From Candidatus Aegiribacteria sp. (GTDB taxonomy: Bacteria > Fermentibacterota > Fermentibacteria > Fermentibacterales > JCC-6): 60,345 nucleotides of DNA. Both the position numbers and the translations under genes were made by a program. Where the stretch lies: positions 1-60,345 of the forward strand of contig JAIOQY010000128.1 in assembly GCA_021108435.1 (NCBI GenBank), given 5' to 3'. Below, one piece after another: positions 1 to 60,345 of this stretch. Positions within the stretch are counted from its first letter, which is position 1. Every line of letters begins with the position of its first letter. A model generated the notes under the pieces. It had not been told where the DNA came from, searched no databases, and worked only from the letters and a program-made list of their open reading frames with translations.

Positions 1-45
1 AGCTACAGAACACTTCTATCCCGCCTGAAGGAACTGGATCTTTGA
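1..45 (+). CDS. C-terminal tail of an upstream gene (partial)
   Basis: Frame 1 is open from the window edge through 14 codons, reading SYRTLLSRLKELDL, and stops at TGA 43-45. The residues look like an ordinary amphipathic C-terminal helix. The stop codon lies inside the first bases of the 103-bp repeat, so the repeat starts exactly at the end of this reading frame. The piece is too short for a family assignment and could be chance. Confidence 0.35.
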   Translation, partial: SYRTLLSRLKELDL

Positions 46-247
46 AGGGGCCGGGGCTAACATTTAAACATTTTTGTCGAGTGATTACTATTACATTCGA
101 ATTTTGACACGAATAGAAGGGCATGACTGGCAATAGAGAATCAGTTGAAGGGGCCGGGGCTAACATTTAAACATTTTTGTCGAGTAATTACTATTACATT
201 CGAATTTTGACACGAATAGAAGGGCATGACTGGCAATAGAGAATCAG
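42..247. repeat. Two tandem 103-bp direct repeat units
   Basis: Units 42-144 and 145-247 match over 103 bp with a single visible difference (GAGTGATTA versus GAGTAATTA). Each starts TTGAAGGGGCCGGGGC and ends CAATAGAGAATCAG. No plausible reading frame crosses them. The near-identity implies recent duplication or active maintenance. They precede gatE and may act as a terminator, leader structure or miniature mobile element; the sequence does not decide. Confidence 0.9.
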
Positions 248-269
248 AAAATGTTTAAGCCCCGGCCCC
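150..269. repeat. Imperfect inverted repeat closing the second 103-bp unit
   Basis: The left arm GGGGCCGGGGCT (150-161) plus AAACATTTT (169-177) is the reverse complement of 248-269 (AAAATGTTTA then AGCCCCGGCCCC), with about 7 extra bases in the left arm. The arms enclose about 70 nt. The first 103-bp unit lacks the right arm. The layout resembles a non-autonomous element with terminal inverted repeats, or a long strong hairpin. Confidence 0.75.
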
Positions 270-313
270 CAAAGCCGGCCCCCAAAGCCGGCCCCCCAAG
301 GCGGCCCCCAAAG
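262..313. repeat. Four tandem 13-bp GC-rich repeats
   Basis: Four consecutive 13-bp units (262-274, 275-287, 288-300, 301-313) follow the form CCGGCCCCCAAAG with one or two changes per unit. The array begins inside the right inverted arm and ends directly against the gatE ribosome binding site. It would give a very C-rich mRNA leader that could pair with the G-rich arms upstream. Confidence 0.85.
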
Positions 314-326
314 GAAGGAGATTTAT

Positions 327-2252
327 TTGACCGGGATCAGGAAAATGGAGGATATGACACCCTCCGATTACAGTTTAATCGGACTTCGCAGCGGGCTGGA
401 GATACATCAGCAGCTTGATACGAAAAAAAAACTATTCTGCCGATGTCCTGTGCTTCCATATTCGCAATCATTCGATGCGGAGATACTGCGTCATATGAGA
501 CCGACTCTCTCAGAACTTGGTGAATATGACGGTACAGCACTTATGGAATTCAAGACGAAAAAGGAAATTATATATCAGATAAGCAAGGATACTGTCTGCA
601 CTTATGAGATGGACGATACTCCTCCTTTCGAATTGAATCGTCAGGCGCTCGATATAGCTCTTGAAATCACGATGCTCCTCAACTGTAAACTCATCAGTGA
701 ACTTCATATTCAGAGAAAACAGTACCTTGATGGCTCGATACCTGCAGGATTCCAGAGAACTACTATTCTGGGTGTGGACGGATGGATTCCATACGGTAAC
801 AGACGTATAGGTATAATTCAGCTTGGGCTCGAAGAAGATGCATGCCGTGAGGTGAGCGATACAGGACATGATCGTGTTTACCTGACTGACAGGCTGGGTA
901 TCCCGCTCATTGAGACGGTTACTGCTCCGGAGATGGTAACGCCTTATGAAGTTGCCGAGGTTGCGGTGATACTCAGTAATCTTGCCAGGGCTTCGAGAAA
1001 GGTTCGTCGCGGGATAGGAGCTGCAAGGCAGGATGTAAACGTATCCGTCAAGGGAGGTCAACGCGTTGAGATAAAAGGTGTTTCGAGAATCCCGACTATT
1101 CCTCTCCTCGTTCACAATGAAGCTTTCCGTCAGGTCATGCTTCTTTCAATTAAGAGCGAACTGAAAAAGAGAGAGATAACCGATTCGTCTTTCGAATCAT
1201 CTTCATTTGATATGACGGAATCACTTGCAGGTACACAATATAAACCAGCTGCACAGGCACTTTCGAAAGGGCTTCAACTTCACGCTGTGGTTCTTCGGGG
1301 TTACAGAGGAATACTCTCAACGGTTACGCAGCCTGGACAGACATTTGCCAGTGAGATATCCGATCGCGTCAGGGTGATAGCATGTCTTGACAGACTTCCC
1401 AACATCACTCATTCCGATTCAGAAGGAGAAAACTTCTCAACTTCTGAATGGGAAAAAATCATGAAATCAACAGGAGCTTTTAAGGACGACTCTGTACTGG
1501 TCATCTGGGGTAACGGTCAGGATATTTCTACTGCCTTAAGTGAGATTACAATAAGAGCACGGGAAGCAATCGATGGTGTATGTAACGAGACAAGACAGGC
1601 CCATCCTGACGGAACGAACGGGTTTGAAAGGATACTCCCGGGCCCGAACAGGATGTATCCTGACACTGACCTTCCACCACTGGCAATCAGTGTAGATCAT
1701 ATGGAAAGAATTTATTCCGCGCTTCCGGAACGCCCATGGGAACGTGCTGAACGATATACTGATGCAGGAGTTCCCGAAGAATCAGCACGACAGATGAGTA
1801 TTTCCATAATGAGAGATCTTTTTGATCGTGCTGTTAAGGAAACTTCCTATTCTTCAGGTGTTCTCTCGCATTTTTTTCTGAGTACATTAAGCCATCTGAA
1901 GAAAAGGGGGAAAGCTGCGGATCTAAGTGATGATATACTGATTTCATCGCTGTCTGAAGCCGGCAGAAGATCATTCCCGATCGATGCTGTTGCTCATATT
2001 CTTGAAGATACACGCGGATCCGGATTTAAAGACATATCTCTTGCTGCTGATGAAATCGAGATGCCTGACAGGAATGCTCTGGGAAAGGCTGTAGAGCAGA
2101 TTCTATCCTGCATTGAATCATCAGGAATTGAGCAGAAAATTCTGAATCGGTATATTGTTGGTAGAATAAGGCTCAAATTCAATGGTCTGATAAATGGAAA
2201 AGAAGTATCCGAAATTGTACATAGAGTACTTCTGACGAGAAATATATCATAA
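327..2252 (+). CDS. gatE: Glu-tRNA(Gln) amidotransferase subunit E, archaeal type
   Basis: GatE activates the gamma-carboxyl of Glu mischarged on tRNA(Gln) so that it can be amidated with ammonia delivered by GatD. The 641-aa length fits archaeal GatE. Visible marks are GLEIHQQLDT near residue 22, the GatB-like segment VEIKGVSRIPTIPLLVHNEA near 245, the inserted AspRS-type GAD domain (about 310-420), and RMYPDTDLPPLAI before a YqeY-like helical tail. GatB lacks the GAD insertion, which separates GatE from it. The TTG start at 327 is chosen because GGAAGGAG lies six bases upstream and the family N-terminus follows soon after. gatD follows after about 18 nt, so the two subunits are co-transcribed. 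GatDE is regarded as archaeal; finding it beside LPS genes is unusual. Confidence 0.93.
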   Translation: MTGIRKMEDMTPSDYSLIGLRSGLEIHQQLDTKKKLFCRCPVLPYSQSFDAEILRHMRPTLSELGEYDGTALMEFKTKKEIIYQISKDTVCTYEMDDTPPFELNRQALDIALEITMLLNCKLISELHIQRKQYLDGSIPAGFQRTTILGVDGWIPYGNRRIGIIQLGLEEDACREVSDTGHDRVYLTDRLGIPLIETVTAPEMVTPYEVAEVAVILSNLARASRKVRRGIGAARQDVNVSVKGGQRVEIKGVSRIPTIPLLVHNEAFRQVMLLSIKSELKKREITDSSFESSSFDMTESLAGTQYKPAAQALSKGLQLHAVVLRGYRGILSTVTQPGQTFASEISDRVRVIACLDRLPNITHSDSEGENFSTSEWEKIMKSTGAFKDDSVLVIWGNGQDISTALSEITIRAREAIDGVCNETRQAHPDGTNGFERILPGPNRMYPDTDLPPLAISVDHMERIYSALPERPWERAERYTDAGVPEESARQMSISIMRDLFDRAVKETSYSSGVLSHFFLSTLSHLKKRGKAADLSDDILISSLSEAGRRSFPIDAVAHILEDTRGSGFKDISLAADEIEMPDRNALGKAVEQILSCIESSGIEQKILNRYIVGRIRLKFNGLINGKEVSEIVHRVLLTRNIS

Positions 2253-2270
2253 GTATGGAGGTGATCGACG

Positions 2271-3656
2271 CTGTCTTCTGATTTATACAAGGGTTACAGC
2301 GGGAAAAGCCTTGCCTGCCTGAAAGAATTCAGTGTAGGGGTCTGGAGTGATGTGGATGTTCAGTCAACCCGTGGCTCCTTCAGCGGAACAATTCTACCCA
2401 GATCCGAAAACGCAGATGAATTTCACATTGTTCTTAAATTGCACAACGGGTATAACGTAGGTCTTGCTATCGATACTATCGAATCGATTATAGAGCTGGG
2501 CCGCACAGAAGCACATTATAAAATACCCGAGAAAGAGTTTCCTTACGATCCGGATAAAAAGAATGTCAAGCTTTTTGGAACCGGGGGAACTATCGCTTCA
2601 AGGCTTGATTATCGAACGGGCGCAGTAATACCGGCGTTTTCTCCTGGCGAACTTTATGGTTCCGTTCCTGAACTGGCTGATATCTGTAATCTCAAAACAG
2701 AAAAGCTCTTTGGTGTTTTCAGTGAAAATATGGGACCGGAACAGTGGATAGGCACAGCTGAAGCGATCGGAAAGGAGATAGAAGGCGGGATAGATGGAAT
2801 TGTTATCGGGCATGGAACTGATACTATGCATCATACAGCGGCAATACTCTCTTTCATGGTTCAGGATTCTCCGGTTCCGATTGTTATGGTCGGATCACAG
2901 AGATCGAGCGACAGGCCATCCAGCGACGCCGCGATAAATCTCATAAATGCTACTTATACCGCCGCGAGAAGCGATATAGCTGAAGTCATGGTTTGCATGT
3001 TCGGTCCGACAAGCGATCAGTACTGCCTCCTTCACAGAGGGACCAGGGTACGTAAAATGCACTCATCCTACAGGTCAACGTTTCGCACAATAGGAGACAT
3101 TCCCCTCGCAATGGTTGAAAAAGACAAGTTCATTATACTGAAGGATGACTGCAGGAAAAGAAGAAACGACAGGAAAGTAAGGATTAATACATCCTTCGAT
3201 GATCGAGTTTCCATAGTGTACTACTATCCCAACATGAAACCCGATATCATTGAATCACTTATCGATAACGATTACAAGGGTATAATTATTGCGGGAACAG
3301 GGCTCGGGCATGTAAATAAACCTCTTTATCCAGTGCTTAAGAAAGCGTGCGACAAAGGTATTCATATTTACATGACAGTTCAGACACTCTGGGGTTACGT
3401 TCAGATGTTTGTTTATGACACAGGTCGCGATATGATGGATCTCGGAGTCATACCGGCGGCGAACATGCTTCCTGAAGTTGCCTATGTGAAACTTTGCTGG
3501 GCTCTGGGACAGAGTCATGACCGAGAGGAAGTCAGAAATATCATGATGACATCTGTTGCAGGAGAAATCACAGAGAGGGAAGCACATAACGGATATCTTA
3601 TTCTCCAGGGAGGGATTCCCGAAGTCGAAGAATTTATAAAAATGCATAAAAGATAA
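2271..3656 (+). CDS. gatD: Glu-tRNA(Gln) amidotransferase subunit D, archaeal type (likely CTG start)
   Basis: GatD is the asparaginase-like glutaminase that frees ammonia for GatE. The core shows FGTGGTIASRLDYRTG and GHGTDTMHHTA, the two catalytic threonine motifs of the L-asparaginase fold. The first standard start is GTG 2352, but family-like N-terminal sequence (LYKGYSGKSLACLKEF) lies upstream in the same frame. No ATG, GTG or TTG exists between the in-frame stop at 2262 and 2352. CTG at 2271 sits six bases after a perfect GGAGGTGA (2257-2264), giving 461 aa; the GTG would give 434 aa and cut the N-terminal domain. The CTG start is inferred, while the product assignment is firm. Confidence 0.9.
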   Translation: MSSDLYKGYSGKSLACLKEFSVGVWSDVDVQSTRGSFSGTILPRSENADEFHIVLKLHNGYNVGLAIDTIESIIELGRTEAHYKIPEKEFPYDPDKKNVKLFGTGGTIASRLDYRTGAVIPAFSPGELYGSVPELADICNLKTEKLFGVFSENMGPEQWIGTAEAIGKEIEGGIDGIVIGHGTDTMHHTAAILSFMVQDSPVPIVMVGSQRSSDRPSSDAAINLINATYTAARSDIAEVMVCMFGPTSDQYCLLHRGTRVRKMHSSYRSTFRTIGDIPLAMVEKDKFIILKDDCRKRRNDRKVRINTSFDDRVSIVYYYPNMKPDIIESLIDNDYKGIIIAGTGLGHVNKPLYPVLKKACDKGIHIYMTVQTLWGYVQMFVYDTGRDMMDLGVIPAANMLPEVAYVKLCWALGQSHDREEVRNIMMTSVAGEITEREAHNGYLILQGGIPEVEEFIKMHKR

Positions 3657-3677
3657 GATGTGCATTAAACTTGGGTG

Positions 3678-3706
3678 TTGACCTCAAAGTACTGGAACAA
3701 TATTAT
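3678..3706 (+). promoter_or_regulatory. Predicted sigma70-type promoter for hpf-hprK-ptsHI
   Basis: TTGACC (3678-3683), a 17-bp spacer and TATTAT (3701-3706) match the vegetative promoter consensus well. It lies in the 186-bp gap after gatD and would give an untranslated leader of about 130 nt before the hpf ATG at 3843. The placement marks hpf as the first gene of a new transcription unit. Confidence 0.6.
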
Positions 3707-3842
3707 TGATTTGTGATAAATACAGTAACGGATCGCCTGCTGTCCGGGGTGTGCTTTAAAAGCATATGTGGGGCAGTATTTTTTTTCAGTTGTTCTTGCT
3801 TGTACCACAGATCGGATGGAATCTTTACGAAGGGAGTTTCAT

Positions 3843-4394
3843 ATGAACATAGAACTCAGCGGGAGGCATTTTAACCTGACAGACGCTTTAAAAGAGCACG
3901 TTGAGAAGAAACTGAATTCAATAAACAGGTTCTATAACGGGATAGATGATGTACATGTGATTCTGGAAGTAACTTCAGGTACAAATCATGTTCATATACA
4001 GTTGCGGGGAAATCATCTCAAACTTGATTCAAAATCCAAATCGCATGATATATACATTGCATTCGATGACGCTTTTGATTCTCTTGAACGCCAGATTCGA
4101 AAACACAAGGATCGAAAGCACAACCATTCACATAGAAAACGGCAGGATTCAAACGAAAAGATATCTTCATCAACGTACTACATACCAGTTGAGGAATCAG
4201 ATTTTAAGGATGGAATCCTTATCGATGATACAGTTGAAATACCCCGTCATGAAACAAAAGACGCCATTATGGAATTTGAGATCGAAGCTGATGAGCCTTT
4301 TGTCTTTCATAATACCGAGACTGGAAGTCTCAGTGTGGTATACTCGACACATTCCGGCAGAACGCAGGTCGTTGAGCTTATAGAAAGCAACTGA
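3843..4394 (+). CDS. hpf: Ribosome hibernation promoting factor, long form
   Basis: HPF binds the 30S subunit and dimerises ribosomes into inactive 100S particles in slow growth. The 183-aa product has the N-terminal S30AE/RaiA domain (MNIELSGRHFNLTDALKEHV, about 1-100), a basic His/Lys-rich linker, and the C-terminal dimerisation domain ending EPFVFHNTETGSLSVVY. That makes it the long form. An upstream extension to 3768 is open, but the family N-terminus begins exactly at ATG 3843, which has AGGGAGT just upstream. hprK follows after 14 nt, echoing the hpf/PTS neighbourhood common near rpoN in other bacteria; no rpoN is present here. Confidence 0.9.
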   Translation: MNIELSGRHFNLTDALKEHVEKKLNSINRFYNGIDDVHVILEVTSGTNHVHIQLRGNHLKLDSKSKSHDIYIAFDDAFDSLERQIRKHKDRKHNHSHRKRQDSNEKISSSTYYIPVEESDFKDGILIDDTVEIPRHETKDAIMEFEIEADEPFVFHNTETGSLSVVYSTHSGRTQVVELIESN

Positions 4395-4408
4395 CGGAGA
4401 AATAACTG

Positions 4409-5380
4409 ATGGATAGTATACCAAAACCGGAGGATCTGACTGCAGCAAGACTTTTTGAGCTCCTTGGAGAAAAACTCAGTCTTGTTGCTGTCAACGGGAC
4501 AACAGGCCATGATTCACTGATTGAATCTCCCGATGTCAGCCGACCCTGTATGGCTCTCACCGGTTTCCTGAACAAATTCCTTCATGAACGAATACAGATA
4601 TTCGGAGAAACTGAGATAACCTACCTTGACTCACTCTCAGAAACAGCGCGAAAATCTGCCATTGAGAACATATTTCGATTTCCGATACATTGTTCTATCG
4701 TAACAAAAAACATCATCCCACCTCCTTTACTTGTGGAATTGTCCAGAAATAATAACTGCGCACTATTCAGATCAATGAGAGATACGACGCCTCTTATCCA
4801 CGATCTGTCGGGCTTTCTTGATCTCGTATTTGCTCCAAGAACTGATGTTTACGGAAGCCTTGTTGAGGTTTTTGGAGCCGGACTGCTTTGTACAGGACGA
4901 AGTGCAATAGGGAAGAGTGAGGCAGTTCTCGGACTTCTGGAACGCGGACACAGACTGATAGCTGATGACAGGGTATATGTCAGGCGAATCGGTAATGCTC
5001 TTTTTGGAACCGGTGATTCAAGAATGGCTCACCATATGGAAATCAGAGGGCTTGGATTTGTGGATGTTTCCGCCTTCTATGGCATTCGCGCAGTTAAGGA
5101 TAGACAACAGATTCATCTTGAAGTGAGACTGATGGAATGGTCAAGAGATGACCAGGAATTTGACAGAACCGGTCTTATTCAGAAGATGAACAGGATCCTG
5201 GATCTGTCGATACCCAGAACTACTATTCCGGTGATGCCTGGAAGGAATCTCACACTTCTTCTTGAGGTGGCTGTAATGAATTACCTTCTTAGAAGCAAAG
5301 GTAGAAGCGTTCCTGAAGAAATTGAAAAGAATCAAATTGAAACAATTATCAGAAAAGAACAAGAACTGAATAGTAAGTAA
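4409..5380 (+). CDS. hprK: HPr kinase/phosphorylase
   Basis: HprK phosphorylates and dephosphorylates HPr on Ser46 to link carbon state to regulation. The 323-aa length is normal. An N-terminal domain (1-130) is followed by the P-loop kinase with GRSAIGKS (163-170), IADD near 184-187, and the family stretch EIRGLGFVDVSAFYGIRAV near 211. Two deviations are visible. The usual HG before the P-loop is YG here (DVYGSLVEVFGAG). The P-loop reads GRSAIGKS where family members usually have GDSGxGKS. The kinase/phosphorylase balance may therefore differ. The target HPr gene with Ser46 lies directly downstream. Confidence 0.88.
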   Translation: MDSIPKPEDLTAARLFELLGEKLSLVAVNGTTGHDSLIESPDVSRPCMALTGFLNKFLHERIQIFGETEITYLDSLSETARKSAIENIFRFPIHCSIVTKNIIPPPLLVELSRNNNCALFRSMRDTTPLIHDLSGFLDLVFAPRTDVYGSLVEVFGAGLLCTGRSAIGKSEAVLGLLERGHRLIADDRVYVRRIGNALFGTGDSRMAHHMEIRGLGFVDVSAFYGIRAVKDRQQIHLEVRLMEWSRDDQEFDRTGLIQKMNRILDLSIPRTTIPVMPGRNLTLLLEVAVMNYLLRSKGRSVPEEIEKNQIETIIRKEQELNSK

Positions 5381-5406
5381 AAGTATATCTGACAGGAGTA
5401 TATGAA

Positions 5407-5673
5407 TTGAAAGCTGAAAACGCTGAAGTAATTAACAAGCTTGGAATTCATGCCCGGCCTGCTGCACAGATTGTAAAGAAAGCATCGAATTTCGACAGTC
5501 ATATTACTTTAACTGTTGAACGTGATACGGTTAATGCAAAAAGCATAATGGGGGTTATGACTCTTGCTGCATGTCGTGGAAGCACCATAGAAGTGAGAGC
5601 GGATGGGGCAGATGAAATAGAAGCCGTCGAAGCTCTCATAATACTAATTAACGATGGTTTCGGAGAGGAATGA
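5407..5673 (+). CDS. ptsH: Phosphocarrier protein HPr
   Basis: The 88-aa product carries NKLGIHARPAAQIV with the phosphorylatable His15 (target of enzyme I) and AKSIMGVM with Ser46 (target of HprK). The TTG start at 5407 is supported by AGGAGT about seven bases upstream; the nearer ATG at 5402 runs into TGA after two codons. It lies between hprK and ptsI, so both phosphorylation routes to it are encoded together. No sugar-specific EII component is in the window, which suggests a regulatory rather than transport role. Confidence 0.94.
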   Translation: MKAENAEVINKLGIHARPAAQIVKKASNFDSHITLTVERDTVNAKSIMGVMTLAACRGSTIEVRADGADEIEAVEALIILINDGFGEE

Positions 5674-7456
5674 AAAGCTGAGCATTCGACTGACTGGAAC
5701 AGCAGCATCACCCGGAATATCAATTGGCCCTGTATTTCTGCTGAATGTGGAAGAAATCAGGGTTAAGAAATATGTCCTGAAAGACAAAACAGAGGTGGAT
5801 CGGGAATTGATACGTTTCCGGGAAGCTCTTCTGCACTCACGCGTGGAACTTGAGGAAATCTCCGGCCAGGTCAGCGATATTATTGAGGGGAAACAACTCA
5901 TGGAAGTGCATATTCTCCTTCTTGACGATCCCGCCATCCATAAAGAAGTAGAGAATAGAATAAGAGAAGAACTTGTAAGCGCAGAATATGCTGTAAGTCA
6001 GGTTTTGTATGATATCCTCGAACGTTTTAATTCGATTGAGGATCCTTACCTGCGAAGCAGATCGGTAGATGTCCGCGATGTAGGCAGACGTGTGATTGCA
6101 AACCTTCTGGGAACTGAGAAAGAGGTTCTCGCGAATTTAGACCACCCCGTAGTGCTCGTATCGAGTGATCTGGATCCTTCTCAGACCGCGGGTCTGACGA
6201 GAAAACAACTCCTCGGGATTGTAACCGATCTTGGTGGTTCAACCTCACATACGGCAATACTGTCAAGAAGCATGGGAATACCTTCCGTTGTAGCCCTGAA
6301 GGATGTAGCTGAGTACGCTCATCCTGGTCAAACGGTAATTGTTGATGGAGTGCACGGTGTTGTCATACTTGATCCTGACGAGGACGAACTGGAATATTAT
6401 ACAGAGCTGAAAAATCGTTACAACATGGCGGAAGCAGAGATTGCGCTAAACGCTGAAAACGAGACAGTTACGGAAGATGGAAAGAAAATTGAACTTTCCG
6501 CGAATATAGAGTTCTCTCAGGAAGCTGATCAGGTAAAACGTTTTGGGGGAAAGGGAATCGGACTCTTCAGAACAGAATTCATTAGACTTCTTTCACCTGA
6601 AATCGAAGATGATGAAGAAATCCATTTCAGAGCGTATAAACATGTTCTGAAAGCAGTTTCTCCGGAACCTGTTATAATCAGGACTTTTGATCTGGGTGGA
6701 GACAAATTTTTGGAATCCATCCCCACCAAAGAGCGAAATCCTTTTCTCGGATGGAGAGGCATAAGAATCTGCCTTGACCGACCTTTAAAATTTCAGAGCC
6801 AGTTAAGAGCAGTTCTAAGAGCTGCAAGATTCGGCAATGCGTGGTTGATGCTGCCGATGATCACATCGCAGGATCAGGTTTTGCAGGTAAAAGTTATGCT
6901 TGAACAAATAGCAGCAGAACTGGATGCATCCAAGACACCTCATGGTTCAATTCCTTCACTCGGAATTATGGTGGAAACGCCTGCTGCCGCGCTGGCTATT
7001 GATTTCCTGATCCCTCATATTGATTTTGTCTCAATAGGGTCAAATGACCTTACACAGTACACTCTTGCAGTTGATAGAGGCAGTCCTTACGTGTCAGACC
7101 TTTTCGATTCGCTTCATCCCTCGGTTCTGAGACAGATAGAACATGTAGCAAGGAAATGCAGGGAAGCTGATATCTGGGTCGGAATATGCGGACAGATGGC
7201 AAGCAGCCCGCTGGCTATACCACTACTTCTTGGATTCGGGATTGATGAACTCAGTGTATCCCTGACACTGATTCCGGATGTCAAAAAGATGATAAGTGTT
7301 ATTAATATGAAAGAAGCAGAAGCACTTGCACGAAAGACTCTGATGATGGAGTCAGGAAATGAAATAAGGAAATACGTACTTGAGTACGTCGAATCAAGGT
7401 ATCCTGAAATAATTCTGGATGAGATTCACCGTGATAATAATGATCGGAGAAACTGA
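5654..7456 (+). CDS. ptsI: PTS enzyme I (phosphoenolpyruvate-protein phosphotransferase)
   Basis: Enzyme I moves phosphate from PEP to His15 of HPr. The 600-aa product has the swivelling His domain with LGGSTSHTAILSRSMGIP, then the PEP-binding barrel with LGIMVETPAAAL, IGSNDLTQYTLAVDRG and GICGQMASSP (usually GICGEMAGD, active-site Cys kept). The ATG at 5654 overlaps ptsH by 20 nt and has no clear ribosome binding site. An in-frame CTG at 5678, nine bases after GGAGAGG, would start the protein at LSIRLTGTAASPGI, closer to the usual enzyme I N-terminus. The start is therefore uncertain. The next gene begins directly after the stop. Confidence 0.93.
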   Translation: MVSERNEKLSIRLTGTAASPGISIGPVFLLNVEEIRVKKYVLKDKTEVDRELIRFREALLHSRVELEEISGQVSDIIEGKQLMEVHILLLDDPAIHKEVENRIREELVSAEYAVSQVLYDILERFNSIEDPYLRSRSVDVRDVGRRVIANLLGTEKEVLANLDHPVVLVSSDLDPSQTAGLTRKQLLGIVTDLGGSTSHTAILSRSMGIPSVVALKDVAEYAHPGQTVIVDGVHGVVILDPDEDELEYYTELKNRYNMAEAEIALNAENETVTEDGKKIELSANIEFSQEADQVKRFGGKGIGLFRTEFIRLLSPEIEDDEEIHFRAYKHVLKAVSPEPVIIRTFDLGGDKFLESIPTKERNPFLGWRGIRICLDRPLKFQSQLRAVLRAARFGNAWLMLPMITSQDQVLQVKVMLEQIAAELDASKTPHGSIPSLGIMVETPAAALAIDFLIPHIDFVSIGSNDLTQYTLAVDRGSPYVSDLFDSLHPSVLRQIEHVARKCREADIWVGICGQMASSPLAIPLLLGFGIDELSVSLTLIPDVKKMISVINMKEAEALARKTLMMESGNEIRKYVLEYVESRYPEIILDEIHRDNNDRRN

Positions 7457-8437
7457 ATGCATGCAATAATTCCAGTTGCGGGGAAGGGCACAAGACTTCG
7501 GCCGCATACCTGGTCGACACCAAAGCCTCTTCTGCAGGTTGCAGGTAAGCCGATACTCGGCCACATAATGGACAGGCTCGCTTCAGCTGGAATAGTGCAT
7601 GTGACCCTGATCGTAGGCTATCTGGGAGATATGATAGTTGAATGGACAAGAAAGGAATATCCTGATATTCATGTTGATTTTGCGAAGCAGGACACTATGG
7701 ATGGTCTTGCTTCTGCGGTTGATCTTGCGGCCCCGATGACCGGAGATGGAATGACTTTTGTAGTTCTGGGAGACACAATTTTCAGCGCTGACCTTTCTCA
7801 GGCAGCAGATCCGGAGCGGAATATGATCGCTGTGAAACGAGTAGATGATCCCAGCCGATTCGGAGTTGTTCTGATGAAAGGAGAAAAGGTAGTCAGACTC
7901 GTTGAAAAGCCTGAAGAATTCATCAGTGATCTTGCGATTGTAGGTATCTATGGTTTTTCGTCCGGTAGCGTGCTGATGAATGCTACTTCAAGACTTATTA
8001 AAAGCGGCAACAGGACACGAGGTGAATATCAGCTTACCGACGCCATGCAGCTGATGCTGGATGAAGGGCATGACTTCGGTGTTTTCAAGATCGACGAATG
8101 GTTTGACTGCGGCAAACCTGAAACATTCCTTGAGACTAACAGGAATCTCCTTGATTCCGGATCTGGTGAAAACAGAGCTTTGGTTGTGGATTCTGTTATC
8201 ATTCCTCCGGTAAGTTTGCCGGAAGGAGTTGTTATATCTGCATCAATAGTAGGACCGCACGTTTCCATTGGATGCAGTTCAAGAGTAGAGAATTCAATAA
8301 TATCCAATACAGTAATCGGAAAACGCTCCAGTATTGATCTGGTGAATATCAGAGATTCAATCATCGGGGATGATGTTGCTGTATCAGGAAAAGCTGAAAA
8401 ACTCGACGTCGGTAACTCGAGCACAATTGAATTATAA
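7457..8437 (+). CDS. Sugar-1-phosphate nucleotidyltransferase
   Basis: This enzyme makes an NDP-sugar from NTP and a sugar 1-phosphate. The N-terminus MHAIIPVAGKGTRLRP followed by STPKPLLQVAGKP is the NTP_transferase signature with the signature Arg and Lys. LGDTIF near 105 and VEKPEEF near 152 continue the fold. The C-terminal third has hexapeptide-like turns (VVISASIVGPHVSIG), so it is a long-form RmlA/glucose-1-phosphate thymidylyltransferase-like protein; substrate cannot be read from sequence. It starts directly after ptsI, and two glycosyltransferases follow, so it probably supplies surface polysaccharide synthesis. Confidence 0.85.
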   Translation: MHAIIPVAGKGTRLRPHTWSTPKPLLQVAGKPILGHIMDRLASAGIVHVTLIVGYLGDMIVEWTRKEYPDIHVDFAKQDTMDGLASAVDLAAPMTGDGMTFVVLGDTIFSADLSQAADPERNMIAVKRVDDPSRFGVVLMKGEKVVRLVEKPEEFISDLAIVGIYGFSSGSVLMNATSRLIKSGNRTRGEYQLTDAMQLMLDEGHDFGVFKIDEWFDCGKPETFLETNRNLLDSGSGENRALVVDSVIIPPVSLPEGVVISASIVGPHVSIGCSSRVENSIISNTVIGKRSSIDLVNIRDSIIGDDVAVSGKAEKLDVGNSSTIEL

Positions 8438-8459
8438 TTATAGAGAATACCCTTCAAAT

Positions 8460-9521
8460 ATGAACGACAGTATCCCGGTAGTATATGCTGAATCGCTTGT
8501 GAACAGGGGCGGTACAGGTGTATACCTCAGGCGATTACTTGAAGGTTTTATTCAATGTAATGCGCATGTTCTGGCAGCCACGGCGAATAGATTGATGAAA
8601 CCATCCGAAGCGCTTCATACAAATATATCTGCAGGCGGCATACTGAAAGTATTTCATGAAAATATTACTCTGCCTGGTCTGGCGGCATCTGTATCCCCTT
8701 CAATAGTTCATCTTCCCGCTTTTGCAGGAAGACCGCCACGCGGAATCCCGTGCGCGGTTACTCTCCATGATCTGGCGTTTCTGGCAAATCCGTCCTGGTT
8801 TCCACGGTTGAGATCTGTGTATTATCGCCTTTTCTTCAGGAGAGTTGCGAGAAGAGCCGATGTACTGATGGTTGACAGTGATTTCACAGGAAGAGAAGCG
8901 GTGCGCCGGCTGGGCGCAGACTCAGAAAAAATCAGGAAAGTATATCTTTCAACTGAATCCATGCAGCTTGATCAGGAGGTATTTCGGAAATCCACCGGAA
9001 TTCGTGACAGATACATTCTATTTGTCGGAACAATTGAACCAAGAAAAAACATTTACAGCCTCCTTACAGCCTGGCAGACTGTTCATCAGGAACATCCTGA
9101 TCTGAAGCTTGTGATTGCTGGAAGATGGGGGTGGGGACCGACCGCTTTAAAGAATCTGCTCAGGAGCAGCAGTGGAGTTATCTGGACAGGTCAGCTTCCG
9201 GACAGCATTCTGAAGAGCTGTATTACAGGTGCTGAATTGCTTGTCTATCCATCATTTTATGAAGGTTTTGGTCTTCCACCTCTTGAAGCGGCATCGGCTG
9301 GAGTCCCCTCGGTAATCACTCCGGCGGATGCGCTGATAGAGATATTCTCGGGAATCTCCAATATTGCACTGAACCATAATCCTGATTCAATAGCCGTAGC
9401 CATACTTGAATCTCTTGATACGGTATGCGATAGAAAGAGGCTGATTGAATTTTCATCAGGATTCAAAGTTAAACGCATGGCAGAAGAAGTACTTGGCGTA
9501 TACAGGGAGTATTCGAAGTGA
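8460..9521 (+). CDS. Glycosyltransferase, GT4 family
   Basis: A retaining GT-B enzyme that transfers a sugar from an NDP-donor to an envelope glycan. Visible parts are the Gly-rich N-terminal loop (VNRGGTGVYLRRLL), LFVGTIEPRKNIYSLLTAW opening the donor domain, and the E-x7-E site SFYEGFGLPPLEAASAGVP. The frame is open from 8370, but ATG 8460 begins just after the preceding gene and gives a normal 353-aa protein; no strong ribosome binding site is visible. Acceptor and donor sugar are unknown. Confidence 0.85.
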   Translation: MNDSIPVVYAESLVNRGGTGVYLRRLLEGFIQCNAHVLAATANRLMKPSEALHTNISAGGILKVFHENITLPGLAASVSPSIVHLPAFAGRPPRGIPCAVTLHDLAFLANPSWFPRLRSVYYRLFFRRVARRADVLMVDSDFTGREAVRRLGADSEKIRKVYLSTESMQLDQEVFRKSTGIRDRYILFVGTIEPRKNIYSLLTAWQTVHQEHPDLKLVIAGRWGWGPTALKNLLRSSSGVIWTGQLPDSILKSCITGAELLVYPSFYEGFGLPPLEAASAGVPSVITPADALIEIFSGISNIALNHNPDSIAVAILESLDTVCDRKRLIEFSSGFKVKRMAEEVLGVYREYSK

Positions 9522-10606
9522 AAATTCTGGAAGTTTACAAAGATGTGCATCCTCTGGTTCGCGGAGGAATTGAACGATATATACATGATCTTTCATCGTT
9601 CCTGGCGGAGAAGGGGCATGAAGTGGAAGTACTGATTGCGGGAGATAACAGTGATGGTTCTGATATTGAAATATCAGGCTTTAAAGTCAGAACAACTCCC
9701 TGTATCGGAAGAGTGATGTCAAATCCAATATGTCCTGGATTAATTGATTCCTTACGAGAAATTCCCGCTGATCTGGTGCATTTTCACGTTCCTCTGCCTT
9801 CCGCTGTAATATCCTGGCTGATGACCGGCAGCAAGACACCGTATATTGTCACGTATCACAGTGATATCGTGAGACAGGCTGCATTTCTGCCCTTTTATGG
9901 TCCATTTCTTCGAAAATTCCTCAATAGAGCAAACGCGGTAATCACCACTTCACCTGTGTATGCCGAAACATCTGTATTCTTATCACGATTGAAAAATATT
10001 TCAGTAATACCTATTGGTTCCGACCTCAATCGTTTCAAGCCTTCTGATTCAATGGAAACCGGAGATTATGTTCTTTTTGTGGGAAGATTCAGGAAGTACA
10101 AGGGTATTCATGTATTGCTGAAAGCGTGGAAGCACTTTCGGGATCGTCGACTTATCATGGTTGGCGGAGGACCGTTACTACCGGAGATTCATCGTGCTGT
10201 CAGAAAAGACAGACTCAACATTGAGATCATTCATGACCCGGATGATGACAGACTTGTTCAGCTTTATCAGGGCGCAAGATGTCTTGTCCTTCCATCAACT
10301 CTGAGGAGTGAAGCTTTCGGTATTGTTCAGACCGAAGCAATGGCATGCGGTACTCCAGTAATTAGTACTTCGATTCCAACAGGTGTTCCATGGGTCAATG
10401 AGGATGGAGTATCAGGTATTATTGTACAGCCTGATAATCCGGATGCTCTTGCTGATGCGATAATACGAATGGATGATTCAACTCTGCATGACAGACTTTC
10501 ACGAGGCGCCCTGGAGAGGGCAGAACTTCTATTCGACAGTTCGGATCTCCTCTCAAAAATCGAGATCCTTATGCGAGAAGTAATATCAGAAATAAATGAT
10601 GGATAG
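9518..10606 (+). CDS. Glycosyltransferase, GT4 family
   Basis: A second GT4 enzyme of 362 aa, starting at a GTG that overlaps the previous stop by four bases (GTGA), so translation is probably coupled. Features: RGGIERYIHDLSSFL in the acceptor domain, LFVGRFRKYKGIHVLLKAW at the donor domain, and SEAFGIVQTEAMACGTPVI as the E-x7-E region. With the neighbouring nucleotidyltransferase and GT4 it forms a short glycan assembly set. Substrates are unknown. Confidence 0.86.
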   Translation: MKILEVYKDVHPLVRGGIERYIHDLSSFLAEKGHEVEVLIAGDNSDGSDIEISGFKVRTTPCIGRVMSNPICPGLIDSLREIPADLVHFHVPLPSAVISWLMTGSKTPYIVTYHSDIVRQAAFLPFYGPFLRKFLNRANAVITTSPVYAETSVFLSRLKNISVIPIGSDLNRFKPSDSMETGDYVLFVGRFRKYKGIHVLLKAWKHFRDRRLIMVGGGPLLPEIHRAVRKDRLNIEIIHDPDDDRLVQLYQGARCLVLPSTLRSEAFGIVQTEAMACGTPVISTSIPTGVPWVNEDGVSGIIVQPDNPDALADAIIRMDDSTLHDRLSRGALERAELLFDSSDLLSKIEILMREVISEINDG

Positions 10607-11126
10607 GCTGACCGGTCATTTTCGGGCAGAAGTGTTCCTTGTACTTCTGGCAATTGGAATCGGAGTACTCGAAAATCTCGTACCAAAACCATTCCCGTTT
10701 CTCAGAATTGGTCTTGGCAATGTAGTTACTGTTTCAGCGATAATAAGATTCGGCACGATGACAGGCTTGAGAATTAATATACTCAGATCAACCGGAGCAG
10801 CATTATTACTGGGAATAATAGCAACTCCAACTTATCTTCTCTCACTTGCAGGAGGGATAGTATCTTCAATAGTTATGGGAAATCTGAGAAAAGCATTCTC
10901 CGTTACAGGTATATCGGTTGCCGGCAGTCTTTGCAGTCTGTGTATTCAGTTATTTCTGGCAATGCTTCTTTTGCCCGGTCTTCCTGTTGGTACTCTTGCT
11001 TTGCCGCTTGTGATCTGGGGTATTCTTTCCGGAACCGTAACCGGGATTATTGCAGTTATACTGTTGAGAAAGGGGTTTCCCTGGATTCGGGAAACAGGGG
11101 TTGATTCAACCTGTTATCAGGGATAG
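10596..11126 (+). CDS. Gx transporter family membrane protein (HepI-like, COG4769)
   Basis: A 176-aa integral membrane protein with about five hydrophobic segments and the family stretch PKPFPFLRIGLGNVVTVSAI near residues 29-48. The family is annotated as heptaprenyl diphosphate synthase component I or Gx transporter; its biochemical role is not firmly established. It overlaps the preceding glycosyltransferase by 11 bases. In other genomes it neighbours FMN-binding or prenyl-synthase genes, which are not seen here. Confidence 0.7.
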   Translation: MMDRLTGHFRAEVFLVLLAIGIGVLENLVPKPFPFLRIGLGNVVTVSAIIRFGTMTGLRINILRSTGAALLLGIIATPTYLLSLAGGIVSSIVMGNLRKAFSVTGISVAGSLCSLCIQLFLAMLLLPGLPVGTLALPLVIWGILSGTVTGIIAVILLRKGFPWIRETGVDSTCYQG

Positions 11127-11149
11127 ATTAATATAATACTGGAGGAGAA

Positions 11150-11422
11150 GTGCTTCATAATCGTTCGACTCGATTCTGGATAATAATCTCATTCCTTGGA
11201 ATGATGACTGGAACAGCTTTGGGAGAGGGAATAGCAGCGATACTGCCGGAATCATCAATTGCTTTGAGGTCATTCTTTTCCGGATCGCTTGAGTTCTCTG
11301 TGGGTCCTTTTGGATTTGATCTTATCGTTTTCAGATTCATTCTTGAAGAAATAGCTTTCAGGGTGAATCTGATGAGTTTTGCGGGACTGATGTTTGTAGG
11401 TTATCTTTACCGCTGGTTCTAG
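11150..11422 (+). CDS. Small membrane protein, DUF4321-like
   Basis: A 90-aa protein with an N-terminal membrane helix (FWIIISFLGMMTGTALGEGI), a short middle, and a C-terminal helix after FRVNLMSFAGLMFVGYLY. This follows the DUF4321 pattern of helix, LDLG/SFTFGF-like middle and INL-rich second helix. The GTG start has GGAGGAG just upstream. Function unknown. It sits before tatA in a run of small membrane genes. Confidence 0.6.
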   Translation: MLHNRSTRFWIIISFLGMMTGTALGEGIAAILPESSIALRSFFSGSLEFSVGPFGFDLIVFRFILEEIAFRVNLMSFAGLMFVGYLYRWF

Positions 11423-11449
11423 TTCGAAAAATTAAGACAGGGGGATGAA

Positions 11450-11656
11450 ATGATGTTTCGTCCAGGTACCGGCGAAATTATTCTGATAATAGTTGCTCTT
11501 CTTTTGCTTTTTGGAGCAAAGAGAATCCCTGATCTTGCTCGATCGGTAGGTCAGGCGCTTCATATGTTCAGAAAAGGAATGAAGGAGGAATTCTCAGATA
11601 AAGAAGATGAGGAAATAGATTCTGAGAACGGAGAAAATTTGAATGGCGACAGTTAG
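11450..11656 (+). CDS. tatA: Sec-independent translocase protein TatA/TatE
   Basis: A 68-aa protein with the TatA layout: short periplasmic N-terminus, one membrane helix (GEIILIIVALLLLFGAKRIP) with FGAKRIPDLARSVGQA marking the hinge and amphipathic helix, then an acidic tail. TatA forms the pore for folded proteins. A GGGGGA ribosome binding site precedes it. tatC is not nearby. Its end overlaps the downstream GTPase start by 14 bases. Confidence 0.93.
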   Translation: MMFRPGTGEIILIIVALLLLFGAKRIPDLARSVGQALHMFRKGMKEEFSDKEDEEIDSENGENLNGDS

Positions 11657-12251
11657 TTACAGTTCAAGAGAGATCGATTGTAAGATTGTTTACGCGGGCC
11701 CTGGACTTTCAGGAAAAACAACAAACGTGAAACACATTCATTCAGTGATCCCGTCTGAAGACCGGGGTAAGCTTATTTCTCTGGCTACTGGAAATGAACG
11801 GACCCTTTTCTTTGATTTCCTTCCTGTAAATTCAGGAACCATATATGGTTTCAAGGTACGCCTGCATCTTTACAGCGTCCCTGGACAGGCGATGTATTCG
11901 GATAGTCGTCAACTGATTCTGCAGGGTGCAGATGGAATCATATTTGTGGCGGATTCTCAGAGGGCAAGGATGGATGCGAATATTGCCAGTCTCAGGGATC
12001 TGAAGGAGAATCTAAGGCATACAAAACGGAAAGGTCTCAGTCTTGTTCTTCAGAATAACAAACGTGATTTACCTGACATTCTACCATCTGAGACAATTAG
12101 AAATACGCTTGGCCTTGAACGGGTTCCATGTATTGAATCTGTTGCTACAGATGGAATTGGTGTTTTTGAGACACTCAGAAAAGCGAGCAGGATTGTAATG
12201 CGAAGACTTCATCGACAATTCTCTCTTGTTCTTGAAGAAAAGAGCGGATAG
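11643..12251 (+). CDS. MglA-type Ras-like GTPase (copy 1)
   Basis: A bacterial Ras-like switch GTPase of 202 aa. Motifs: P-loop GPGLSGKTTN, the FFDFLP loop, the switch-2 region YSVPGQ (PGQ as in MglA rather than the DxxG of Ras), and NNKRDLP as the NKxD guanine-specificity site. MglA proteins set cell polarity and control motility or surface structures. No mglB is adjacent. A second copy lies at 21778. The start overlaps tatA. Confidence 0.88.
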   Translation: MATVSYSSREIDCKIVYAGPGLSGKTTNVKHIHSVIPSEDRGKLISLATGNERTLFFDFLPVNSGTIYGFKVRLHLYSVPGQAMYSDSRQLILQGADGIIFVADSQRARMDANIASLRDLKENLRHTKRKGLSLVLQNNKRDLPDILPSETIRNTLGLERVPCIESVATDGIGVFETLRKASRIVMRRLHRQFSLVLEEKSG

Positions 12252-12252
12252 A

Positions 12253-13674
12253 GTGAGCGACAGTCAACCTGTTGATCTTCTCCTGGTTCGGCTCAGCAGG
12301 GAGGAAGAGAAAGAAAAAGTTCTTGAAATGCTGATAAGCGAACTGGGAATGTCTCACGATGAAGCCAGAGAAAAAGTAGATAGCTCTCCGAATATTCTCA
12401 GCGAGGGCATCTCAATGGAGCAGGCAAGAATTCTGCAGAACAGAATGTACCCCTACATAGATCTGCTGCCCAGATCATATTCAACAATTACTCAAGAAAA
12501 CGTTGTTTCATCTGATGTTAACCAGGAGAATATATCTTCCGAATCGCTTCAGTCAGATGAAACTGATATCGATATACAAATCGAATATCCTGAAGAAGAA
12601 ACGCTGAATTCTGAGGATGAAGAAAAGCTTGTTATCACAACTGCTGCAGATGAAGTACTGTCGATTGATCGATGCCACATCTGCGGTCGTACTCCAACAA
12701 GTTCCCAAAAACTTGCTCCATGCAGAACGTGTGGAGAACTGACCTGTTCAGATTGTTTTAATCGTAAAATGCATGTATGTGAGAAGTGCGTATCTGAAGG
12801 GAGAGCTGTTGATCGACCGCTGGACAACAAACCGGAGCGCAAAAAAGATCGGAAGCATGAGATTACCAGTGATGACAGAAAAAAAACCATAAGTGAAAAT
12901 CAGAATATCTTTTCAAAGCTTTCACCTGCTGTTATTACAATTACAGCCGCTGTTCTCATCCTGATCGCATTCTTCCTGATTGATCCCATTAATCTTTTTA
13001 GCAATAATATGAATGGTTCAGGGATGGGATCATATATCTCCAGCGAGGATTCAGTTGTTTCTGCAGTACTTCCGGAATCCGATTCAGTACCTGATACTAT
13101 ATTAACGGAAATGCATACAGATACTCTTATTTCACATGAAGACAGTCTAACCGCACAACCTGACACATCCCGAACATTAATTTCACTGAGGAATATCAGG
13201 ATTCCAGAATTTCCCGAAACTCCGGATGAAATTGTATTACCAAGGCTGCTACTTTCGACACCGGTTCGCGGCATTCAGGTTTACAGAGATTCGCTTACAC
13301 TCCTGTCATACCCTGTCGGGTATATAGCCACATCTATTTCTGTTAAAATCGATGCTATTTCACTGATTCATACATCAGATGGATATACACTATTTATCAT
13401 GTCTATCCTTCATCCCGAGCCGGTTGAAAAAAGAACTGCGCTGATCAGCAGTATCGGAGAATTACTTGACTCCACAGTAGTTGATCAAATGGTTCTCTAC
13501 TATCGCGAAAACGACTATTATGATTCAGATCTCTTTTCTTTTGTCTCAGACAGTTTCAGTGTGATATCCCAGTCAAACAGCCCATACTTCCTGCAGAGAA
13601 AACAGGCGACTATACCGGAAATCAGAACACTGGTATTTGAAAATATTAATGATTGGATTACCAATCTGGACTGA
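12253..13674 (+). CDS. Single-pass membrane protein with Cys-rich zinc-finger motif, unknown function
   Basis: No confident family. An N-terminal helical domain (first about 90 aa) is followed by an acidic linker and a Cys-rich cluster with four CxxC pairs (CHICGRTP, CRTCGELTCSDC, CEKC), which looks like a treble-clef or B-box-type zinc site. Next come a basic stretch, one membrane helix (AVITITAAVLILIAFFLI), and a C-terminal region of about 220 aa predicted outside. GTG 12253 follows the GTPase stop immediately; a TTG at 12226 is also open. Tight linkage to the MglA gene suggests a partner role, which is inference. Confidence 0.75.
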   Translation: MSDSQPVDLLLVRLSREEEKEKVLEMLISELGMSHDEAREKVDSSPNILSEGISMEQARILQNRMYPYIDLLPRSYSTITQENVVSSDVNQENISSESLQSDETDIDIQIEYPEEETLNSEDEEKLVITTAADEVLSIDRCHICGRTPTSSQKLAPCRTCGELTCSDCFNRKMHVCEKCVSEGRAVDRPLDNKPERKKDRKHEITSDDRKKTISENQNIFSKLSPAVITITAAVLILIAFFLIDPINLFSNNMNGSGMGSYISSEDSVVSAVLPESDSVPDTILTEMHTDTLISHEDSLTAQPDTSRTLISLRNIRIPEFPETPDEIVLPRLLLSTPVRGIQVYRDSLTLLSYPVGYIATSISVKIDAISLIHTSDGYTLFIMSILHPEPVEKRTALISSIGELLDSTVVDQMVLYYRENDYYDSDLFSFVSDSFSVISQSNSPYFLQRKQATIPEIRTLVFENINDWITNLD

Positions 13675-13742
13675 TGGTTGTTTTCACTGAAGGATTTCCA
13701 GCGGACAGAAACGTTTCGCAAGAACATTAATTTGAAAGATAC

Positions 13743-15947
13743 ATGAAAAATAAGAAGAACCTCGTAATAATTGAATCGCCGGCAAAAGCCAGAAGTCTGA
13801 AGAGCTATCTTGGTGAAGGCTATGAAATAATCGCGTCCTATGGTCATGTGAGGGATCTGCCCAGGAATTACATTGGTGTTGACGAGAAGAAGAACTTCAA
13901 ACCCACATACACCATCCTTCCGGATAAAAGAAAAATAGTCGCTCAGTTGAAAATGAAAGCTTCAGGAATTTCCAGAATTTACCTTGCCGCTGATCCAGAC
14001 AGAGAAGGTGAAGCTATATGCTGGCATCTTTCACAGATTCTTGAGGAAGACGGCAGAGTATTCAAAAGACTCAGGTTCAACGCGATAACAAAAGATACTG
14101 TACTCAAGGCTCTGAAGAATCCAAGTGTTATCGACATGCAGCTTGTTGATGCTCAACAGGCAAGACGAGTTATGGACAGGCTTGTAGGGTATAAAATATC
14201 ATCCTACCTCCAGAAGATCATCGGAAGAGGGAAAAGCGCAGGGAGAGTTCAGACAGTTGTTCTGAGAATCATACAGCAGCGGGAAGACGAAATCACCAGC
14301 TTTGTTCCTGTTGAGCACTGGCTTATAGAGGCAGAATTCCATCAGAATGATAATACTATCAAAGCTATGCTTTTCACCGTGGATGGGAAAAGGGTCGATA
14401 AACCAGGGAAAGCTCCCCGCTCATCCGATGAGGCTTTAGCTGTTCTCAACAGGATCACGGATCATGCAGGTGATTGGATCCTCTCCGGAATAAAGAAAAA
14501 GATTCGATCTGTAAAACCTCCTCCTCCGTTTATAACAAGTACGCTTCAGCAGTCAGCTTCTACCAGGCTTTCCTATTCACCCTCGAAAACTATGACAATC
14601 GCGCAGCAATTGTATGAAGGAATCGCTCTTGAACATAAGGAACGAAGCGGCCTGATCACATATATGAGAACGGATTCAGTTCGAATCAGTCCGGAGAGCA
14701 TAAAGGAATGCAGGGAGTACATATCCCGAGAATATGGCAGCAACACGCTGTCGGAATCTCCCAACAGGTATCGAAGCTCGAAAGGATCACAGGACGCTCA
14801 CGAAGCAATAAGACCTGTCAGTATGAAACTAACTCCTTCAACCATATCCACAGTTCTTACATCGCCTCAGCTTGCTCTTTACACACTCATATGGAATCGT
14901 TTCCTTGGTACACAGATGAAGGCTGCCGAGATAGAGAAGACCACATTTACCGTAACAGGAGCTGATCTGGAATTCAAATGTACTGGAGATCATCTTTTGC
15001 TGCGGGGGTACTCCGTAATTGATTCGGCATTCATTCGAATTGAGAAAGAACTTCCAGAAATGAAAAAGGGGAGCATCAATTTTAAATCGGCAACCAGGGA
15101 ACAGAAATTTACTTCACCACCACCACGATTTTCTGAAGCCAGACTTGTGGCTGAGATGAAAAAACAGGGAATTGGCAGGCCATCAACATATGTGAGCACC
15201 ATAAAGACACTGAAAAACAGGAAATATGTTGAAAAGGATGGGGGAGTACTAAAACCTACAGAACTCGGAACTACCACGGAGAGATTACTTATCAGGATGT
15301 TTCCGCATATTTTTGAAATCGGTTTTACTGCATCCATGGAGAATCTTCTGGACTCTATCGCAAATGGCGATGAATCTTACGTTGATGTTCTTAATAAAAT
15401 GAATCTTCCTCTGGTATCCTCACTTGAGAAAGCGATGGCAACAGTTTCCGATGTAAGAAGCGATCTGCAGGAAGCTACAGAGGAGGTTTGTCCTGAGTGC
15501 GGTTCTCCACTAATTGTGCGGTGGGGGAAGTACGGCAAATTCAAAGCCTGTACGGCATTTCCAAAATGCAAATTCTCAAAACCGGTAAAGGAAAATTCTG
15601 CTGTGATATTTGAGGGCCGATCCTGCTCTGTCTGTGGCGGGAAACTGCTTCTGAATACCGGAAGGTACGGCAGATATCTGAGGTGTGAGAAATATCCTGA
15701 TTGTGATCATTCGGAGCCTGTTCCCATAGGAGTATCCTGTCCGAAACAAGACTGCGGGGGAGAACTGGTTGAAAAAAGGTCCCGAACAGGGAGAGTATTT
15801 TTCTCGTGCAGCAGATATCCTGAATGCAAGTATGCGATATGGAACAAACCTCTTAATAGGATCTGTCCGAGGTGTGGCTTCCCAATACTGGAAGAGAGAA
15901 AGAAAGGTATCTGGTGTCCCAACTGCAAAAAGAGAATATCGAATTGA
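13743..15947 (+). CDS. topA: DNA topoisomerase I (type IA)
   Basis: Relaxes negative supercoils. The 734-aa product has the Toprim domain (LVIIESPAKARSLKSYLG; ADPDREGEAICWHL), the active-site region GLITYMRTDSVRIS with the catalytic Tyr, and four C-terminal zinc-ribbon modules: CPEC...CKF, CSVC...CDH, CPKQDC...CKY and CPRC...CPNC. Length and module order are standard. The 68-bp gap upstream probably holds its promoter, though no clear consensus is seen. xer begins inside its 3' end. Confidence 0.96.
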   Translation: MKNKKNLVIIESPAKARSLKSYLGEGYEIIASYGHVRDLPRNYIGVDEKKNFKPTYTILPDKRKIVAQLKMKASGISRIYLAADPDREGEAICWHLSQILEEDGRVFKRLRFNAITKDTVLKALKNPSVIDMQLVDAQQARRVMDRLVGYKISSYLQKIIGRGKSAGRVQTVVLRIIQQREDEITSFVPVEHWLIEAEFHQNDNTIKAMLFTVDGKRVDKPGKAPRSSDEALAVLNRITDHAGDWILSGIKKKIRSVKPPPPFITSTLQQSASTRLSYSPSKTMTIAQQLYEGIALEHKERSGLITYMRTDSVRISPESIKECREYISREYGSNTLSESPNRYRSSKGSQDAHEAIRPVSMKLTPSTISTVLTSPQLALYTLIWNRFLGTQMKAAEIEKTTFTVTGADLEFKCTGDHLLLRGYSVIDSAFIRIEKELPEMKKGSINFKSATREQKFTSPPPRFSEARLVAEMKKQGIGRPSTYVSTIKTLKNRKYVEKDGGVLKPTELGTTTERLLIRMFPHIFEIGFTASMENLLDSIANGDESYVDVLNKMNLPLVSSLEKAMATVSDVRSDLQEATEEVCPECGSPLIVRWGKYGKFKACTAFPKCKFSKPVKENSAVIFEGRSCSVCGGKLLLNTGRYGRYLRCEKYPDCDHSEPVPIGVSCPKQDCGGELVEKRSRTGRVFFSCSRYPECKYAIWNKPLNRICPRCGFPILEERKKGIWCPNCKKRISN

Positions 15948-16825
15948 TAGAGCAGTTCTGTCAGGATCTTCTCCATGGAAGAAAGTTTTCTGAACATACG
16001 ATAAGAGCATATAGAGCCGATATGTGCCGCTATTACAAATGGTGCAGCTCAGACGATATTATTGAAAGTTTCAATACACTGAATCTTCGAAGTTATCTTC
16101 GTCATGAAGCCGGTCGTGATCTTGATTCAAAGACTCTTGTAAGAGAGGTGTCATCTCTCCGTACATTCGGTGGTTGGCTTCAGGAAACAGATAGAATATC
16201 CGGCAATCCGGCAAAATTGCTTACCATGCCAAGGGTATCAGGAAAACTTCCCGGATTTCTCAGCATTTCAGAAGTAATTCAGATTATAAACAGCTACGAT
16301 GAAAGCACTGCTCTCGGCAAGCGAAACAGGGCGATAGTCGAACTACTTTACGGAGCTGGTCTCCGGGCTTCTGAAACGGTTACACTGAAGACAGGCGATA
16401 TGGATCTGGAGCAGAAGCAGGTCAGGGTGGTTGGAAAGGGAAACAGGGAAAGAATTGTCCCTGTACCCGGATTAACCTGCATTTCCCTTGAATCCTGGCT
16501 GTCAGCAAGAAGTGAGCTTATTAGTAATTATAATCCCGATCCGGGTACTTTCTTTGTCAGCATTCGAGGCAGAAAGCTTGACCCGAGAGATATCCGCCGT
16601 ATTGTTGCAGTCGGAGTCAGAAGTGCTGCGAGGGCGGCAGGAGCAACACCACATACGTTTCGTCACAGCTTCGCAACCCACCTGCTCGATAACGGGGCAG
16701 ACCTGAGAGCTGTGCAGGAGATGCTTGGGCATGCCAGTCTCTCAACAACGCAGGTTTATACTCATCTGACAAGGGAAAGACTGAAAGAAGCATATAGAAA
16801 AGCACATCCCAGGGGGGAAGAGTGA
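15914..16825 (+). CDS. Tyrosine recombinase XerC/XerD family
   Basis: Resolves chromosome dimers at dif. From GTG 15914 the protein is 303 aa, matching the Xer length, with the SAM-like N-terminal domain and the catalytic set: Arg in GAGLRASE, Lys in VVGKGNRERIVP, HTFRHSFATHLL (His, Arg), LGHASLSTTQVYTHL (His and nucleophilic Tyr). A longer frame from 15872 overlaps topA further and adds nothing family-like. The topA-xer order is common for chromosomal Xer genes, which argues against a phage integrase. Confidence 0.9.
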   Translation: MSQLQKENIELIEQFCQDLLHGRKFSEHTIRAYRADMCRYYKWCSSDDIIESFNTLNLRSYLRHEAGRDLDSKTLVREVSSLRTFGGWLQETDRISGNPAKLLTMPRVSGKLPGFLSISEVIQIINSYDESTALGKRNRAIVELLYGAGLRASETVTLKTGDMDLEQKQVRVVGKGNRERIVPVPGLTCISLESWLSARSELISNYNPDPGTFFVSIRGRKLDPRDIRRIVAVGVRSAARAAGATPHTFRHSFATHLLDNGADLRAVQEMLGHASLSTTQVYTHLTRERLKEAYRKAHPRGEE

Positions 16826-19800
16826 GAAAAATAACAGAGGATAGTAAAAGAATCAGGACTGACAGAATCATTGCGATTCTTGTGGGTCTCGCAGCCGGAG
16901 CTGTTTATCTGATTACCCTTGCGCCAAGTGTCAGTTTCTGGGACAGTGGAGAATACCTGACCTGCAGCTGGACAGCAGGAGTTCCTCATCCTCCAGGTGT
17001 TCCGTTATTTGTTCTTCTTGGAAGATTCAGCACGATTCTGTTTTCTTTTATACCTGCTGTAGCTCCAAGAGTTAATCTGCTCTGTGCGCTCTCCGGTGCC
17101 TTTGCAATTGGAATACTCGCGCGGCTGGTGCAGCGCTGGGGTCACAGGATGAATTTCGACAGGATATGGTACAGACCAATGTCGGTGCTCTCAGGATTGA
17201 TCGCTGCATTCAGCTATTCCATCTGGAGAAACAGTAACGCAACGGAAACATATGCAACTGCTCTTCTTATGACTTTCATCATACTCCTGCTGTTCGATTG
17301 CTGGATTGACAGGTATGCTGAAAAGAACGGAAAAAAATTCAAACCGGACAGCGGTGGCTGGGGAGAGGCAAGGTACCTTTTACTCATCTCATATCTTCTT
17401 ATCCTCGCAGTAGCGAATCATGGAAGCGTTCCGCTTATAGCCGGTCCTCCAATCCTGATGATGTACCTGATTTACGCATTTCGGAAACGAAGCATTATCT
17501 GGAAGAAATCCTGGTTTATTCTCACAATGCTGGGTCTTGTTGTTCTGGCTTTCAGCGTGCATCTCTACATGCCTCTCAGGGCTGTACAGAATCCTGAAAT
17601 CAATGAGACGGATTCAACGAACTGGACTAACTTTTCAAAGGCTTTCAGCAGAGAACAGTACGGAACCACATCAATATTTGAAAGAAAAGGGCCATTTCTG
17701 GATCAGATGAAGCTTTATCTCAAGTACCTGTCCTGGCAGTCCGGACGTGTTGATCATGGATGGGCTCGTCTTCTTGGCGGAAAGGCAGGTTTCGCTGTAT
17801 CCATGCTGATGAAGATAATCCTTGTCTTCGGAACAATATATGGAATATTCGTTATTGGAATGAAGCGGCCGAAGCTTCTGATGTACCTCGGATTACTGTT
17901 CCTGATGTCTTCGGTTCTTTTCATCTTCTTCATATTGAATTTTAAAACAGGTACTGAGGGTACAACTCTTGGGGAAGTTCGCGAGCGGGATTATTTCTTC
18001 GGAGCTTCATTTGCGTTTTTCGCGATATTTTCAGGAATCGGACTTGTATCGATACTTAAAGATTTCCTTCCGGAAAGATCAAAACTGGCATGGATTGCTT
18101 TACTGATACCGGTTGCATCTCTGGCAGCTAATATGCACAGGTGCGACAGGTCCGAATCTTTCTTCGCGCGGGATTATGGTATCAACCTTCTTGAGAGCTG
18201 TCCTGAAAACGCTGTTCTTATAACAAACGGGGATAATGATACATTCCCGCTCTGGTTTGCTCAGGGAGTCCTGGGTACAAGACGAGATGTCATTGTAAGT
18301 AATTTAAGTCTGATGAACACGAATTGGTACGTTAATCAGTTAATAGATCGGGATTCTCTTCTTCTTGATTATAGAAATAAGGGTCTTGTTGATTCTCTCA
18401 GGCCGGTATTTATCTGGGGTCCTCACTACTTTCATGTGAATGCTGAACTGCAGCCCGAGTACTCACCCGTTGATGGTGATATACTGAGATCATCCTTCAA
18501 TCAGGCTTGGCCGTGGGCTATTACGGATGACAGATTGGCCATAGCCATGCCGACCGAACCTTCGGCGAATCAGGGGGCACTTTCAATGCAGGATCTTGTA
18601 CTGCTTGAGATGATACGCAGAAAACCTATACATGGCAGAGAAATCTATTTCGCAGGCACAGTCGCGAGGGACAGCAGACAATTCCTTGAAAATTATCAGG
18701 AGATGGAAGGAATCGCCTATCGTGTGACTGAATCCCAGGTAATCAATGCCGTTAACTCCCATCGAGGATGGCAGCTGATGAATGACTATCAGTTCACGGG
18801 AGTATATGATACTGGCGTTTATAAATGTGATCAGACAGTGCAGTTGCTTCGGAATTATTTATTAGCCTATCACCAGCTGGCATATCACTATCTTTCAATT
18901 GGAGAACCTGACAGTGTTAAGATGACTCTTGATGAAGCAGAAAGGCTTTTCATAACTCTGCCTGACGAATGGGCTGAGATACTTCCAACGAGGGCTGTAA
19001 TCGTAGCGAAGCTGATTGACGGATTATATGGGCCAGCTGCGGCGAGAGATACACTGATAGCCCTTTCAAATGAGATTCGCGATGAAGGTGAGAGACTCGG
19101 AAGACCTGATCTTACTGATTTTGGTAAATATCTCTCGAATCTTGCGACAGGTCTTGATGGTTCTCTTGGTTATCAACAGAAAATCGAGTATGACAATCTT
19201 TTTGAAGTGCTGGATGATGGTTCCATTCCTTTCGCCTGGCTGAAAGTGGAAATGTCTCTGATGTTTTCCGACTACATCGGGGCATACCGTATTCTGGATA
19301 ACTTGCCCCTGCAATCCGATACATTGTCCCTGCAGCTGACTGATCTGGCACACGCGACACTGGAAAGAATAGCGGAAACAACACCGATGAATTCAAGGTT
19401 GAATCCGGTCGAGAGCGGATTATTCATAATATTCGAATATATAGATATATCCAGCTCCACTGAATTCCGGCTTATATCAGATACTTCTCCCGGTGATATT
19501 ATTGAAAGCATGATTGCACTTGCTTCAAGAGGACAGTTGATGTCATCGGTATCATCAGGTCTTGTACTTGCGAACCATATGGATGACCCTGCCCGGGCAT
19601 CGATAATCCAGGCATTCGCGGAAAGAATAATAGAGGACGGAGTTATTCCGTCTATTGAGTGGTCTGAATGGTATCTTACCGAGAGTAACAGAGTGTCACC
19701 TGAGGCTGTCGCATGGATGGCTGCCAAAGCCGGACAACCAGAAATGATGTATGCTTCTCTATCAAGAAGTGAGAATGTATCTGAGGCTCTTCTTGATGAA

Positions 19801-19902
19801 ATTCTCAGGTCTCCCGCTTCATATGCCGCGTCAATTCCCGACCCCGGGCGTGGTTCAGGACGATATTCATGGGTCAACATTCTTGCAGGGGGTTCCTTAT
19901 AA
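16822..19902 (+). CDS. DUF2723 membrane protein (GT-C-like) with TPR-like C-terminus
   Basis: A 1026-aa protein. The N-terminal 430 aa holds about ten membrane helices and the DUF2723 signature: LAPSVSFWDSGEYLTCSW then GVPHPPGVPLFVLLGRF, similar to lipid-linked-sugar-dependent protein O-mannosyltransferase-like folds. LITNGDNDTFPLW follows near 470, and the last 400 aa are helical with TPR-like character. DUF2723 proteins are abundant in Bacteroidota and relatives and are proposed to glycosylate exported proteins; the reaction is unproven. It starts at GTG overlapping the xer stop by four bases. Confidence 0.82.
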   Translation: MRKITEDSKRIRTDRIIAILVGLAAGAVYLITLAPSVSFWDSGEYLTCSWTAGVPHPPGVPLFVLLGRFSTILFSFIPAVAPRVNLLCALSGAFAIGILARLVQRWGHRMNFDRIWYRPMSVLSGLIAAFSYSIWRNSNATETYATALLMTFIILLLFDCWIDRYAEKNGKKFKPDSGGWGEARYLLLISYLLILAVANHGSVPLIAGPPILMMYLIYAFRKRSIIWKKSWFILTMLGLVVLAFSVHLYMPLRAVQNPEINETDSTNWTNFSKAFSREQYGTTSIFERKGPFLDQMKLYLKYLSWQSGRVDHGWARLLGGKAGFAVSMLMKIILVFGTIYGIFVIGMKRPKLLMYLGLLFLMSSVLFIFFILNFKTGTEGTTLGEVRERDYFFGASFAFFAIFSGIGLVSILKDFLPERSKLAWIALLIPVASLAANMHRCDRSESFFARDYGINLLESCPENAVLITNGDNDTFPLWFAQGVLGTRRDVIVSNLSLMNTNWYVNQLIDRDSLLLDYRNKGLVDSLRPVFIWGPHYFHVNAELQPEYSPVDGDILRSSFNQAWPWAITDDRLAIAMPTEPSANQGALSMQDLVLLEMIRRKPIHGREIYFAGTVARDSRQFLENYQEMEGIAYRVTESQVINAVNSHRGWQLMNDYQFTGVYDTGVYKCDQTVQLLRNYLLAYHQLAYHYLSIGEPDSVKMTLDEAERLFITLPDEWAEILPTRAVIVAKLIDGLYGPAAARDTLIALSNEIRDEGERLGRPDLTDFGKYLSNLATGLDGSLGYQQKIEYDNLFEVLDDGSIPFAWLKVEMSLMFSDYIGAYRILDNLPLQSDTLSLQLTDLAHATLERIAETTPMNSRLNPVESGLFIIFEYIDISSSTEFRLISDTSPGDIIESMIALASRGQLMSSVSSGLVLANHMDDPARASIIQAFAERIIEDGVIPSIEWSEWYLTESNRVSPEAVAWMAAKAGQPEMMYASLSRSENVSEALLDEILRSPASYAASIPDPGRGSGRYSWVNILAGGSL

Positions 19903-20435
19903 TGGATATTCATGCCACAACGGTAATAGGAATTGTCCGTAACGGGAAAGCAGCCATGGCTGCTGATGGTCAGGTAACCCTGGGTGAGACAATTGTAAAA
20001 AGCACGGCGCGTAAAATTCGGAAATTATATTCGGGAACTGTACTTGTAGGATTCTCCGGTACTGGAGCGGATGCTTTTGCGCTTGTTGAGAGACTTGAGG
20101 AAAAACTTGAAGCGGCAAGAGGCAATCTGCCTCGTGCAGCGGTAGATCTCGCAAGGGAATGGAGAACTGATAAGTATCTGAGGCAGCTTCAGGCTCTGAT
20201 TGCTGCTGTGGACAGAGAACACGCTCTTATAATTGGTGGTTCAGGTGAAATCGTTGAAGCAGAAGATGGCATTGTTTCAGTAGGTTCCGGTCAGGCGTAC
20301 GCACTGGCAGCGGCCAGAGCGCTTGACAGGCATACGCAGATGGGACCGTCCAAAATGGCTCTTGAAAGCATTTCTGTTGCTTCAGGAATCTGTATCTACA
20401 CCGGTGGTGACATACAGGTAGAGGAGCTTTCCTGA
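19902..20435 (+). CDS. hslV: ATP-dependent protease HslVU, peptidase subunit
   Basis: A 177-aa proteasome-like peptidase. The N-terminus MDIHATTVIGIVRNG places the catalytic N-terminal Thr after a short propeptide ending HAT, as in HATT-type HslV. AADGQVTLGETIVK and VGFSGTGADAFAL are family blocks. The ATG at 19902 shares a base with the previous stop. An upstream start at 19869 is open but overlaps the preceding gene without adding family sequence. hslU follows with an overlap. Confidence 0.95.
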   Translation: MDIHATTVIGIVRNGKAAMAADGQVTLGETIVKSTARKIRKLYSGTVLVGFSGTGADAFALVERLEEKLEAARGNLPRAAVDLAREWRTDKYLRQLQALIAAVDREHALIIGGSGEIVEAEDGIVSVGSGQAYALAAARALDRHTQMGPSKMALESISVASGICIYTGGDIQVEELS

Positions 20436-21748
20436 TGGACAGTATACTTACACCTGCTGAAACCGTTCAATGGCTTGACCGGTATGTAATAGGTCAGGGA
20501 AATGCTAAAAGAGCAGTTGCGATTGCACTTCGTAACCGATTCAGAAGACGGAATACTCCCGAAGCCGTAAGATCCGAAATATATCCAAGCAATCTGATAA
20601 TGATGGGTCCTACTGGAATCGGAAAGACTGAGATAGCACGAAAAATAGCTGATCTTACCGGAGCTCCATTCGTGAAAGTTGAAGCAACGAAATACACTGA
20701 AACAGGTTATGTCGGACGTGATGTAGAATCAATGGTAAGATCTCTGGTTCGCAAGGGAGTGAATATCGCGGCGGAGAATGCCCGAAGGAATCGAGAAGAG
20801 GAAGTAAAAGAGAATGTCACCGCGAAACTTATCGAAAGCCTTCAGAAAACAGGCTACAGTTCAAGAACGAGCAGCGAACTCAGGAGTATGCTTGAAAAAG
20901 GTATTCTGGAGGATACCGAGATTGAACTGATACTCGCTGAGAATACACCTCATATGGAAATATTCCCTATAATGCCTGGCGCTGGTTTTGATAATCCAGC
21001 AGGTGAGAACCTCAAGAACCTCATGAATAAAATGATCGGCACAAGAAGAAGACGCAATAAATTACCGATATCCAAGGCTCGTCCTAGACTGCAGGAGGAT
21101 GAGATGAGAAGGCTTCTTGAGGGAAGCGGTCATATCGAGCAGGGACTTGAACTGGCACAGGAAGAGGGAATCATCTTCATTGATGAGATAGATAAAATTA
21201 TAGGTTTCAATGAGAGTAAAGGACCTGATGTCTCAAGAATGGGAGTTCAGCGGGATCTTCTTCCCGTAGTTGAAGGATGCACTGTTCAGACAAGGTGGGG
21301 ACCTGTTAAGACAGATCATATACTTTTCATAGCAGCCGGAGCATTTCACGGATCCAGTCCTTCGGATCTGATTCCTGAGCTGCAGGGTCGATTTCCCATG
21401 AGGGTTACACTTGACCCCCTTTCTGAGGAAGATCTTCTCAGAATTCTGATCGAACCGGAGAATTCTCTCTTAAGTCAGTACACCGCGCTACTTGAAGCGG
21501 ATGGAGTATCACTTCAATTGAATAGAAAAGCAGCCGCAGTAGTTGCGAAAACAGCAAATTATCTGAACGAGGAAACGGAAGATATTGGAGCCAGAAGATT
21601 AAGACCTGTATTGAGTTATCTTCTTGATGAGCAATTGTTCGGAGCACCTGATCTCGTTCAGGGGAAAGTAAGGATTACCGTTAAGACTGCATCTTCCATT
21701 CTTGCAGACCTTGCTGATCGAAGAGAAGATGGTAATTATATACTCTAA
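20435..21748 (+). CDS. hslU: ATP-dependent protease HslVU, ATPase subunit
   Basis: The AAA+ unfoldase partner of HslV, 437 aa. Features in order: YVIGQGNAKRAVAIALRNR near 15, Walker A GPTGIGKTEIARK near 60, KVEATKYTETGYVGRDVE, the intermediate I-domain (about 110-240), Walker B IIFIDEIDKI, and the C-terminal sensor region IGARRLRPVLSYLLDE. The ATG overlaps the hslV stop (TGATG), so the two are coupled. Confidence 0.96.
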   Translation: MDSILTPAETVQWLDRYVIGQGNAKRAVAIALRNRFRRRNTPEAVRSEIYPSNLIMMGPTGIGKTEIARKIADLTGAPFVKVEATKYTETGYVGRDVESMVRSLVRKGVNIAAENARRNREEEVKENVTAKLIESLQKTGYSSRTSSELRSMLEKGILEDTEIELILAENTPHMEIFPIMPGAGFDNPAGENLKNLMNKMIGTRRRRNKLPISKARPRLQEDEMRRLLEGSGHIEQGLELAQEEGIIFIDEIDKIIGFNESKGPDVSRMGVQRDLLPVVEGCTVQTRWGPVKTDHILFIAAGAFHGSSPSDLIPELQGRFPMRVTLDPLSEEDLLRILIEPENSLLSQYTALLEADGVSLQLNRKAAAVVAKTANYLNEETEDIGARRLRPVLSYLLDEQLFGAPDLVQGKVRITVKTASSILADLADRREDGNYIL

Positions 21749-21777
21749 CTTAAAAATGGAAAGGCTGATATTCTAAA

Positions 21778-22359
21778 ATGCATCGATCAGTCAATGAAGT
21801 TGCATACAAAATCGTATACTATGGACCGGGACTATCGGGGAAAACTACTAATCTGAGAAGAATCCGTGATATTATTACTCCCGAGCATAGAGGGCGTCTG
21901 GTTACATTATGCACACGCGGGGAACGAACAGTCTTTTTTGATTTCCTTCCGATCAATTTTGCGACCATCGGAAAGGATCGTATAAGGCTTCATCTATATT
22001 CAGTTCCAGGTCAGGCCTACTACTCACTAAGCAGGCGAGTAATACTCGACGGAGTTGATGGTGTTGTTTTTGTAGCTGACAGTCAGACTGAACGACTGGA
22101 TGCGAACCTTGACAGTATTGAAGATCTGGAAAGTAATCTTGAATCATATGGTATGGATCTGGAACAATTGCCCACCATATTACAGTTCAATAAACGTGAT
22201 CTTCCATCTATTGCTCCCCTTGATGAACTTGAGAAACAGTTGAACAGACATACCTGGGCAACAGTTGAATCAGTTGCAATTGGCGGATCAGGACCGGTAG
22301 AAACGCTAAAACTCATGTCTGCTGTTATAGCCAGACATCATGTGGATCAGCTCTCCTGA
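21778..22359 (+). CDS. MglA-type Ras-like GTPase (copy 2)
   Basis: A 193-aa paralogue of the GTPase at 11643. Motifs: YYGPGLSGKTTNLRR (P-loop), RTVFFDFLPI, LYSVPGQAYY, and QFNKRDLP (NKxD). It follows hslU after 29 nt. Two diverged copies in one 10-kb stretch suggest separate polarity or trafficking switches. No MglB/roadblock partner is next to either. Confidence 0.88.
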   Translation: MHRSVNEVAYKIVYYGPGLSGKTTNLRRIRDIITPEHRGRLVTLCTRGERTVFFDFLPINFATIGKDRIRLHLYSVPGQAYYSLSRRVILDGVDGVVFVADSQTERLDANLDSIEDLESNLESYGMDLEQLPTILQFNKRDLPSIAPLDELEKQLNRHTWATVESVAIGGSGPVETLKLMSAVIARHHVDQLS

Positions 22360-22433
22360 ACCTGAGCAATCTTTATTCAGCCAGCAGATATTATCAGATG
22401 TTTTCAGAATACTCAATGAAATACAGCTGAGAA

Positions 22434-24626
22434 ATGTCAATTAGAAAATATTTGATTCCTGCGTCAGTAATTGTACTTGCTGTCACCGGCGGGCTGCTTT
22501 TCAGAAGCTGGTTTTCAGACAGCATAATGCCTCCTCCTTCAAGAATGCAGGGTGAGACTACACAATCGTACAGATATGCGATGATGATCTCGGAAGGGCG
22601 GGGGATACCTGCTAAAGATACGCTTGTTATGCATCCTGAAGGAATGTCAACATCAGAGAACTCCATTTTCGAGGAATATTTAGCCGGAGGGCTTCATAGA
22701 ATTACAGGTGGTGATTTCAATAGTTTTCTCCGTTTATTCTGTCTGCTGTTTCCCCTACTGACAATCCCTGCATTATACTTCTGGCTCCGTGCATGTAACT
22801 ATACTATCCCGTATGCACTTGCGGGTTCCTCACTTTACGCTTTTCTCCTGCCGGCTCTACTAAGAGCAAGGGGTGAATCATTCTACAGAGAAACAATAGC
22901 GCTTCCTTTGATAATTATCTTAGGATGTCTTACCGAAAGAGCGCTTTCAAAGAAGAATCTGGACTATTGGAAAGCATGTGCTGCTTATATAGCTCCGGGA
23001 GTAATTCTGTTTCTTGCTCTTGCCGCATGGAAAGTTACTGCGGCAGTATCCTTTTTTCTGCTTCTTTACGTTCTATGGAAAGAATGCAATACGGGGCAGG
23101 TTCCGCGAAAACTACGGATATCGCTTGCACTTGCGCAGATCTCAGCTGCAGTTCTTCTCACTCACATGAGGCACGACGCCGCATGGATAAGTCCCGCCAC
23201 CGTAATGGCTCTTTTTCTCATAGTGCCCTCATCAGGAAAGAAATGGCTGTTCTGGACAGCTTCAGCTCTTGCTCTGACATCTGCTATGGTGGGTTCCGGT
23301 TCAACGGGACATGTCGGAGCGGTAATAATGGCAAAACTCCGGTTCTGTTTTGCTCATCCATCAGATCCATCCTTACTTTCAGCCGACGCGAGACTGTTCT
23401 GGGTTTCCGGCTATACATCGCCATCTCCTGCTCAGTTCCTTTTCCTGTTCGGGATTCCTGTCATAGCGGCAATACCGGGAATACGTTCATTTTTCAGGAC
23501 AAAAAGAAATACGCTGCTTTTCTGGTTTCTACCATTATCGCTTGCCGGATACCTTTTCTTTGACCGTCTTCATATCCTGCTCGCTGTTGCACTGATCCCG
23601 GTCATTACAGAATCACTTAAAAAAACATGGGCGATCATACCGGTTGTTGTACTGATTATCACTCATTCGATTTTCCCTGGAAGTATAGCTGAAGCGATCT
23701 CATTCACCGGTCTTGAATTCAGAAATACCGCATCACTTCTGAACGATACTGAAGTGGACGACATGATATTATGGATTGACAGAGAATCAGAGCTGAATGA
23801 AGCATTTCTCAGTTTCTGGCATATTTCGGGTCTGATATCAGCCTATGCGGAACATCCTGTTGTAACTCATACATTCTTCGAAAGTGAAGATAACAGAAAT
23901 ACAATAATCAGATTTGCTGAATTAATATTCCAGCCTGAAGACAGTCTTCTCAGCTTCATGAAAGAGAAAGAATGTGATCTCGTAGTTTATCAGGCGGATT
24001 TCCTCTTTGATAGGAGTTACTCAGGATTGTGTTATCTGGCTGGATTGACTGATATTCCCCCGGATGCGGTTGCACTCGAAATGCATTACAATCCTTCCTC
24101 ACTTGATTCGTTTTCACTTGTCTTTCAGGGTCCCTCTCTTCGGATATTCAGAGTGGGAAATATTGAGGATATCTCCCGCAGAGATTTTCTGTTTGAGGAG
24201 CGCTATTCTCACTGCTGCGATAATTATGATAGTGTGAGAGCGTTTCTGGCAGACCCGCGATCGGCGTCCGGTTATCTTGCCGATACGGGTCTCGAGAGAA
24301 ATGATCCTGATATGCTTTCAGCTGCTCTTCTACTTGGAGTATCGGGTGGAGGACCGCAGGATGTGACACATATGATGTTAAATGATCTGATTCAAATGTA
24401 TATTCAGGGTGATTACAACCTTGATTATCTTGCTGAGGATATTGAGACATTCATGTACTGGTGCGGTTCAATATCGGAGTTAAGACTGCTTCTGGCAAGA
24501 TTCTATGCTTCAAGCGCCAGATATTCAGATGCAATACATGAGTATGGTTTGCTTCTGGAGGAAGATCCTGGAAATGTTGAAGCCGCGAAGGAGATGCAAA
24601 TGCTTCTGAACGGGGTTCGTTCATGA
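22434..24626 (+). CDS. Polytopic membrane protein, STT3/GT-C-like, with C-terminal TPR-like repeats
   Basis: A 730-aa protein with about 11 membrane helices in the first 420 aa, then a soluble domain ending in TPR-like helices (SSARYSDAIHEYGLLLEEDP). The first loop, GETTQSYRYAMMISEGRGI followed by HPEGMSTSENSIFEEYLAGG, recalls the STT3/PglB external loop, where lipid-linked oligosaccharide is transferred to protein. The similarity is in layout and short motifs only, so the oligosaccharyltransferase call is tentative. It is probably cotranscribed with dapF, which overlaps its end. Confidence 0.6.
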   Translation: MSIRKYLIPASVIVLAVTGGLLFRSWFSDSIMPPPSRMQGETTQSYRYAMMISEGRGIPAKDTLVMHPEGMSTSENSIFEEYLAGGLHRITGGDFNSFLRLFCLLFPLLTIPALYFWLRACNYTIPYALAGSSLYAFLLPALLRARGESFYRETIALPLIIILGCLTERALSKKNLDYWKACAAYIAPGVILFLALAAWKVTAAVSFFLLLYVLWKECNTGQVPRKLRISLALAQISAAVLLTHMRHDAAWISPATVMALFLIVPSSGKKWLFWTASALALTSAMVGSGSTGHVGAVIMAKLRFCFAHPSDPSLLSADARLFWVSGYTSPSPAQFLFLFGIPVIAAIPGIRSFFRTKRNTLLFWFLPLSLAGYLFFDRLHILLAVALIPVITESLKKTWAIIPVVVLIITHSIFPGSIAEAISFTGLEFRNTASLLNDTEVDDMILWIDRESELNEAFLSFWHISGLISAYAEHPVVTHTFFESEDNRNTIIRFAELIFQPEDSLLSFMKEKECDLVVYQADFLFDRSYSGLCYLAGLTDIPPDAVALEMHYNPSSLDSFSLVFQGPSLRIFRVGNIEDISRRDFLFEERYSHCCDNYDSVRAFLADPRSASGYLADTGLERNDPDMLSAALLLGVSGGGPQDVTHMMLNDLIQMYIQGDYNLDYLAEDIETFMYWCGSISELRLLLARFYASSARYSDAIHEYGLLLEEDPGNVEAAKEMQMLLNGVRS

Positions 24627-25432
24627 AACTTGAATTCATGAAGATGAGTGGCGCGGGAAATGATTTCATTATGTTCAATAACATGGATTCATCCCTTGAT
24701 AGTATTCTGAGTACTGATTTTATTCGAACTGTATGTCAAAGAGGGCTATCTGCAGGAGCAGACGGTCTGATTGAAATGAAAGCCGATACGGAGTATCCAT
24801 TCAGAATGAAGTACTACAACAGCGATGGAAGTCCGGCTGGAATGTGCGGGAACGGGGGAAGGTGTGTAGCGGTGTATGCAGCTCTGCAGGGCATCGTCAC
24901 GGACAGCAGTGCATTTTCATTCAGAAGTGATGCTGGAATTCATAAGGCGGAAATAACAGGTTCAGACACTGCAAGAATCTGGATGACGAACCCGGATATA
25001 CACTTTCTCAATAAACCATTTGAACTTCCGTCTGCGAAAAATATATTGATATCCTTCCTGGACACCGGTGTTCCGCAGGTTGTGGTGTTCACAGATAAAG
25101 ATAATTTCGATGGTTTTAATGAACAGGCGCCTTTACTTAGAAGGAATGAGATATTCGGTGCTGCCGGAGCTAATGTAAATTATGTTTCCATTCTAGGTGA
25201 CTCAAGAATCATGATAAGGACCTGGGAGAGGGGTGTAGAAGGAGAAACCCTCGCATGTGGAACAGGAGCTGTCGCTTCAGCTATTTGCATGAATCTGCTT
25301 TATAATCAGAAAACACCTGTTCAGGTTCAGGTGAAGAGTGGACGGATTCTCACAGTTGGAAAGAGCGGAGACGGCTGGTGGCTTGAAGGTGAGGCAAGAC
25401 CTGTCTATTCCGCGGTTCTTCTGAATCTTTAA
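24623..25432 (+). CDS. dapF: Diaminopimelate epimerase
   Basis: Converts LL- to meso-diaminopimelate for lysine and peptidoglycan. The 269-aa protein shows MKMSGAGNDFIMF, the first catalytic Cys in MCGNGGRCVA, and the second in ACGTGAVASA. The ATG overlaps the previous stop (ATGA). Meso-DAP peptidoglycan fits the diderm inventory of the window. Confidence 0.96.
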   Translation: MKLEFMKMSGAGNDFIMFNNMDSSLDSILSTDFIRTVCQRGLSAGADGLIEMKADTEYPFRMKYYNSDGSPAGMCGNGGRCVAVYAALQGIVTDSSAFSFRSDAGIHKAEITGSDTARIWMTNPDIHFLNKPFELPSAKNILISFLDTGVPQVVVFTDKDNFDGFNEQAPLLRRNEIFGAAGANVNYVSILGDSRIMIRTWERGVEGETLACGTGAVASAICMNLLYNQKTPVQVQVKSGRILTVGKSGDGWWLEGEARPVYSAVLLNL

Positions 25433-25484
25433 GCGTAAGAATAACGGAGGTAATTTGAATATCTATTCACTTCGTCGTTTCAGA

Positions 25485-25560
25485 GCGGGTATAACTCAGT
25501 TGGTAGAGTGTCAGCTTCCCAAGCTGAATGTCGCGGGTTCAATCCCCGTTACCCGCTCCA
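25485..25560 (+). tRNA. tRNA-Gly (anticodon CCC)
   Basis: A 76-nt cloverleaf: acceptor GCGGGTA pairing with TACCCGC, anticodon arm TCAGC-TTCCCAA-GCTGA giving anticodon CCC, T-arm loop TTCAATC, discriminator T and an encoded CCA end. It lies 52 nt after dapF. A long plus-strand frame runs straight through it into the downstream gene; see that entry. Confidence 0.95.
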
Positions 25561-25562
25561 GT

Positions 25563-26150
25563 ATTATTCTGGTAATTGTCCTGTTTGCTGTTTCAACATC
25601 ATTTGCTTCATTTCAGGATCAGCGGAACCTCTGGCTGGATGCATCCGGATTCAATATCCAGTCTGAGGAGAGTACGAACTGGAATCAGTATTCCGAGAGA
25701 ATGCTTAAGTCTCAGCTGAAAAACGGCAATAGAAAAGCTTTTATTCCTCTGATCTGTCTTCTTGTCAACAGTGGAAGAATTGCTGAAGCAGAAATCTGGA
25801 TGGAAGGAAGGGGGTGTATTATTCCTGTAACCAGAAGAGATTTAGGAATTGCTCTTTCATGGTACGGTCGATTCCAACTATACACTGCCATCTCAAATGA
25901 ACTGGATATTCCACCTGATCTTCAGAATGATGATCACGGATCTACTATTGCTGCTGTACTGTCACAGGGCTGGATGCATACATCACCTGACGGGAAATTT
26001 CATCCTGATGCGTTTATCAGTCCCGCAGATCTTGAGCTTATATCAGATATCTTTTTCTCATCCTCTTTTTCCTGGGACGAGAACTGGATAGGTATGAATG
26101 CGCTTGACAGTCTGTTTAATTCAGGAAATGCTGAAGGTGGTTACAGATAA
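25563..26150 (+). CDS. Secreted protein of unknown function starting at a tRNA 3' end
   Basis: A hydrophobic signal-peptide-like segment (SIILVIVLFAVSTSFASF) begins within two bases of the tRNA-Gly CCA end, followed by about 170 aa with weak helical-repeat character. No ATG, GTG or TTG lies between the tRNA and the signal peptide. The only in-frame standard start is TTG 25455, upstream of the tRNA, next to GGAGGT, which would translate the whole tRNA. More plausible is initiation at ATT 25563/25566 or CTG 25569 on a transcript released by tRNA 3' processing. The product is unrecognised; the start is unresolved. Confidence 0.55.
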   Translation: MILVIVLFAVSTSFASFQDQRNLWLDASGFNIQSEESTNWNQYSERMLKSQLKNGNRKAFIPLICLLVNSGRIAEAEIWMEGRGCIIPVTRRDLGIALSWYGRFQLYTAISNELDIPPDLQNDDHGSTIAAVLSQGWMHTSPDGKFHPDAFISPADLELISDIFFSSSFSWDENWIGMNALDSLFNSGNAEGGYR

Positions 26151-26158
26151 TCAGTGAT

Positions 26159-26794
26159 TTGAAACCCAGGAACCAGTGGAAATATCCTGTTATGATAAAA
26201 CATGAAATTCAGCGGATAACCAGTGATATCTCAAAGAGGCTTCCCGTTGTACCTGCCTTGATAACATGGATTCGTCTGCTTGGTGTTCCGGCAATCCTGC
26301 TGGTTATCTATCATTCTCATAACATGAAACTGCTTTTCTGGATAATACTTGTCTGCAGCATATCTGATTATCTCGACGGCTGGGTAGCAAGGAGGTTGAA
26401 ACAGACCTCATATCCAGGCAAGGTGATGGATTTTATCGCTGACAAGTTATTTCTCTCAATAGCTCTCTTTTCACTCTCTATTTCTCTTGGAGCTATCGAT
26501 ACTGTAAGCGCCAGCATTCTTGCGGGTTATCATCTCCTGATGCTGCTGGTTCTTTCAGTGATATCCTGGAGCATTCTCGTTCCTGTTGTCACTATAACAA
26601 CAGGAGAACGTCTGGCGGTTCTTTTCAGTTATATTCTCCTTATCGTTGCCTCTGGCAAAATGGCTTTCCCCGATAAACATATATTTATGTCGCTGCACTG
26701 GCCGTTGACTGTAATAGCTCTTCTCTCAGCTTTAGCAGGTCTACTGAGTTATGTGCGGCTTCTTAAGAGACTGCTTTCACGGATTCTGGAGTAG
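26159..26794 (+). CDS. CDP-alcohol phosphatidyltransferase (PgsA-like)
   Basis: Joins CDP-diacylglycerol to an alcohol such as glycerol 3-phosphate. The 211-aa membrane protein carries the complete motif D-x2-DG-x2-AR-x8-G-x3-D-x3-D as SDYLDGWVARRL, then GKVMDFIADK. About five membrane helices follow. The TTG start at 26159 and ATG at 26192 are both possible; neither has a strong ribosome binding site. The substrate is likely glycerol 3-phosphate but is not proven by sequence. Confidence 0.82.
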   Translation: MKPRNQWKYPVMIKHEIQRITSDISKRLPVVPALITWIRLLGVPAILLVIYHSHNMKLLFWIILVCSISDYLDGWVARRLKQTSYPGKVMDFIADKLFLSIALFSLSISLGAIDTVSASILAGYHLLMLLVLSVISWSILVPVVTITTGERLAVLFSYILLIVASGKMAFPDKHIFMSLHWPLTVIALLSALAGLLSYVRLLKRLLSRILE

Positions 26795-26798
26795 ACCA

Positions 26799-27479
26799 AT
26801 GTTGATTCAATTCGTTTTTTCAATGGCTCTTCTGATTGCATCCGGATCCAACATGGAGATAAATGGCGATTTCGTTGAAGCGGGAGCCGCTTATCAGGAA
26901 GAAAACGATTCAAGTGGAGAAGTGCGGATATTGAGCAGGTTTCTTGAGGAGGCTCTTTATTCGGGTCAGAACAGGCATGCTTATAATCTTATTCTGATTC
27001 TTGAACTGTATCCTATTGATCCCGGATACTTTGAATATTGGTACGCCAGATTAGCATGGAGCTGCGGTATTTCGGAATTCGCATGCCGTCGCCTTGATTC
27101 CCTTAATGCTGATCAATGGCTCAAGACAAGGGCTGCTGGACTCGCATCACAGTTCAGGGGAAATGCGGAACTGGCTGTACAGTATTACAGGGAATCCTGG
27201 ACATCAGCGAGGACATCAAGGGAGCGCTATTATTCCGCACTTGATCTTAGTTTTGCCCTGTTGCAGACAGGAGACTATTCAGAAGCTGAAATGATTGCTT
27301 CATTTCTTGCTGAGAATTTTCCCGGAGAGGGGATACCTCTTATCGCTCTGGGACTCATTCATTATGAACAGAATCGATTCGGACCCGCTATGACCGTTCT
27401 GCAATCCGTATTCACTGGAGAAACCTATACCGCAACTGCAAGAACATTTGCCGGAATGTTACTGGAGGATCTGGAATGA
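26799..27479 (+). CDS. Secreted TPR-repeat protein, unknown function
   Basis: From ATG 26799 the product is 226 aa, with a signal peptide (MLIQFVFSMALLIASGS) and then helix-pair repeats typical of TPRs (ALLQTGDYSEAEMIASFLAE; IALGLIHYEQNRFGPAMTVL). The frame is open further upstream inside the previous gene, but the signal peptide starts at this ATG. It overlaps the next gene by four bases. Probably a periplasmic scaffold; partner unknown. Confidence 0.75.
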   Translation: MLIQFVFSMALLIASGSNMEINGDFVEAGAAYQEENDSSGEVRILSRFLEEALYSGQNRHAYNLILILELYPIDPGYFEYWYARLAWSCGISEFACRRLDSLNADQWLKTRAAGLASQFRGNAELAVQYYRESWTSARTSRERYYSALDLSFALLQTGDYSEAEMIASFLAENFPGEGIPLIALGLIHYEQNRFGPAMTVLQSVFTGETYTATARTFAGMLLEDLE

Positions 27480-28399
27480 GTGATTTGTCAAGTATCTTCA
27501 GGCGTATTCTGAAGAAATCGTTCCCAGGGAGCTATAATAAAAGGAATGTGATTCATTTCCCGAAAAGCATTCTGCACCCATCCCGGATAGTGATTTACAG
27601 CGGACCTGCCACTTCAGATATATGGCCGGCCATGTACCTGACAGATATGCTTCAGAATGCTTATCCGAAAACCAATACTTCAATAATCTGCAATCTGGAC
27701 GATGGCGAACTCTTGAACATGCTTCAGTGGAAACCACAGATCTACTTCTATGAAAAGCATCCGAGTATCCCTAGTCTTCTTGATGATGAGAATCTCGAAG
27801 ATGATATTTTATTTTTCTATCCCTACACGACAATTGATAATAACACGGGAAAACTTCTGATGAGTTCAGGAGCCGGTATCAGGATTGCGCCGCTGGAAAC
27901 TGATTCACCCTATATCAATCTTAGAATAAGAACTGAATCCACAGATTATCCGACTGTACTTCATCAGATATGCAGTGCGCTGGGAATCAACTCGCAAACA
28001 ACCTGGAAACCGGTTATTCAGCAGCAGGTTATGGAACATGCGGAGAATCTGACGGCTCCTGTATCCGGACGCCATCTGCCATATATAGTCACCTCTTCAA
28101 CAGCGCTCTCAATTCTGGAAAAGCACAGAGCAGAGATTCCACTCAGAACCGTTTCACTTTCAGGCAAATCAATCGATTTCGAAAACCTGGAAAGAGAAAC
28201 AAGAGCAGCGATGATAGCCGATTCGGAAGCGGTCGCAACCGATTCAGAAGATTTATGGTGTGACGCCTGTGCTCTTGGTATACCTGTAGTCGCACTGGAT
28301 ACATCTGGTACTTTTATCAAATGGAGTAATAATTCCACGGTTTCGAATGAGAGTGAGTTTATTGAAGCCTGGTCCCAGCTGCTCAGAAAAGGCTGGTGA
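27476..28399 (+). CDS. Heptosyltransferase-like (GT9-related) protein, divergent
   Basis: 307 aa. A Rossmann-like opening (HPSRIVIYSGPATSDIWPAM) and a second half with ADSEAVATDSEDLWCDACALG then VVALDTSG resemble the NDSGxxHLAxAxG site of GT9 enzymes in position but not in exact residues. It overlaps the true waaF-like gene downstream by four bases, which supports an LPS-core context. It could be a degenerate paralogue without catalysis. Confidence 0.5.
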   Translation: MSDLSSIFRRILKKSFPGSYNKRNVIHFPKSILHPSRIVIYSGPATSDIWPAMYLTDMLQNAYPKTNTSIICNLDDGELLNMLQWKPQIYFYEKHPSIPSLLDDENLEDDILFFYPYTTIDNNTGKLLMSSGAGIRIAPLETDSPYINLRIRTESTDYPTVLHQICSALGINSQTTWKPVIQQQVMEHAENLTAPVSGRHLPYIVTSSTALSILEKHRAEIPLRTVSLSGKSIDFENLERETRAAMIADSEAVATDSEDLWCDACALGIPVVALDTSGTFIKWSNNSTVSNESEFIEAWSQLLRKGW

Positions 28400-29316
28400 A
28401 AGATTTGTCTCTGGTTGTCAGGATTCCAAACTGGCTCGGAGACATTGTTATGGCGCTTCCGGCGCTGTCTTCGCTGGTGAATAAATATCCGGACACGACC
28501 TTCTGGAGCCGACCGGGAAACTCAGGATTGCTTCCGGTATTCTTTGGTACACGGGATATTCACGTTGAGAACAGGCTCCCTCGAATGAAATTCGACAGTC
28601 TTCTTCTGATGACGGATTCCTTCAGAACAGCTCTTCAGGGATATCTATCCGGAATATCTCAGAGAACAGGTTACTCAACAGACATGAGGAGACTTCTTCT
28701 TACGCATGCCATAAAGCCTCCTGATGACCGTAATCATCATCATTCTCTTGATTACATCGGACTATCTGATGCTATGGGTGCTCATCTCAAAGCTGATATT
28801 CCGGCTCCAAGAACAGAACCTGCGTATGAATCTCATGTTGCTTTCTTCGCAGGAGCAAAATACGGCAGCGCGAAAAGATGGCCGGGTTTTGCTGAACTTG
28901 CGTTGATGCTTCATAAAGAAACAGGACTGCCATCGGTGTTTTACGGTACTCCGGAAGAGGAATGTTTACTCAACGAGATAGCATCAAAGATACCGATGTC
29001 CTCTGCGTTAACAGATCTGGATATTGAAACTCTGGTCTCATATCTCCTTTCCGCGAGAATCGCGATAGGAAACGATTCCGGAGGAGTTCACCTCTCTGCG
29101 GCGGTTGGAACACCTACAGTTACGATATTTGGCTCTACATCGCCGATATGGACAGCTCCTCTTGGCAGAAATACAGAGGTAATGGCTTCAGAAAGATCCT
29201 GTTCTCCATGCTTCAAGCGTAAATGTCCTCATGGTAGACCACTCTGTCTTGATGATATATCTCCGGAGGAAGTCTTGAGTGCATGCGTTCGATTACTTAA
29301 GAGCGGAGACAACTGA
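28396..29316 (+). CDS. waaF: ADP-heptose:LPS heptosyltransferase (WaaF-like)
   Basis: Adds heptose to the LPS inner core from ADP-heptose. The 306-aa GT9 protein has VRIPNWLGDIVMALPAL at the N-terminus, KYGSAKRWPGFAELA near 155, the donor-site IGNDSGGVHLSAAVGTPTVT, FGSTSPIWTAPLG, and CSPCFKRKCPHGRPLCLDDI, a WaaF-type Cys-rich block. gmhB, which makes the heptose precursor, is elsewhere in the window. The start is GTG 28396, coupled to the previous gene. Confidence 0.88.
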   Translation: MKDLSLVVRIPNWLGDIVMALPALSSLVNKYPDTTFWSRPGNSGLLPVFFGTRDIHVENRLPRMKFDSLLLMTDSFRTALQGYLSGISQRTGYSTDMRRLLLTHAIKPPDDRNHHHSLDYIGLSDAMGAHLKADIPAPRTEPAYESHVAFFAGAKYGSAKRWPGFAELALMLHKETGLPSVFYGTPEEECLLNEIASKIPMSSALTDLDIETLVSYLLSARIAIGNDSGGVHLSAAVGTPTVTIFGSTSPIWTAPLGRNTEVMASERSCSPCFKRKCPHGRPLCLDDISPEEVLSACVRLLKSGDN

Positions 29317-29317
29317 T

Positions 29318-32002
29318 ATGTCAAAAGTATTGCTTGTAGACTGCTACAATATTCTCTATAGAGGACACTTCGCGATGCACAGAAATCCTCTCAGGGCACC
29401 GGATGGAACGAATACAAGCGGTCTTTATCATCTTGTCAGTGAAATACTGGATATGACAGAAAACCGTTCAGCGGATATTACGGTTGCAGTATTCGATTAC
29501 CCTGCACCAAGTTTCAGAAAGAAAATATATCCTGAATACAAATCCAACCGCCCTCCAATGCCTGAGGAGCTTATACTCCAGTCGAACCTTGCACGTAAGC
29601 TGATACCGGCTCTGGGTATTCCACTATTAGAGGAGGAGGGGCTGGAGGCTGATGACATCATAGCATCCCTGACAGCGCAGGCGCTGAAGCGGGGCGATAC
29701 CGTTGAAATACTCTCCACTGACAAGGATCTACTTCAACTTCTCGCAGATGGGGCAAAAATGCTCAGACCCGGTAGATCCGGGACTCCCATATCCATAATA
29801 CAAAGGGAGGATGTAGAAAATGTAATTGGTGTCTCTCGCGATAAGGTTGTTGATTATCTTTCTCTAACAGGTGATTCTTCGGATAATATTCCAGGGGCGA
29901 AAGGAATAGGTCCGAAATCAGCTCAAAAGCTTCTCAGGCAATTCGGCAGTGTTGATGACATATACGAAAATATCGATGATGTACTACCGGAATCTGTGCG
30001 AAACAAGCTCCAGAAAAGCATAGAATCGGTGTATCTCAGCCGAAAACTGATTTCTCTCCAACCCGCGAAGGACATAAACGCTTCAATTGACGATCTTTCA
30101 ATGAATCGTCCTGATGAAAGTGTGGCAGTCGAGATCCTGACAAAACTCGGCATGAACAGTATTCTCAGAAAATTGCATATACAGCCGGCTGGAGATCTTT
30201 TCGGCGTGCAGATTTCAAATAATCCCTGTTCCTGGTGTACAACACACATCATTAATTCGGTTGAAGAACTTGAAAGATTTGATTTTGATAATTCACATAG
30301 CTCTCTTTTAGCACTGGATACAGAATCGACATCAGTACGGCCATTTGACGCCGATATCGTTGGAATATCCTTTGCTTCATCAAAAGATACCGCTGTCTAT
30401 ATTCCTCTGGCTGGTCCTGATTCTCTCCCTGTTCCAGATATTGTCCGGATACTGAAAAACAGGCTTGAGGGAAAGAGCATAGCAGCACAGAACGGCAAGT
30501 ACGACATCCACATACTTGATTCCATAGGACTTGATATAAAGAAGATAAAGAGTGATCCCATGATTGCGGACTACCTTATTATGCCCGAAAGGCAGTCTCA
30601 TTCACTATCGGAATTATCGTATATCTGGTTGAACAAACCTATGATGAATTACAGCACAGTACTCGGCAATGCTGAAACACTTGCCGATGTCGATACAGGA
30701 AAAGTTGCTGAATACTGCGGCTGTGATTCCGCGACGGCATTTCAGCTTGCCGGAATACTCATGGATGAACTTGAAAAGGATCCGCAACTGCTCAAATTAT
30801 ATGACACACTGGAGCTGCCTCTGGTAACAGTGCTGGCGAGAATGGAAAAGCGCGGCGTTGCAATCGATCTGGAATCGCTGAATGAACTCAGGGACGAGTT
30901 CTCAACAAGAATCAGAATACTGGAAAACAACGCTTCAGAAATAGTTGGTTACCCGATGAATCTGAGCAGTCCGGCACAGGTATCAGCGGTTCTGTTTGAT
31001 ACTCTTGGACTTCCTCCTGTGAAAAAGACCAGGAAAGGAGCAAACTCTTCCAGCATAGATGTTCTGGAAAAACTCAGGGGTAAACATGAATTCGTTGAAA
31101 CAGTTATTGAGCATAGAGAACTCTCTAAATTGCTGAATACCTATATAGGAAAACTTCCTCTTTTTATCTCAGACAGGGATGGGCTTGTACATACCAGCTT
31201 CAGTCAGACAGTTACTGCTACAGGGCGTCTCAGTTCCAGCAATCCGAACCTGCAGAATATTCCTGTCAGGACAAGTCAAGGCAGAAAAGTCAGAAAATGC
31301 TTCATACCCGGAATAGAAGGGAATTACTTCATAACAGCCGATTATTCACAGATCGAGCTGCGTGTTCTTGCACATCTTGCAGGTCCTGGAAATCTCAGGG
31401 ATGCTTACAGCAAGAATCTGGACATTCACAGTTCCACAGCGCTGGCGCTGTTTGGAGATGACTCCCCTGAACACAGAAGAAAAGCTAAAGAAGTTAATTT
31501 CTCAATTCTGTACGGTATAAGCCCATGGGGCCTGAGTAACAGATTGAACATAAGCAGGGGAGAGGCTTCCGGAATAATAAACAGGTATCTTGCCACTTAT
31601 CCTGAACTTGAATTCTTCTTCAAAAAATGTATTGCAGATGCTGAAGCAACAGGCGAAACAAGAACTATTCTCGGAAGAAAGAGGAACTTCAAGGAATTTG
31701 TATCCGCAAAGGGTTCTGCTCGCAATACAATGGAGCGCATGGTAGTCAACACAATTGTACAGGGGTCAGCTGCTGACATAATAAAAATTGCAATGCTTCG
31801 GGTGGATGAAAGATTGAAGGACATTCCTTATGCAGGTCTTGTTCTTCAGGTTCACGATGAACTCGTGGCTACTGCTCCGGAAGACAGGGTAGAGGAAATA
31901 ACCGCTGTTATCAGGAAAGAAATGGAATCCGCGTATCTGCTTGAAGTTCCTCTGATCGTTGAAACGGGGAAAGGCAGAAACTGGCTCGAAGCCGGCCACT
32001 AA
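29318..32002 (+). CDS. polA: DNA polymerase I
   Basis: 894 aa with all three domains. The 5'-3' exonuclease (1-290) shows FDYPAPSFRKKIYPEYKSNR and LTGDSSDNIPGAKGIGPKSA. The 3'-5' exonuclease has an intact proofreading set: DTEST, NGKYD and the YCGCD of Exo III. The polymerase has DYSQIELRVLAHLAG, KEVNFSILYGI and QVHDE. The start is ATG 29318; the longer frame from 29279 lies within waaF. The stop at 32000-32002 abuts a hairpin repeat that opens the accessory island, and a damaged copy of its last 55 bp lies 5.9 kb downstream. Confidence 0.97.
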   Translation: MSKVLLVDCYNILYRGHFAMHRNPLRAPDGTNTSGLYHLVSEILDMTENRSADITVAVFDYPAPSFRKKIYPEYKSNRPPMPEELILQSNLARKLIPALGIPLLEEEGLEADDIIASLTAQALKRGDTVEILSTDKDLLQLLADGAKMLRPGRSGTPISIIQREDVENVIGVSRDKVVDYLSLTGDSSDNIPGAKGIGPKSAQKLLRQFGSVDDIYENIDDVLPESVRNKLQKSIESVYLSRKLISLQPAKDINASIDDLSMNRPDESVAVEILTKLGMNSILRKLHIQPAGDLFGVQISNNPCSWCTTHIINSVEELERFDFDNSHSSLLALDTESTSVRPFDADIVGISFASSKDTAVYIPLAGPDSLPVPDIVRILKNRLEGKSIAAQNGKYDIHILDSIGLDIKKIKSDPMIADYLIMPERQSHSLSELSYIWLNKPMMNYSTVLGNAETLADVDTGKVAEYCGCDSATAFQLAGILMDELEKDPQLLKLYDTLELPLVTVLARMEKRGVAIDLESLNELRDEFSTRIRILENNASEIVGYPMNLSSPAQVSAVLFDTLGLPPVKKTRKGANSSSIDVLEKLRGKHEFVETVIEHRELSKLLNTYIGKLPLFISDRDGLVHTSFSQTVTATGRLSSSNPNLQNIPVRTSQGRKVRKCFIPGIEGNYFITADYSQIELRVLAHLAGPGNLRDAYSKNLDIHSSTALALFGDDSPEHRRKAKEVNFSILYGISPWGLSNRLNISRGEASGIINRYLATYPELEFFFKKCIADAEATGETRTILGRKRNFKEFVSAKGSARNTMERMVVNTIVQGSAADIIKIAMLRVDERLKDIPYAGLVLQVHDELVATAPEDRVEEITAVIRKEMESAYLLEVPLIVETGKGRNWLEAGH

Positions 32003-32058
32003 TTAAAAAGTGACAGGCACTATTTAATTGGTACCCAGTGGTGACTGCTTTTCGAACT
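32001..32058. repeat. Island repeat, copy A (hairpin after polA)
   Basis: Starts with a 12-bp stem (AATTAAAAAGTG, loop ACAGG, CACTATTTAATT; one mismatch), continues GGTACCCAGTGGTGACTGC and ends TTCGAACT. The same ordered blocks recur at 33998 and, in part, at 35929, 37953 and 39963, always in this orientation. It could serve as the polA terminator, but the spread of related copies marks it as a dispersed element. Confidence 0.75.
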
Positions 32059-32082
32059 GCAGTACCGATCCTCATATGAATC

Positions 32083-33804
32083 TTATCTCAAACGGCATAG
32101 CCTTGTCGTCTCACAGATCTCACCAGACTGTATCCTGCATATGTACAACCCGGAAGCAACGTGTTCGCCATTCTGGCTCCTGCCATCCCAGACACAGGAG
32201 TGCTGTCCGGCTCCAAGCTCAGATTCAACCAGGGAGCAGATAATCCTGCCGGAAAGGTCATATACTTGAATTGAAGTGTATCCCGGCTCAGAAAGCTCAA
32301 ATGAGATGGATGCGGAGGAGTAGAAGGGATTCGGGCTTGTACATAGTCTAAGTCTTATAGTGGGCTCTGGTCCTATCCCTGTACCTGTAACGGTAAAGCT
32401 GATGGTATCAGCGGCAAAGGCGACGCTACCATCGAAGGCTGTCACGATCAGTTCGTTGGAGCCTACTTCTGCGAAGAGATCATCCCGGTATGTGTACTTC
32501 AGACCGGTTCCGAAGGCATACAGGTTCCAGTCCATGCCGGCAATGTAAACAACTCCGTCTGTGATGGCCGGGCTGGAGAAGATAAAATCAGAGCCGGTTG
32601 CGAAGGACCATATTTCTTCCCCGGTGTCACAATCCAAAGCATTAACTTTCGCAGTCTCCGGCCAATTCAGGATATCTCCATAGAAAACTATGCCATCAGC
32701 AATGCCGGAAGAGCCATGTTGATGACCTGGTACGGACCAGATTGTGCTTCCGTTGGATGCATCAAGACAGTGATAGGTATCAACCTGATCCGCGAAATAA
32801 AGTCTGCCGTCATGGTATGCAGGAGTTGCTGCTATGTACATACTTGGAGAAATATCTATTTCCCATATAGTAATCCCTGTTATTGCGTCAATTGCCCGTG
32901 TTTTACCGTCCTCTCCACTTATATAGATCGTACTGTCCACAACAACCGGAGATGAGTCCCAGTAGCCCTGATAACTATCGGTATTCTCCCACATGATCGA
33001 GCCAGTATTGGCATCCAAGGCATACAAAGGGGTTTCATTATTGTTATAACATGTGGGGATAAACAACATATCGTTCCAGACCGTCATGCAGCTCGCCATA
33101 CCTCCAGAAAGTGCAGCACACCATGTTTCCGCGCCTGTTTCTGCATCAAAGCAATAGGCAAAGGATTCCTCATAGTTATAGTCTTCATTACGCCCAGCAT
33201 ACACATTGCCGTCAACCACTGCAGGTGTGCTTCCACCGTGATCAGCAGCACTGGTAGCCCAGATCCTCTCACCGGTCAATGCATCCAGGCACCACAGTGA
33301 GTCGCTGGCAGTGTACAGGTAGCCGTCCTTAACTGTAACAGCATCATCAGTCATACCAGTGTGGTATTTCCATATCAGTTCGCCAGTAGCAGCATCCAGG
33401 GCATACAGGGAATCAGTACCCATGTTGGAAGGATAGTACACAATTCCATCCACGATCACCGGTGTTGGGAACTCGTGGACATCTCCAGTTACAGGCGCAG
33501 TCCAGAGTATTGTGTTGTCCGTCGGGGCTGGTGACTCTGAAAAACCAGTGTGTAGATCATTAGCCATGTAGGTGTACCAGTCTGTGTTGAGCCTGGGTAT
33601 CAGTACAACAGGCTGTCCGTTGAGTGAGTAGTGGACCGAGTCTGCTTTCTCGTTTTCGTTCTCTACAATAGCCCTGACGGTAAGCCAGTCCCCATTGTAG
33701 GTTTCACCATCCACTGGCTCTGTGATTGTAAGATTAGTGGCGGAAATTAAAATTGCTGCTGCAAGGATAGTTTCAATCATCAACAGTCTTTCATTCACTG
33801 GCAC
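32083..33804 (-). CDS. Secreted PQQ-type beta-propeller protein with C-terminal sorting domain
   Basis: 573 aa. A signal segment (MIETILAAAILISATN) is followed by an Ig-like stretch, then propeller repeats of the PQQ/outer-membrane-assembly type (YALDAATGELIWKYHTG; CLDALTGERIWA; RAIDAITGITIWEIDI). The last 85 aa is a FlgD/T9SS type A sorting domain: SPNPF, VYDLSGRII, WDGRSQNGEHVASGLYIC. That tag predicts cell-surface or extracellular delivery in FCB-type bacteria. GTG 33804 or ATG 33780 may be the start. Binding partner and any enzymatic role are unknown. It is the first gene of the island and lies on the strand opposite to polA. Confidence 0.82.
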   Translation of the reverse strand: MPVNERLLMIETILAAAILISATNLTITEPVDGETYNGDWLTVRAIVENENEKADSVHYSLNGQPVVLIPRLNTDWYTYMANDLHTGFSESPAPTDNTILWTAPVTGDVHEFPTPVIVDGIVYYPSNMGTDSLYALDAATGELIWKYHTGMTDDAVTVKDGYLYTASDSLWCLDALTGERIWATSAADHGGSTPAVVDGNVYAGRNEDYNYEESFAYCFDAETGAETWCAALSGGMASCMTVWNDMLFIPTCYNNNETPLYALDANTGSIMWENTDSYQGYWDSSPVVVDSTIYISGEDGKTRAIDAITGITIWEIDISPSMYIAATPAYHDGRLYFADQVDTYHCLDASNGSTIWSVPGHQHGSSGIADGIVFYGDILNWPETAKVNALDCDTGEEIWSFATGSDFIFSSPAITDGVVYIAGMDWNLYAFGTGLKYTYRDDLFAEVGSNELIVTAFDGSVAFAADTISFTVTGTGIGPEPTIRLRLCTSPNPFYSSASISFELSEPGYTSIQVYDLSGRIICSLVESELGAGQHSCVWDGRSQNGEHVASGLYICRIQSGEICETTRLCRLR

Positions 33805-33896
33805 TACAGTGAATTAATGAGTACGAATTCTTCAATAATGATGTGTACGATTTGATGATATCAATGATCATCAATGGTGTCAATAATACAGGCTTG

Positions 33897-33921
33897 GGGA
33901 CGGAGGAAGCACCTCCGTCCC
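33897..33921. repeat. Perfect 10-bp hairpin
   Basis: GGGACGGAGG (33897-33906), loop AAGCA, CCTCCGTCCC (33912-33921). It lies five bases before a tRNA 3'-end fragment. There is no T-run after it, so an intrinsic terminator is unlikely; a recombination-site or repeat-element structure is possible. Confidence 0.8.
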
Positions 33922-33925
33922 GACG

Positions 33926-33950
33926 TGGTACCCCTGACGGGATTCGAACC
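33926..33950 (-). other. tRNA 3'-end fragment (T-loop to CCA)
   Basis: The minus strand reads GGTTCGAATCCCGTC followed by AGGGGTACCA: a T-loop, the 3' half of its stem, the 3' acceptor strand and CCA. The 5' half of the T-stem no longer pairs (CATTGG against CCCGTC) and no anticodon arm follows. Such 3' tRNA ends are typical attachment-site remnants of tRNA-targeting elements, but the fragment is short. Confidence 0.55.
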
Positions 33951-33997
33951 AATGCTTATGGCTCCGGAATTGGAATTCTTTCGAGTAAGCTTCGTTT

Positions 33998-34056
33998 GTC
34001 ACTTTTATTAGTGGGTGGCACTGTTTTGGCACCCCGTGGTGGACAAATCTCGAACT
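33998..34056. repeat. Island repeat, copy B
   Basis: The fullest copy beside A: GTCACTTTTATT, the stem-loop AGTG-GGTGG-CACT, then TTTTGGCACCCCGTGGTGGAC and TCGAACT. It aligns block for block with copy A in the same orientation. It lies downstream of the tRNA fragment and upstream of the beta-helix gene. Confidence 0.75.
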
Positions 34057-34166
34057 CGGTTATCTATATGACCACATGATCCTGAAATTCTATTTAAATC
34101 TAGGAAACAATTCCTCCTTGAATTATCCATGCAATATCATATTGTTAAATAGGAAAGGTGGTATTC

Positions 34167-34241
34167 ATGAACGTTCTTCTCATAATTTCTACCTTGATCT
34201 TCACTATTCCAGCGGCGTCCCAATTGGCACCAACAGCGTAA
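34167..34241 (+). pseudogene. Truncated signal-peptide ORF (24 aa)
   Basis: ATG 34167, preceded by AGGAAAGGTGG, encodes MNVLLIISTLIFTIPAASQL plus four residues and then TAA. This is a complete signal peptide with nothing after it. It looks like the 5' end of a secreted-protein gene whose body was lost, fitting the recombined nature of the island. A genuine short secreted peptide cannot be excluded. Confidence 0.4.
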
Positions 34242-34272
34242 AACAATTATGCTTAGTTGGAGGTTTGATATA

Positions 34273-35727
34273 ATGTTTTATCTTCTATTTATTCTGACAA
34301 CAGTTATCCATTCAACAATCTATTTTGTTCCAGATGATTACCCAACTATCCAGCAGGCCATAGAAGAATCGGTGGATGGTGATTCTATCCTGGTCCTTCC
34401 AGGAGAATATTCGGGATTTAACTACCAGGGGAAGAACATTCATATTGAGAGTACCGCCGGCCCGGATTCAACTGTGATAAACACTTCGATATATATAGTA
34501 AGTAATGAAGGCAGGGAAGCTGTCCTGAAAGGATTTCAGATCAGCACCTTCGTCGACATGGACACATATGCCCTTGTAATAAATGGTGCCAGCCCGTCGA
34601 TTCTGGAGAATGTATTCAAGGATTATTACTGGGACATTAGTGGCGCGATGAATCAGTTGAAGAGAGGCATGATAGTTTCCCTGAACGAATCCAGCGCGCT
34701 TATCCAGGGCAACATCTTTACCAATAATTACTTTTACTGGGACTCGTATCCGGATTCACCCCGGGCGGGCGATATGTGGAGCAGCAAGTTCCTGGGCATG
34801 TGCGTTTACATAGGAAATCAGGGGAGTTCGAACTGTGCAGAGCTGCGCAATAATATTTTCAATGACAACACTGCTGTAACATACGGTGTCTATATGTTAG
34901 GCCTGTGCGTTTACACCAACGGCAGTACAATACTCGAGAACAACCTCTTTTTCAACAATGGCTTCCTCCATGGTCTTTTTGGAAGCTTCTGGTACTGTCG
35001 TGGAAACGCCCTGTGTGCTGATGGCGGTGCTGAAGTGACTGTCCGTAATTGTACATTTCATCATAACTACAATTACGAGGATTCGGGCTACATGACAGCT
35101 CTTGCGGCTATGGGAGGAGCTCAGCTGAATATATCCAGCAGTATAATCTGGGCAAACGATATATACGATAGCCCCATTATACAGTACAGTGACGTGGAAG
35201 GCGGCTGGCCGGGCACGGGTAACATTGACGAAGACCCGTGTTACTTTTCCGGTCCCCCAGATTATTACCTTAGTCCGAGTTCGCCCTGCGTTGACGCCGG
35301 TGACACTGACCCTACCTTCAACGATTCGGAGGACCCTGATAATCCAGGTTATGCCCTCTGGCCCTCACTGGGTGGTCTCAGGAATGACATGGGTACCTAC
35401 GGTGGACCTGGAGCCATCTACTGGAGCAATCCGGGAACCGGCATAGACCGGCAACCGTCCGGTGATCAGTCTACTGATCCATTCCTACTAAGCGTTTGTC
35501 CGAACCCGTGTTTCCGTTCCCCTGTCATTACCTTTGAACTGCTCGACTCTTCCATCGTCAAAATCTTGGTGTTCGATGTGACTGGCCGTATGATATACCA
35601 GGAGGTGAACTACTATTCATCAGGCAGAAATCATATGTATCCCGGCAATATGCGACCGGGTATTTACTATGCTAGAATAACCACGGGAGAATTCACAATC
35701 TCTCGATCATTCGTGGTACTGGAGTAG
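34273..35727 (+). CDS. Secreted right-handed beta-helix protein with C-terminal sorting domain
   Basis: 484 aa from ATG 34273 (GGAGG nine bases upstream). Signal peptide MFYLLFILTTVIHSTIYF, then VPDDYPTIQQAIEESVDGD, the classic start of pectate-lyase-like/NosD beta-helix proteins. Successive coils contain ENNLFFNNG, NIFNDNTAV and NCTFHHNYN. A proline-rich linker leads to a T9SS-type tail (CPNPCFRSP, VFDVTGRMIY, MRPGIYYARITTGE). Likely a surface glycan-binding or glycan-cleaving protein; no catalytic residues can be assigned. It is the only plus-strand gene of the island. Confidence 0.82.
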   Translation: MFYLLFILTTVIHSTIYFVPDDYPTIQQAIEESVDGDSILVLPGEYSGFNYQGKNIHIESTAGPDSTVINTSIYIVSNEGREAVLKGFQISTFVDMDTYALVINGASPSILENVFKDYYWDISGAMNQLKRGMIVSLNESSALIQGNIFTNNYFYWDSYPDSPRAGDMWSSKFLGMCVYIGNQGSSNCAELRNNIFNDNTAVTYGVYMLGLCVYTNGSTILENNLFFNNGFLHGLFGSFWYCRGNALCADGGAEVTVRNCTFHHNYNYEDSGYMTALAAMGGAQLNISSSIIWANDIYDSPIIQYSDVEGGWPGTGNIDEDPCYFSGPPDYYLSPSSPCVDAGDTDPTFNDSEDPDNPGYALWPSLGGLRNDMGTYGGPGAIYWSNPGTGIDRQPSGDQSTDPFLLSVCPNPCFRSPVITFELLDSSIVKILVFDVTGRMIYQEVNYYSSGRNHMYPGNMRPGIYYARITTGEFTISRSFVVLE

Positions 35728-35928
35728 ACGGATTAACATTAGAGCACAATAGTCATAGAGACTCGAAGAACTGATTTGCTGATCCTGTTTTATTCAACCT
35801 AAAAATTTGTATTATTTAACACTTGTAGAACGATTCATAAAAACCTATGCGTATTCTACACATCAAAGTCAAAGTTTTTCCAGCGATGAATAACAGGTTC
35901 CGCTTTTGTTTCCTCAATGCCTTTTTCG

Positions 35929-35959
35929 TTGGTACACCGTAGTGGACACTTTTCGAACT
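35929..35959. repeat. Island repeat, copy C (partial)
   Basis: Retains TTGGTACACCGTAGTGGACA and TTCGAACT, the right half of the repeat, but lacks the AGTG...CACT stem-loop. It lies 49 bp from the stop codon of the minus-strand fic gene, in the 280-bp gap after the beta-helix gene. That gap otherwise shows only a 7-bp inverted pair (TGTAGAA/TTCTACA). Confidence 0.6.
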
Positions 35960-36007
35960 GAGCTAAGTGTAAGCGGAGAGGTTCAAAATATCCAGAATGA
36001 ATGAAAG

Positions 36008-37528
36008 CTACTTCACTAGTAATCGTCTGCTTGACAACTCCTTTTGCACAATATTCTCGATTGCCTCAATCTCACTCTTCTTGAGAAAATTGAAGTGAGA
36101 TTTATGCTTACCTGCAGATAATCTTCCATTGTTATTCAGGCAAAGCTTGATAAGTAGATCAAGCTTCTGGGCAGGCATATCAATCACTTCCTGTATAGCC
36201 TTTCTTGCTCTATCGTAGTCGACGAGAAAATCCAATTCAATAACAAGCTCGTGATCTACCGTAAATTTGATGAATTCAAAGAGTGTTTCAGCTTGTACAG
36301 TCAAATCTAAGTATCTGTAGAAGTTTCCTGTATTTCCCTTTACTGTCATTTCTCCCAGTTCATCCAGATCGAATTTCAGCAGGGAAAGCAGAGGTCGAGA
36401 AAAAACATCAAGAGAATAATCATACAATTCAGGCTTTTTCAACATCGCTGCTGAGATCGGAAACATCAATCCCTCTGGAACTGCATTCTTAAGAAATAGG
36501 ATATTGTGTATAAGAAACCGATGGATTCTGCCATTCCCATCCTCAAAAGGATGTATACATACAAACCCAAAAGCTACTATAGCGGCGTGTATAACTGGAG
36601 GTAGCGAGACTGCATTTTCCAGCATACTCGAATGTGTGCCTATCAAGCCCTTCATTAGGGATTCAACATCCTCAGGCTTTGGGCAGACATAATGAATTCT
36701 CTGATCCCTGAAGGATATCATTTCTCCGATGTAGTTCTGATTCTTTCTGAAATCCGAATCCCTGAACCGCTCATCAACAATTCTGTTCTGTAATCCGATC
36801 AAATCTTCTTTGTTGCAGAAGTCCCTCTTTGTCGCCAATTCAAGGGATGAAATAAACCTCTCTGTTCTGGATGCGCTTGGCTTCAGATGCTCGATCTCAA
36901 AAGAGGATTTTGTTTCCTTACTATATAGGTAACTAAGTGCACGCTTGATGAGTTCAGGAGGATAGGACTTGATAAGTTCATCACACTGTTGATGAATATT
37001 AATACCCTCCATAGATATAAGTTTAGCTGTTTTTCTGACAACTGGGCAGAACTCCCTGTTACCCAGCAGATTGTTCACCACACGCTGTCGCTTCATTTTT
37101 ATTCCCGGTTTAGCTACATAGTGTTTCTCGGACTCAAGAAGTTTGATATAGTTCCCTTGAGAAACGTCATTTACAGGTAAAGTCTGACCTGTAAGGAATT
37201 CATATAGAAACCAGATTTTACGAGTGTATTTCCCCGTTGGTTTTGACTCAATCCATAATGCGATCTCGTACGCACTCACAACGGCAAACAAGGCAGATAG
37301 TATTCCCAGATTGATACCGTCATACTTCAGCGCAAACTCAAGATGATCCCCGATAGTATCCCCAGGCCACCGAACAGAGGGAAAGATTGTTTTCTCCTGC
37401 CCATCCTTTACAATTGTAGTTTTGGATGTTCCCACAGAACTGATTGCTGAAGTGTGCCAGTGCGGCATTACTCGCAGTTGATGTCTCTTGATAAGGAAGT
37501 CGTATCCTGCAGCTCTCTCTGTTTTCAT
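36008..37528 (-). CDS. Fic-family protein (putative AMP transferase)
   Basis: Fic enzymes transfer AMP or related groups from nucleotides onto protein hydroxyls. The core motif HPFEDGNGRIHR is intact, with the catalytic His, the Mg-binding Asp/Glu position and the phosphate-binding Arg. Upstream, KSSFEIEHLKPS matches the N-terminal class II inhibitory helix (S-x3-E), with the inhibitory Glu present but His where Gly/Asn is usual. ATG 37528, eight bases after GAGG, gives 506 aa; GTG 37546 is an alternative. It has no signal peptide, unlike its island neighbours. No antitoxin-like partner gene is adjacent; the toxin or regulatory role is unknown. Confidence 0.85.
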   Translation of the reverse strand: MKTERAAGYDFLIKRHQLRVMPHWHTSAISSVGTSKTTIVKDGQEKTIFPSVRWPGDTIGDHLEFALKYDGINLGILSALFAVVSAYEIALWIESKPTGKYTRKIWFLYEFLTGQTLPVNDVSQGNYIKLLESEKHYVAKPGIKMKRQRVVNNLLGNREFCPVVRKTAKLISMEGINIHQQCDELIKSYPPELIKRALSYLYSKETKSSFEIEHLKPSASRTERFISSLELATKRDFCNKEDLIGLQNRIVDERFRDSDFRKNQNYIGEMISFRDQRIHYVCPKPEDVESLMKGLIGTHSSMLENAVSLPPVIHAAIVAFGFVCIHPFEDGNGRIHRFLIHNILFLKNAVPEGLMFPISAAMLKKPELYDYSLDVFSRPLLSLLKFDLDELGEMTVKGNTGNFYRYLDLTVQAETLFEFIKFTVDHELVIELDFLVDYDRARKAIQEVIDMPAQKLDLLIKLCLNNNGRLSAGKHKSHFNFLKKSEIEAIENIVQKELSSRRLLVK

Positions 37529-37600
37529 TTCAAGAACCTCATTCACTCACAAAATAGTTACACATTCTATATTTTTGTTACTTTTCAATAGCTCTCTAAT

Positions 37601-37628
37601 ATTATAGTTATATTTTGTGCATCCGCAA
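37601..37628 (-). promoter_or_regulatory. Predicted promoter of the fic gene
   Basis: On the minus strand, TTGCGG (37628-37623), a 16-bp spacer and a perfect TATAAT (37606-37601). The start of transcription would fall about 65 nt before the chosen ATG. The surrounding sequence is clearly AT-rich. Confidence 0.5.
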
Positions 37629-37817
37629 GGATATTGCTTATGCTACTCTTTCTGTTACAATCGAAGGTAAAACAGAAAAGATTGTTATAGAAACTAGAAT
37701 ATTATTAGAAATCAGACCCAAGTGCATTTTTTCATTACACATCTAGCGTACTCTATGAAGATACTTTCCGAACTCTATTTAGAAGGAGTTCTACTGCTCT
37801 GTAGTGGTTGTTCTACT

Positions 37818-37867
37818 TGGTACCCCAAACAGGATTCGAACTTGAAGCCTGCGGATTAGAAGTTCAC
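37818..37867 (-). pseudogene. tRNA-Arg(TCT) 3'-half remnant
   Basis: The minus strand shows an anticodon arm GTGAA-CTTCTAA-TCCGC (four of five pairs, anticodon TCT), a variable region, a T-loop TTCGAAT whose stem has mismatches, then GGGGTACCA. The D-arm and 5' acceptor are missing. It directly adjoins the polA 3'-end copy, so two unrelated core-gene ends lie fused within about 110 bp. Confidence 0.6.
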
Positions 37868-37875
37868 TGATATTA

Positions 37876-37930
37876 CCTCTGCTTGTTGAAACGGGTAAAG
37901 GCAGAAACTGGCTCGAAGCCGCCACTGATT
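37876..37930 (+). pseudogene. Copy of the polA 3' end
   Basis: Matches the last 56 bp of polA (31949-32004) with four substitutions and one deleted G. It reads PLLVETGKGRNWLEA against PLIVETGKGRNWLEA in the intact gene. Two of three changes within codons are silent or conservative, so the copy looks like it came from a related polA gene rather than by random decay. The deletion removes the stop codon. It bounds the island on the far side from polA. Confidence 0.85.
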
Positions 37931-37952
37931 TTAATAGTGAGAAGTACTACAT

Positions 37953-37986
37953 GTCACTTTTAACAGTGGGTGGCACTGTTCGAACT
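37953..37986. repeat. Island repeat, copy D (internal deletion)
   Basis: GTCACTTTTAAC, stem-loop AGTG-GGTGG-CACT, then directly GTTCGAACT; the middle GGTACCCC...GTGGAC block is absent. It ends eight bases from the stop codon of the FG-GAP gene. It follows the polA 3'-end copy just as copy A follows the intact polA. Confidence 0.7.
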
Positions 37987-37993
37987 CTGGAAG

Positions 37994-39823
37994 CTACTTT
38001 ATAACCACGAAGCGCTGTGTTGCCGCGAAGTCTCCAGAGGTCATGCGGCAGAAGTAGATACCAGGAGATAAATCCCCAAGAAGAACATCGTGATATCCTG
38101 ATGAATACTCATCTCCATGAATCTCGCTTACAAGTCGACCTGGCAGGTCGAAGATAGAGATTGAGACATAAGCAGATTCGGTAAGCCCGAACCTGATGAT
38201 CGGTGAACCTGCTGTTGGATTAGGTGCTATGTGAAAAAGCTCAGTTCCCTGAGGAGTCGGTTCAGAAGTATCTCCGATGCCGAGACGATTCCAGGTAATG
38301 GTGACGTCGTTAAGTATGGGAGTGTTATATGGATTGGATGTCTCGAGTATTGCCCTGTACTGAACGTATGTGTCACCAACGTTCAAGATACCATCAAGAC
38401 TACAAGGAGTTGTAAGTGTGTCAGACCAGGCACCCATATTTGTGTGATCGTCCGATGCTCTGACCTGGAATAAAACAGAGGTTCCCAGGGGTGTCTGTGA
38501 GCTCCAATCCAGATACACCCATTCAGGAATGTATCCCCCTTCATCAAGAACAGTGGATTCGAGTGAACCCTCAGAGGAATACCCGTTAAGATCCCACCAG
38601 GTGATGTCCGAAGGAAAACTACCTCCACCGAGTATGTCCATTTCACCGTCGCCGTCTATGTCCACAGGGTAGGCGTAACGAGCTCCGTTGAAATATTCAT
38701 CAACGGTATGCTCGGTCCAGACAGTACCCGAGCCGTCTATATTCTCCCACCAGGTTATGTCATCAGCCACTCCGGCAGCGCCTAGTACGTCCATGTCGCC
38801 GTCATCGTCCATATCTTCTGAGTAGACCGAATAGGCTCCGTCGAAATCTTCATCAATGGTATGCACGTTCCAGGATGTACCCGACCCGTTGATATTCTCC
38901 CACCACGTGATGTCGTCATCAATAATGGCAGTGCCGAGTACGTCCATATCACCGTCACCGTCTATGTCCTCCGAGTAGGCGGAAATGGCACCATCGAAAT
39001 TTCCATCTATAGTAATTTCGTTCCAGGATGTACCCGAGCCGTTGATATTCTCCCACCAGATGATATCGTCAGCTTCAAAAGCGGCTCCGATTACGTCCAT
39101 ATCACCGTCACCGTCTATATCCTCCGAGTAGGCGGAATTAGGGCCACCGACTATGAAGTCTATGTTATGCTTTGTCCAGTTTGTGCCCGATCCGTCTGTG
39201 TTTTCCCACCAGGCTATTTCGTTTGCAGTTTGAGAAGCGCTGAGTACGTCCATATCACCGTCACTGTCGATATCATCAGAGTAGACTGAAATGGGATAAA
39301 GGAAGTCTCCAACGGTATGTTTCGTCCAGTATGTTCCAAAACCGTCGATGTTTTCCCACCAGATGATTTCATAGGAAAGATAAGATACAGTAAGGATGTC
39401 CATATCACCGTCATCATCTATATCCTCTGAGTATATGGAAGTTGCATCTACGGTTTCCTCGCAGAGGGTATGTTCAGTCCAGGATGTTCCAGAGCCGTCG
39501 ACATTCTCCCACCATTTGGCTTCGTATTCACTTGTTTCAGTACCGAGTATGTCCATGTCACCGTCACCGTCAATATCTTCTGAGAAGAGTGAGCTTACAT
39601 TATCCCCGTCAACGGTATGATCAATAACATTCTGGAGCGATAAAGAGCCTGGAAAGCTTTCCCAGTAAATATCGGTGTAGAAATCGAAGGTGTTACTCCA
39701 ATCGATAACAGGTCCGTATCCATACATATATGGACCGCCCGACCAGTCGGTCTGGGTTGCGGAGTCGGCATATGTATTAATGAAGAAACCTGAGATTACT
39801 AAAAGAAGAATACTTCTATTCAT
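37994..39823 (-). CDS. Secreted FG-GAP/VCBS repeat protein with C-terminal sorting domain
   Basis: 609 aa from ATG 39823, preceded by GGAGGT. Signal peptide MNRSILLLVISGFFINTYA, then seven tandem units of about 50 aa, each with a calcium-loop motif such as EDIDGDGDMDVLG followed by ITWWENINGSGTSW. Next come an Ig-like segment and a T9SS-type tail (IAPNPTAGSP, IFDLPGRLVSE, LSPGIYFCRMTSGDF). Repeats form an integrin-like beta-propeller, so adhesion or surface binding is likely. Neighbouring units are very similar at DNA level, making copy-number change plausible. Confidence 0.85.
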   Translation of the reverse strand: MNRSILLLVISGFFINTYADSATQTDWSGGPYMYGYGPVIDWSNTFDFYTDIYWESFPGSLSLQNVIDHTVDGDNVSSLFSEDIDGDGDMDILGTETSEYEAKWWENVDGSGTSWTEHTLCEETVDATSIYSEDIDDDGDMDILTVSYLSYEIIWWENIDGFGTYWTKHTVGDFLYPISVYSDDIDSDGDMDVLSASQTANEIAWWENTDGSGTNWTKHNIDFIVGGPNSAYSEDIDGDGDMDVIGAAFEADDIIWWENINGSGTSWNEITIDGNFDGAISAYSEDIDGDGDMDVLGTAIIDDDITWWENINGSGTSWNVHTIDEDFDGAYSVYSEDMDDDGDMDVLGAAGVADDITWWENIDGSGTVWTEHTVDEYFNGARYAYPVDIDGDGEMDILGGGSFPSDITWWDLNGYSSEGSLESTVLDEGGYIPEWVYLDWSSQTPLGTSVLFQVRASDDHTNMGAWSDTLTTPCSLDGILNVGDTYVQYRAILETSNPYNTPILNDVTITWNRLGIGDTSEPTPQGTELFHIAPNPTAGSPIIRFGLTESAYVSISIFDLPGRLVSEIHGDEYSSGYHDVLLGDLSPGIYFCRMTSGDFAATQRFVVIK

Positions 39824-39845
39824 GGGAAACCTCCTATTATTGTCA

Positions 39846-39875
39846 ATAATCATTGATTTACTTAATCGATGTCAA
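39846..39875 (-). promoter_or_regulatory. Predicted promoter of the FG-GAP gene
   Basis: On the minus strand, a perfect TTGACA (39875-39870), an 18-bp spacer and GATTAT (39851-39846). Transcription would start about 17 nt before the ATG, leaving just room for the GGAGGT site. Confidence 0.4.
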
Positions 39876-39962
39876 CGGGGCATGACGAGTTATTCCTTGA
39901 AATAAGAATAGCTGATTATTGAATAAGCTCTCCGACGGGTTATCATTCGGGAAGCTTTGCTT

Positions 39963-39986
39963 GTCGTTTTATTGGTGGGTGGCACC
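39963..39986. repeat. Island repeat, copy F (left half)
   Basis: GTCGTTTTATT followed by stem-loop GGTG-GGTGG-CACC. Compared with copies B and D, both stem sides changed together (AGTG/CACT to GGTG/CACC), which keeps pairing. It ends five bases from the stop codon of the exported ferredoxin gene and marks the right edge of the island. Confidence 0.65.
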
Positions 39987-39990
39987 GGGA

Positions 39991-40491
39991 TTATTTGATG
40001 AGTGTTATTTCGCCCAGGATATTTTCGCCAAGCATTACGCAGTAATTGCCCGAGGGGTTTCCTGAAAGGTTAAGAATAGCGTAACCGTTGGGGTCAGTTA
40101 CGGTTGTGGCAACTAATCTTCCTGACAGATCCAGCACGCAAATATCTTCTCCCGGTTGAGCACTTTCAATGTAGAAGGCGCCTTGTGTCGGATTTGGGCC
40201 ATACATCGGTGAAAGGGATGATTCCGATTCTTCGATTCCTTCATACCATACTATGTAAATAGCACCTCTGGGACAATGATTTGCACAGACACCGCAACCG
40301 TTACAGAGTTCAGGATCTATGACGGCATTGCCGCCATACATGGAGAGTGCGCCTTCTTCGCACCAGCTGATACATATACCGCAGCCGTTGCAGATGACAG
40401 GATCAACCTGATATATCCATTTTCCCGCAAGCACAACTGACACGATCAACAGTATCAGAAGCGCGTATTTAATGTACTTAGGAACTGACAT
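39991..40491 (-). CDS. Membrane-exported 2[4Fe-4S] ferredoxin with C-terminal sorting-like tail
   Basis: 166 aa from ATG 40491 (GGAGAACTG before it). An N-terminal hydrophobic segment (YALLILLIVSVVLAG) is a signal or anchor. Two full cluster motifs follow, CNGCGICISWC and CNGCGVCANHCP. The last 60 aa resemble a short sorting domain (MYGPNPTQGAFYIE, VLDLSGRLVATTV, SGNYCVMLG). An iron-sulfur electron carrier outside the cytoplasm is unusual; electron transfer at the envelope is inferred. The gene overlaps the trmH-like gene upstream by 14 bases, so it belongs to that operon rather than the island. Confidence 0.82.
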   Translation of the reverse strand: MSVPKYIKYALLILLIVSVVLAGKWIYQVDPVICNGCGICISWCEEGALSMYGGNAVIDPELCNGCGVCANHCPRGAIYIVWYEGIEESESSLSPMYGPNPTQGAFYIESAQPGEDICVLDLSGRLVATTVTDPNGYAILNLSGNPSGNYCVMLGENILGEITLIK

Positions 40492-41017
40492 CAGTTCTCC
40501 TTCTCTGAATTTCAGACGCAATAATAGCAGCAGTACTTGAGACATTTATGCATTTTCTGGTTCCCGACTGGGGATAATATATTCGCAAATCCGCGATATT
40601 CGCAACATTCTGATTCACTCCGTCTGCTTCATTTCCAAACAGAAATGCTGAGGAAAGATCGAATTCAGCTTCCCAGAAAGGCATCGCGTCGGGTGTATTT
40701 TCAACCGCTATAAGCATACGGCCGGTTCCCTTTACCCAATTTGCAGCTTCTTCAATATCTTTGAAATATCTCCAGGGAATTGAAGCAAAGGTTCCCCTCG
40801 AGGTATGACTGAGTTTCCTGTTTCCCGGTCTGCAGCATGTGCCTGTCAGAAAAACAGCAGCAGGTGATATTGCCTCGACAGATCTGAAAACTGAACCTAC
40901 ATTGAAAGCGCTTCTGAAATTATCCAGGATAAAAATGGGCATTCCCCTTGAACTGTGAAGAGATTCTGAGTAAACTTGAGGTATCATGATATTAGGAAAA
41001 TTGCTCTTTTCGATCAC
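40478..41017 (-). CDS. TrmH-family RNA 2'-O-methyltransferase (SpoU type)
   Basis: 179 aa. The three SPOUT knot motifs are visible: LDNFRSAFNVGSVFRSVEA, FLFGNEADGVN, and INVSSTAAIIASEIQRR. Such enzymes methylate ribose in tRNA or rRNA using SAM; the exact site is unknown. GTG 41017, nine bases after AGGAGG, is preferred over ATG 40987. With this start its first 32 bp overlap the divergent comEC start. Confidence 0.85.
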   Translation of the reverse strand: MIEKSNFPNIMIPQVYSESLHSSRGMPIFILDNFRSAFNVGSVFRSVEAISPAAVFLTGTCCRPGNRKLSHTSRGTFASIPWRYFKDIEEAANWVKGTGRMLIAVENTPDAMPFWEAEFDLSSAFLFGNEADGVNQNVANIADLRIYYPQSGTRKCINVSSTAAIIASEIQRRRTDVSS

Positions 41018-42296
41018 TTCTCTGTTCCTCCTGGGTTACTATCTTCCTTTTAGAGTTGAGCATCAATTATGGATGATACCTGCAGTTATCGGATTAATCG
41101 CGGCAATTGCAGGTTATAGAAAATATGGGATGCTGTTGTTATGTGCTTCATCACTGCTTGTCGGATTATACTGGAATAATGACCATTTGAGTAAACATGA
41201 TGAAGAGAGCACTGAATCAGCACGGGTAGGAGTCTGGAGCTGCAATGTAGAAACATCCACAACACGGGGAGCTCTTCTTTTAACTGAATCCGGCAGGCAG
41301 GTGTGGTCATCTGACAAAGAACTGGCTCAAACAGTCAGAAGAGGGGATTATGTGCTTGTTCTCGGATCTATGCGGGGTAATTTCCTTGAGACCTGGTCAT
41401 TCAGTACAATCCAGTCGAATTCTCTGCAGAACAGGATAAGAAGAGTAATCTGCCGCAGGTGGAGAGAAAAACTGCATTCACGGCAGACAAGTTCACTTGT
41501 TTCCGCGCTTCTCGCTGGAGAACGGGGAACAATTCCCACCCATACGCGAAATATTTTTGAGATAACGGGGACTTCACATCTTCTTGCTGTATCCGGTCTG
41601 CATGTTGGAATCATATGCGCGATTATCCTCATTATCGCAAGACGAATATTCGGGAAAACATGGTTGTCCGTTTTCATAACTATCCTTCTTATGTGCAGCT
41701 ATGTCTTTATCGCAGGTGCGAGAGCCTCAACTGTTAGAGCCGGAATAATGGGAATGTTCATTCTGATAGCATGGCAGGCGGTTGGGAAAACACCTGATAT
41801 TCTCTTTATATGGGCCTTTGCTGTAATAGTTCTGATCATACTCTCCTCAGGCGCAGTTCTGAATGATATTGGAGCTCAAATGTCGTTCAGCGCTGTCCTC
41901 AGCCTGATTATCTTTGGAAGAAATTTCAGAGGGAATATCTGGAAAAAAATACTTTCAGTCTTTTACGCAGGAGTAGTTGTAACACTGTCTCTTGCTCCGC
42001 TGATATCATGCACATTCGGGGCTGTAAGTCCTGTAGCACCGATTGCAACGGTGATATCACTGCCTTTCATGCTGACACTTATGGCTCTGGGCGTTATCTC
42101 TCTCTCATGGGGATTCATAGCATCAGGAGCATCTATTCTGGCTGAATGGACTGTGTATATCTGGTTGAAACTTCTGTATTTGCTTGAATTCAGAAGATTT
42201 GAATTCAAAGAATGGATGCTGGTTATCTGGTTTGCAGGTATTATTATGCTATTGCTGTTCTCCAGAAGAAGGGGGTTCTTCCGAAGATTCAGATAA
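40986..42296 (+). CDS. ComEC/Rec2-family DNA uptake channel, without metallo-hydrolase domain
   Basis: 436 aa. An N-terminal helix region is followed by an OB-like soluble part, then the competence domain with SALLAGERGTIPTHTRNIFE, GTSHLLAVSGLHVGIICAI, GARASTVRAGIMGMF and DIGAQMSFSAVLSLIIF. About eight membrane helices are present. The protein ends in FSRRRGFFRRFR without the C-terminal metallo-beta-lactamase domain of longer ComEC proteins. Its end overlaps the convergent next gene by 48 bp. Confidence 0.85.
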   Translation: MILGKLLFSITSLFLLGYYLPFRVEHQLWMIPAVIGLIAAIAGYRKYGMLLLCASSLLVGLYWNNDHLSKHDEESTESARVGVWSCNVETSTTRGALLLTESGRQVWSSDKELAQTVRRGDYVLVLGSMRGNFLETWSFSTIQSNSLQNRIRRVICRRWREKLHSRQTSSLVSALLAGERGTIPTHTRNIFEITGTSHLLAVSGLHVGIICAIILIIARRIFGKTWLSVFITILLMCSYVFIAGARASTVRAGIMGMFILIAWQAVGKTPDILFIWAFAVIVLIILSSGAVLNDIGAQMSFSAVLSLIIFGRNFRGNIWKKILSVFYAGVVVTLSLAPLISCTFGAVSPVAPIATVISLPFMLTLMALGVISLSWGFIASGASILAEWTVYIWLKLLYLLEFRRFEFKEWMLVIWFAGIIMLLLFSRRRGFFRRFR

Positions 42297-42968
42297 GGTT
42301 TCAAATATTATCTGAACATTACCCGAGTTATCCATAGCATTTTCCATTTCATCAAGGCCTGCGGCCTGTATGGTTCCGCCCAGCGGGAGAAATATTTCGG
42401 TAGTGTCACCTGGAAACATACAAAAAGCCTTGCGGGTCTCCTGCTGTGTTTTAACAATCAGAACAACAAGCCCGTCGTACTCGCGAAGGGCATCAGGTTT
42501 AGAAATAGCCCTGTAAATGCCTGGAGCCATCTGGATGCTTCTGGCTCGCTCAAGAATGGCAAGATGATATGCAGCGGATACGGTAAGAGATGGAATTATA
42601 TCCGGGATTACCGGAAGAAATCTGACAGTATCCGATATGGCTGGAGTTGTGATAACAATCTGAACGGAATCCTCAAGCCCCGGACGCGGTTGCCATGTAA
42701 CGGTTCTGCCCGCTGCTGTAATGTTTCCGGTCTCAATGAAGGTTCCATCCGAACACTCCCATACAGCTTCATTTCCATCAGGCAGTATTGTGGAGAATGT
42801 CGTTGTCCGTCCTCCATCGGGATCCATGGATGCAACTATATGAAGCGGGTCACCATCCTGTCCCTGGCACTGATCCGAGAGCCAGAATACGAATACTCCA
42901 GCAGGCAGCGCAAAGGGCAGAATAAGGCTGAGAACTTTCAAAATCCGTTTTGTACGCTTCTTTCTCAT
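42249..42968 (-). CDS. Exported or membrane-anchored protein of unknown function
   Basis: 239 aa with basic N-terminus MRKKRTKRILKVLSLILPFA and one hydrophobic segment, then an Ig-like beta-rich region (TTTFSTILPDGNEAVWEC) and a second region with TTPAISDTVRFLPVIPDI. The acidic Ser/Pro/Gln tail overlaps comEC tail to tail. No family is recognised. It is transcribed away from the divergent peptidase gene. Confidence 0.65.
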   Translation of the reverse strand: MRKKRTKRILKVLSLILPFALPAGVFVFWLSDQCQGQDGDPLHIVASMDPDGGRTTTFSTILPDGNEAVWECSDGTFIETGNITAAGRTVTWQPRPGLEDSVQIVITTPAISDTVRFLPVIPDIIPSLTVSAAYHLAILERARSIQMAPGIYRAISKPDALREYDGLVVLIVKTQQETRKAFCMFPGDTTEIFLPLGGTIQAAGLDEMENAMDNSGNVQIIFETLSESSEEPPSSGEQQ

Positions 42969-43033
42969 TCCTGGAATATGATTATAATTTCCAAATGTTC
43001 AAACCCTTTATGTCGAAATCTGAAAGGAACAGA

Positions 43034-44065
43034 ATGAAATTAGATGCTGATGTAACAGATACACTGATGGAATTACTGAAAACACGAAGTGTTTCCGGGC
43101 ATACCGAGGCTGCGATGGATATTGTTCGAGAAAGATTAGGGAAACTGAATCTGACAATTCACTCAACTGCTAAAGGCAGCGTTATAGCGACACTTAATGG
43201 TTCAACACCAGAAGGTATAATCCTCTCTGCGCATCTTGATACACTGGGAGGGATGGTCAGAGGAATAGATGATAACGGCAGGATAAGTCTCAGGACAATC
43301 GGTTCCTATACAATGTCAAGTATTGAGGGTGAGTACTGTAAAATTGAAACTTGGGACGGAAAGCTATTCGATGGAACGGTTCTGTATGACAATACTTCCG
43401 TCCATATTCATGGTCTGGAAAAGGCTTCAGAAAAGCGAAGTGAAGAGGAGATGTATATAAGGCTTGATGAAGAAGTATCATCGAAAAAGGAAATACTGGA
43501 GCTTGGGCTGTCCGTTGGAAATTACATACATTTTGATCCTCGTCCTGTTCGAACGGAATCGGGATTTATCAAATCAAGGCATCTCGATGACAAGGCCGGG
43601 GTGGCAATACTCATCGAAGTAGCTGAGAGGATGGTCAGAGAAGAGATCACACCTATGCGGACTCTGCATTTTCTCATTACATCATATGAGGAAGTCGGAC
43701 ATGGCGCGGCAGGTTATTTTCCGGAGAAAGCAAATGAATTTATCGCTGTTGATATGGGTGTTGCAGGTCCGGAAAGGGAATCTTCAGAGAATAGTGTCAC
43801 TATTTGCGCCGCTGACAGCACCGGACCTTTCAATTACCAGATAACTAAACGTTTGATAAGACTTGCAGAAGCGAACTCAATCCCTTTCACCGTTGATACT
43901 TTTCCGCATTACGGATCAGACGCGGCGGCTGCACTTAAGTCAGGACTTGATGTAAAACATGGATTGATTGGCCCGGGAGTAGACGCTTCACACGCAAACG
44001 AAAGAACACACGAAAAAGCTCTTGAAGCAACAATAGATCTTATCCAGGCGTATGTTATGAGCTGA
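43034..44065 (+). CDS. M42-family metallo-aminopeptidase
   Basis: 343 aa from ATG 43034, preceded by AAAGGAACAG. Zinc and catalytic positions of the M42/M28 fold: SAHLDTLGGMV (His, Asp), SRHLDDKAGVA, the catalytic Glu pair in SYEEVGHGAA, VDMGVAGPE, and the late His in GVDASHANERTH. M42 enzymes form dodecameric tetrahedral particles. The closest subgroup by motif wording is the one described with the NAGGN osmoprotectant system, but no such synthesis genes are nearby. Confidence 0.82.
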   Translation: MKLDADVTDTLMELLKTRSVSGHTEAAMDIVRERLGKLNLTIHSTAKGSVIATLNGSTPEGIILSAHLDTLGGMVRGIDDNGRISLRTIGSYTMSSIEGEYCKIETWDGKLFDGTVLYDNTSVHIHGLEKASEKRSEEEMYIRLDEEVSSKKEILELGLSVGNYIHFDPRPVRTESGFIKSRHLDDKAGVAILIEVAERMVREEITPMRTLHFLITSYEEVGHGAAGYFPEKANEFIAVDMGVAGPERESSENSVTICAADSTGPFNYQITKRLIRLAEANSIPFTVDTFPHYGSDAAAALKSGLDVKHGLIGPGVDASHANERTHEKALEATIDLIQAYVMS

Positions 44066-44067
44066 TT

Positions 44068-44436
44068 TCAGGAATCAAGGAGTATTTGAACTGCATCTTT
44101 CAGTTCGTTTATATCAAATGGTTTCTGGAATGTGTATCTTGCACCCATTGAAGCAGCGATTTTCAGGTAGCCGTCCGGTGCAAGCGAACCTCCACCTGAG
44201 AACGCGATTATCTTAACATCCGGATTGATTTTCCGTAATTCTCTGATAGTCTCGATACCTTCCATATCAGGCATTACAATATCTGTTATAACAACATCAA
44301 TGATCTCATCACGATATATTTTTAAAGCTGATTTGCCGTCAGATGCTTCAAGAGTACCGTATCCCTCTTTCTGAAAAAATTTCACCAGCATTTTTCTGAC
44401 CATTGAGTCGTCATCTACAATGAGTATTGCAGGCAT
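44068..44436 (-). CDS. Single-domain response regulator (CheY-like)
   Basis: 122 aa, one REC domain only. Acidic pair in LIVDDDSMVRKML, phospho-acceptor Asp52 in VVITDIVMPDMEG, signalling Ser in IIAFSGGGS and the conserved Lys in FQKPFD. No output domain, so it acts through protein contact. It converges on the peptidase gene and lies back to back with the hybrid kinase at 44663, its likely partner. Confidence 0.9.
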   Translation of the reverse strand: MPAILIVDDDSMVRKMLVKFFQKEGYGTLEASDGKSALKIYRDEIIDVVITDIVMPDMEGIETIRELRKINPDVKIIAFSGGGSLAPDGYLKIAASMGARYTFQKPFDINELKDAVQILLDS

Positions 44437-44662
44437 AATTCCCCTATCAGTTCAATATTTACCATATCACAAGTAATACTACGAATAAAATAGGAATATG
44501 GCAAATCCAATATATAGAAGCGGTATATATATTGAATATGTCCAGGGAGAGTACTTCATAGAAATCATTGGGCTTGATGTGCATTCACTCGAATTTTTAT
44601 ATATATCCATTAATGCAGAGGATATCAGTTCGCTGAATTGAAACCTGCTATGTTTCTCATGC

Positions 44663-47329
44663 ATGTTGTTTTTACTGTTGTTGAGAGGTGCTAAAATTAA
44701 TACACCGGATTATCCAGGAAGAACTGCGGTTGATTCCAGTCAGAGCTTCTTTAATTCTCAGGGAGCAGGTGTATTCATCATTGATTTCGGCAGTGGTGGA
44801 ATTGTTGAAATCAACAATAGGGCATCTGAGATGATCGGAGTACCCGAAACGGCGATTATCGGAAAGCGATGTGACACATTCCTGAAAACCCTGAACAATA
44901 AAGCTCTTGAACCATCAGCAATTGCTGTTGATGGGTATCTAAGAGGGGATCAGGACAGAATCATCCCGGTTGTCATTTCAACTGCCGAGTGCAGAATAAA
45001 AGAGCATCGAGGATTAATTCACACCTTTGTAGAGATTTCCAGAAAAAGCAGAACTTTAAAGAAGAGAAATCAAATGGCTGAAGACTACATTAGTATAATC
45101 AGCGGTTTACGGAACATCATATTTTACCAGACCGATATGAACGGGAATTTAATTGACATCTCTGATTCTGTGTCCAGGATAACAGGATTTACAAGAGAAG
45201 AGATAATCCTGAAACCGGTCTCTCTGCTTTTCTCAAACCCGGATAAACAAAAATTTCTGCTTAAGGAACTGCAGTCAAAAGGCAGGATCGAGGAATACAG
45301 GATTAATCTGAAATCGAAAGACGGATCAATTGTAATAGCAATTATGAATTCTGTAGTCATTAATGACGAAGATTGTAATCCTCTCAATATTCTGACTGTT
45401 CTCCAGGAAAACACAGAATTCTCCAGAGCGGTTGAATCGTACAGATACAGTGAGGAAAAATTCAGAGCCATTACTCAATCCACACAGGATGCCATCATAA
45501 TGATGAATGAAAAAGGCCTGATTTCGTTTGTGAACAGAGCCGCCACAATGATGTTCGGTTATACAAAGGATGAGATGCTTAATGCAGATCTTCATGAGAT
45601 GATTGCTCCAGAACAATACCTGTCATCATTCAAGCATGGATTCGAGTCTTTCAAGACTACAGGAGAAGGGCTCGTGATCGGACGTACACTTTCAATAGAA
45701 GCAAAAAGAAAGAGCGGATCAAAATTTCCGGTTGAACTCTCGATCTCAGCAGCAAGAATGAATGACAAATGGTATTCGATCGGGATAATAAGAGACATCA
45801 CCGAAAGAAGACGAGCTGAGATCGATATTGTTGAAGCAAGTGAAGCAGCTGAAAACGCTTCAAGAACAAAATCGGAATTTCTTGCTAATATGAGTCATGA
45901 AATCCGGACCCCGCTGAATACAATAATCGGAGCAACTGACCTTCTGTCTGAAACAGATCTTAAAGAGGAGCAGATAAAGCTGGTTGATATGATGCATTCA
46001 TCAGGCGAGAATCTCCTTGTGTTAATCAATGACATACTGGACATCTCCAGGATCGAAGCCGGTAAGATCACTATCGAGAAGATATCCTTTAATCTGAACG
46101 TTCTTCTTTCGAGAATATGTGATACACTGTCCGTACGGAGCAGCAAGAAGAACCTTGAAATGACTTATCAAATAGAATCGGGGGTTCCTGATTCACTGAT
46201 CGGTGATCCGAACAGGCTCAGGCAGATACTGGTTAACCTGATTGGAAATTCGATAAAATTCACTGAGACAGGAAGCATCAGAGTGAATATTGAGAATATG
46301 AAAACTTCTGAGAATAATTCCACGCTCAAATTCTCAATATCGGATACAGGTATAGGAATACCATCCGCAAAACTTGAAAGTATCTTTAACACTTTCACTC
46401 AGGCAGATGCTTCAGTAACAAGGAAATTCGGTGGAACGGGACTGGGTCTCGCAATATCGAGGAAACTCGTGCATTTGATGCATGGTGATATATCTGTTCA
46501 AAGCAGAGCAGGAGAGGGCACTACATTCAGCTTTACAGCGGAGTTTGATATTCCGGGGAAAGACGAGGGGGAAACCACTGAAATCCAGGATCAGGATAAT
46601 ACTGAAATGGATACAAAAAAACTTGGCTCGCTTTCGATACTGCTTGTGGACGATTCCCCTGACAACAGATACCTTATCAATGCTTTCCTCAGAAAGGAAT
46701 CATGCTCAATTGTGGAAGCAATAAATGGAAGTATTGCCGTTGAACTGTTTCCAACAGAAAAATGGGATATTATCTTAATGGATATGCAAATGCCCGTTAT
46801 GGACGGGTATCAGGCAACCAGGAAAATCAGGGAGATCGAAAATGAAAAAGGAATCAGGCATACACCCATTGTAGCTCTCACCGCTCATTCCATTAATACA
46901 GAGGTGAAAAAATGCCTTGATGCTGGATGTGATGTGCATTTGGCGAAGCCTGTCAGTAAAGCCGATCTTATGAATTTAATTAAAAATATTACTTCATTCT
47001 CCTCCGGTTCGGAGGAGATTAGCAGCAAAGAGAGAATTGAGATATATGCCGATCCTGATCTGATGCCTCTTATTCCAGGATATATTGAACACAGACAAGA
47101 GGATATCAGTAAGATTAAAGATTTGCTTGAGAACAACTCTTACAGAGATATCGAAAGATGCGGGCACAGCATGAAAGGTTCAGGAGCAGGATATGGTTTT
47201 GACAGGATTACTGAAATAGGAGCTTTCATTGAAATTGCCGGAAGAGAAGAGAACAAAGACCAGATACAAGAGGGAATCAACCAGTTGAAGGATTACCTTG
47301 AGAAAATTGACATTGTTGAAGGCGAATGA
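44663..47329 (+). CDS. Hybrid sensor histidine kinase: PAS repeats, HisKA, HATPase, REC, Hpt
   Basis: 888 aa. Three PAS-type domains fill about residues 25-390. Next are HisKA with phospho-acceptor His412 (LANMSHEIRTPLNTI), HATPase_c (NLIGNSIKFT, DTGIGIP, GGTGLGLAIS), a REC domain with Asp707 (IILMDMQMPVMDG) and a C-terminal Hpt domain with His835 (CGHSMKGSGAG). The full His-Asp-His relay is therefore in one chain, and the terminal Hpt could pass phosphate to the adjacent single REC protein. There is no convincing membrane helix, so sensing is probably cytoplasmic. The start is uncertain; no strong ribosome binding site precedes this ATG. Confidence 0.9.
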   Translation: MLFLLLLRGAKINTPDYPGRTAVDSSQSFFNSQGAGVFIIDFGSGGIVEINNRASEMIGVPETAIIGKRCDTFLKTLNNKALEPSAIAVDGYLRGDQDRIIPVVISTAECRIKEHRGLIHTFVEISRKSRTLKKRNQMAEDYISIISGLRNIIFYQTDMNGNLIDISDSVSRITGFTREEIILKPVSLLFSNPDKQKFLLKELQSKGRIEEYRINLKSKDGSIVIAIMNSVVINDEDCNPLNILTVLQENTEFSRAVESYRYSEEKFRAITQSTQDAIIMMNEKGLISFVNRAATMMFGYTKDEMLNADLHEMIAPEQYLSSFKHGFESFKTTGEGLVIGRTLSIEAKRKSGSKFPVELSISAARMNDKWYSIGIIRDITERRRAEIDIVEASEAAENASRTKSEFLANMSHEIRTPLNTIIGATDLLSETDLKEEQIKLVDMMHSSGENLLVLINDILDISRIEAGKITIEKISFNLNVLLSRICDTLSVRSSKKNLEMTYQIESGVPDSLIGDPNRLRQILVNLIGNSIKFTETGSIRVNIENMKTSENNSTLKFSISDTGIGIPSAKLESIFNTFTQADASVTRKFGGTGLGLAISRKLVHLMHGDISVQSRAGEGTTFSFTAEFDIPGKDEGETTEIQDQDNTEMDTKKLGSLSILLVDDSPDNRYLINAFLRKESCSIVEAINGSIAVELFPTEKWDIILMDMQMPVMDGYQATRKIREIENEKGIRHTPIVALTAHSINTEVKKCLDAGCDVHLAKPVSKADLMNLIKNITSFSSGSEEISSKERIEIYADPDLMPLIPGYIEHRQEDISKIKDLLENNSYRDIERCGHSMKGSGAGYGFDRITEIGAFIEIAGREENKDQIQEGINQLKDYLEKIDIVEGE

Positions 47330-47355
47330 TCCGGTAAACTAACAGTTAGCCAGAT

Positions 47356-47529
47356 GAATCTTCCAGAATAATCAAAGCAGCGGACGCAAGATCTTCAGTC
47401 ACTCTCCATGGAAATGGTTGATTTTCCTTCTCTATCAGCTCAAGCTGATTTGAACCCCTGCCTGTGAGAACAAGAATCGTCTTCAGACCTGCTCTTCTTC
47501 CCATTTCCATATCAGAGGATGCGTCACCA
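47356..47529. repeat. 174-bp perfect direct repeat, left copy
   Basis: Identical by eye over all 174 bases to 48791-48964. Both copies are the gmhB 3' end in the same orientation. Together they flank a 1261-bp interval holding the AT-rich membrane protein gene, so homologous recombination between them could remove it cleanly. Confidence 0.95.
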
Positions 47530-47632
47530 CATCCGATTCAAGGCAGTCCTTCAATGATCGAACGAAAATCAGCACAATTCCTGTAAATCACGCCGTCTCT
47601 GTCAAAGAAAACGGGTTGTTTATGCGTCATCT
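47356..47632 (-). pseudogene. gmhB pseudogene (internally deleted copy)
   Basis: Reads against intact gmhB in the same orientation. The 3' part (47356-47529) is identical to 48791-48964. The 5' part (47530-47632) matches the gmhB middle and start with divergence and two internal deletions, which remove the segment around the zinc site and the second half of the substrate region. The start codon region survives (ATGACGCATAAACAACCCG). The mosaic of one identical and one diverged part suggests a related gmhB copy whose 3' end was recently duplicated or converted. Confidence 0.85.
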
Positions 47633-48432
47633 GTACGAATGCCGAGCATGAAAGTTTTTAAATCTCTTCGGACAAAACAATGAGTAGCTTTATCTTGATC
47701 ATCACATACAATACCAACAATTTTATCGGATTTTATCATCATTTTCAAACTATCGCTTATATGATCATTCATTGTAAATTCTTCAAAGAATCCATGCAGT
47801 TTACTTAACTTAGATTTCGTACTATCAGTAACATTTTCAATATCCTTTAATAATTCGGAGATATTTTTATCCCCATTATCATCCTTATTCTTGTAGAATC
47901 GCCAGAGAGCCTCAATATGAATAACATCTTTCATCTTACTATCTTCCAGAACTGGAATAAACCAATAATCCACATTTTTATTTAGTTCCCTTACTACTTC
48001 TGAAATTTTTGAATCCATAGTAAACTTAAAAACGGGATCTAGTGGAGTTGGTTTAATATCTTCAATAGTGGCATTATCAGCATGAAATTTTGATGTATCT
48101 CCTTGGAATTCTAGTGCAAGGGCATCCTGAGTAGATTTGCTACTGAGTTTCAAATTTTCTTTTCCGAAATAATAGGCGGCTCCAGCTCCAATCCAGGCTC
48201 CGAAAGTACCCAGAAGTGCTGGTAGTACCCATTTGTAATATTCTATAAAATCACTGCTGTTTGATTCATTTCTTATAATAAATGGCAGAACAATTAATAA
48301 CAGCAATAAGATAGTTAAAGACGATAACATCCAAAGTACGAGTCGAAATTCAGCAGGTCTATCAGTATTATCTATTTTTTCAGAATCCTTATTATTGTCA
48401 TTACTTTGAGCATTTTGTTCTTTAGCATTCAT
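47620..48432 (-). CDS. Two-helix membrane protein with CBS-like cytoplasmic region, unknown function
   Basis: 270 aa, starting after a good AGGAGAGG site. A charged N-terminus is followed by two membrane helices (LSSLTILLLLLIVLPFII and WVLPALLGTFGAWIGAGAAY), then a soluble region. Two stretches there (FTMDSKISEVVRELNKN with WFIPVLEDSK, and DHISDSLKMMIKSDKIVGIV) resemble a CBS-domain pair, which would bind nucleotides. Asn, Lys and Ile are frequent and the DNA is visibly AT-richer than its surroundings, fitting recent acquisition. Its last codons run into the gmhB pseudogene start. The function is unknown. Confidence 0.7.
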   Translation of the reverse strand: MNAKEQNAQSNDNNKDSEKIDNTDRPAEFRLVLWMLSSLTILLLLLIVLPFIIRNESNSSDFIEYYKWVLPALLGTFGAWIGAGAAYYFGKENLKLSSKSTQDALALEFQGDTSKFHADNATIEDIKPTPLDPVFKFTMDSKISEVVRELNKNVDYWFIPVLEDSKMKDVIHIEALWRFYKNKDDNGDKNISELLKDIENVTDSTKSKLSKLHGFFEEFTMNDHISDSLKMMIKSDKIVGIVCDDQDKATHCFVRRDLKTFMLGIRTDDA

Positions 48433-48783
48433 TTCCTCTCCTTAAACTCTTAACTGATAGATGATTATGAAACAATTCTTCGCCTGATACCTTGTATCAA
48501 GGAGTTATGACACTACTCATAATTCCTAAAAGAAAGAATTCACAAATAAAATCTACCTGTATTCTAAAAATAAAGCAATACCTTGACTATTCTTTTTACT
48601 GTATATGTCAACATAAGACTCAACTATATCCTGAAAAATCCTTTCAGGCTACACTAAAGAAACCCGGAATTTCATGTTCGTGGGATGCGAAAGCGTCTCT
48701 TTTATGATGTTTTGTTTTTTTACTGAGAAGATATACGGAAAGGACTTCTCTGTTCAGTTTTTATATTCGGGTAAAGGGAAGAC
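48433..48783. other. AT-rich gene-free segment of the gmhB insertion
   Basis: About 350 bp with no supported gene. A 71-codon plus-strand frame (48492-48707) has no ribosome binding site, signal or family features. Near the right end ATTCGGGT and ACCCGAAT form an 8-bp inverted repeat spanning the gmhB stop, without a T-run. It probably includes the promoter region of the membrane protein gene. Confidence 0.6.
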
Positions 48784-49341
48784 TTAACCCGAATCTTCCA
48801 GAATAATCAAAGCAGCGGACGCAAGATCTTCAGTCACTCTCCATGGAAATGGTTGATTTTCCTTCTCTATCAGCTCAAGCTGATTTGAACCCCTGCCTGT
48901 GAGAACAAGAATCGTCTTCAGACCTGCTCTTCTTCCCATTTCCATATCAGAGGATGCGTCACCAACAAGATAGCCTCCGGGGGGAAGATTATGTTCTTCT
49001 CGCGCAGTATCCAGCATACCGGTTTTCGGTTTTCTGCAACCGCACTCATCATCAGGATGGTGAGGGCAGTAATAAAGACCGTCAATTCTCCCTCCGGATT
49101 TATCTACAAGTTTAACAAGATGCTTATGTATCTCAATTACATCCGATTCAAGACAGTACTTCCGTGATATCGCTGACTGATTTGTAACGACTATGACCGG
49201 ATGCCCGGCGTTACTCAGATTCGTTATTGCCTCAATAGAGCCAGGGAGTGGGAACCAGTCCCGCAATGATCGAATGTAATCAGCACTATCTCTGTTAATC
49301 ACGCCATCTCTGTCAAGGAATACCGGTAATTTACGCATCAT
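48784..49341 (-). CDS. gmhB: D-glycero-D-manno-heptose 1,7-bisphosphate 7-phosphatase
   Basis: A HAD phosphatase in ADP-heptose synthesis for LPS core. 185 aa with the nucleophile motif FLDRDGVINRD, the zinc site CPHHPDDECGCRKPKTGML, and the acidic pair VGDASSDMEMG. The ATG overlaps the upstream epimerase stop (ATGA), so they form one operon. Its 3' 174 bp are repeated at 47356. Confidence 0.93.
   Translation of the reverse strand: MMRKLPVFLDRDGVINRDSADYIRSLRDWFPLPGSIEAITNLSNAGHPVIVVTNQSAISRKYCLESDVIEIHKHLVKLVDKSGGRIDGLYYCPHHPDDECGCRKPKTGMLDTAREEHNLPPGGYLVGDASSDMEMGRRAGLKTILVLTGRGSNQLELIEKENQPFPWRVTEDLASAALIILEDSG
48791..48964. repeat. 174-bp perfect direct repeat, right copy
   Basis: The gmhB-internal copy of the repeat. 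The identity starts at GAATCTTCCAG near the stop codon and ends at GCGTCACCA within the coding region, where the pseudogene jumps to upstream gmhB sequence. Confidence 0.95.
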
Positions 49342-50279
49342 TGCGATGTCAATTTCCTTCGGTGGTACTTCACAAGGTCATCGAGACCATCCTCAAACCG
49401 GATTTCAGGTTTCCATCCAAGGATGTCTCCTGCCCTTGTGCTGTCCAGGGCAATCTGGAGAATTTCCTCAGGCAGGGGGGGGCCGAATACGGGTTCAAGA
49501 TCAGTTCCTGTATAGTCACGAATAATACGATCAAGCTCAAGAACAGATCTTCCGACACCCCAGCCAATGTTAAAAATCTCTCCTGCGATATCGGTTCTTG
49601 ACAGATCCATAGCCATTTCGTTTGCCCTTGCTATATCAGCGACATGGACATAATCCCTCAGTTGTAATCCGTCACCATTGATAGAAGGAGGATTATCTGT
49701 GAGATATGCAAGAGTAAAGATGGCTGTTACACCTGCTTCTCCGTACGGATTCTGTCTGGGACCGTAAACATTCGGATATCTGAGAATCACATAATCCAGC
49801 CCGTAAAGGAATCTGTAAAGGAAAAGGTAATGTTCTACAGTATGCTTGCTGATTCCATAGTGACATATGGGATTAACCGGATGTGTTTCCGGTACGGGAA
49901 GTTGCTGAGGTTCTCCGTATACAGCTCCTCCGGTGGAGGCGTAAACAACTCTTCGAACTCCCCCTGTTCTTGAGGCTTCAAGAATATTGAGAGAACCTTT
50001 AATATTAACATCAGCGTCAAAAACAGGTTCCCTGACAGATCTTCTTACATCCATCTGAGCTGCGTGATGACAGAGGATATCGAATCCCCCGAGAGAGATG
50101 AGATCGAAAGCGTCTTTACTTCTTATATCGAGTTCGTGGAATACCGCATCTCGATTAATATTTTCGATAAATCCTGTGGATAGATCATCCAGTATATGAA
50201 CTTCATGTTTCTTTTCAATGAGAAAATCCGCTACATTAGAAGCTATGAAACCGGCTCCACCTGTTATAAGTATTTTCAT
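49338..50279 (-). CDS. NAD-dependent sugar epimerase/dehydratase (GalE-like)
   Basis: 313 aa from ATG 50279, with GGAGG upstream. Extended SDR features: MKILITGGAGFIASNVADFL (NAD site), HHAAQMDVRRSV, STGGAVYG, catalytic YGISK, and RYPNVYGPRQNP. It is closest to UDP-glucose 4-epimerase-type enzymes; substrate not determined. The longer frame to 50354 adds no family sequence. It is coupled to gmhB, so it probably supplies a sugar for the LPS. Confidence 0.85.
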   Translation of the reverse strand: MKILITGGAGFIASNVADFLIEKKHEVHILDDLSTGFIENINRDAVFHELDIRSKDAFDLISLGGFDILCHHAAQMDVRRSVREPVFDADVNIKGSLNILEASRTGGVRRVVYASTGGAVYGEPQQLPVPETHPVNPICHYGISKHTVEHYLFLYRFLYGLDYVILRYPNVYGPRQNPYGEAGVTAIFTLAYLTDNPPSINGDGLQLRDYVHVADIARANEMAMDLSRTDIAGEIFNIGWGVGRSVLELDRIIRDYTGTDLEPVFGPPLPEEILQIALDSTRAGDILGWKPEIRFEDGLDDLVKYHRRKLTSQ

Positions 50280-50432
50280 TATGCCTCCGAAATCCTGCCA
50301 GGGTATGAAATATAGCCTGCCGGATATGGAAAGTAATCGTATATTAGCATTCAACGACCGTCCGGATAAACTACAAGCCGGAAAGGATCGGTCAAGACCC
50401 CTTTTCGGATAAAAAACTGCAGGAGGTGAAAA

Positions 50433-51422
50433 ATGAAAATAGTACTTTTATCGGGGGGAAGATCAGCAGAGCGGGATATATCCTTGCAGTCCGCGTCGTT
50501 CGTCAGCTCCATTCTTGAGCAATCAGGACACAGAATCATTTCTGTTGAGATAAGTGAAAATGGTCAATGGTATCTTGACAGATCAGCTATTACACTCAAT
50601 GCAGGACATCCTGTATGGAAACTGTTCATTGATGAAACAGAAATAGATTTTGATCTTGTATTTCCTGTACTCCACGGTCCATGGGGAGAAGATGGCTCAA
50701 TTCAGGGATTATGTGAGATTGCCGGCTGGCCCTATACCGGAGCCTCTGTCATGACATCATCTCTTGCAATGAATAAAGTCACCACTAAAAGACTCGTTTC
50801 ATCCGAAGGAATTCCGGTTATTCCCTGGAAGAGTTTTTCGCAGTATTCGCCTCCTTCTCTGAGCGAACTCGAGTTGCTTCAATATCCATTATTTGTCAAA
50901 CCGGCAAGAATGGGTTCAAGTGTTGGAATATCAAAAGTTGATTCTCCTGTGCAGCTTCGGGATGCCCTGGAACTTGCCTTTAAATATGACAGTCTTATCC
51001 TGATCGAAAACGGCCTTGCGAATGTAAGGGAAATCGAAGTTGCTCTCCTGTGTGAATCCGGAACTGTTTCATCTTCAGTTCCCGGTGAGATAATACCGGG
51101 TCTGGAGTGGTATGATTATACGGCAAAATATGATTGTGATGATTCGAAGCTTATTATTCCTGCGCCATTATCCGATAGGATGTCAGGTCGAATCAGAGCA
51201 GCGGCCGAGAAAGTCTTCTCTTTACTTGAATGCAGCGGCTTCGCCAGAGCGGATTTCCTTCTGACTCCGACTGATGAGGTCTATTTCAATGAGATAAATA
51301 CAATTCCGGGTTTTACGGAAATCAGCATGTTTTCAAAACTCTGGGAAGCTTCCGGGAAATCATCATCCGAGATAATGGATCGAATTCTTGCGGAAGCAAT
51401 GAGAAAATACTCAAAGCCTTAG
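50433..51422 (+). CDS. ddl: D-alanine--D-alanine ligase
   Basis: Makes D-Ala-D-Ala for peptidoglycan. 329 aa: KIVLLSGGRSAERDISLQSA at the N-terminus, HGPWGEDGSIQGLCEIAGWP with PYTGASVMTSSLAMNK, the ATP-grasp stretch PLFVKPARMGSSVGISKV, and metal-site FNEINTIPGFT. AGGAGGTG precedes the ATG. It is the first gene of the plus-strand envelope operon that runs to the end of the window. Confidence 0.94.
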   Translation: MKIVLLSGGRSAERDISLQSASFVSSILEQSGHRIISVEISENGQWYLDRSAITLNAGHPVWKLFIDETEIDFDLVFPVLHGPWGEDGSIQGLCEIAGWPYTGASVMTSSLAMNKVTTKRLVSSEGIPVIPWKSFSQYSPPSLSELELLQYPLFVKPARMGSSVGISKVDSPVQLRDALELAFKYDSLILIENGLANVREIEVALLCESGTVSSSVPGEIIPGLEWYDYTAKYDCDDSKLIIPAPLSDRMSGRIRAAAEKVFSLLECSGFARADFLLTPTDEVYFNEINTIPGFTEISMFSKLWEASGKSSSEIMDRILAEAMRKYSKP

Positions 51423-51439
51423 CCGGGGGTTTTATTACA

Positions 51440-52477
51440 TTGACCAGGATAAAAGTTGATCTGAGAAGTGATACTGTCAGTACTCCTTCACACGCCATGA
51501 GAAACGCGATGTCCAGAGCTGAGGTCGGTGATGATGTCTTTGGGGAAGATCCAAGCATAAATCATCTGGAAGACACTGTTGCCGGAATGGCAGGTTTTGA
51601 CAGAGCGGTTTTCATGCCTACTGGTACGATGTCAAACGGAGTGGCGATTCGTGCTCTGACATCTGCCGGAGATGAAGTAATATGTGGTTCAAGAAGCCAT
51701 GCATACCTGTATGAGGGAGCCCAGTATGCAATGCTCGGCGGACTTCAGATGCACAGAATAGATGAAAACGAAAGCGGCTGTATTCCACCGGATGCCCTCA
51801 GAAAAGCATTAGACAGAGAAAAAGACCAGCATTTTGCTCCGAGAACGCTGGTTACTCTCGAAAATACACATAATGTAATGGGTGGTCTCATACTGCCACA
51901 GACGATGATAAAAGAAATCCAGTCCATAGCATCTTTGAATAAAGCATCCGCCTACCTTGATGGGGCGCGACTCTGGCACGTCATTGCTGCATCAGGGCAA
52001 TCACTGACTAAACTCGTTTCCGGTTTTCGTATGGTCTCAATGTGCTTTTCTAAAGGCCTCGGATGTCCTGTTGGGTCTGTTCTTCTCTGTTCTTCAGAAG
52101 ATGAAGAACGTGTCAGATTCCTCAGGAAGCAGCATGGAGGCGGTATGCGTCAGGCCGGGATACTTGCCGCGGCAGGTATTTATGCTCTGGAGCATAACCT
52201 TCCGGTATTATCAAGAACTCATCATTATGCGGCAAAACTGGCACAGGGAATCAGAAAATCTCCTGTACTCAAACTTCAACAGAAGAAAGTGGACACGAAT
52301 ATCGTTATAGCAACAACACCCGAGGGAAAAGCGGTGACTGTCGCTGCATCTCTTGCTGCGCTCGAGATCGGCTGCCTTGCGCTGTCACCGTCAACGGTAA
52401 GATTTGTTACTCACCTCTCACTGTCTGAGCGGTCTGTAAAATATGCGGCGGATGTTCTTTCCGCTTTTGGAGGATAA
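51440..52477 (+). CDS. ltaE: Low-specificity L-threonine aldolase
   Basis: A PLP enzyme splitting threonine to glycine and acetaldehyde. 345 aa with LRSDTVSTPSHAM, VGDDVFGEDPSIN, VFMPTGTMSNGVAIRAL, the HNVMGG loop and the PLP lysine in CFSKGLGCPVGS. The TTG start at 51440 gives the usual N-terminus. It is packed within an envelope operon without an evident pathway link. Confidence 0.9.
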   Translation: MTRIKVDLRSDTVSTPSHAMRNAMSRAEVGDDVFGEDPSINHLEDTVAGMAGFDRAVFMPTGTMSNGVAIRALTSAGDEVICGSRSHAYLYEGAQYAMLGGLQMHRIDENESGCIPPDALRKALDREKDQHFAPRTLVTLENTHNVMGGLILPQTMIKEIQSIASLNKASAYLDGARLWHVIAASGQSLTKLVSGFRMVSMCFSKGLGCPVGSVLLCSSEDEERVRFLRKQHGGGMRQAGILAAAGIYALEHNLPVLSRTHHYAAKLAQGIRKSPVLKLQQKKVDTNIVIATTPEGKAVTVAASLAALEIGCLALSPSTVRFVTHLSLSERSVKYAADVLSAFGG

Positions 52478-52478
52478 A

Positions 52479-53417
52479 ATGATAACTGGTGTTATCGGAA
52501 CAGGGCATCTGGGTTTTCACCATGCAAGAATACTCGGTGAGATCACTGGCAGAACTGTTCCTATATTCGATACGGACACTGAACGCATGAGGGAACTGGC
52601 TTCCAGAATTGATGTCCGACCGATGAGACGAATTGATTCTCTTCTTGAAGAATGCGATTCAGTTGTTGTCGCATGTACTACTTCGGGGCATTATGGAGTG
52701 GTTATGAAAGCTCTCAGAACAGGATTGAACGTTCTTGTAGAAAAACCTATCGCAGCGAATCCTGAAGAAGGACGTGAAATGGTAGAGCTGGCAGAAGAAA
52801 CGGATCTGATTCTAGCGGTTGGTCATGTGGAGCGCTTTAATCCGGCTATACTTGCCGCGGCAGAGTTTATAGATACACCACTTTTTGTAGAAGGGCACAG
52901 AATGGCGCCTTTCAACCCCAGGGGAACCGATGTCTCGGTTGTAATGGATCTAATGATTCACGACATCGATCTGGTTCTTTCGTTCGTACGATCTCCGGTT
53001 ACTTCAGTTCAGGCATCAGGTGTGCCTGTTCTCAGTAATAATGTGGATATTGCCAGCGCAAGAATTCAGTTTGAGAATGGCTGTGTTGCTAATATGACCG
53101 CAAGCCGAATTTCTAGAGAACAGATACGAAAACTGAGGTTCTTCCAGCATAAGAGTTATGTATCCGTTGATTTCGCATCAAGAGAAGTTGAGGCTTTCCG
53201 TGTCTCATCCGGGAATATCGAACCTCTTTCAATAGTTGTTGAGGAAGGTGATGCTCTTACCGCTGAACTCAATGATTTTCTGAAAGCATGTAATACAGGC
53301 TGTTCTCCGACTGTTTCGGGGAAAGACGGTCTTATCGCTCTCCGATCTGCAAAGATAATCTCGAACAAGATACAGATAGCGACAGAAGAAATTTTGAAGG
53401 ATCTGACTGGAGTATGA
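52479..53417 (+). CDS. Gfo/Idh/MocA-family oxidoreductase
   Basis: 312 aa from ATG 52479 with GGAGG upstream. NAD(P) site GVIGTGHLGFHHARIL, the family EKPIA motif (VLVEKPIAANPEEG), and a C-terminal substrate domain with HDIDLVLSF. It sits directly before lpxB. In some bacteria a Gfo/Idh enzyme (GnnA) oxidises UDP-GlcNAc to make amide-linked lipid A, but the partner GnnB is not visible here, so that role is a hypothesis. Confidence 0.85.
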   Translation: MITGVIGTGHLGFHHARILGEITGRTVPIFDTDTERMRELASRIDVRPMRRIDSLLEECDSVVVACTTSGHYGVVMKALRTGLNVLVEKPIAANPEEGREMVELAEETDLILAVGHVERFNPAILAAAEFIDTPLFVEGHRMAPFNPRGTDVSVVMDLMIHDIDLVLSFVRSPVTSVQASGVPVLSNNVDIASARIQFENGCVANMTASRISREQIRKLRFFQHKSYVSVDFASREVEAFRVSSGNIEPLSIVVEEGDALTAELNDFLKACNTGCSPTVSGKDGLIALRSAKIISNKIQIATEEILKDLTGV

Positions 53418-54514
53418 ATCTTGTTATCTCAGCCGGTGACCCATCCGGTGATATTCGTGCTGGAGAGCTTTTCAGGAAGCTTTCAGCATTAGTTCCGGTT
53501 GAAGCTTCAGGACTGGGAGGCAGTAATCTTTCAGATGCCGGTGTAGATGTATTATTCAATCTCGAAGATTACTCCGTTATGGGCTTTGCGGAAGTGATCT
53601 CCTCTCTGAACAGATTTCGCAATCTGAGAAATGAAATGAAATCACTTATCATCTCTGAAAACCCGGATGCGGTTCTTCTGGTTGACTATCCAGGCTTCAA
53701 TATACCACTGGCTCAATGGGCAAAGAAAAAGGGTTTCAAAGTTATCTATTATATCTCTCCGCAGTTATGGGCATGGGGCAAAGGGAGAGTAAAGAAAATT
53801 CGAAACAGCGTTGATCTCATGATAACTCTCTTCGAATTCGAGGTGGAATTCTACAATCAGCATGGAGTCAGAGCTGTATGCGCCGGACATCCGCTGGTAG
53901 ATGCGATTCCAGAGCCCTCTAATTCAAAGCCTGAGGGAGATCTGGCTTTACTTCCAGGAAGCCGGGAACAGGAAGTTGCCGGTCTTCTCGATCCGATGCT
54001 CGATGCATACTCAATTCTTCGAAGCAGGGGTATCGTCCGAAAAGCTTCTGTAGCTATGACAGAATCTGTCCCATCAAGACTATATGATCGCGCCTTCAAT
54101 ACTGAAGGAGTAACACCGGTCAATTCAATAAGAGCTTCGCTTCAAAACGCGTCTGCTGCCGTTGTATGTTCTGGAACTGCCACACTTGAGACAGCACTCT
54201 GGGGAATTCCATTCATCATTACATACAGAACTTCGCGATTGACATATCTGCTCGCTAAGGTGCTGGTACGAGGGGTGGATAGAATTGGCATGGCTAACAT
54301 AGTCTCCGGCAAAGACGTAGCACCTGAACTCATACAGAATAATGTTACAGCGTTCAACATCGCAGAGCGAATAATTCCTCTGCTGTCTGAAACGGGAACA
54401 AGAAAGAAATCACTATCGGATATTAAATACGTTCGCAAAGCCCTTGGTGATAACGGTGCAGCGGAAAGAGCAGCAAGGCTCCTTTACAATGAAATCAAAC
54501 ATGAAAACCCCTGA
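53414..54514 (+). CDS. lpxB: Lipid-A-disaccharide synthase
   Basis: Joins UDP-diacylglucosamine and lipid X in lipid A synthesis. 366 aa with LVISAGDPSGDIRAGELF, MGFAEVISSL, DYPGFNIPLAQWAKKKG, YYISPQLWAWGKGR, and LPGSREQEVAGLLD. The start overlaps the previous stop by four bases, and its end overlaps the next gene. Confidence 0.95.
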   Translation: MNLVISAGDPSGDIRAGELFRKLSALVPVEASGLGGSNLSDAGVDVLFNLEDYSVMGFAEVISSLNRFRNLRNEMKSLIISENPDAVLLVDYPGFNIPLAQWAKKKGFKVIYYISPQLWAWGKGRVKKIRNSVDLMITLFEFEVEFYNQHGVRAVCAGHPLVDAIPEPSNSKPEGDLALLPGSREQEVAGLLDPMLDAYSILRSRGIVRKASVAMTESVPSRLYDRAFNTEGVTPVNSIRASLQNASAAVVCSGTATLETALWGIPFIITYRTSRLTYLLAKVLVRGVDRIGMANIVSGKDVAPELIQNNVTAFNIAERIIPLLSETGTRKKSLSDIKYVRKALGDNGAAERAARLLYNEIKHENP

Positions 54515-56375
54515 TCTATTCAAGCTCTCACGAATAGCTGGACGCATTTTCATGAGGTTGATAGGCAGTTCATGGCGGGTAATTTACGTCTCACAGCAAG
54601 GTTTAAGGGCAGGGCATACTCGGGGGAGACCCGCGGTTTTCGCATTCTGGCACGGAAGACAGCTTCCATTTATTCATACGCATCGGAATGAGGGCGTTAC
54701 TGTTCTCGTAAGTCAGAACAGGGATGGACAGTATGCAGCTAATGTTCTTCATTCAATGGGTTTTTCAACAGTTCGGGGTTCCAGCAGCAGGGGAGGCATA
54801 AGAGCAATCGGTGTAATTGCCGGTAAACTTGGAAGCGGGATGGACTGCGCAATTACAACGGATGGACCGAGAGGTCCCGCTGAGCAAGTGAAGAAGGGGA
54901 TTGCTCATATATCCAGGCTTGGAAGTAAACCTGTTGTTTCAATGGGATCATCAGCCTGGCCTTCGCTGCGTTTCTCCTCCTGGGACAAATTTCTGTTTCC
55001 ACTGCCATTTGCCAGAGTGAGCGTGGTTGAGGGAAGACCATTTCCACCAATGAAAAGGGAAGATGATCCGGATACATGGCTGGACAGAATAGAAAGGGAA
55101 ATTTCAAGAGTCACTCACATAGCTGATCTTCTTACATCACCATCCGCTCGATTTTTCAGGTTAATTCTGAAATCCGCTGGATATATTCTTCACGCTCCTG
55201 CAATACTGGCGATGCAATTCAGATCGTCAAGAGAAAGAAAGGAAAGACAGGGTTTCGTTCCGGAAATGAACAGTAATCCGGTCTGGCTTCATGGATCATC
55301 TCTTGGTGAGTTGAACGGACTTCTTCCTTTTGTATCGTATCTTGAAAAAAGAAAAATACCTGTCTGGGTAACCTGTTTCACTCCCTCTGGACGGATATTT
55401 CTGGATAGAATGAACCTACCGGGAAGTTTCAGTCCTCTTGATACACCAATATTTACGCAGCGTTTCATTAAGCGAATGAAACCGAGAGCACTAATAATTA
55501 CCGAGACTGAAATCTGGCCAAACACTATCCTTGAAGCATTGGAATCCTGTATTCCATGTATGATTGTCAACGGCAGGCTCTCAGAACGTAGCCTTAGAGG
55601 TTATCGGATATTCAAACCATTGCTCAGAAGAATGCTTCTATGTTTTTCAGGTATTCTTGCGCGAAGCATGAAAGATGCAGATAGCTTCAAGTTACTTGGC
55701 GCAAATCCAGACACCATAACCGTAACCGGCGATTCCAAGTCCTGCTCCGATCACGGTGATCCGCCGGGGGAATGGCATGAGATGCTGCAGACCGATCTAC
55801 CGGTTCTGGTTGCCGGTTCAACAAGAAAAGGAGAGGAAGAAACCATACTCAAAGCCTCTCGTGAAGCAGGATATTTCCCTGTTCTGGCACCAAGACATCT
55901 TGATCGGGTAGATGAAGTACTGGATATCATGAAAAATCATGGTTTCTCGCCTGTTGAATGGAGTAAAATTGCAGATTCAGAAGATAGAGGTAATCATGAC
56001 AGTGTTCTACTCGATCTGCATGGCGTACTCGCGCGAATGTACGGAGTGGGCAATGTCGCTTTTGTGGGAGGAACGCTTGTGCCTGTTGGCGGACATAACG
56101 TGCTCGAACCTCTCATGAGGGGAGTCCCTGTTACTGTTGGTCCACATTACGAAAGTTTCAGGAATATCATCGATAAAATATCCACATCACAAGTTGGCTA
56201 TATCATCTCAACACATGAAGAGTTAGCTGATGTACTTAAGAAACTGAAAAACGATTTGCCAGGGAAAGATTTGGTGAGAGATACAGTAGAGAAAATTCGG
56301 AATGTGGTATATGATCAGTTTGGATTACTCCTTTTCAGATCAGGGGTTATCAGTCACCTGGAGAATATTAAATGA
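54489..56375 (+). CDS. waaA: Fusion of DUF374 acyltransferase-like domain and Kdo transferase (WaaA)
   Basis: 628 aa from ATG 54489 (ATG 54501 also possible). Residues about 1-205 are DUF374: FAFWHGRQLPF, VSQNRDGQYAANV, RGSSSRGGIRA and TDGPRGP, a lysophospholipid-acyltransferase-related domain. From about 215 the chain is a full GT-B Kdo transferase: the membrane-proximal helix, HGSSLGELNGLLPF with the catalytic-type Glu, ITETEIWPN, VAGSTRKGEEE, and VGGTLVPVGGHNVLEPL. Normally these are two proteins. The fusion would tether acylation-type chemistry to Kdo addition on lipid A. It lies between lpxB and lpxK. Confidence 0.88.
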   Translation: MKSNMKTPDLFKLSRIAGRIFMRLIGSSWRVIYVSQQGLRAGHTRGRPAVFAFWHGRQLPFIHTHRNEGVTVLVSQNRDGQYAANVLHSMGFSTVRGSSSRGGIRAIGVIAGKLGSGMDCAITTDGPRGPAEQVKKGIAHISRLGSKPVVSMGSSAWPSLRFSSWDKFLFPLPFARVSVVEGRPFPPMKREDDPDTWLDRIEREISRVTHIADLLTSPSARFFRLILKSAGYILHAPAILAMQFRSSRERKERQGFVPEMNSNPVWLHGSSLGELNGLLPFVSYLEKRKIPVWVTCFTPSGRIFLDRMNLPGSFSPLDTPIFTQRFIKRMKPRALIITETEIWPNTILEALESCIPCMIVNGRLSERSLRGYRIFKPLLRRMLLCFSGILARSMKDADSFKLLGANPDTITVTGDSKSCSDHGDPPGEWHEMLQTDLPVLVAGSTRKGEEETILKASREAGYFPVLAPRHLDRVDEVLDIMKNHGFSPVEWSKIADSEDRGNHDSVLLDLHGVLARMYGVGNVAFVGGTLVPVGGHNVLEPLMRGVPVTVGPHYESFRNIIDKISTSQVGYIISTHEELADVLKKLKNDLPGKDLVRDTVEKIRNVVYDQFGLLLFRSGVISHLENIK

Positions 56376-57463
56376 GAAGACCTGACAGAGTTTTCAGAAA
56401 AATAGCATCTCGCGAGGGGTATTATGCCTGGCTCGGGTGGGTATTGATGCCATTAGGATGGCTATACGGTTCAATTGCAGCCCTTCGAAGAATGTGGTTC
56501 GAATCAGGCAGGAAACAGCTCAGATTACCGGTTCCTGTGATAAGTGTCGGAAATATCGAGGTTGGCGGAACTGGTAAGACCTCTGTTACGATCTGGCTTG
56601 CAAGAAGAATAGCAGGGATGGGTTATTCTGTAGCGGTAATTGCGCGGAATTTCGGAGAAAGGGAATCCGCCTGCAGAGTCAGACTGGACAATGATGATGT
56701 CAGGAAAGAATTTACAGACGAAGTCCTGCTCCTTGCTGAGAGCCTTCTGGGAAAAGCCAGAGTGTATGCCGGCAGGTCAAAAACCGAAGCTTCTATTAGA
56801 GCATATAGAGAGGAGAATCCGGATATCATCATAGTTGATGACGGATTTCAGCACCTTAAACTGCACAGGGACATAGAACTCATTGTACTTGATTTCTCAA
56901 ATCCGTTTGGTCAGGGTGGAATTCTTCCTTCTGGAACACTCAGAGAATTTCCATCATTCATATCAAGAGCGGATCATATATGGATAAATCGGATTGCGTC
57001 CGGAATGTCAGCTGAGTGGATAAAGCGCAGAGTTTCAGATTACAACTGGAAAGCTTCTGTCCAGTTCAGCAGAATTCAGCCGACAGGCGTCAGGCTTGCT
57101 TCCGGCAGGAGATTGCCACGTATTCCTGAAGATCCGGTTCTTGCGTTCTGCGGAATTGGAAAACCTGAAAGCTTCCGGAACTCTCTTGAAGAAGCCGGTT
57201 TTACTATCAGGAAACTTGTGGCTTTTCCTGACCATCATATTTATTCGGAAGAGGACATAGAACAGCTGAAGGAAATAATGCTTAAAAAGCAGGCAGCAGC
57301 ATTGATAACCACAGAGAAGGATGCAGTAAAACTGAGCGGTATTGCTGATACTGATGACATAATGGTTCAAACAATGAACCTTGAGGTCGAGGGAGATATA
57401 CCTGAACTTCTTGATGAAATTCAGAACACGATTATAAAGTTTCGAGAACTTCGAAAAAGATAG
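56372..57463 (+). CDS. lpxK: Tetraacyldisaccharide 4'-kinase
   Basis: Phosphorylates the lipid A disaccharide at the 4' position. 363 aa with an N-terminal membrane segment (LGWVLMPLGWLYGSIAAL), then the characteristic P-loop SVGNIEVGGTGKTSVTIWLA, VDDGFQHLKLHRD, GGILPSGTLREF, and TTEKDAVKL. The ATG overlaps the previous stop. With lpxB and waaA it completes a late lipid A segment. Confidence 0.94.
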   Translation: MRRPDRVFRKIASREGYYAWLGWVLMPLGWLYGSIAALRRMWFESGRKQLRLPVPVISVGNIEVGGTGKTSVTIWLARRIAGMGYSVAVIARNFGERESACRVRLDNDDVRKEFTDEVLLLAESLLGKARVYAGRSKTEASIRAYREENPDIIIVDDGFQHLKLHRDIELIVLDFSNPFGQGGILPSGTLREFPSFISRADHIWINRIASGMSAEWIKRRVSDYNWKASVQFSRIQPTGVRLASGRRLPRIPEDPVLAFCGIGKPESFRNSLEEAGFTIRKLVAFPDHHIYSEEDIEQLKEIMLKKQAAALITTEKDAVKLSGIADTDDIMVQTMNLEVEGDIPELLDEIQNTIIKFRELRKR

Positions 57464-57467
57464 GATA

Positions 57468-59066
57468 ATGCATTTGACCGGTACTATAAGAACAGATGTG
57501 CTCATACTTGGCGCGGGGATGGCAGGACTGACATGCGCGCTTGCTCTTCCTGAAGAACTTGATATTCTTCTTGCGAGCAAAGTTCCAATTCCCACTGGAA
57601 GCACTTACCTTGCACAGGGAGGCCTTGCGGCAGCAGTATCCAAGGATGATAGTTTTCAACTTCATTTGAGAGATACCATACTTGCAGGTGGAGGTCTCGT
57701 TAATGAAGACGTTGCTTTCGATATTATTAAATCCGGTCCGCGCCTTGTAGAACAATTATCGCAGTGGGGTGCTGTTCTTGAAGGAGCCGGCGGATCCGGT
57801 AAAGGAGGTATCGAAGGCGGACACAGTATAAGGAGGGTGCTTCACCATAAAGACAGAACAGGCAGACTGATCAGTGAAGTATTATGTGACAGATGCAAAG
57901 AAAGAAAGAACATCACAATACTTCAGCCGGCTTTTGCCGTTAATCTTCTTACAGCTTCCAGAGAGATGACCGGCCTGGTTGAAAATGCCGCAGACAGATG
58001 TCTCGGTGCTCATATACTTCACGGTGGCAGAATATCCACTGTTCTTGCAGGTGAAACCATCATAGCAACAGGAGGGGCAGGAAAAGTCTACAGATACACT
58101 TCAAATCAGGATTCAGCCACCGGAGATGGTATAGCGATGGCTTTCAGAGCCGGTCTTCCGATTCGAAATATGGAATTTTTCCAGTTTCATCCTACATGTC
58201 TTTTTCACCCTGATAAGAGGAATTTCCTTATAACGGAAGCTCTCAGGGGTGAGGGTGCTGAATTGCGTAATCTTGAAGGTCATAGATTCATGGAAAACTA
58301 CGATCCTGATAGGATGGAGCTTGCGCCAAGAGATGTTGTAGCTCGAGCTATTGACTCAGAAATGAAACGACTGGGAAATGATCATGTTCTGCTTGATGCC
58401 ACTCACCTTGGTCGGGAGAAGCTGGAAGAATCATTTCCTGAAGTAACTGAAGGCGTCACTTCGGTCGGTATTACTCCATGGCTGGAACCAATACCTGTAG
58501 TTCCGGCAGCACACTACTGTGTTGGTGGAATAGACGCATCAACTGATGGCAGCACCGCTATGAACGGTCTGAGAGCTATTGGAGAGGTTTCATGCACCGG
58601 TTTTCACGGTGCAAATCGTCTTGGCAGCAACAGTCTGCTTGAGGCGGGTGTTATGGGATTAAAAGCCGCGGACACTATCCCTGAAACAGTATTGAAACCG
58701 GACAGATTCTCTGCCAGAGACTGGGCTTACGGACGCGCTGAACCATTAAAGGAGAATGTACTCGTCGATTATGCGTGGGCTGCTTTAAGAAATGTCATGT
58801 GGGATTATGTAAGCATAGTCAGGTCGGACAGGAAGCTTCACAGAGCCCTGAGGATAATTGATGTTCTGGCAGAAGAGATAGAAGAGGATTACTGGTCTCT
58901 TCTCCCAACTGTGGAACTTCTTGAGTTAAGGAACATCTGTACGGTCAGCAGGACGATAGTCAGATCGGCATTGAGAAGGAGGGAAAGCCGGGGTCTTCAT
59001 TACACTCTTGACTGTCCCGGGATGAATCAGCCGGCAATAGACACCATTCTTAAGATACAGCTATGA
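57468..59066 (+). CDS. nadB: L-aspartate oxidase
   Basis: First step of de novo NAD synthesis (aspartate to iminoaspartate). 532 aa. FAD site VLILGAGMAGLTCALAL, then STYLAQGGLAAAV, HSIRRVLHHKDRTGR, MEFFQFHPTCLF, LRGEGAELRN and GANRLGSNSLLEAGV. The C-terminal helical domain is intact. nadA and nadC are not in view. It follows lpxK after four bases, so it is cotranscribed with lipid A genes. Confidence 0.94.
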   Translation: MHLTGTIRTDVLILGAGMAGLTCALALPEELDILLASKVPIPTGSTYLAQGGLAAAVSKDDSFQLHLRDTILAGGGLVNEDVAFDIIKSGPRLVEQLSQWGAVLEGAGGSGKGGIEGGHSIRRVLHHKDRTGRLISEVLCDRCKERKNITILQPAFAVNLLTASREMTGLVENAADRCLGAHILHGGRISTVLAGETIIATGGAGKVYRYTSNQDSATGDGIAMAFRAGLPIRNMEFFQFHPTCLFHPDKRNFLITEALRGEGAELRNLEGHRFMENYDPDRMELAPRDVVARAIDSEMKRLGNDHVLLDATHLGREKLEESFPEVTEGVTSVGITPWLEPIPVVPAAHYCVGGIDASTDGSTAMNGLRAIGEVSCTGFHGANRLGSNSLLEAGVMGLKAADTIPETVLKPDRFSARDWAYGRAEPLKENVLVDYAWAALRNVMWDYVSIVRSDRKLHRALRIIDVLAEEIEEDYWSLLPTVELLELRNICTVSRTIVRSALRRRESRGLHYTLDCPGMNQPAIDTILKIQL

Positions 59067-59578
59067 ATAATCACCGTATTGTATTCTTATTGCTTATTGT
59101 ATTTATTCTGGCGGGTTGCAGGACTATTCCGGTGTACCGTGGTGATGGAGTTCATTGTACAGGCGGCTCCTGGGCTGAAATATCATCCACCGGCAGTGGT
59201 CCAAGATCATCAATAGATAATGACATGCTCAAAGAAATTGATTCATGGATGGGTACTCCATATCTGTATGGCGGCAACAGCAGATCCGGTGTAGACTGTT
59301 CCGGATTCACCCAGTCTGTTTACGAAGCTGTAGATATCCAGATACCCAGAACAGCCAGTCAGCAGGCAGCAGCAGCGGAAAGCATTAATCCTTCTAATCT
59401 AAAATTCGGCGACCTGCTGTTTTTCAATACATCTGGCTCAGGTATTTCTCATGTCGGGATTTTTATAGGAAACGGCTTCTTTGTTCATGCATCAAGCAGC
59501 AGGGGCGTTGTAAGGGAATCACTCTCAAAGGAATACTACGCAAACAGGATTGTATCCGCGGGAAGGTATCTAAAATGA
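59063..59578 (+). CDS. NlpC/P60-family lipoprotein endopeptidase
   Basis: Probable cell-wall peptide hydrolase. 171 aa with a lipoprotein signal (LLLIVFILAGC, Cys19) and the NlpC/P60 core: GTPYLYGGNSRSGVDCSGFT (catalytic Cys), then SHVGIFIGNGFFVHASSS (catalytic His region). It is coupled to nadB by a four-base overlap and to the next gene likewise. Confidence 0.9.
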   Translation: MNNHRIVFLLLIVFILAGCRTIPVYRGDGVHCTGGSWAEISSTGSGPRSSIDNDMLKEIDSWMGTPYLYGGNSRSGVDCSGFTQSVYEAVDIQIPRTASQQAAAAESINPSNLKFGDLLFFNTSGSGISHVGIFIGNGFFVHASSSRGVVRESLSKEYYANRIVSAGRYLK

Positions 59579-60009
59579 ACGTTCTGATCTTCTTCTTTCT
59601 CAGTATTTCTCAGATTCAAACTGAATTCATTCCTGTCAGCGGTTTCTCCGATCTTGATGATTTTACCACGCCTACAGGATTCGGCCTGCTTCTTGTACTG
59701 GGAGAAGATTCAACCGCTAATCAGTCTATGGCTGATGAGATTCTCATTTCGATAGACAGCCTGCCTGAATACGCTTCGGTCTATCTCTGGTGCATTGCAC
59801 CCGATGCTCCGGGTTATGTGGAAGTAGCTGATCTGTCAGGATATTACAATGGGTATCCGTCTACCGTCATTCTTGTAGGTCATTGTGGTTTCCTCGAACT
59901 TGATCCTCAGTATCTTACTTCTGAAATAGTCGACTCATGGTTCACGTGGGGAGATCCGGAAAGCAGAATAACCGGTATATGCAACTTCTGCAGGCGATGT
60001 AACCCTTGA
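59575..60009 (+). CDS. Secreted protein of unknown function, possibly thioredoxin-like
   Basis: 144 aa with a short signal-like N-terminus (MNVLIFFFLSISQIQT). The middle alternates beta and helix (GFGLLLVLGEDSTANQ, YPSTVILVGHCGFLEL), which suggests a thioredoxin-like fold, but the usual CxxC is absent there. A CNFCRRC cluster ends the protein. No family is recognised. It overlaps the NlpC/P60 gene by four bases, so an envelope role is likely. Confidence 0.65.
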   Translation: MNVLIFFFLSISQIQTEFIPVSGFSDLDDFTTPTGFGLLLVLGEDSTANQSMADEILISIDSLPEYASVYLWCIAPDAPGYVEVADLSGYYNGYPSTVILVGHCGFLELDPQYLTSEIVDSWFTWGDPESRITGICNFCRRCNP

Positions 60010-60028
60010 TATCCGGAAGGACAATGAA

Positions 60029-60345
60029 ATGGAATGGTTCGAAGAGGAGAATTTCTGGCATGAGTTATACCCATTCATGTTCCCTGAATCAAGAATGGAA
60101 AAAGCTGAGGAGGACTCTGATTCCCTTATAAAGCTTACAGGCATTACTGAGGGAGATATTCTTGACCTCTGCTGTGGTCCCGGACGCTTCTCAATCGCAA
60201 TGGCAAGGCGCGGTTTCACTGTTACGGGTGTAGATCGTACAGAATCCCTGCTGGAGATTGCAGGAAGAAGAACTTCTCTTGAGGACCTGTCGATAGAGTG
60301 GGTTCTTGAGGACATGCGCAGTTTTGTTCGACCTGATTCCTTTGA
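60029..60345 (+). CDS. SAM-dependent methyltransferase (partial, runs off the window)
   Basis: The first 105 codons of a class I methyltransferase. ATG 60029 follows GGAAGG. Motif I is ILDLCCGPGRFSIAMA, and the acidic end of strand 2 is VTGVDRTESLLEIA. The leader MEWFEEENFWHELYPFMFP resembles small methyltransferases of the Methyltransf_25 type. Substrate unknown; the C-terminus is outside the window. Confidence 0.85.
   Translation, partial: MEWFEEENFWHELYPFMFPESRMEKAEEDSDSLIKLTGITEGDILDLCCGPGRFSIAMARRGFTVTGVDRTESLLEIAGRRTSLEDLSIEWVLEDMRSFVRPDSF

Follow-up and report, generated by a model that had tools for sequence, protein, structure and literature searches.

The window, a contig of 60,345 nucleotides, carries gatE and then gatD in tandem on the + strand. 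gatE (327–2252, + strand; an ORF of 641 aa) encodes a cradle (kinase/transamidase) domain, an AspRS-like GAD insertion and a helical and YqeY-like tail, and its TTG start at 327 is preceded by a Shine-Dalgarno-like sequence, GGAAGGAG (313–320, + strand). gatD (approximately 2271–3656, + strand) encodes GatD_N and an asparaginase-type glutaminase. The mechanical ORF of gatD begins at GTG 2352; the gene very probably starts near 2271 with CTG instead, since the frame continues through 27 upstream codons that relatives conserve. The same start position is CTG in three relatives (L106, L110 and L112) and TTG in a fourth (L109), and a second Shine-Dalgarno-like sequence, GGAGGTGAT (2257–2265, + strand), precedes the probable CTG. 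Three bacterial neighbours follow on the + strand: the ribosome hibernation factor gene hpf/raiA (3768–4394; NCBIfam yfiA, 83.7 bits, cut-off 40.9), the HPr kinase/phosphatase gene hprK (4409–5380; hpr-ser, 311.8 bits, cut-off 240) and ptsI, encoding PTS enzyme I (5654–7456; PTS_I_fam, 543.8 bits, cut-off 341.7).

Identity and fold of the two proteins

GatE scored 509 bits against the curated equivalog model NCBIfam PRK04028 (cut-off 456) and 447 bits against TIGR00134 (cut-off 319.6), whereas the best GatB model reached only 143 bits (GatB cut-off 338). GatD scored 524 bits against its own curated equivalog, TIGR02153 (cut-off 324), and Pfam recognized in it GatD_N (PF18195, 46.5 bits, cut-off 25.7) and both asparaginase domains. 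For both proteins the nearest solved structures are two archaeal GatDEs (1zq1 and 2d6f); GatE matched 1zq1_C with E = 5e-105. An AlphaFold2 model of GatE, built from 34 bacterial sequences (pLDDT 85, pTM 0.82), superposed on 2d6f_D with Z 36.7 (509 residues, rmsd 4.7) and on 1zq1_C with Z 33.0. The model is weakest at residues 134–141 (pLDDT <50), a candidate tRNA-reading loop.

The residues that we take to be catalytic, with numbering checked against 2d6f, are intact. T80, T156, D157 and K235 of GatD correspond to T101, T177, D178 and K254 of 2d6f; T80 and T156 are the asparaginase-type double-threonine sites that a sequence-only reading of the window had picked out. In alignments that retain some duplicate loci, T80, T156 and D157 were kept in 91/92 rows and K235 in 87/92, the rest being gaps with no substitutions, and the metal/ATP residues of GatE were kept in every covering row (112–113 of 113 rows, the remainder gaps). 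The window pair is a genuine GatDE. Its presence in a bacterial genome, claimed in the same reading, is also borne out.

The GAD/AspRS-like insertion (1170–1616, + strand; residues ~282–430) was delimited by alignment occupancy and structure match. It is mostly missing in seven bacterial GatBs, in line with the sequence-only reading, and present in Pyrococcus abyssi GatE; model residues 286–417 resemble the GAD domain of AspRS 1c0a (Z 14.1); Pfam GAD on GatE alone gave 13.4 bits, below its cut-off of 23.4. The helical and YqeY-like tRNA-binding tail (1728–2249, + strand; residues 468–641) resembles the N-terminal tRNA-binding domain of GlnRS 4ye9 (Z 9.8), yet PF02637 (GatB_Yqey) gave no match in the window GatE despite this fold. 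The tail motif is retained in the window protein; 12 rows, from two related genera (one genus group), have a truncated tail. In yeast GatB, loss of the tail is described as abolishing activity (PMC4027206).

Locus conservation and host genome

The host, a draft genome of 2.92 Mb (95.6% complete, 0.18% contaminated), belongs with Candidatus Aegiribacteria and Fermentibacteria, both members of the FCB group by taxonomy; these also supply the nearest named loci among the best 80 of at least 589 (GatE 84–87% identical). The order gatD-hpf-hprK is repeated in independently assembled relatives of the same order (L106, L110, L111, L292–L297 and others), so the contig is not chimeric, a possibility that had been raised for the boundary between this pair and its bacterial neighbours; base composition is also uniform along the contig. 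A sister genus group has gatE adjoining hpf-hprK on the opposite strand and gatD elsewhere in the genome, and related genera without gatD beside gatE likewise carry an over-cut-off gatD elsewhere in the same genome. GatE was matched in 35/42 genomes of the order, over cut-off in 34. One genome of the same family (G020, 95% complete) has GlnRS, and neither gatE nor gatD was found in it. Comparison with close relatives gave dN/dS of 0.14–0.19 for gatE and 0.03–0.05 for gatD, that is, strong purifying selection.

Distribution and phylogeny of bacterial GatDE

A scan of 84,980 species genomes returned at least 589 confirmed GatE loci. The best 80 of these fall in 15 named phyla, with Ignavibacteriota (16) and Bacteroidota (13) the largest and none labelled archaeal; gatD is on 72 of the 80, and besides gatD no neighbour is widely conserved in most of them. 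Six of the best 80 named loci, and L155, lie on the same contigs as loci from the genome search and are duplicates. We built a GatE tree, using GatB as the outgroup and leaving out one of eight GatB loci and 13 rows that were duplicates or fragments, and a GatD tree (duplicates and fragments removed), each containing only two archaeal GatDE sequences. GatE stood apart from GatB, the opposite of the clustering that would have spoken against its identity, and bacterial GatE lay on one side (97 rows, support 70), with the two archaeal sequences and one further locus, L033, on a separate branch (support 98). Bacterial GatD was likewise apart (74 rows, support 100). GatE and GatD distances covaried across 81 bacterial loci, some duplicates among them (Mantel r 0.77, p 0.001). 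Identity among bacterial GatDs is 56–100%; identity to the archaeal proteins is ~35% for GatE and ~48% for GatD.

The same division appears column by column. We defined 39 diagnostic GatE columns as those that are invariant in the two archaeal GatEs and hold another state, at least 90% constant, in bacteria (12 short rows and L033 excluded from the bacterial consensus). The window GatE, itself one of the defining rows, has the bacterial state at 39/39. Several of these columns adjoin catalytic motifs, and a similar GatD list has 42 entries. GatB matches the bacterial state at 5/39 columns and the archaeal at 2/39, a thin polarization. L033, whose genome belongs to another bacterial family, has the archaeal state at 25/39 and the bacterial at 3/39; because of this, and because its gene order is gatD-gatE, against gatE-gatD in the window, it resembles either a separate acquisition of archaeal-like genes or a contaminating contig. 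A GatE search of plasmids and phages yielded no record with 80% coverage, and matches were mostly GatB-like pieces. One match was an archaeal (Natrinema) GatE, which is independent of the choice of columns: partly out of frame, it gave archaeal 22, bacterial 3, other 7 and gaps 7.

Judged by these trees and columns, the window GatDE is a distinct, ancient-looking bacterial-type branch, not an archaeal graft, and the label 'archaeal-type' given to it by the sequence-only reading does not hold: the window proteins nest in the bacterial clade in both trees. That reading had left a choice between inter-domain transfer and an older bacterial lineage; the older lineage fits, and a recent archaeal transfer is contradicted. 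A GatD/GatE branch ancient enough to be shared by many bacterial phyla would be the best explanation, which we hold jointly with the functional reading given below.

Coexistence with GlnRS and GatCAB

A search of the host for the other components of Gln-tRNA synthesis bore out the expectation that GatCAB would be missing (no PF01425 (Amidase/GatA) and no PF02637 matches in the 95.6% complete genome) and unexpectedly returned one GlnRS (777 bits, cut-off 425.8), so GatDE is not required there as the only route to Gln-tRNA. There is one bacterial GluRS (489 bits, cut-off 290), with Arg at the position of Thermus thermophilus Arg358. This is presumably a mark of the discriminating type, and a discriminating-type GluRS would supply little Glu-tRNA(Gln). 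The mark is weak, because a genome in which the single PF00749 protein found is a GluRS, with no GlnRS (G050), also has Arg at this position. Among 39 tRNA matches in the host, tRNA-Asn, tRNA-Ile and tRNA-Phe were absent; the single tRNA-Gln(UUG) has U1-A72 and G73. The acceptor features expected for archaeal GatDE, A1-U72 and A73 (described in PMC9499178), are thus absent from it.

We extended the comparison to 50 of the best 80 named GatDE genomes. GlnRS was over cut-off in 38 and GatB was present in 22 (21 over cut-off and one split over two contigs): 23 genomes had GlnRS only, 15 both, seven GatB only and five neither. With GlnRS and/or GatCAB in 45/50, GatDE is rarely the sole route to Gln-tRNA. 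Two single-chromosome records (CP070707.1 and CP054675.1) carry GatDE and GlnRS without GatB, so fragmented bins alone do not explain the coexistence. The five genomes with neither enzyme may be incomplete. One of them, the 3.8-Mb genome G087, combines GatDE with two GluRS and gave no GlnRS or GatB match over cut-off, which is the gene set required for an indirect Gln route.

Discussion

The arrangement in the window matches that of the archaeal GatDEs of P. abyssi (1zq1) and M. thermautotrophicus (2d6f) in its two subunits, in the GatD_N and asparaginase fold, in the GatB-like cradle with GAD insertion and tail, and in all catalytic residues. It differs in sequence, as given above, and in setting: archaeal GatDE is the sole route to Gln-tRNA in cells with no GlnRS, whereas the window host has GlnRS. 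With bacterial GatCAB it has in common the cradle and tail folds of GatB and GatE and a loop of the form K-x-Y-x(4)-[LI]-P-x-G-[FY]-Q; it differs in the GAD insertion and in the absence of GatA and GatB from the host. Deinococcus, Thermus and Bdellovibrio likewise retain an amidotransferase beside GlnRS and AsnRS and are described as producing Asn-tRNA with it (PMC4206432); theirs is GatCAB, that of the window host GatDE. The bacterial GatE loop reads RKQYLDGS-IP-xGFQ, versus RKxVxDGSNxxGFQ in archaea; in alignment, GatE RKQYLDGSIPAGFQ resembles GatB RKNYFYPDLPKGYQ, with Tyr and Pro common to both. The GatB cradle domain is thought to recognize U1-A72 (PMC4027206). Because the GatE loop shares Tyr and Pro with this presumed U1-A72 reader, we would guess that recognition has shifted from A1-U72 to U1-A72 in bacterial GatE.

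Our main reading is that the pair is a bacterial-type GatDE working as an amidotransferase that provides Gln-tRNA(Gln) by a second route or by repair, a reading to which we give a probability of roughly 0.55. Identity, intact active sites, fold, selection, linkage, co-divergence and GlnRS co-occurrence were obtained directly; from these we infer substrate, channelling and role. The gene set of G087 and the glnA linkage described below also speak for this reading. Glutamine-dependent tRNA amidotransferase activity is likely. GatD would hydrolyse glutamine, the ammonia would be channelled into GatE, and GatE would phosphorylate the side-chain carboxylate of Glu misattached to tRNA(Gln) and then amidate it. 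GlnRS would charge most tRNA(Gln) in the host, with GatDE serving as a second route or repairing Glu-tRNA(Gln); GatDE may be the main route in the few genomes that have neither GlnRS nor GatCAB. Counting against a backup or repair role are the absence of GatDE from G020, the Arg358-type GluRS and the truncation of the tail in one genus group; with GlnRS in the host and in 38/50 others, the GatDE route looks dispensable.

The main rival, which we consider unlikely, is that GatDE converts Asp-tRNA(Asn) to Asn-tRNA(Asn) by amidation, partnered by a non-discriminating AspRS. The sole AspRS found in the host genome is archaeal-type, passes 'aspartate--tRNA(Asn) ligase' models (530 vs 353 and 381 vs 368 bits) and has the T. 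thermophilus non-discriminating AspRS2 as its nearest solved structure; no AsnB was over cut-off in the host, and tRNA(Gln) is already served by GlnRS. The loop resemblance to GatB also fits, GatB being described as handling both tRNAs (PMC4206432). However, AsnRS is present in the host (split over two contigs), G020 has the same archaeal-type AspRS without GatDE, and AsnB was over cut-off in 30/54 genomes, a tally in which, as in that of archaeal-type AspRS, one genome was counted twice (as G048 and G094). Nor does the AspRS trait track GatDE. An apparent general link, counted by eye in 27/36 named GatDE genomes versus 2/15 GatE-negative ones, was rejected because all three similar-scoring proteins scanned outside the order (L278, L283 and L289) are AsnRS, not AspRS2; the other listed proteins have an AsnRS-like motif at the end.

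It is rather improbable that GatDE has been co-opted for some other amidation linked to the supply of glutamine, with a non-tRNA carboxylate or a different aminoacyl-tRNA as substrate. glnA, encoding glutamine synthetase, lies immediately upstream of gatE in 6/80 loci (L109, L112–L115 and L179) from at least four phyla, an adjacency that suggests glutamine metabolism, and recruitment would also agree with the 39 GatE and 42 GatD columns separating bacteria from archaea, with GlnRS and/or GatCAB alongside in most genomes and with the truncated tails. The window protein nonetheless retains every catalytic residue as well as its GAD and tail domains, and gatD is the only conserved neighbour in most loci. 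Were GatDE a remnant of an indirect Gln route that outlived the acquisition of GlnRS, its co-occurrence with GlnRS and its absence from G020 would be explained; the dN/dS values of 0.03–0.19, the keeping of both genes across many phyla and the conservation of bacterial GatD make this highly improbable. A recent archaeal transfer, or an archaeal contaminant fused to a bacterial contig, draws on GatDE being known from archaea (PMC9499178) and is barely credible given the gatD-hpf-hprK order in independent assemblies, the even composition, the bacterial clade in both trees and the low identity to archaeal proteins.

More tentatively than the backup or repair role, GatDE may be the bacteria's own, dating from the early FCB group or before and reading U1-A72 tRNAs, with the main Gln-tRNA route not its job; it might then amidate Asp-tRNA(Asn) or another substrate, or serve fidelity beside GlnRS, and we hold this ancient origin and these functions jointly, as a possibility.

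A 2022 review describes GatDE as restricted to archaea, and reviews use an archaea-only GatDE to argue about LUCA and about why archaea did not take up GlnRS (PMC9499178). In a survey of 366 bacterial genomes, absence of GatCAB is equated with a defunct indirect Gln route, and its text leaves GatDE unmentioned (PMC3927822). By titles and abstract openings we recognized no report of bacterial GatDE in the open-access literature searched. Such proteins would nevertheless already receive the name GatE from NCBI models, so databases can label them even where no paper discusses them. That bacteria widely carry GatDE beside GlnRS weakens the LUCA/GlnRS argument and the GatCAB-absence argument alike. 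With GatDE and GlnRS in the same cell, the two can be tested together, and the way in which GatE reads tRNA gains a bacterial point of comparison.

Start of the contig and of gatD

Two direct repeat copies of 103 nt each, 99% identical, occupy positions 42–247 of the window, 5' of gatE (327–2252, forward strand), and a G+C-rich 13-nt tandem repeat follows at 262–313, likewise between the contig start and gatE. The contig may end where it does because of these repeats. Downstream, gatD has an apparent CTG start codon at 2271–2273, with what reads as a strong Shine–Dalgarno sequence upstream. CTG also occupies the matching place in three compared loci (L106, L110 and L112), and TTG stands there instead in L109. 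This putative arrangement, a CTG start with a strong Shine–Dalgarno sequence, appears to be shared by several Aegiribacteria and one Krumholzibacteriota locus.

GatDE and AspRS genes in the window's own and other genomes

In the related genera g4 and g5 (L049–L052 and L054–L061), the YqeY-like, tRNA-binding tail of GatE lacks its end, gatE lies on the strand opposite to hpf-hprK, and gatD is located at another site of the genome. A glutamine synthetase gene directly precedes gatE in six loci from several phyla (L109, L112, L113, L114, L115 and L179). A haloarchaeal GatE is present, unannotated, on a 987-kb Natrinema plasmid (L303, CP031304.1), its two matched parts falling in different reading frames. 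An archaeal-like pair in the order gatD-gatE is carried by a 7.6-kb contig of a bacterial-domain genome (L033, genome G047), reflecting either a separate transfer or a contaminant. In the window's own genome, the sole AspRS found (L073, contig C213) is archaeal-type and exceeds the threshold score set for a model of non-discriminating AspRS.

Follow-up and report, generated by a model that had tools for sequence, protein, structure and literature searches.

A chain of single-gene cassettes beside polA in Candidatus Aegiribacteria with borders that mimic tRNA-Arg 3′ ends and that are probably recombined by a large serine integrase

Introduction

Integrons are the textbook route by which bacteria collect single genes one at a time. 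Between polA and a ferredoxin-like gene of Candidatus Aegiribacteria sp. there lies a row of single genes punctuated by short repeats, which a first-pass annotation had described as a cassette-like array reminiscent of integrons. How are these genes collected, and which of the repeats is the site at which they are joined? The window analyzed here is the 60,345-nucleotide contig C128 (JAIOQY010000128.1) of genome G000, an assembly of 2.9 Mb in 218 contigs; the genomes compared with it (other G numbers) are likewise all fragmented assemblies, in which many arrays are broken at these repeats. An Rfam scan of the region gave no meaningful match, and a search of the literature on mobile elements and integrons in Fermentibacter yielded nothing relevant. 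In our reading, to which we assign a probability of roughly 80%, the locus is a chain of accreted cassettes with tRNA-Arg-mimicking attP half-sites that are moved by a large serine integrase.

Repeats and tRNA fragments at the locus

As the first-pass annotation had stated, repeats of one orientation recur at intervals of about 2 kb and lie 5–49 bp behind the stop codons of four minus-strand genes (25 bp for the PQQ-type gene, 49 bp for the Fic gene, and about 5 bp or more for the FG-GAP and ferredoxin-like genes), and the cargo consists of proteins with T9SS sorting tails and of a Fic protein. What had been taken for five copies of one ordered repeat proved, however, to be two unrelated, interleaved repeats together with displaced pieces of tRNA genes (Table 1). 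The full order is present only once, at 33997–34055: the hairpin repeat REP1, with the core TGTCGTTTTTATTRGTGGGTGGCACTGTT (RGTG-GGTGG-CACY), is found only three times, the copy on the polA side has another hairpin (REP2), and the copy at 35930 has none. Nor does the covariation proposed for the stem hold genome-wide, where the outer pairs are A/T in 11 copies, G/T in 18, A/G in 5, and G/C in 5, besides others. The second repeat, site A, is a 29-bp sequence on the minus strand, GTTCKAAAAGCGTCCACCACGGGGTACCA, that resembles the 3′ end of tRNA-Arg (T-loop plus CCA); the element previously read as GGTACCCC-GTGGTGGAC-TTCGAAC (GGTACC..TTCGAAC) is the same site on the other strand.

Table 1. Features of the polA–ferredoxin region and one gene elsewhere in the window
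Feature	Positions	Strand	Remarks
XerC-like gene	15872-16825		inside the window
polA	29279..32002	+	conserved left border of the array
3′ end of polA	31949..32022	+	original of the direct duplication
REP2 hairpin	32009..32021	+	AGTGACAGGCACT; beside polA
Site A, X1	32029..32057	-	GTTCGAAAAGCAGTCACCACTGGGTACCA; end of the PQQ/T9SS cassette; adjoins REP2 and polA
PQQ-type beta-propeller protein	32083..33804	-	T9SS sorting tail; cassette gene
Displaced tRNA-Arg(CCG) 3′ half	33926..33968	-	anticodon to CCA; 91% over positions 34-76; putative attB-type half-site and start of the PQQ cassette
REP1	33997..34025	+	TGTCACTTTTATTAGTGGGTGGCACTGTT
Site A, X2	34027..34055	-	GTTCGAGATTTGTCCACCACGGGGTGCCA; then REP1
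Beta-helix protein	34249..35727	+	T9SS sorting tail; cassette gene in opposite orientation
Site A, X3	35930..35958	-	GTTCGAAAAGTGTCCACTACGGTGTACCA; Fic cassette ends here; directly beyond it the homology to G006:C156 ceases
Fic cassette	35930..37826	-	1.9 kb, 98.5% identical to positions 16789-18686 of G006:C156, where the context differs
Fic protein, 512 aa	36008..37546	-	Pfam Fic 8e-16; PADLOC PDC-S24 1e-172, phage-defence candidate
Displaced tRNA-Arg(UCU) 3′ half	37818..37867	-	ends with GGGGTACCA; putative attB-type half-site and start of the Fic cassette
Copy of polA 3′ end plus REP2	37876..37949	+	81%; counterpart at the ferredoxin side of G006:C80
REP1	37952..37980	+
Truncated site A	~37981..37990	-	GTTCGAACA; fused to REP1, behind the FG-GAP/T9SS gene; read from the sequence
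FG-GAP repeat protein	37994..39853	-	T9SS sorting tail
REP1	39961..39989	+	follows the ferredoxin gene; G006:C80 and G004:C225 have orthologous copies
Ferredoxin-like gene	39991..40545	-	right border of the array, conserved; 74-83% identical at the aa level in G004/G006

Besides the two displaced 3′ halves of tRNA-Arg genes, a direct duplication of the polA 3′ end had escaped the first-pass annotation. On the ferredoxin side of G006, REP1, REP2, the polA end, and a tRNA-Arg half follow each other in the same arrangement as in the window, and the event at the polA 3′ end, an insertion or a duplication, is an old one that preceded the divergence of these species. Repeats and cargo occupy the locus between polA and ferredoxin/SpoU in the four genomes most closely related to that of the window; in G016, G002, and G013 polA directly adjoins SpoU and there is no array. 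It should be noted that the region had been described as devoid of a recombinase, which is not strictly true because the window contains a XerC-like gene.

Cassette borders and cargo

The idea of a cassette array was confirmed by comparison with close relatives. The ferredoxin and SpoU genes that flank the locus in G004, G006, and G008 are 74–92% identical to those of the window, while the cargo differs completely: no homologues of the window's cargo were found among the cargo proteins of these three genomes. In addition to this turnover at one and the same locus, one cassette has moved between species with exact ends. The Fic cassette begins at the CCA end of the tRNA-Arg(UCU) half, and its similarity to the unit in G006 sets in at GGGGTACCA and stops directly behind GGTGTACCA of site A. 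At either end the break falls at GG(G/T)GTACCA, and beyond it the flanks are unrelated. Its identity of 98.5% compares with about 85% at the syntenic polA flank. A second unit of 0.86 kb, which is 98% identical between G000:C28 and G014:C307, has one end immediately behind an A site and a less clean border upstream.

Neighboring A sites 100 bp to 6 kb apart have the same orientation in 26 of 26 cases, and genes ending within 80 bp of an A site are codirectional with it in 23 cases and opposite in 5. The cargo is diverse, with 53 Pfam families in 49 cassette proteins, the commonest being Por_Secre_tail (8); GNAT, AbiEii, GmrSD, and amidohydrolase domains are further examples. Judged by these comparisons, mobile cassettes with exact ends, turnover of cargo, and site A as their border are evident. 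A repeated "cassette start" ATGACTCGCGTTCCGCGAG.. was dropped as proof of movement because it forms a perfect hairpin and is also found after tRNA-Ser; it may be another REP.

Site A as a mimic of the tRNA-Arg 3′ end

Intact tRNA-Arg genes (CCG, UCU, CCU, and ACG) end with ...GTTCGAATCC..GG.G[TC]ACCA. When the motif pair GTTC[GTA]AA..GGGGT[AG]CCA was searched for in exact form, a spacing of 8 was found at 23 sites and a spacing of 13 at 39 sites, whereas the 26 other spacings in the range from 3 to 30 gave zero sites; the counts are partly shaped by how the loci were collected, the absence of other spacings is not. This distribution is far beyond chance. The T-loop-like motif thus lies exactly 5 bp further out in site A than in the tRNA. 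The possibility that the likeness to tRNA reflects plain decay of tRNA genes was rejected because there are no intermediate lengths between TTCGA and CCA: the sites that are not tRNAs keep a distance of exactly 28 nt.

The tRNA-Arg genes themselves are places where DNA is joined. For example, the DNA directly after the CCA of tRNA-Arg(CCG) differs in G009, G011, G012, G003, G005, and G001, and behind cargo there are copies, 24 nt long, of the end of this tRNA (positions 53–76), of which G003 has about eight and G012 several. A 39-bp unit B and then an A site come directly after the intact tRNA-Arg(CCG) of G012 and G009, and B-A units also occur as tandem repeats of 68 bp, that is, as units without cargo. 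By sequence comparison, tRNA-Arg 3′ ends are shown to serve as cassette joints. The rule of 28 versus 23 nt also holds in other families, which were found among REP1-adjacent sites collected without recourse to site A. The last 14 nt of tRNA-Glu(UUC) are found without change at the end of the Glu-type sites, again at 28 rather than 23 nt, and another REP1-adjacent family matches tRNA-Asp in 10 of 12 positions. When non-Arg sites of 28 nt were looked for with the pattern GTTYNAR..GNNCCA, no peak appeared; the fixed G of this pattern excludes the Glu family, so that this outcome is uninformative.

A large serine recombinase with the same sites

In the Listeria phage integrase A118 the zinc-ribbon motif is found at positions 16–24 of attP and 11–19 of attB, a shift of 5 bp (PMC3783163). 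Counted from GG/GT in GGGGTACCA, GTTCGAA lies at 24–16 in site A and at about 19–11 in tRNA-Arg. In the 26 A-B units (GTTCTAAAAGCGTCCACCACGGGGTACCAGATTTCAGAGTTTAGAAC), A and B together form an inverted repeat, the ZD (zinc-ribbon-domain) motif matching in 8 of 9 positions at offset −1 as compared with at most 4 of 9 at other offsets; the axis of symmetry is half a base pair away from the assumed GT center. The spacings of 8 and 13 bp and the A-B inverted repeat match the published attP/attB geometry of large serine integrases. For solo A sites, the next cassette shows no clear P′ arm.

A gene for such an enzyme is present in the genome of the window, on another contig, and is connected with the window by identity of sites. 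The large serine recombinase (LSR) of G000:C84 (26356–27924, 522 amino acids) has resolvase, recombinase, and zinc-ribbon domains (PF00239, 4e-26; PF07508, 8e-15; PF13408, 5e-9), and the 3′ end of its gene overlaps a 24-nt tRNA-Arg copy. About 8 kb beyond the gene lies an A site of the same orientation, with no other site of the A or 24-nt type found before it. With a 24-nt site at one end and an A site at the other, the C84 element has the same ends as the cassettes. Genes of related LSRs end on an intact tRNA-Arg(UCU) in G011 and G018 and on tRNA-Arg-like site copies in G003, G025, G029, and G033; within the genus, genes for further serine recombinases have their ends on tRNA-Ser and tRNA-Glu. 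Several A-bearing genomes, most of them incomplete, yielded no LSR (G002, G006–G010, and G013). The system has the enzyme domains, an att site at the gene end, the 5-bp shift, and an imperfect inverted-repeat attP of about 50 bp. That LSR genes end on tRNA-Arg or copies of its site and that attP and attB differ by 5 bp is evident from sequence comparison, and from the identity of the sites we infer that the C84 enzyme would recombine those of the window.

Proposed mechanism

Each cassette would consist of usually one gene and, behind it, the 29-bp attP-type half-site A, and the autonomous element C84, with the same kinds of ends, would provide the integrase. The attP of a circular cassette (A plus the P′ arm, complete in the A-B unit) would recombine with attB, the 3′ end of a tRNA-Arg gene or a displaced copy of it. 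Strand exchange would take place within GGGGTACCA and probably fall on the GG/GT step, yielding tRNA...GGGGTACCA, then cassette...A, and then the old flank; because of this order the tRNA would be regenerated and A would mark the far border. Repeated insertion would lead to arrays of one orientation, and cassettes lacking an integrase would move in trans. The circular intermediates, the action in trans, and the order of insertion are deduced steps of the model. Several points weigh against the model. Besides the A-bearing assemblies without an LSR, the solo A sites without a clear P′ arm, and the offset of the symmetry axis, there is the difficulty that serine integrases normally recombine attP with attL-like sites poorly in the absence of a directionality factor, and recombination of this kind is required for tandem arrays.

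Comparison with other systems

Classic targets of tyrosine integrases start in the anticodon loop of tRNA genes, and so do the tRNA halves of the window. Together with the tRNA 3′ ends as joints and with a gene for a 301-aa tyrosine recombinase in G000:C102, this could be taken to indicate that tyrosine integrases build tandem islands at tRNA genes and that the serine recombinase is an unrelated passenger. In tycheposons and additive flexible genomic islands (PMC10872708), tRNA 3′-end repeats indeed alternate with variable cargo, but the enzymes of tycheposons are tyrosine recombinases, whereas here both the geometry of the sites and the neighboring genes point to serine recombinases: in the loci examined only LSR genes, and no tyrosine integrase, adjoin an A or tRNA-Arg site. 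Tyrosine recombination also offers no reason for the 23/28-nt geometry, and we regard this explanation as improbable.

Still less probable is that hairpin and site A are both ordinary extragenic palindromes (REP/BIME) and that the differences in gene content are ordinary flux. For the hairpin the interpretation as a REP is correct. REP1, with about 40 copies in the genome of the window, 42 in G006, and 12 in G004, lies in a single orientation behind tRNA genes, stop codons, and terminators; its distribution within the genus is patchy, with numbers not above control in many species. Inverted copies of REP1 flank one Y1/RAYT transposase gene in G000:C98, G006:C6, and G004:C224, and in other relatives the orthologues of this RAYT gene have different repeats on their flanks, namely REP2 in G008 and G015 and AGGGACGGAGGTAATT.. 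in G002, G003, and G017. Because REP1 tracks and flanks its RAYT gene and other RAYT genes have other REPs, REP1 is, by its genomic context, an ordinary RAYT-associated REP rather than a part of the cassette site, as had been assumed; this linkage, which had been proposed as a check, is plainly visible in the three genomes. REP1 and REP2 would have settled near the cassettes later or independently. The likeness to the REP/RAYT systems described (PMC2817692; PMC8266576), in which a hairpin flanks and tracks a Y1 transposase gene, is limited to this hairpin, the cassette borders being different. Site A was rejected as REP of a RAYT, no RAYT gene being flanked by it, and a plain REP would leave unexplained its exact borders, fixed orientation, tRNA identity, and 5-bp shift and is contradicted by the exact transfer of the Fic cassette. 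The earlier proviso that the repeat might be an ordinary REP therefore applies to the hairpin and not to site A, which borders cassettes whose cargo turns over.

Integrons share with the locus the co-oriented arrays of single genes, the site behind the gene, the anchor locus, and the diverse cargo, and genome G000 has two genuine IntI genes, on C30 and C178 (TIGR02249, 402 and 348 bits at a cut-off of 265), so that A and B might be thought of as divergent attC sites processed by one of these two integrases. The junctions next to IntI, however, have canonical boxes (..TAACAATTATTAG.., GTTATAC), and their first cassettes are without A; these first junctions differ between G000, G006, and G015. 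Site A is absent from every intI locus examined and present in genomes without an IntI above the cut-off, its borders lie at GGGGTACCA rather than at G^TT, and an upstream complementary box was found at 5 of 51 solo A sites versus 3 of 51 in the control. With a GTTCKAA box in place of complementary R″/R′ boxes (GTTRRRY) that fold, no attC structure, no linkage to intI, and a tRNA in the place of attI, site A was rejected as an attC, in agreement with the first-pass annotation, and the integron explanation is the least probable of all, very unlikely indeed.

With large serine integrase elements of the phage A118/LI type (attP x attB) the cassettes share the domains, the gene end at att, the 5-bp shift, and the inverted-repeat attP; here, however, most units comprise one cargo gene without integrase, form long arrays, and use several tRNA-Arg genes. 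The staphylococcal and Enterococcus cassette chromosomes (SCC, ECC; PMC6222049) likewise rely on large serine recombinases, carry variable cargo between two att sites, and insert where a conserved gene has its 3′ end, but they are large islands of many genes (the ECC example measures 32 kb) that target rlmH and employ CcrA plus CcrB, whereas the units described here are 0.07–5 kb in size with about one gene, have one LSR, and are found at tRNA-Arg ends or at the locus beside polA.

Implications

The cassettes of Candidatus Aegiribacteria apparently represent an independent route to an integron-like architecture, one built on large serine integrases and on the 3′ ends of tRNAs. Whether this extends to the phylum is a question on which we lean only slightly toward yes: Fermentibacterota may have a general serine-integrase counterpart of the integron, with tRNA genes as landing platforms, single-gene cassettes that bear attP half-sites mimicking tRNAs, parallel systems for Arg, Glu, Asp, and other tRNAs, and a few helper elements acting in trans. 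In this little-studied phylum the route would spread surface proteins and phage-defence candidates between species. The model predicts the enzyme, the two sites, and the crossover core, and, if true, it would supply naturally orthogonal pairs of attP and attB.

Recombinases of the genome

The genome that carries the window contains two genuine integron integrases (intI), the one on C30 being overlapped by the next gene, tex. The tyrosine recombinase in the window itself is presumably housekeeping. On the attI side this genome and the related genomes G006 and G015 each have different junctions; in G015 a tyrosine recombinase and an IS91-type Y2 transposase lie as a pair directly upstream of an intI array.

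Coordinates of the features (L, locus; C, contig; G000, genome of the window; G006, G012 and G015, related genomes)
Feature	Position	Remark
XerC/XerD-type tyrosine recombinase gene	window 15872-16825	
intI	G000:C30 1032-2276 (L376)	
Integron integrase gene	G000:C178 176-1378 (L377)	
Tyrosine recombinase	L385:33-1987 (G015:C195)	adjoins IS91-type Y2 transposase
polA 3' end, direct duplication	window 31949-32022 and 37876-37949	
Counterpart in G006	G006:C80 39950-40090 (L195)	
Array ORF, 254 aa	L307:8189-8953 (G012:C101)	RNA polymerase Rpb2 domain 6 match, 7e-8
Two T9SS genes and REP1, in tandem	L079:5254-8727 (C172)	
Glu-type arrays	L083:2649-3576 and L176:5769-17123	

Array structure and cargo

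In two species, that of the window and G006, the 3' end of polA is directly duplicated, and the copies bracket part of the array. The Rpb2-like ORF is odd array cargo. The tandem T9SS genes have nearly identical 3' ends, close sharing being confined to the C-terminal sorting part and the repeat.

REP hairpins and further tRNA-like sites

In the phylum, most RAYT (Y1 transposase) genes lie between two inverted REPs of their own, and where the RAYT lineage changes the REP sequence changes with it (REP1, REP2, the AGGGACGGAGGTAATT type and others; L246-L275, L067-L075). More families of 28-nt tRNA-like sites occur at L083 (C182), L176 (G006:C5), L076 (C54), L085 (C18) and L098 (C214). One has a tRNA-Glu(UUC) end and one is tRNA-Asp-like; for two no matching tRNA was found here. 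The Glu-type arrays consist of units of about 1 kb with differing genes and near-identical ends of about 100 bp. REP1 adjoins arrays of each of these further families.
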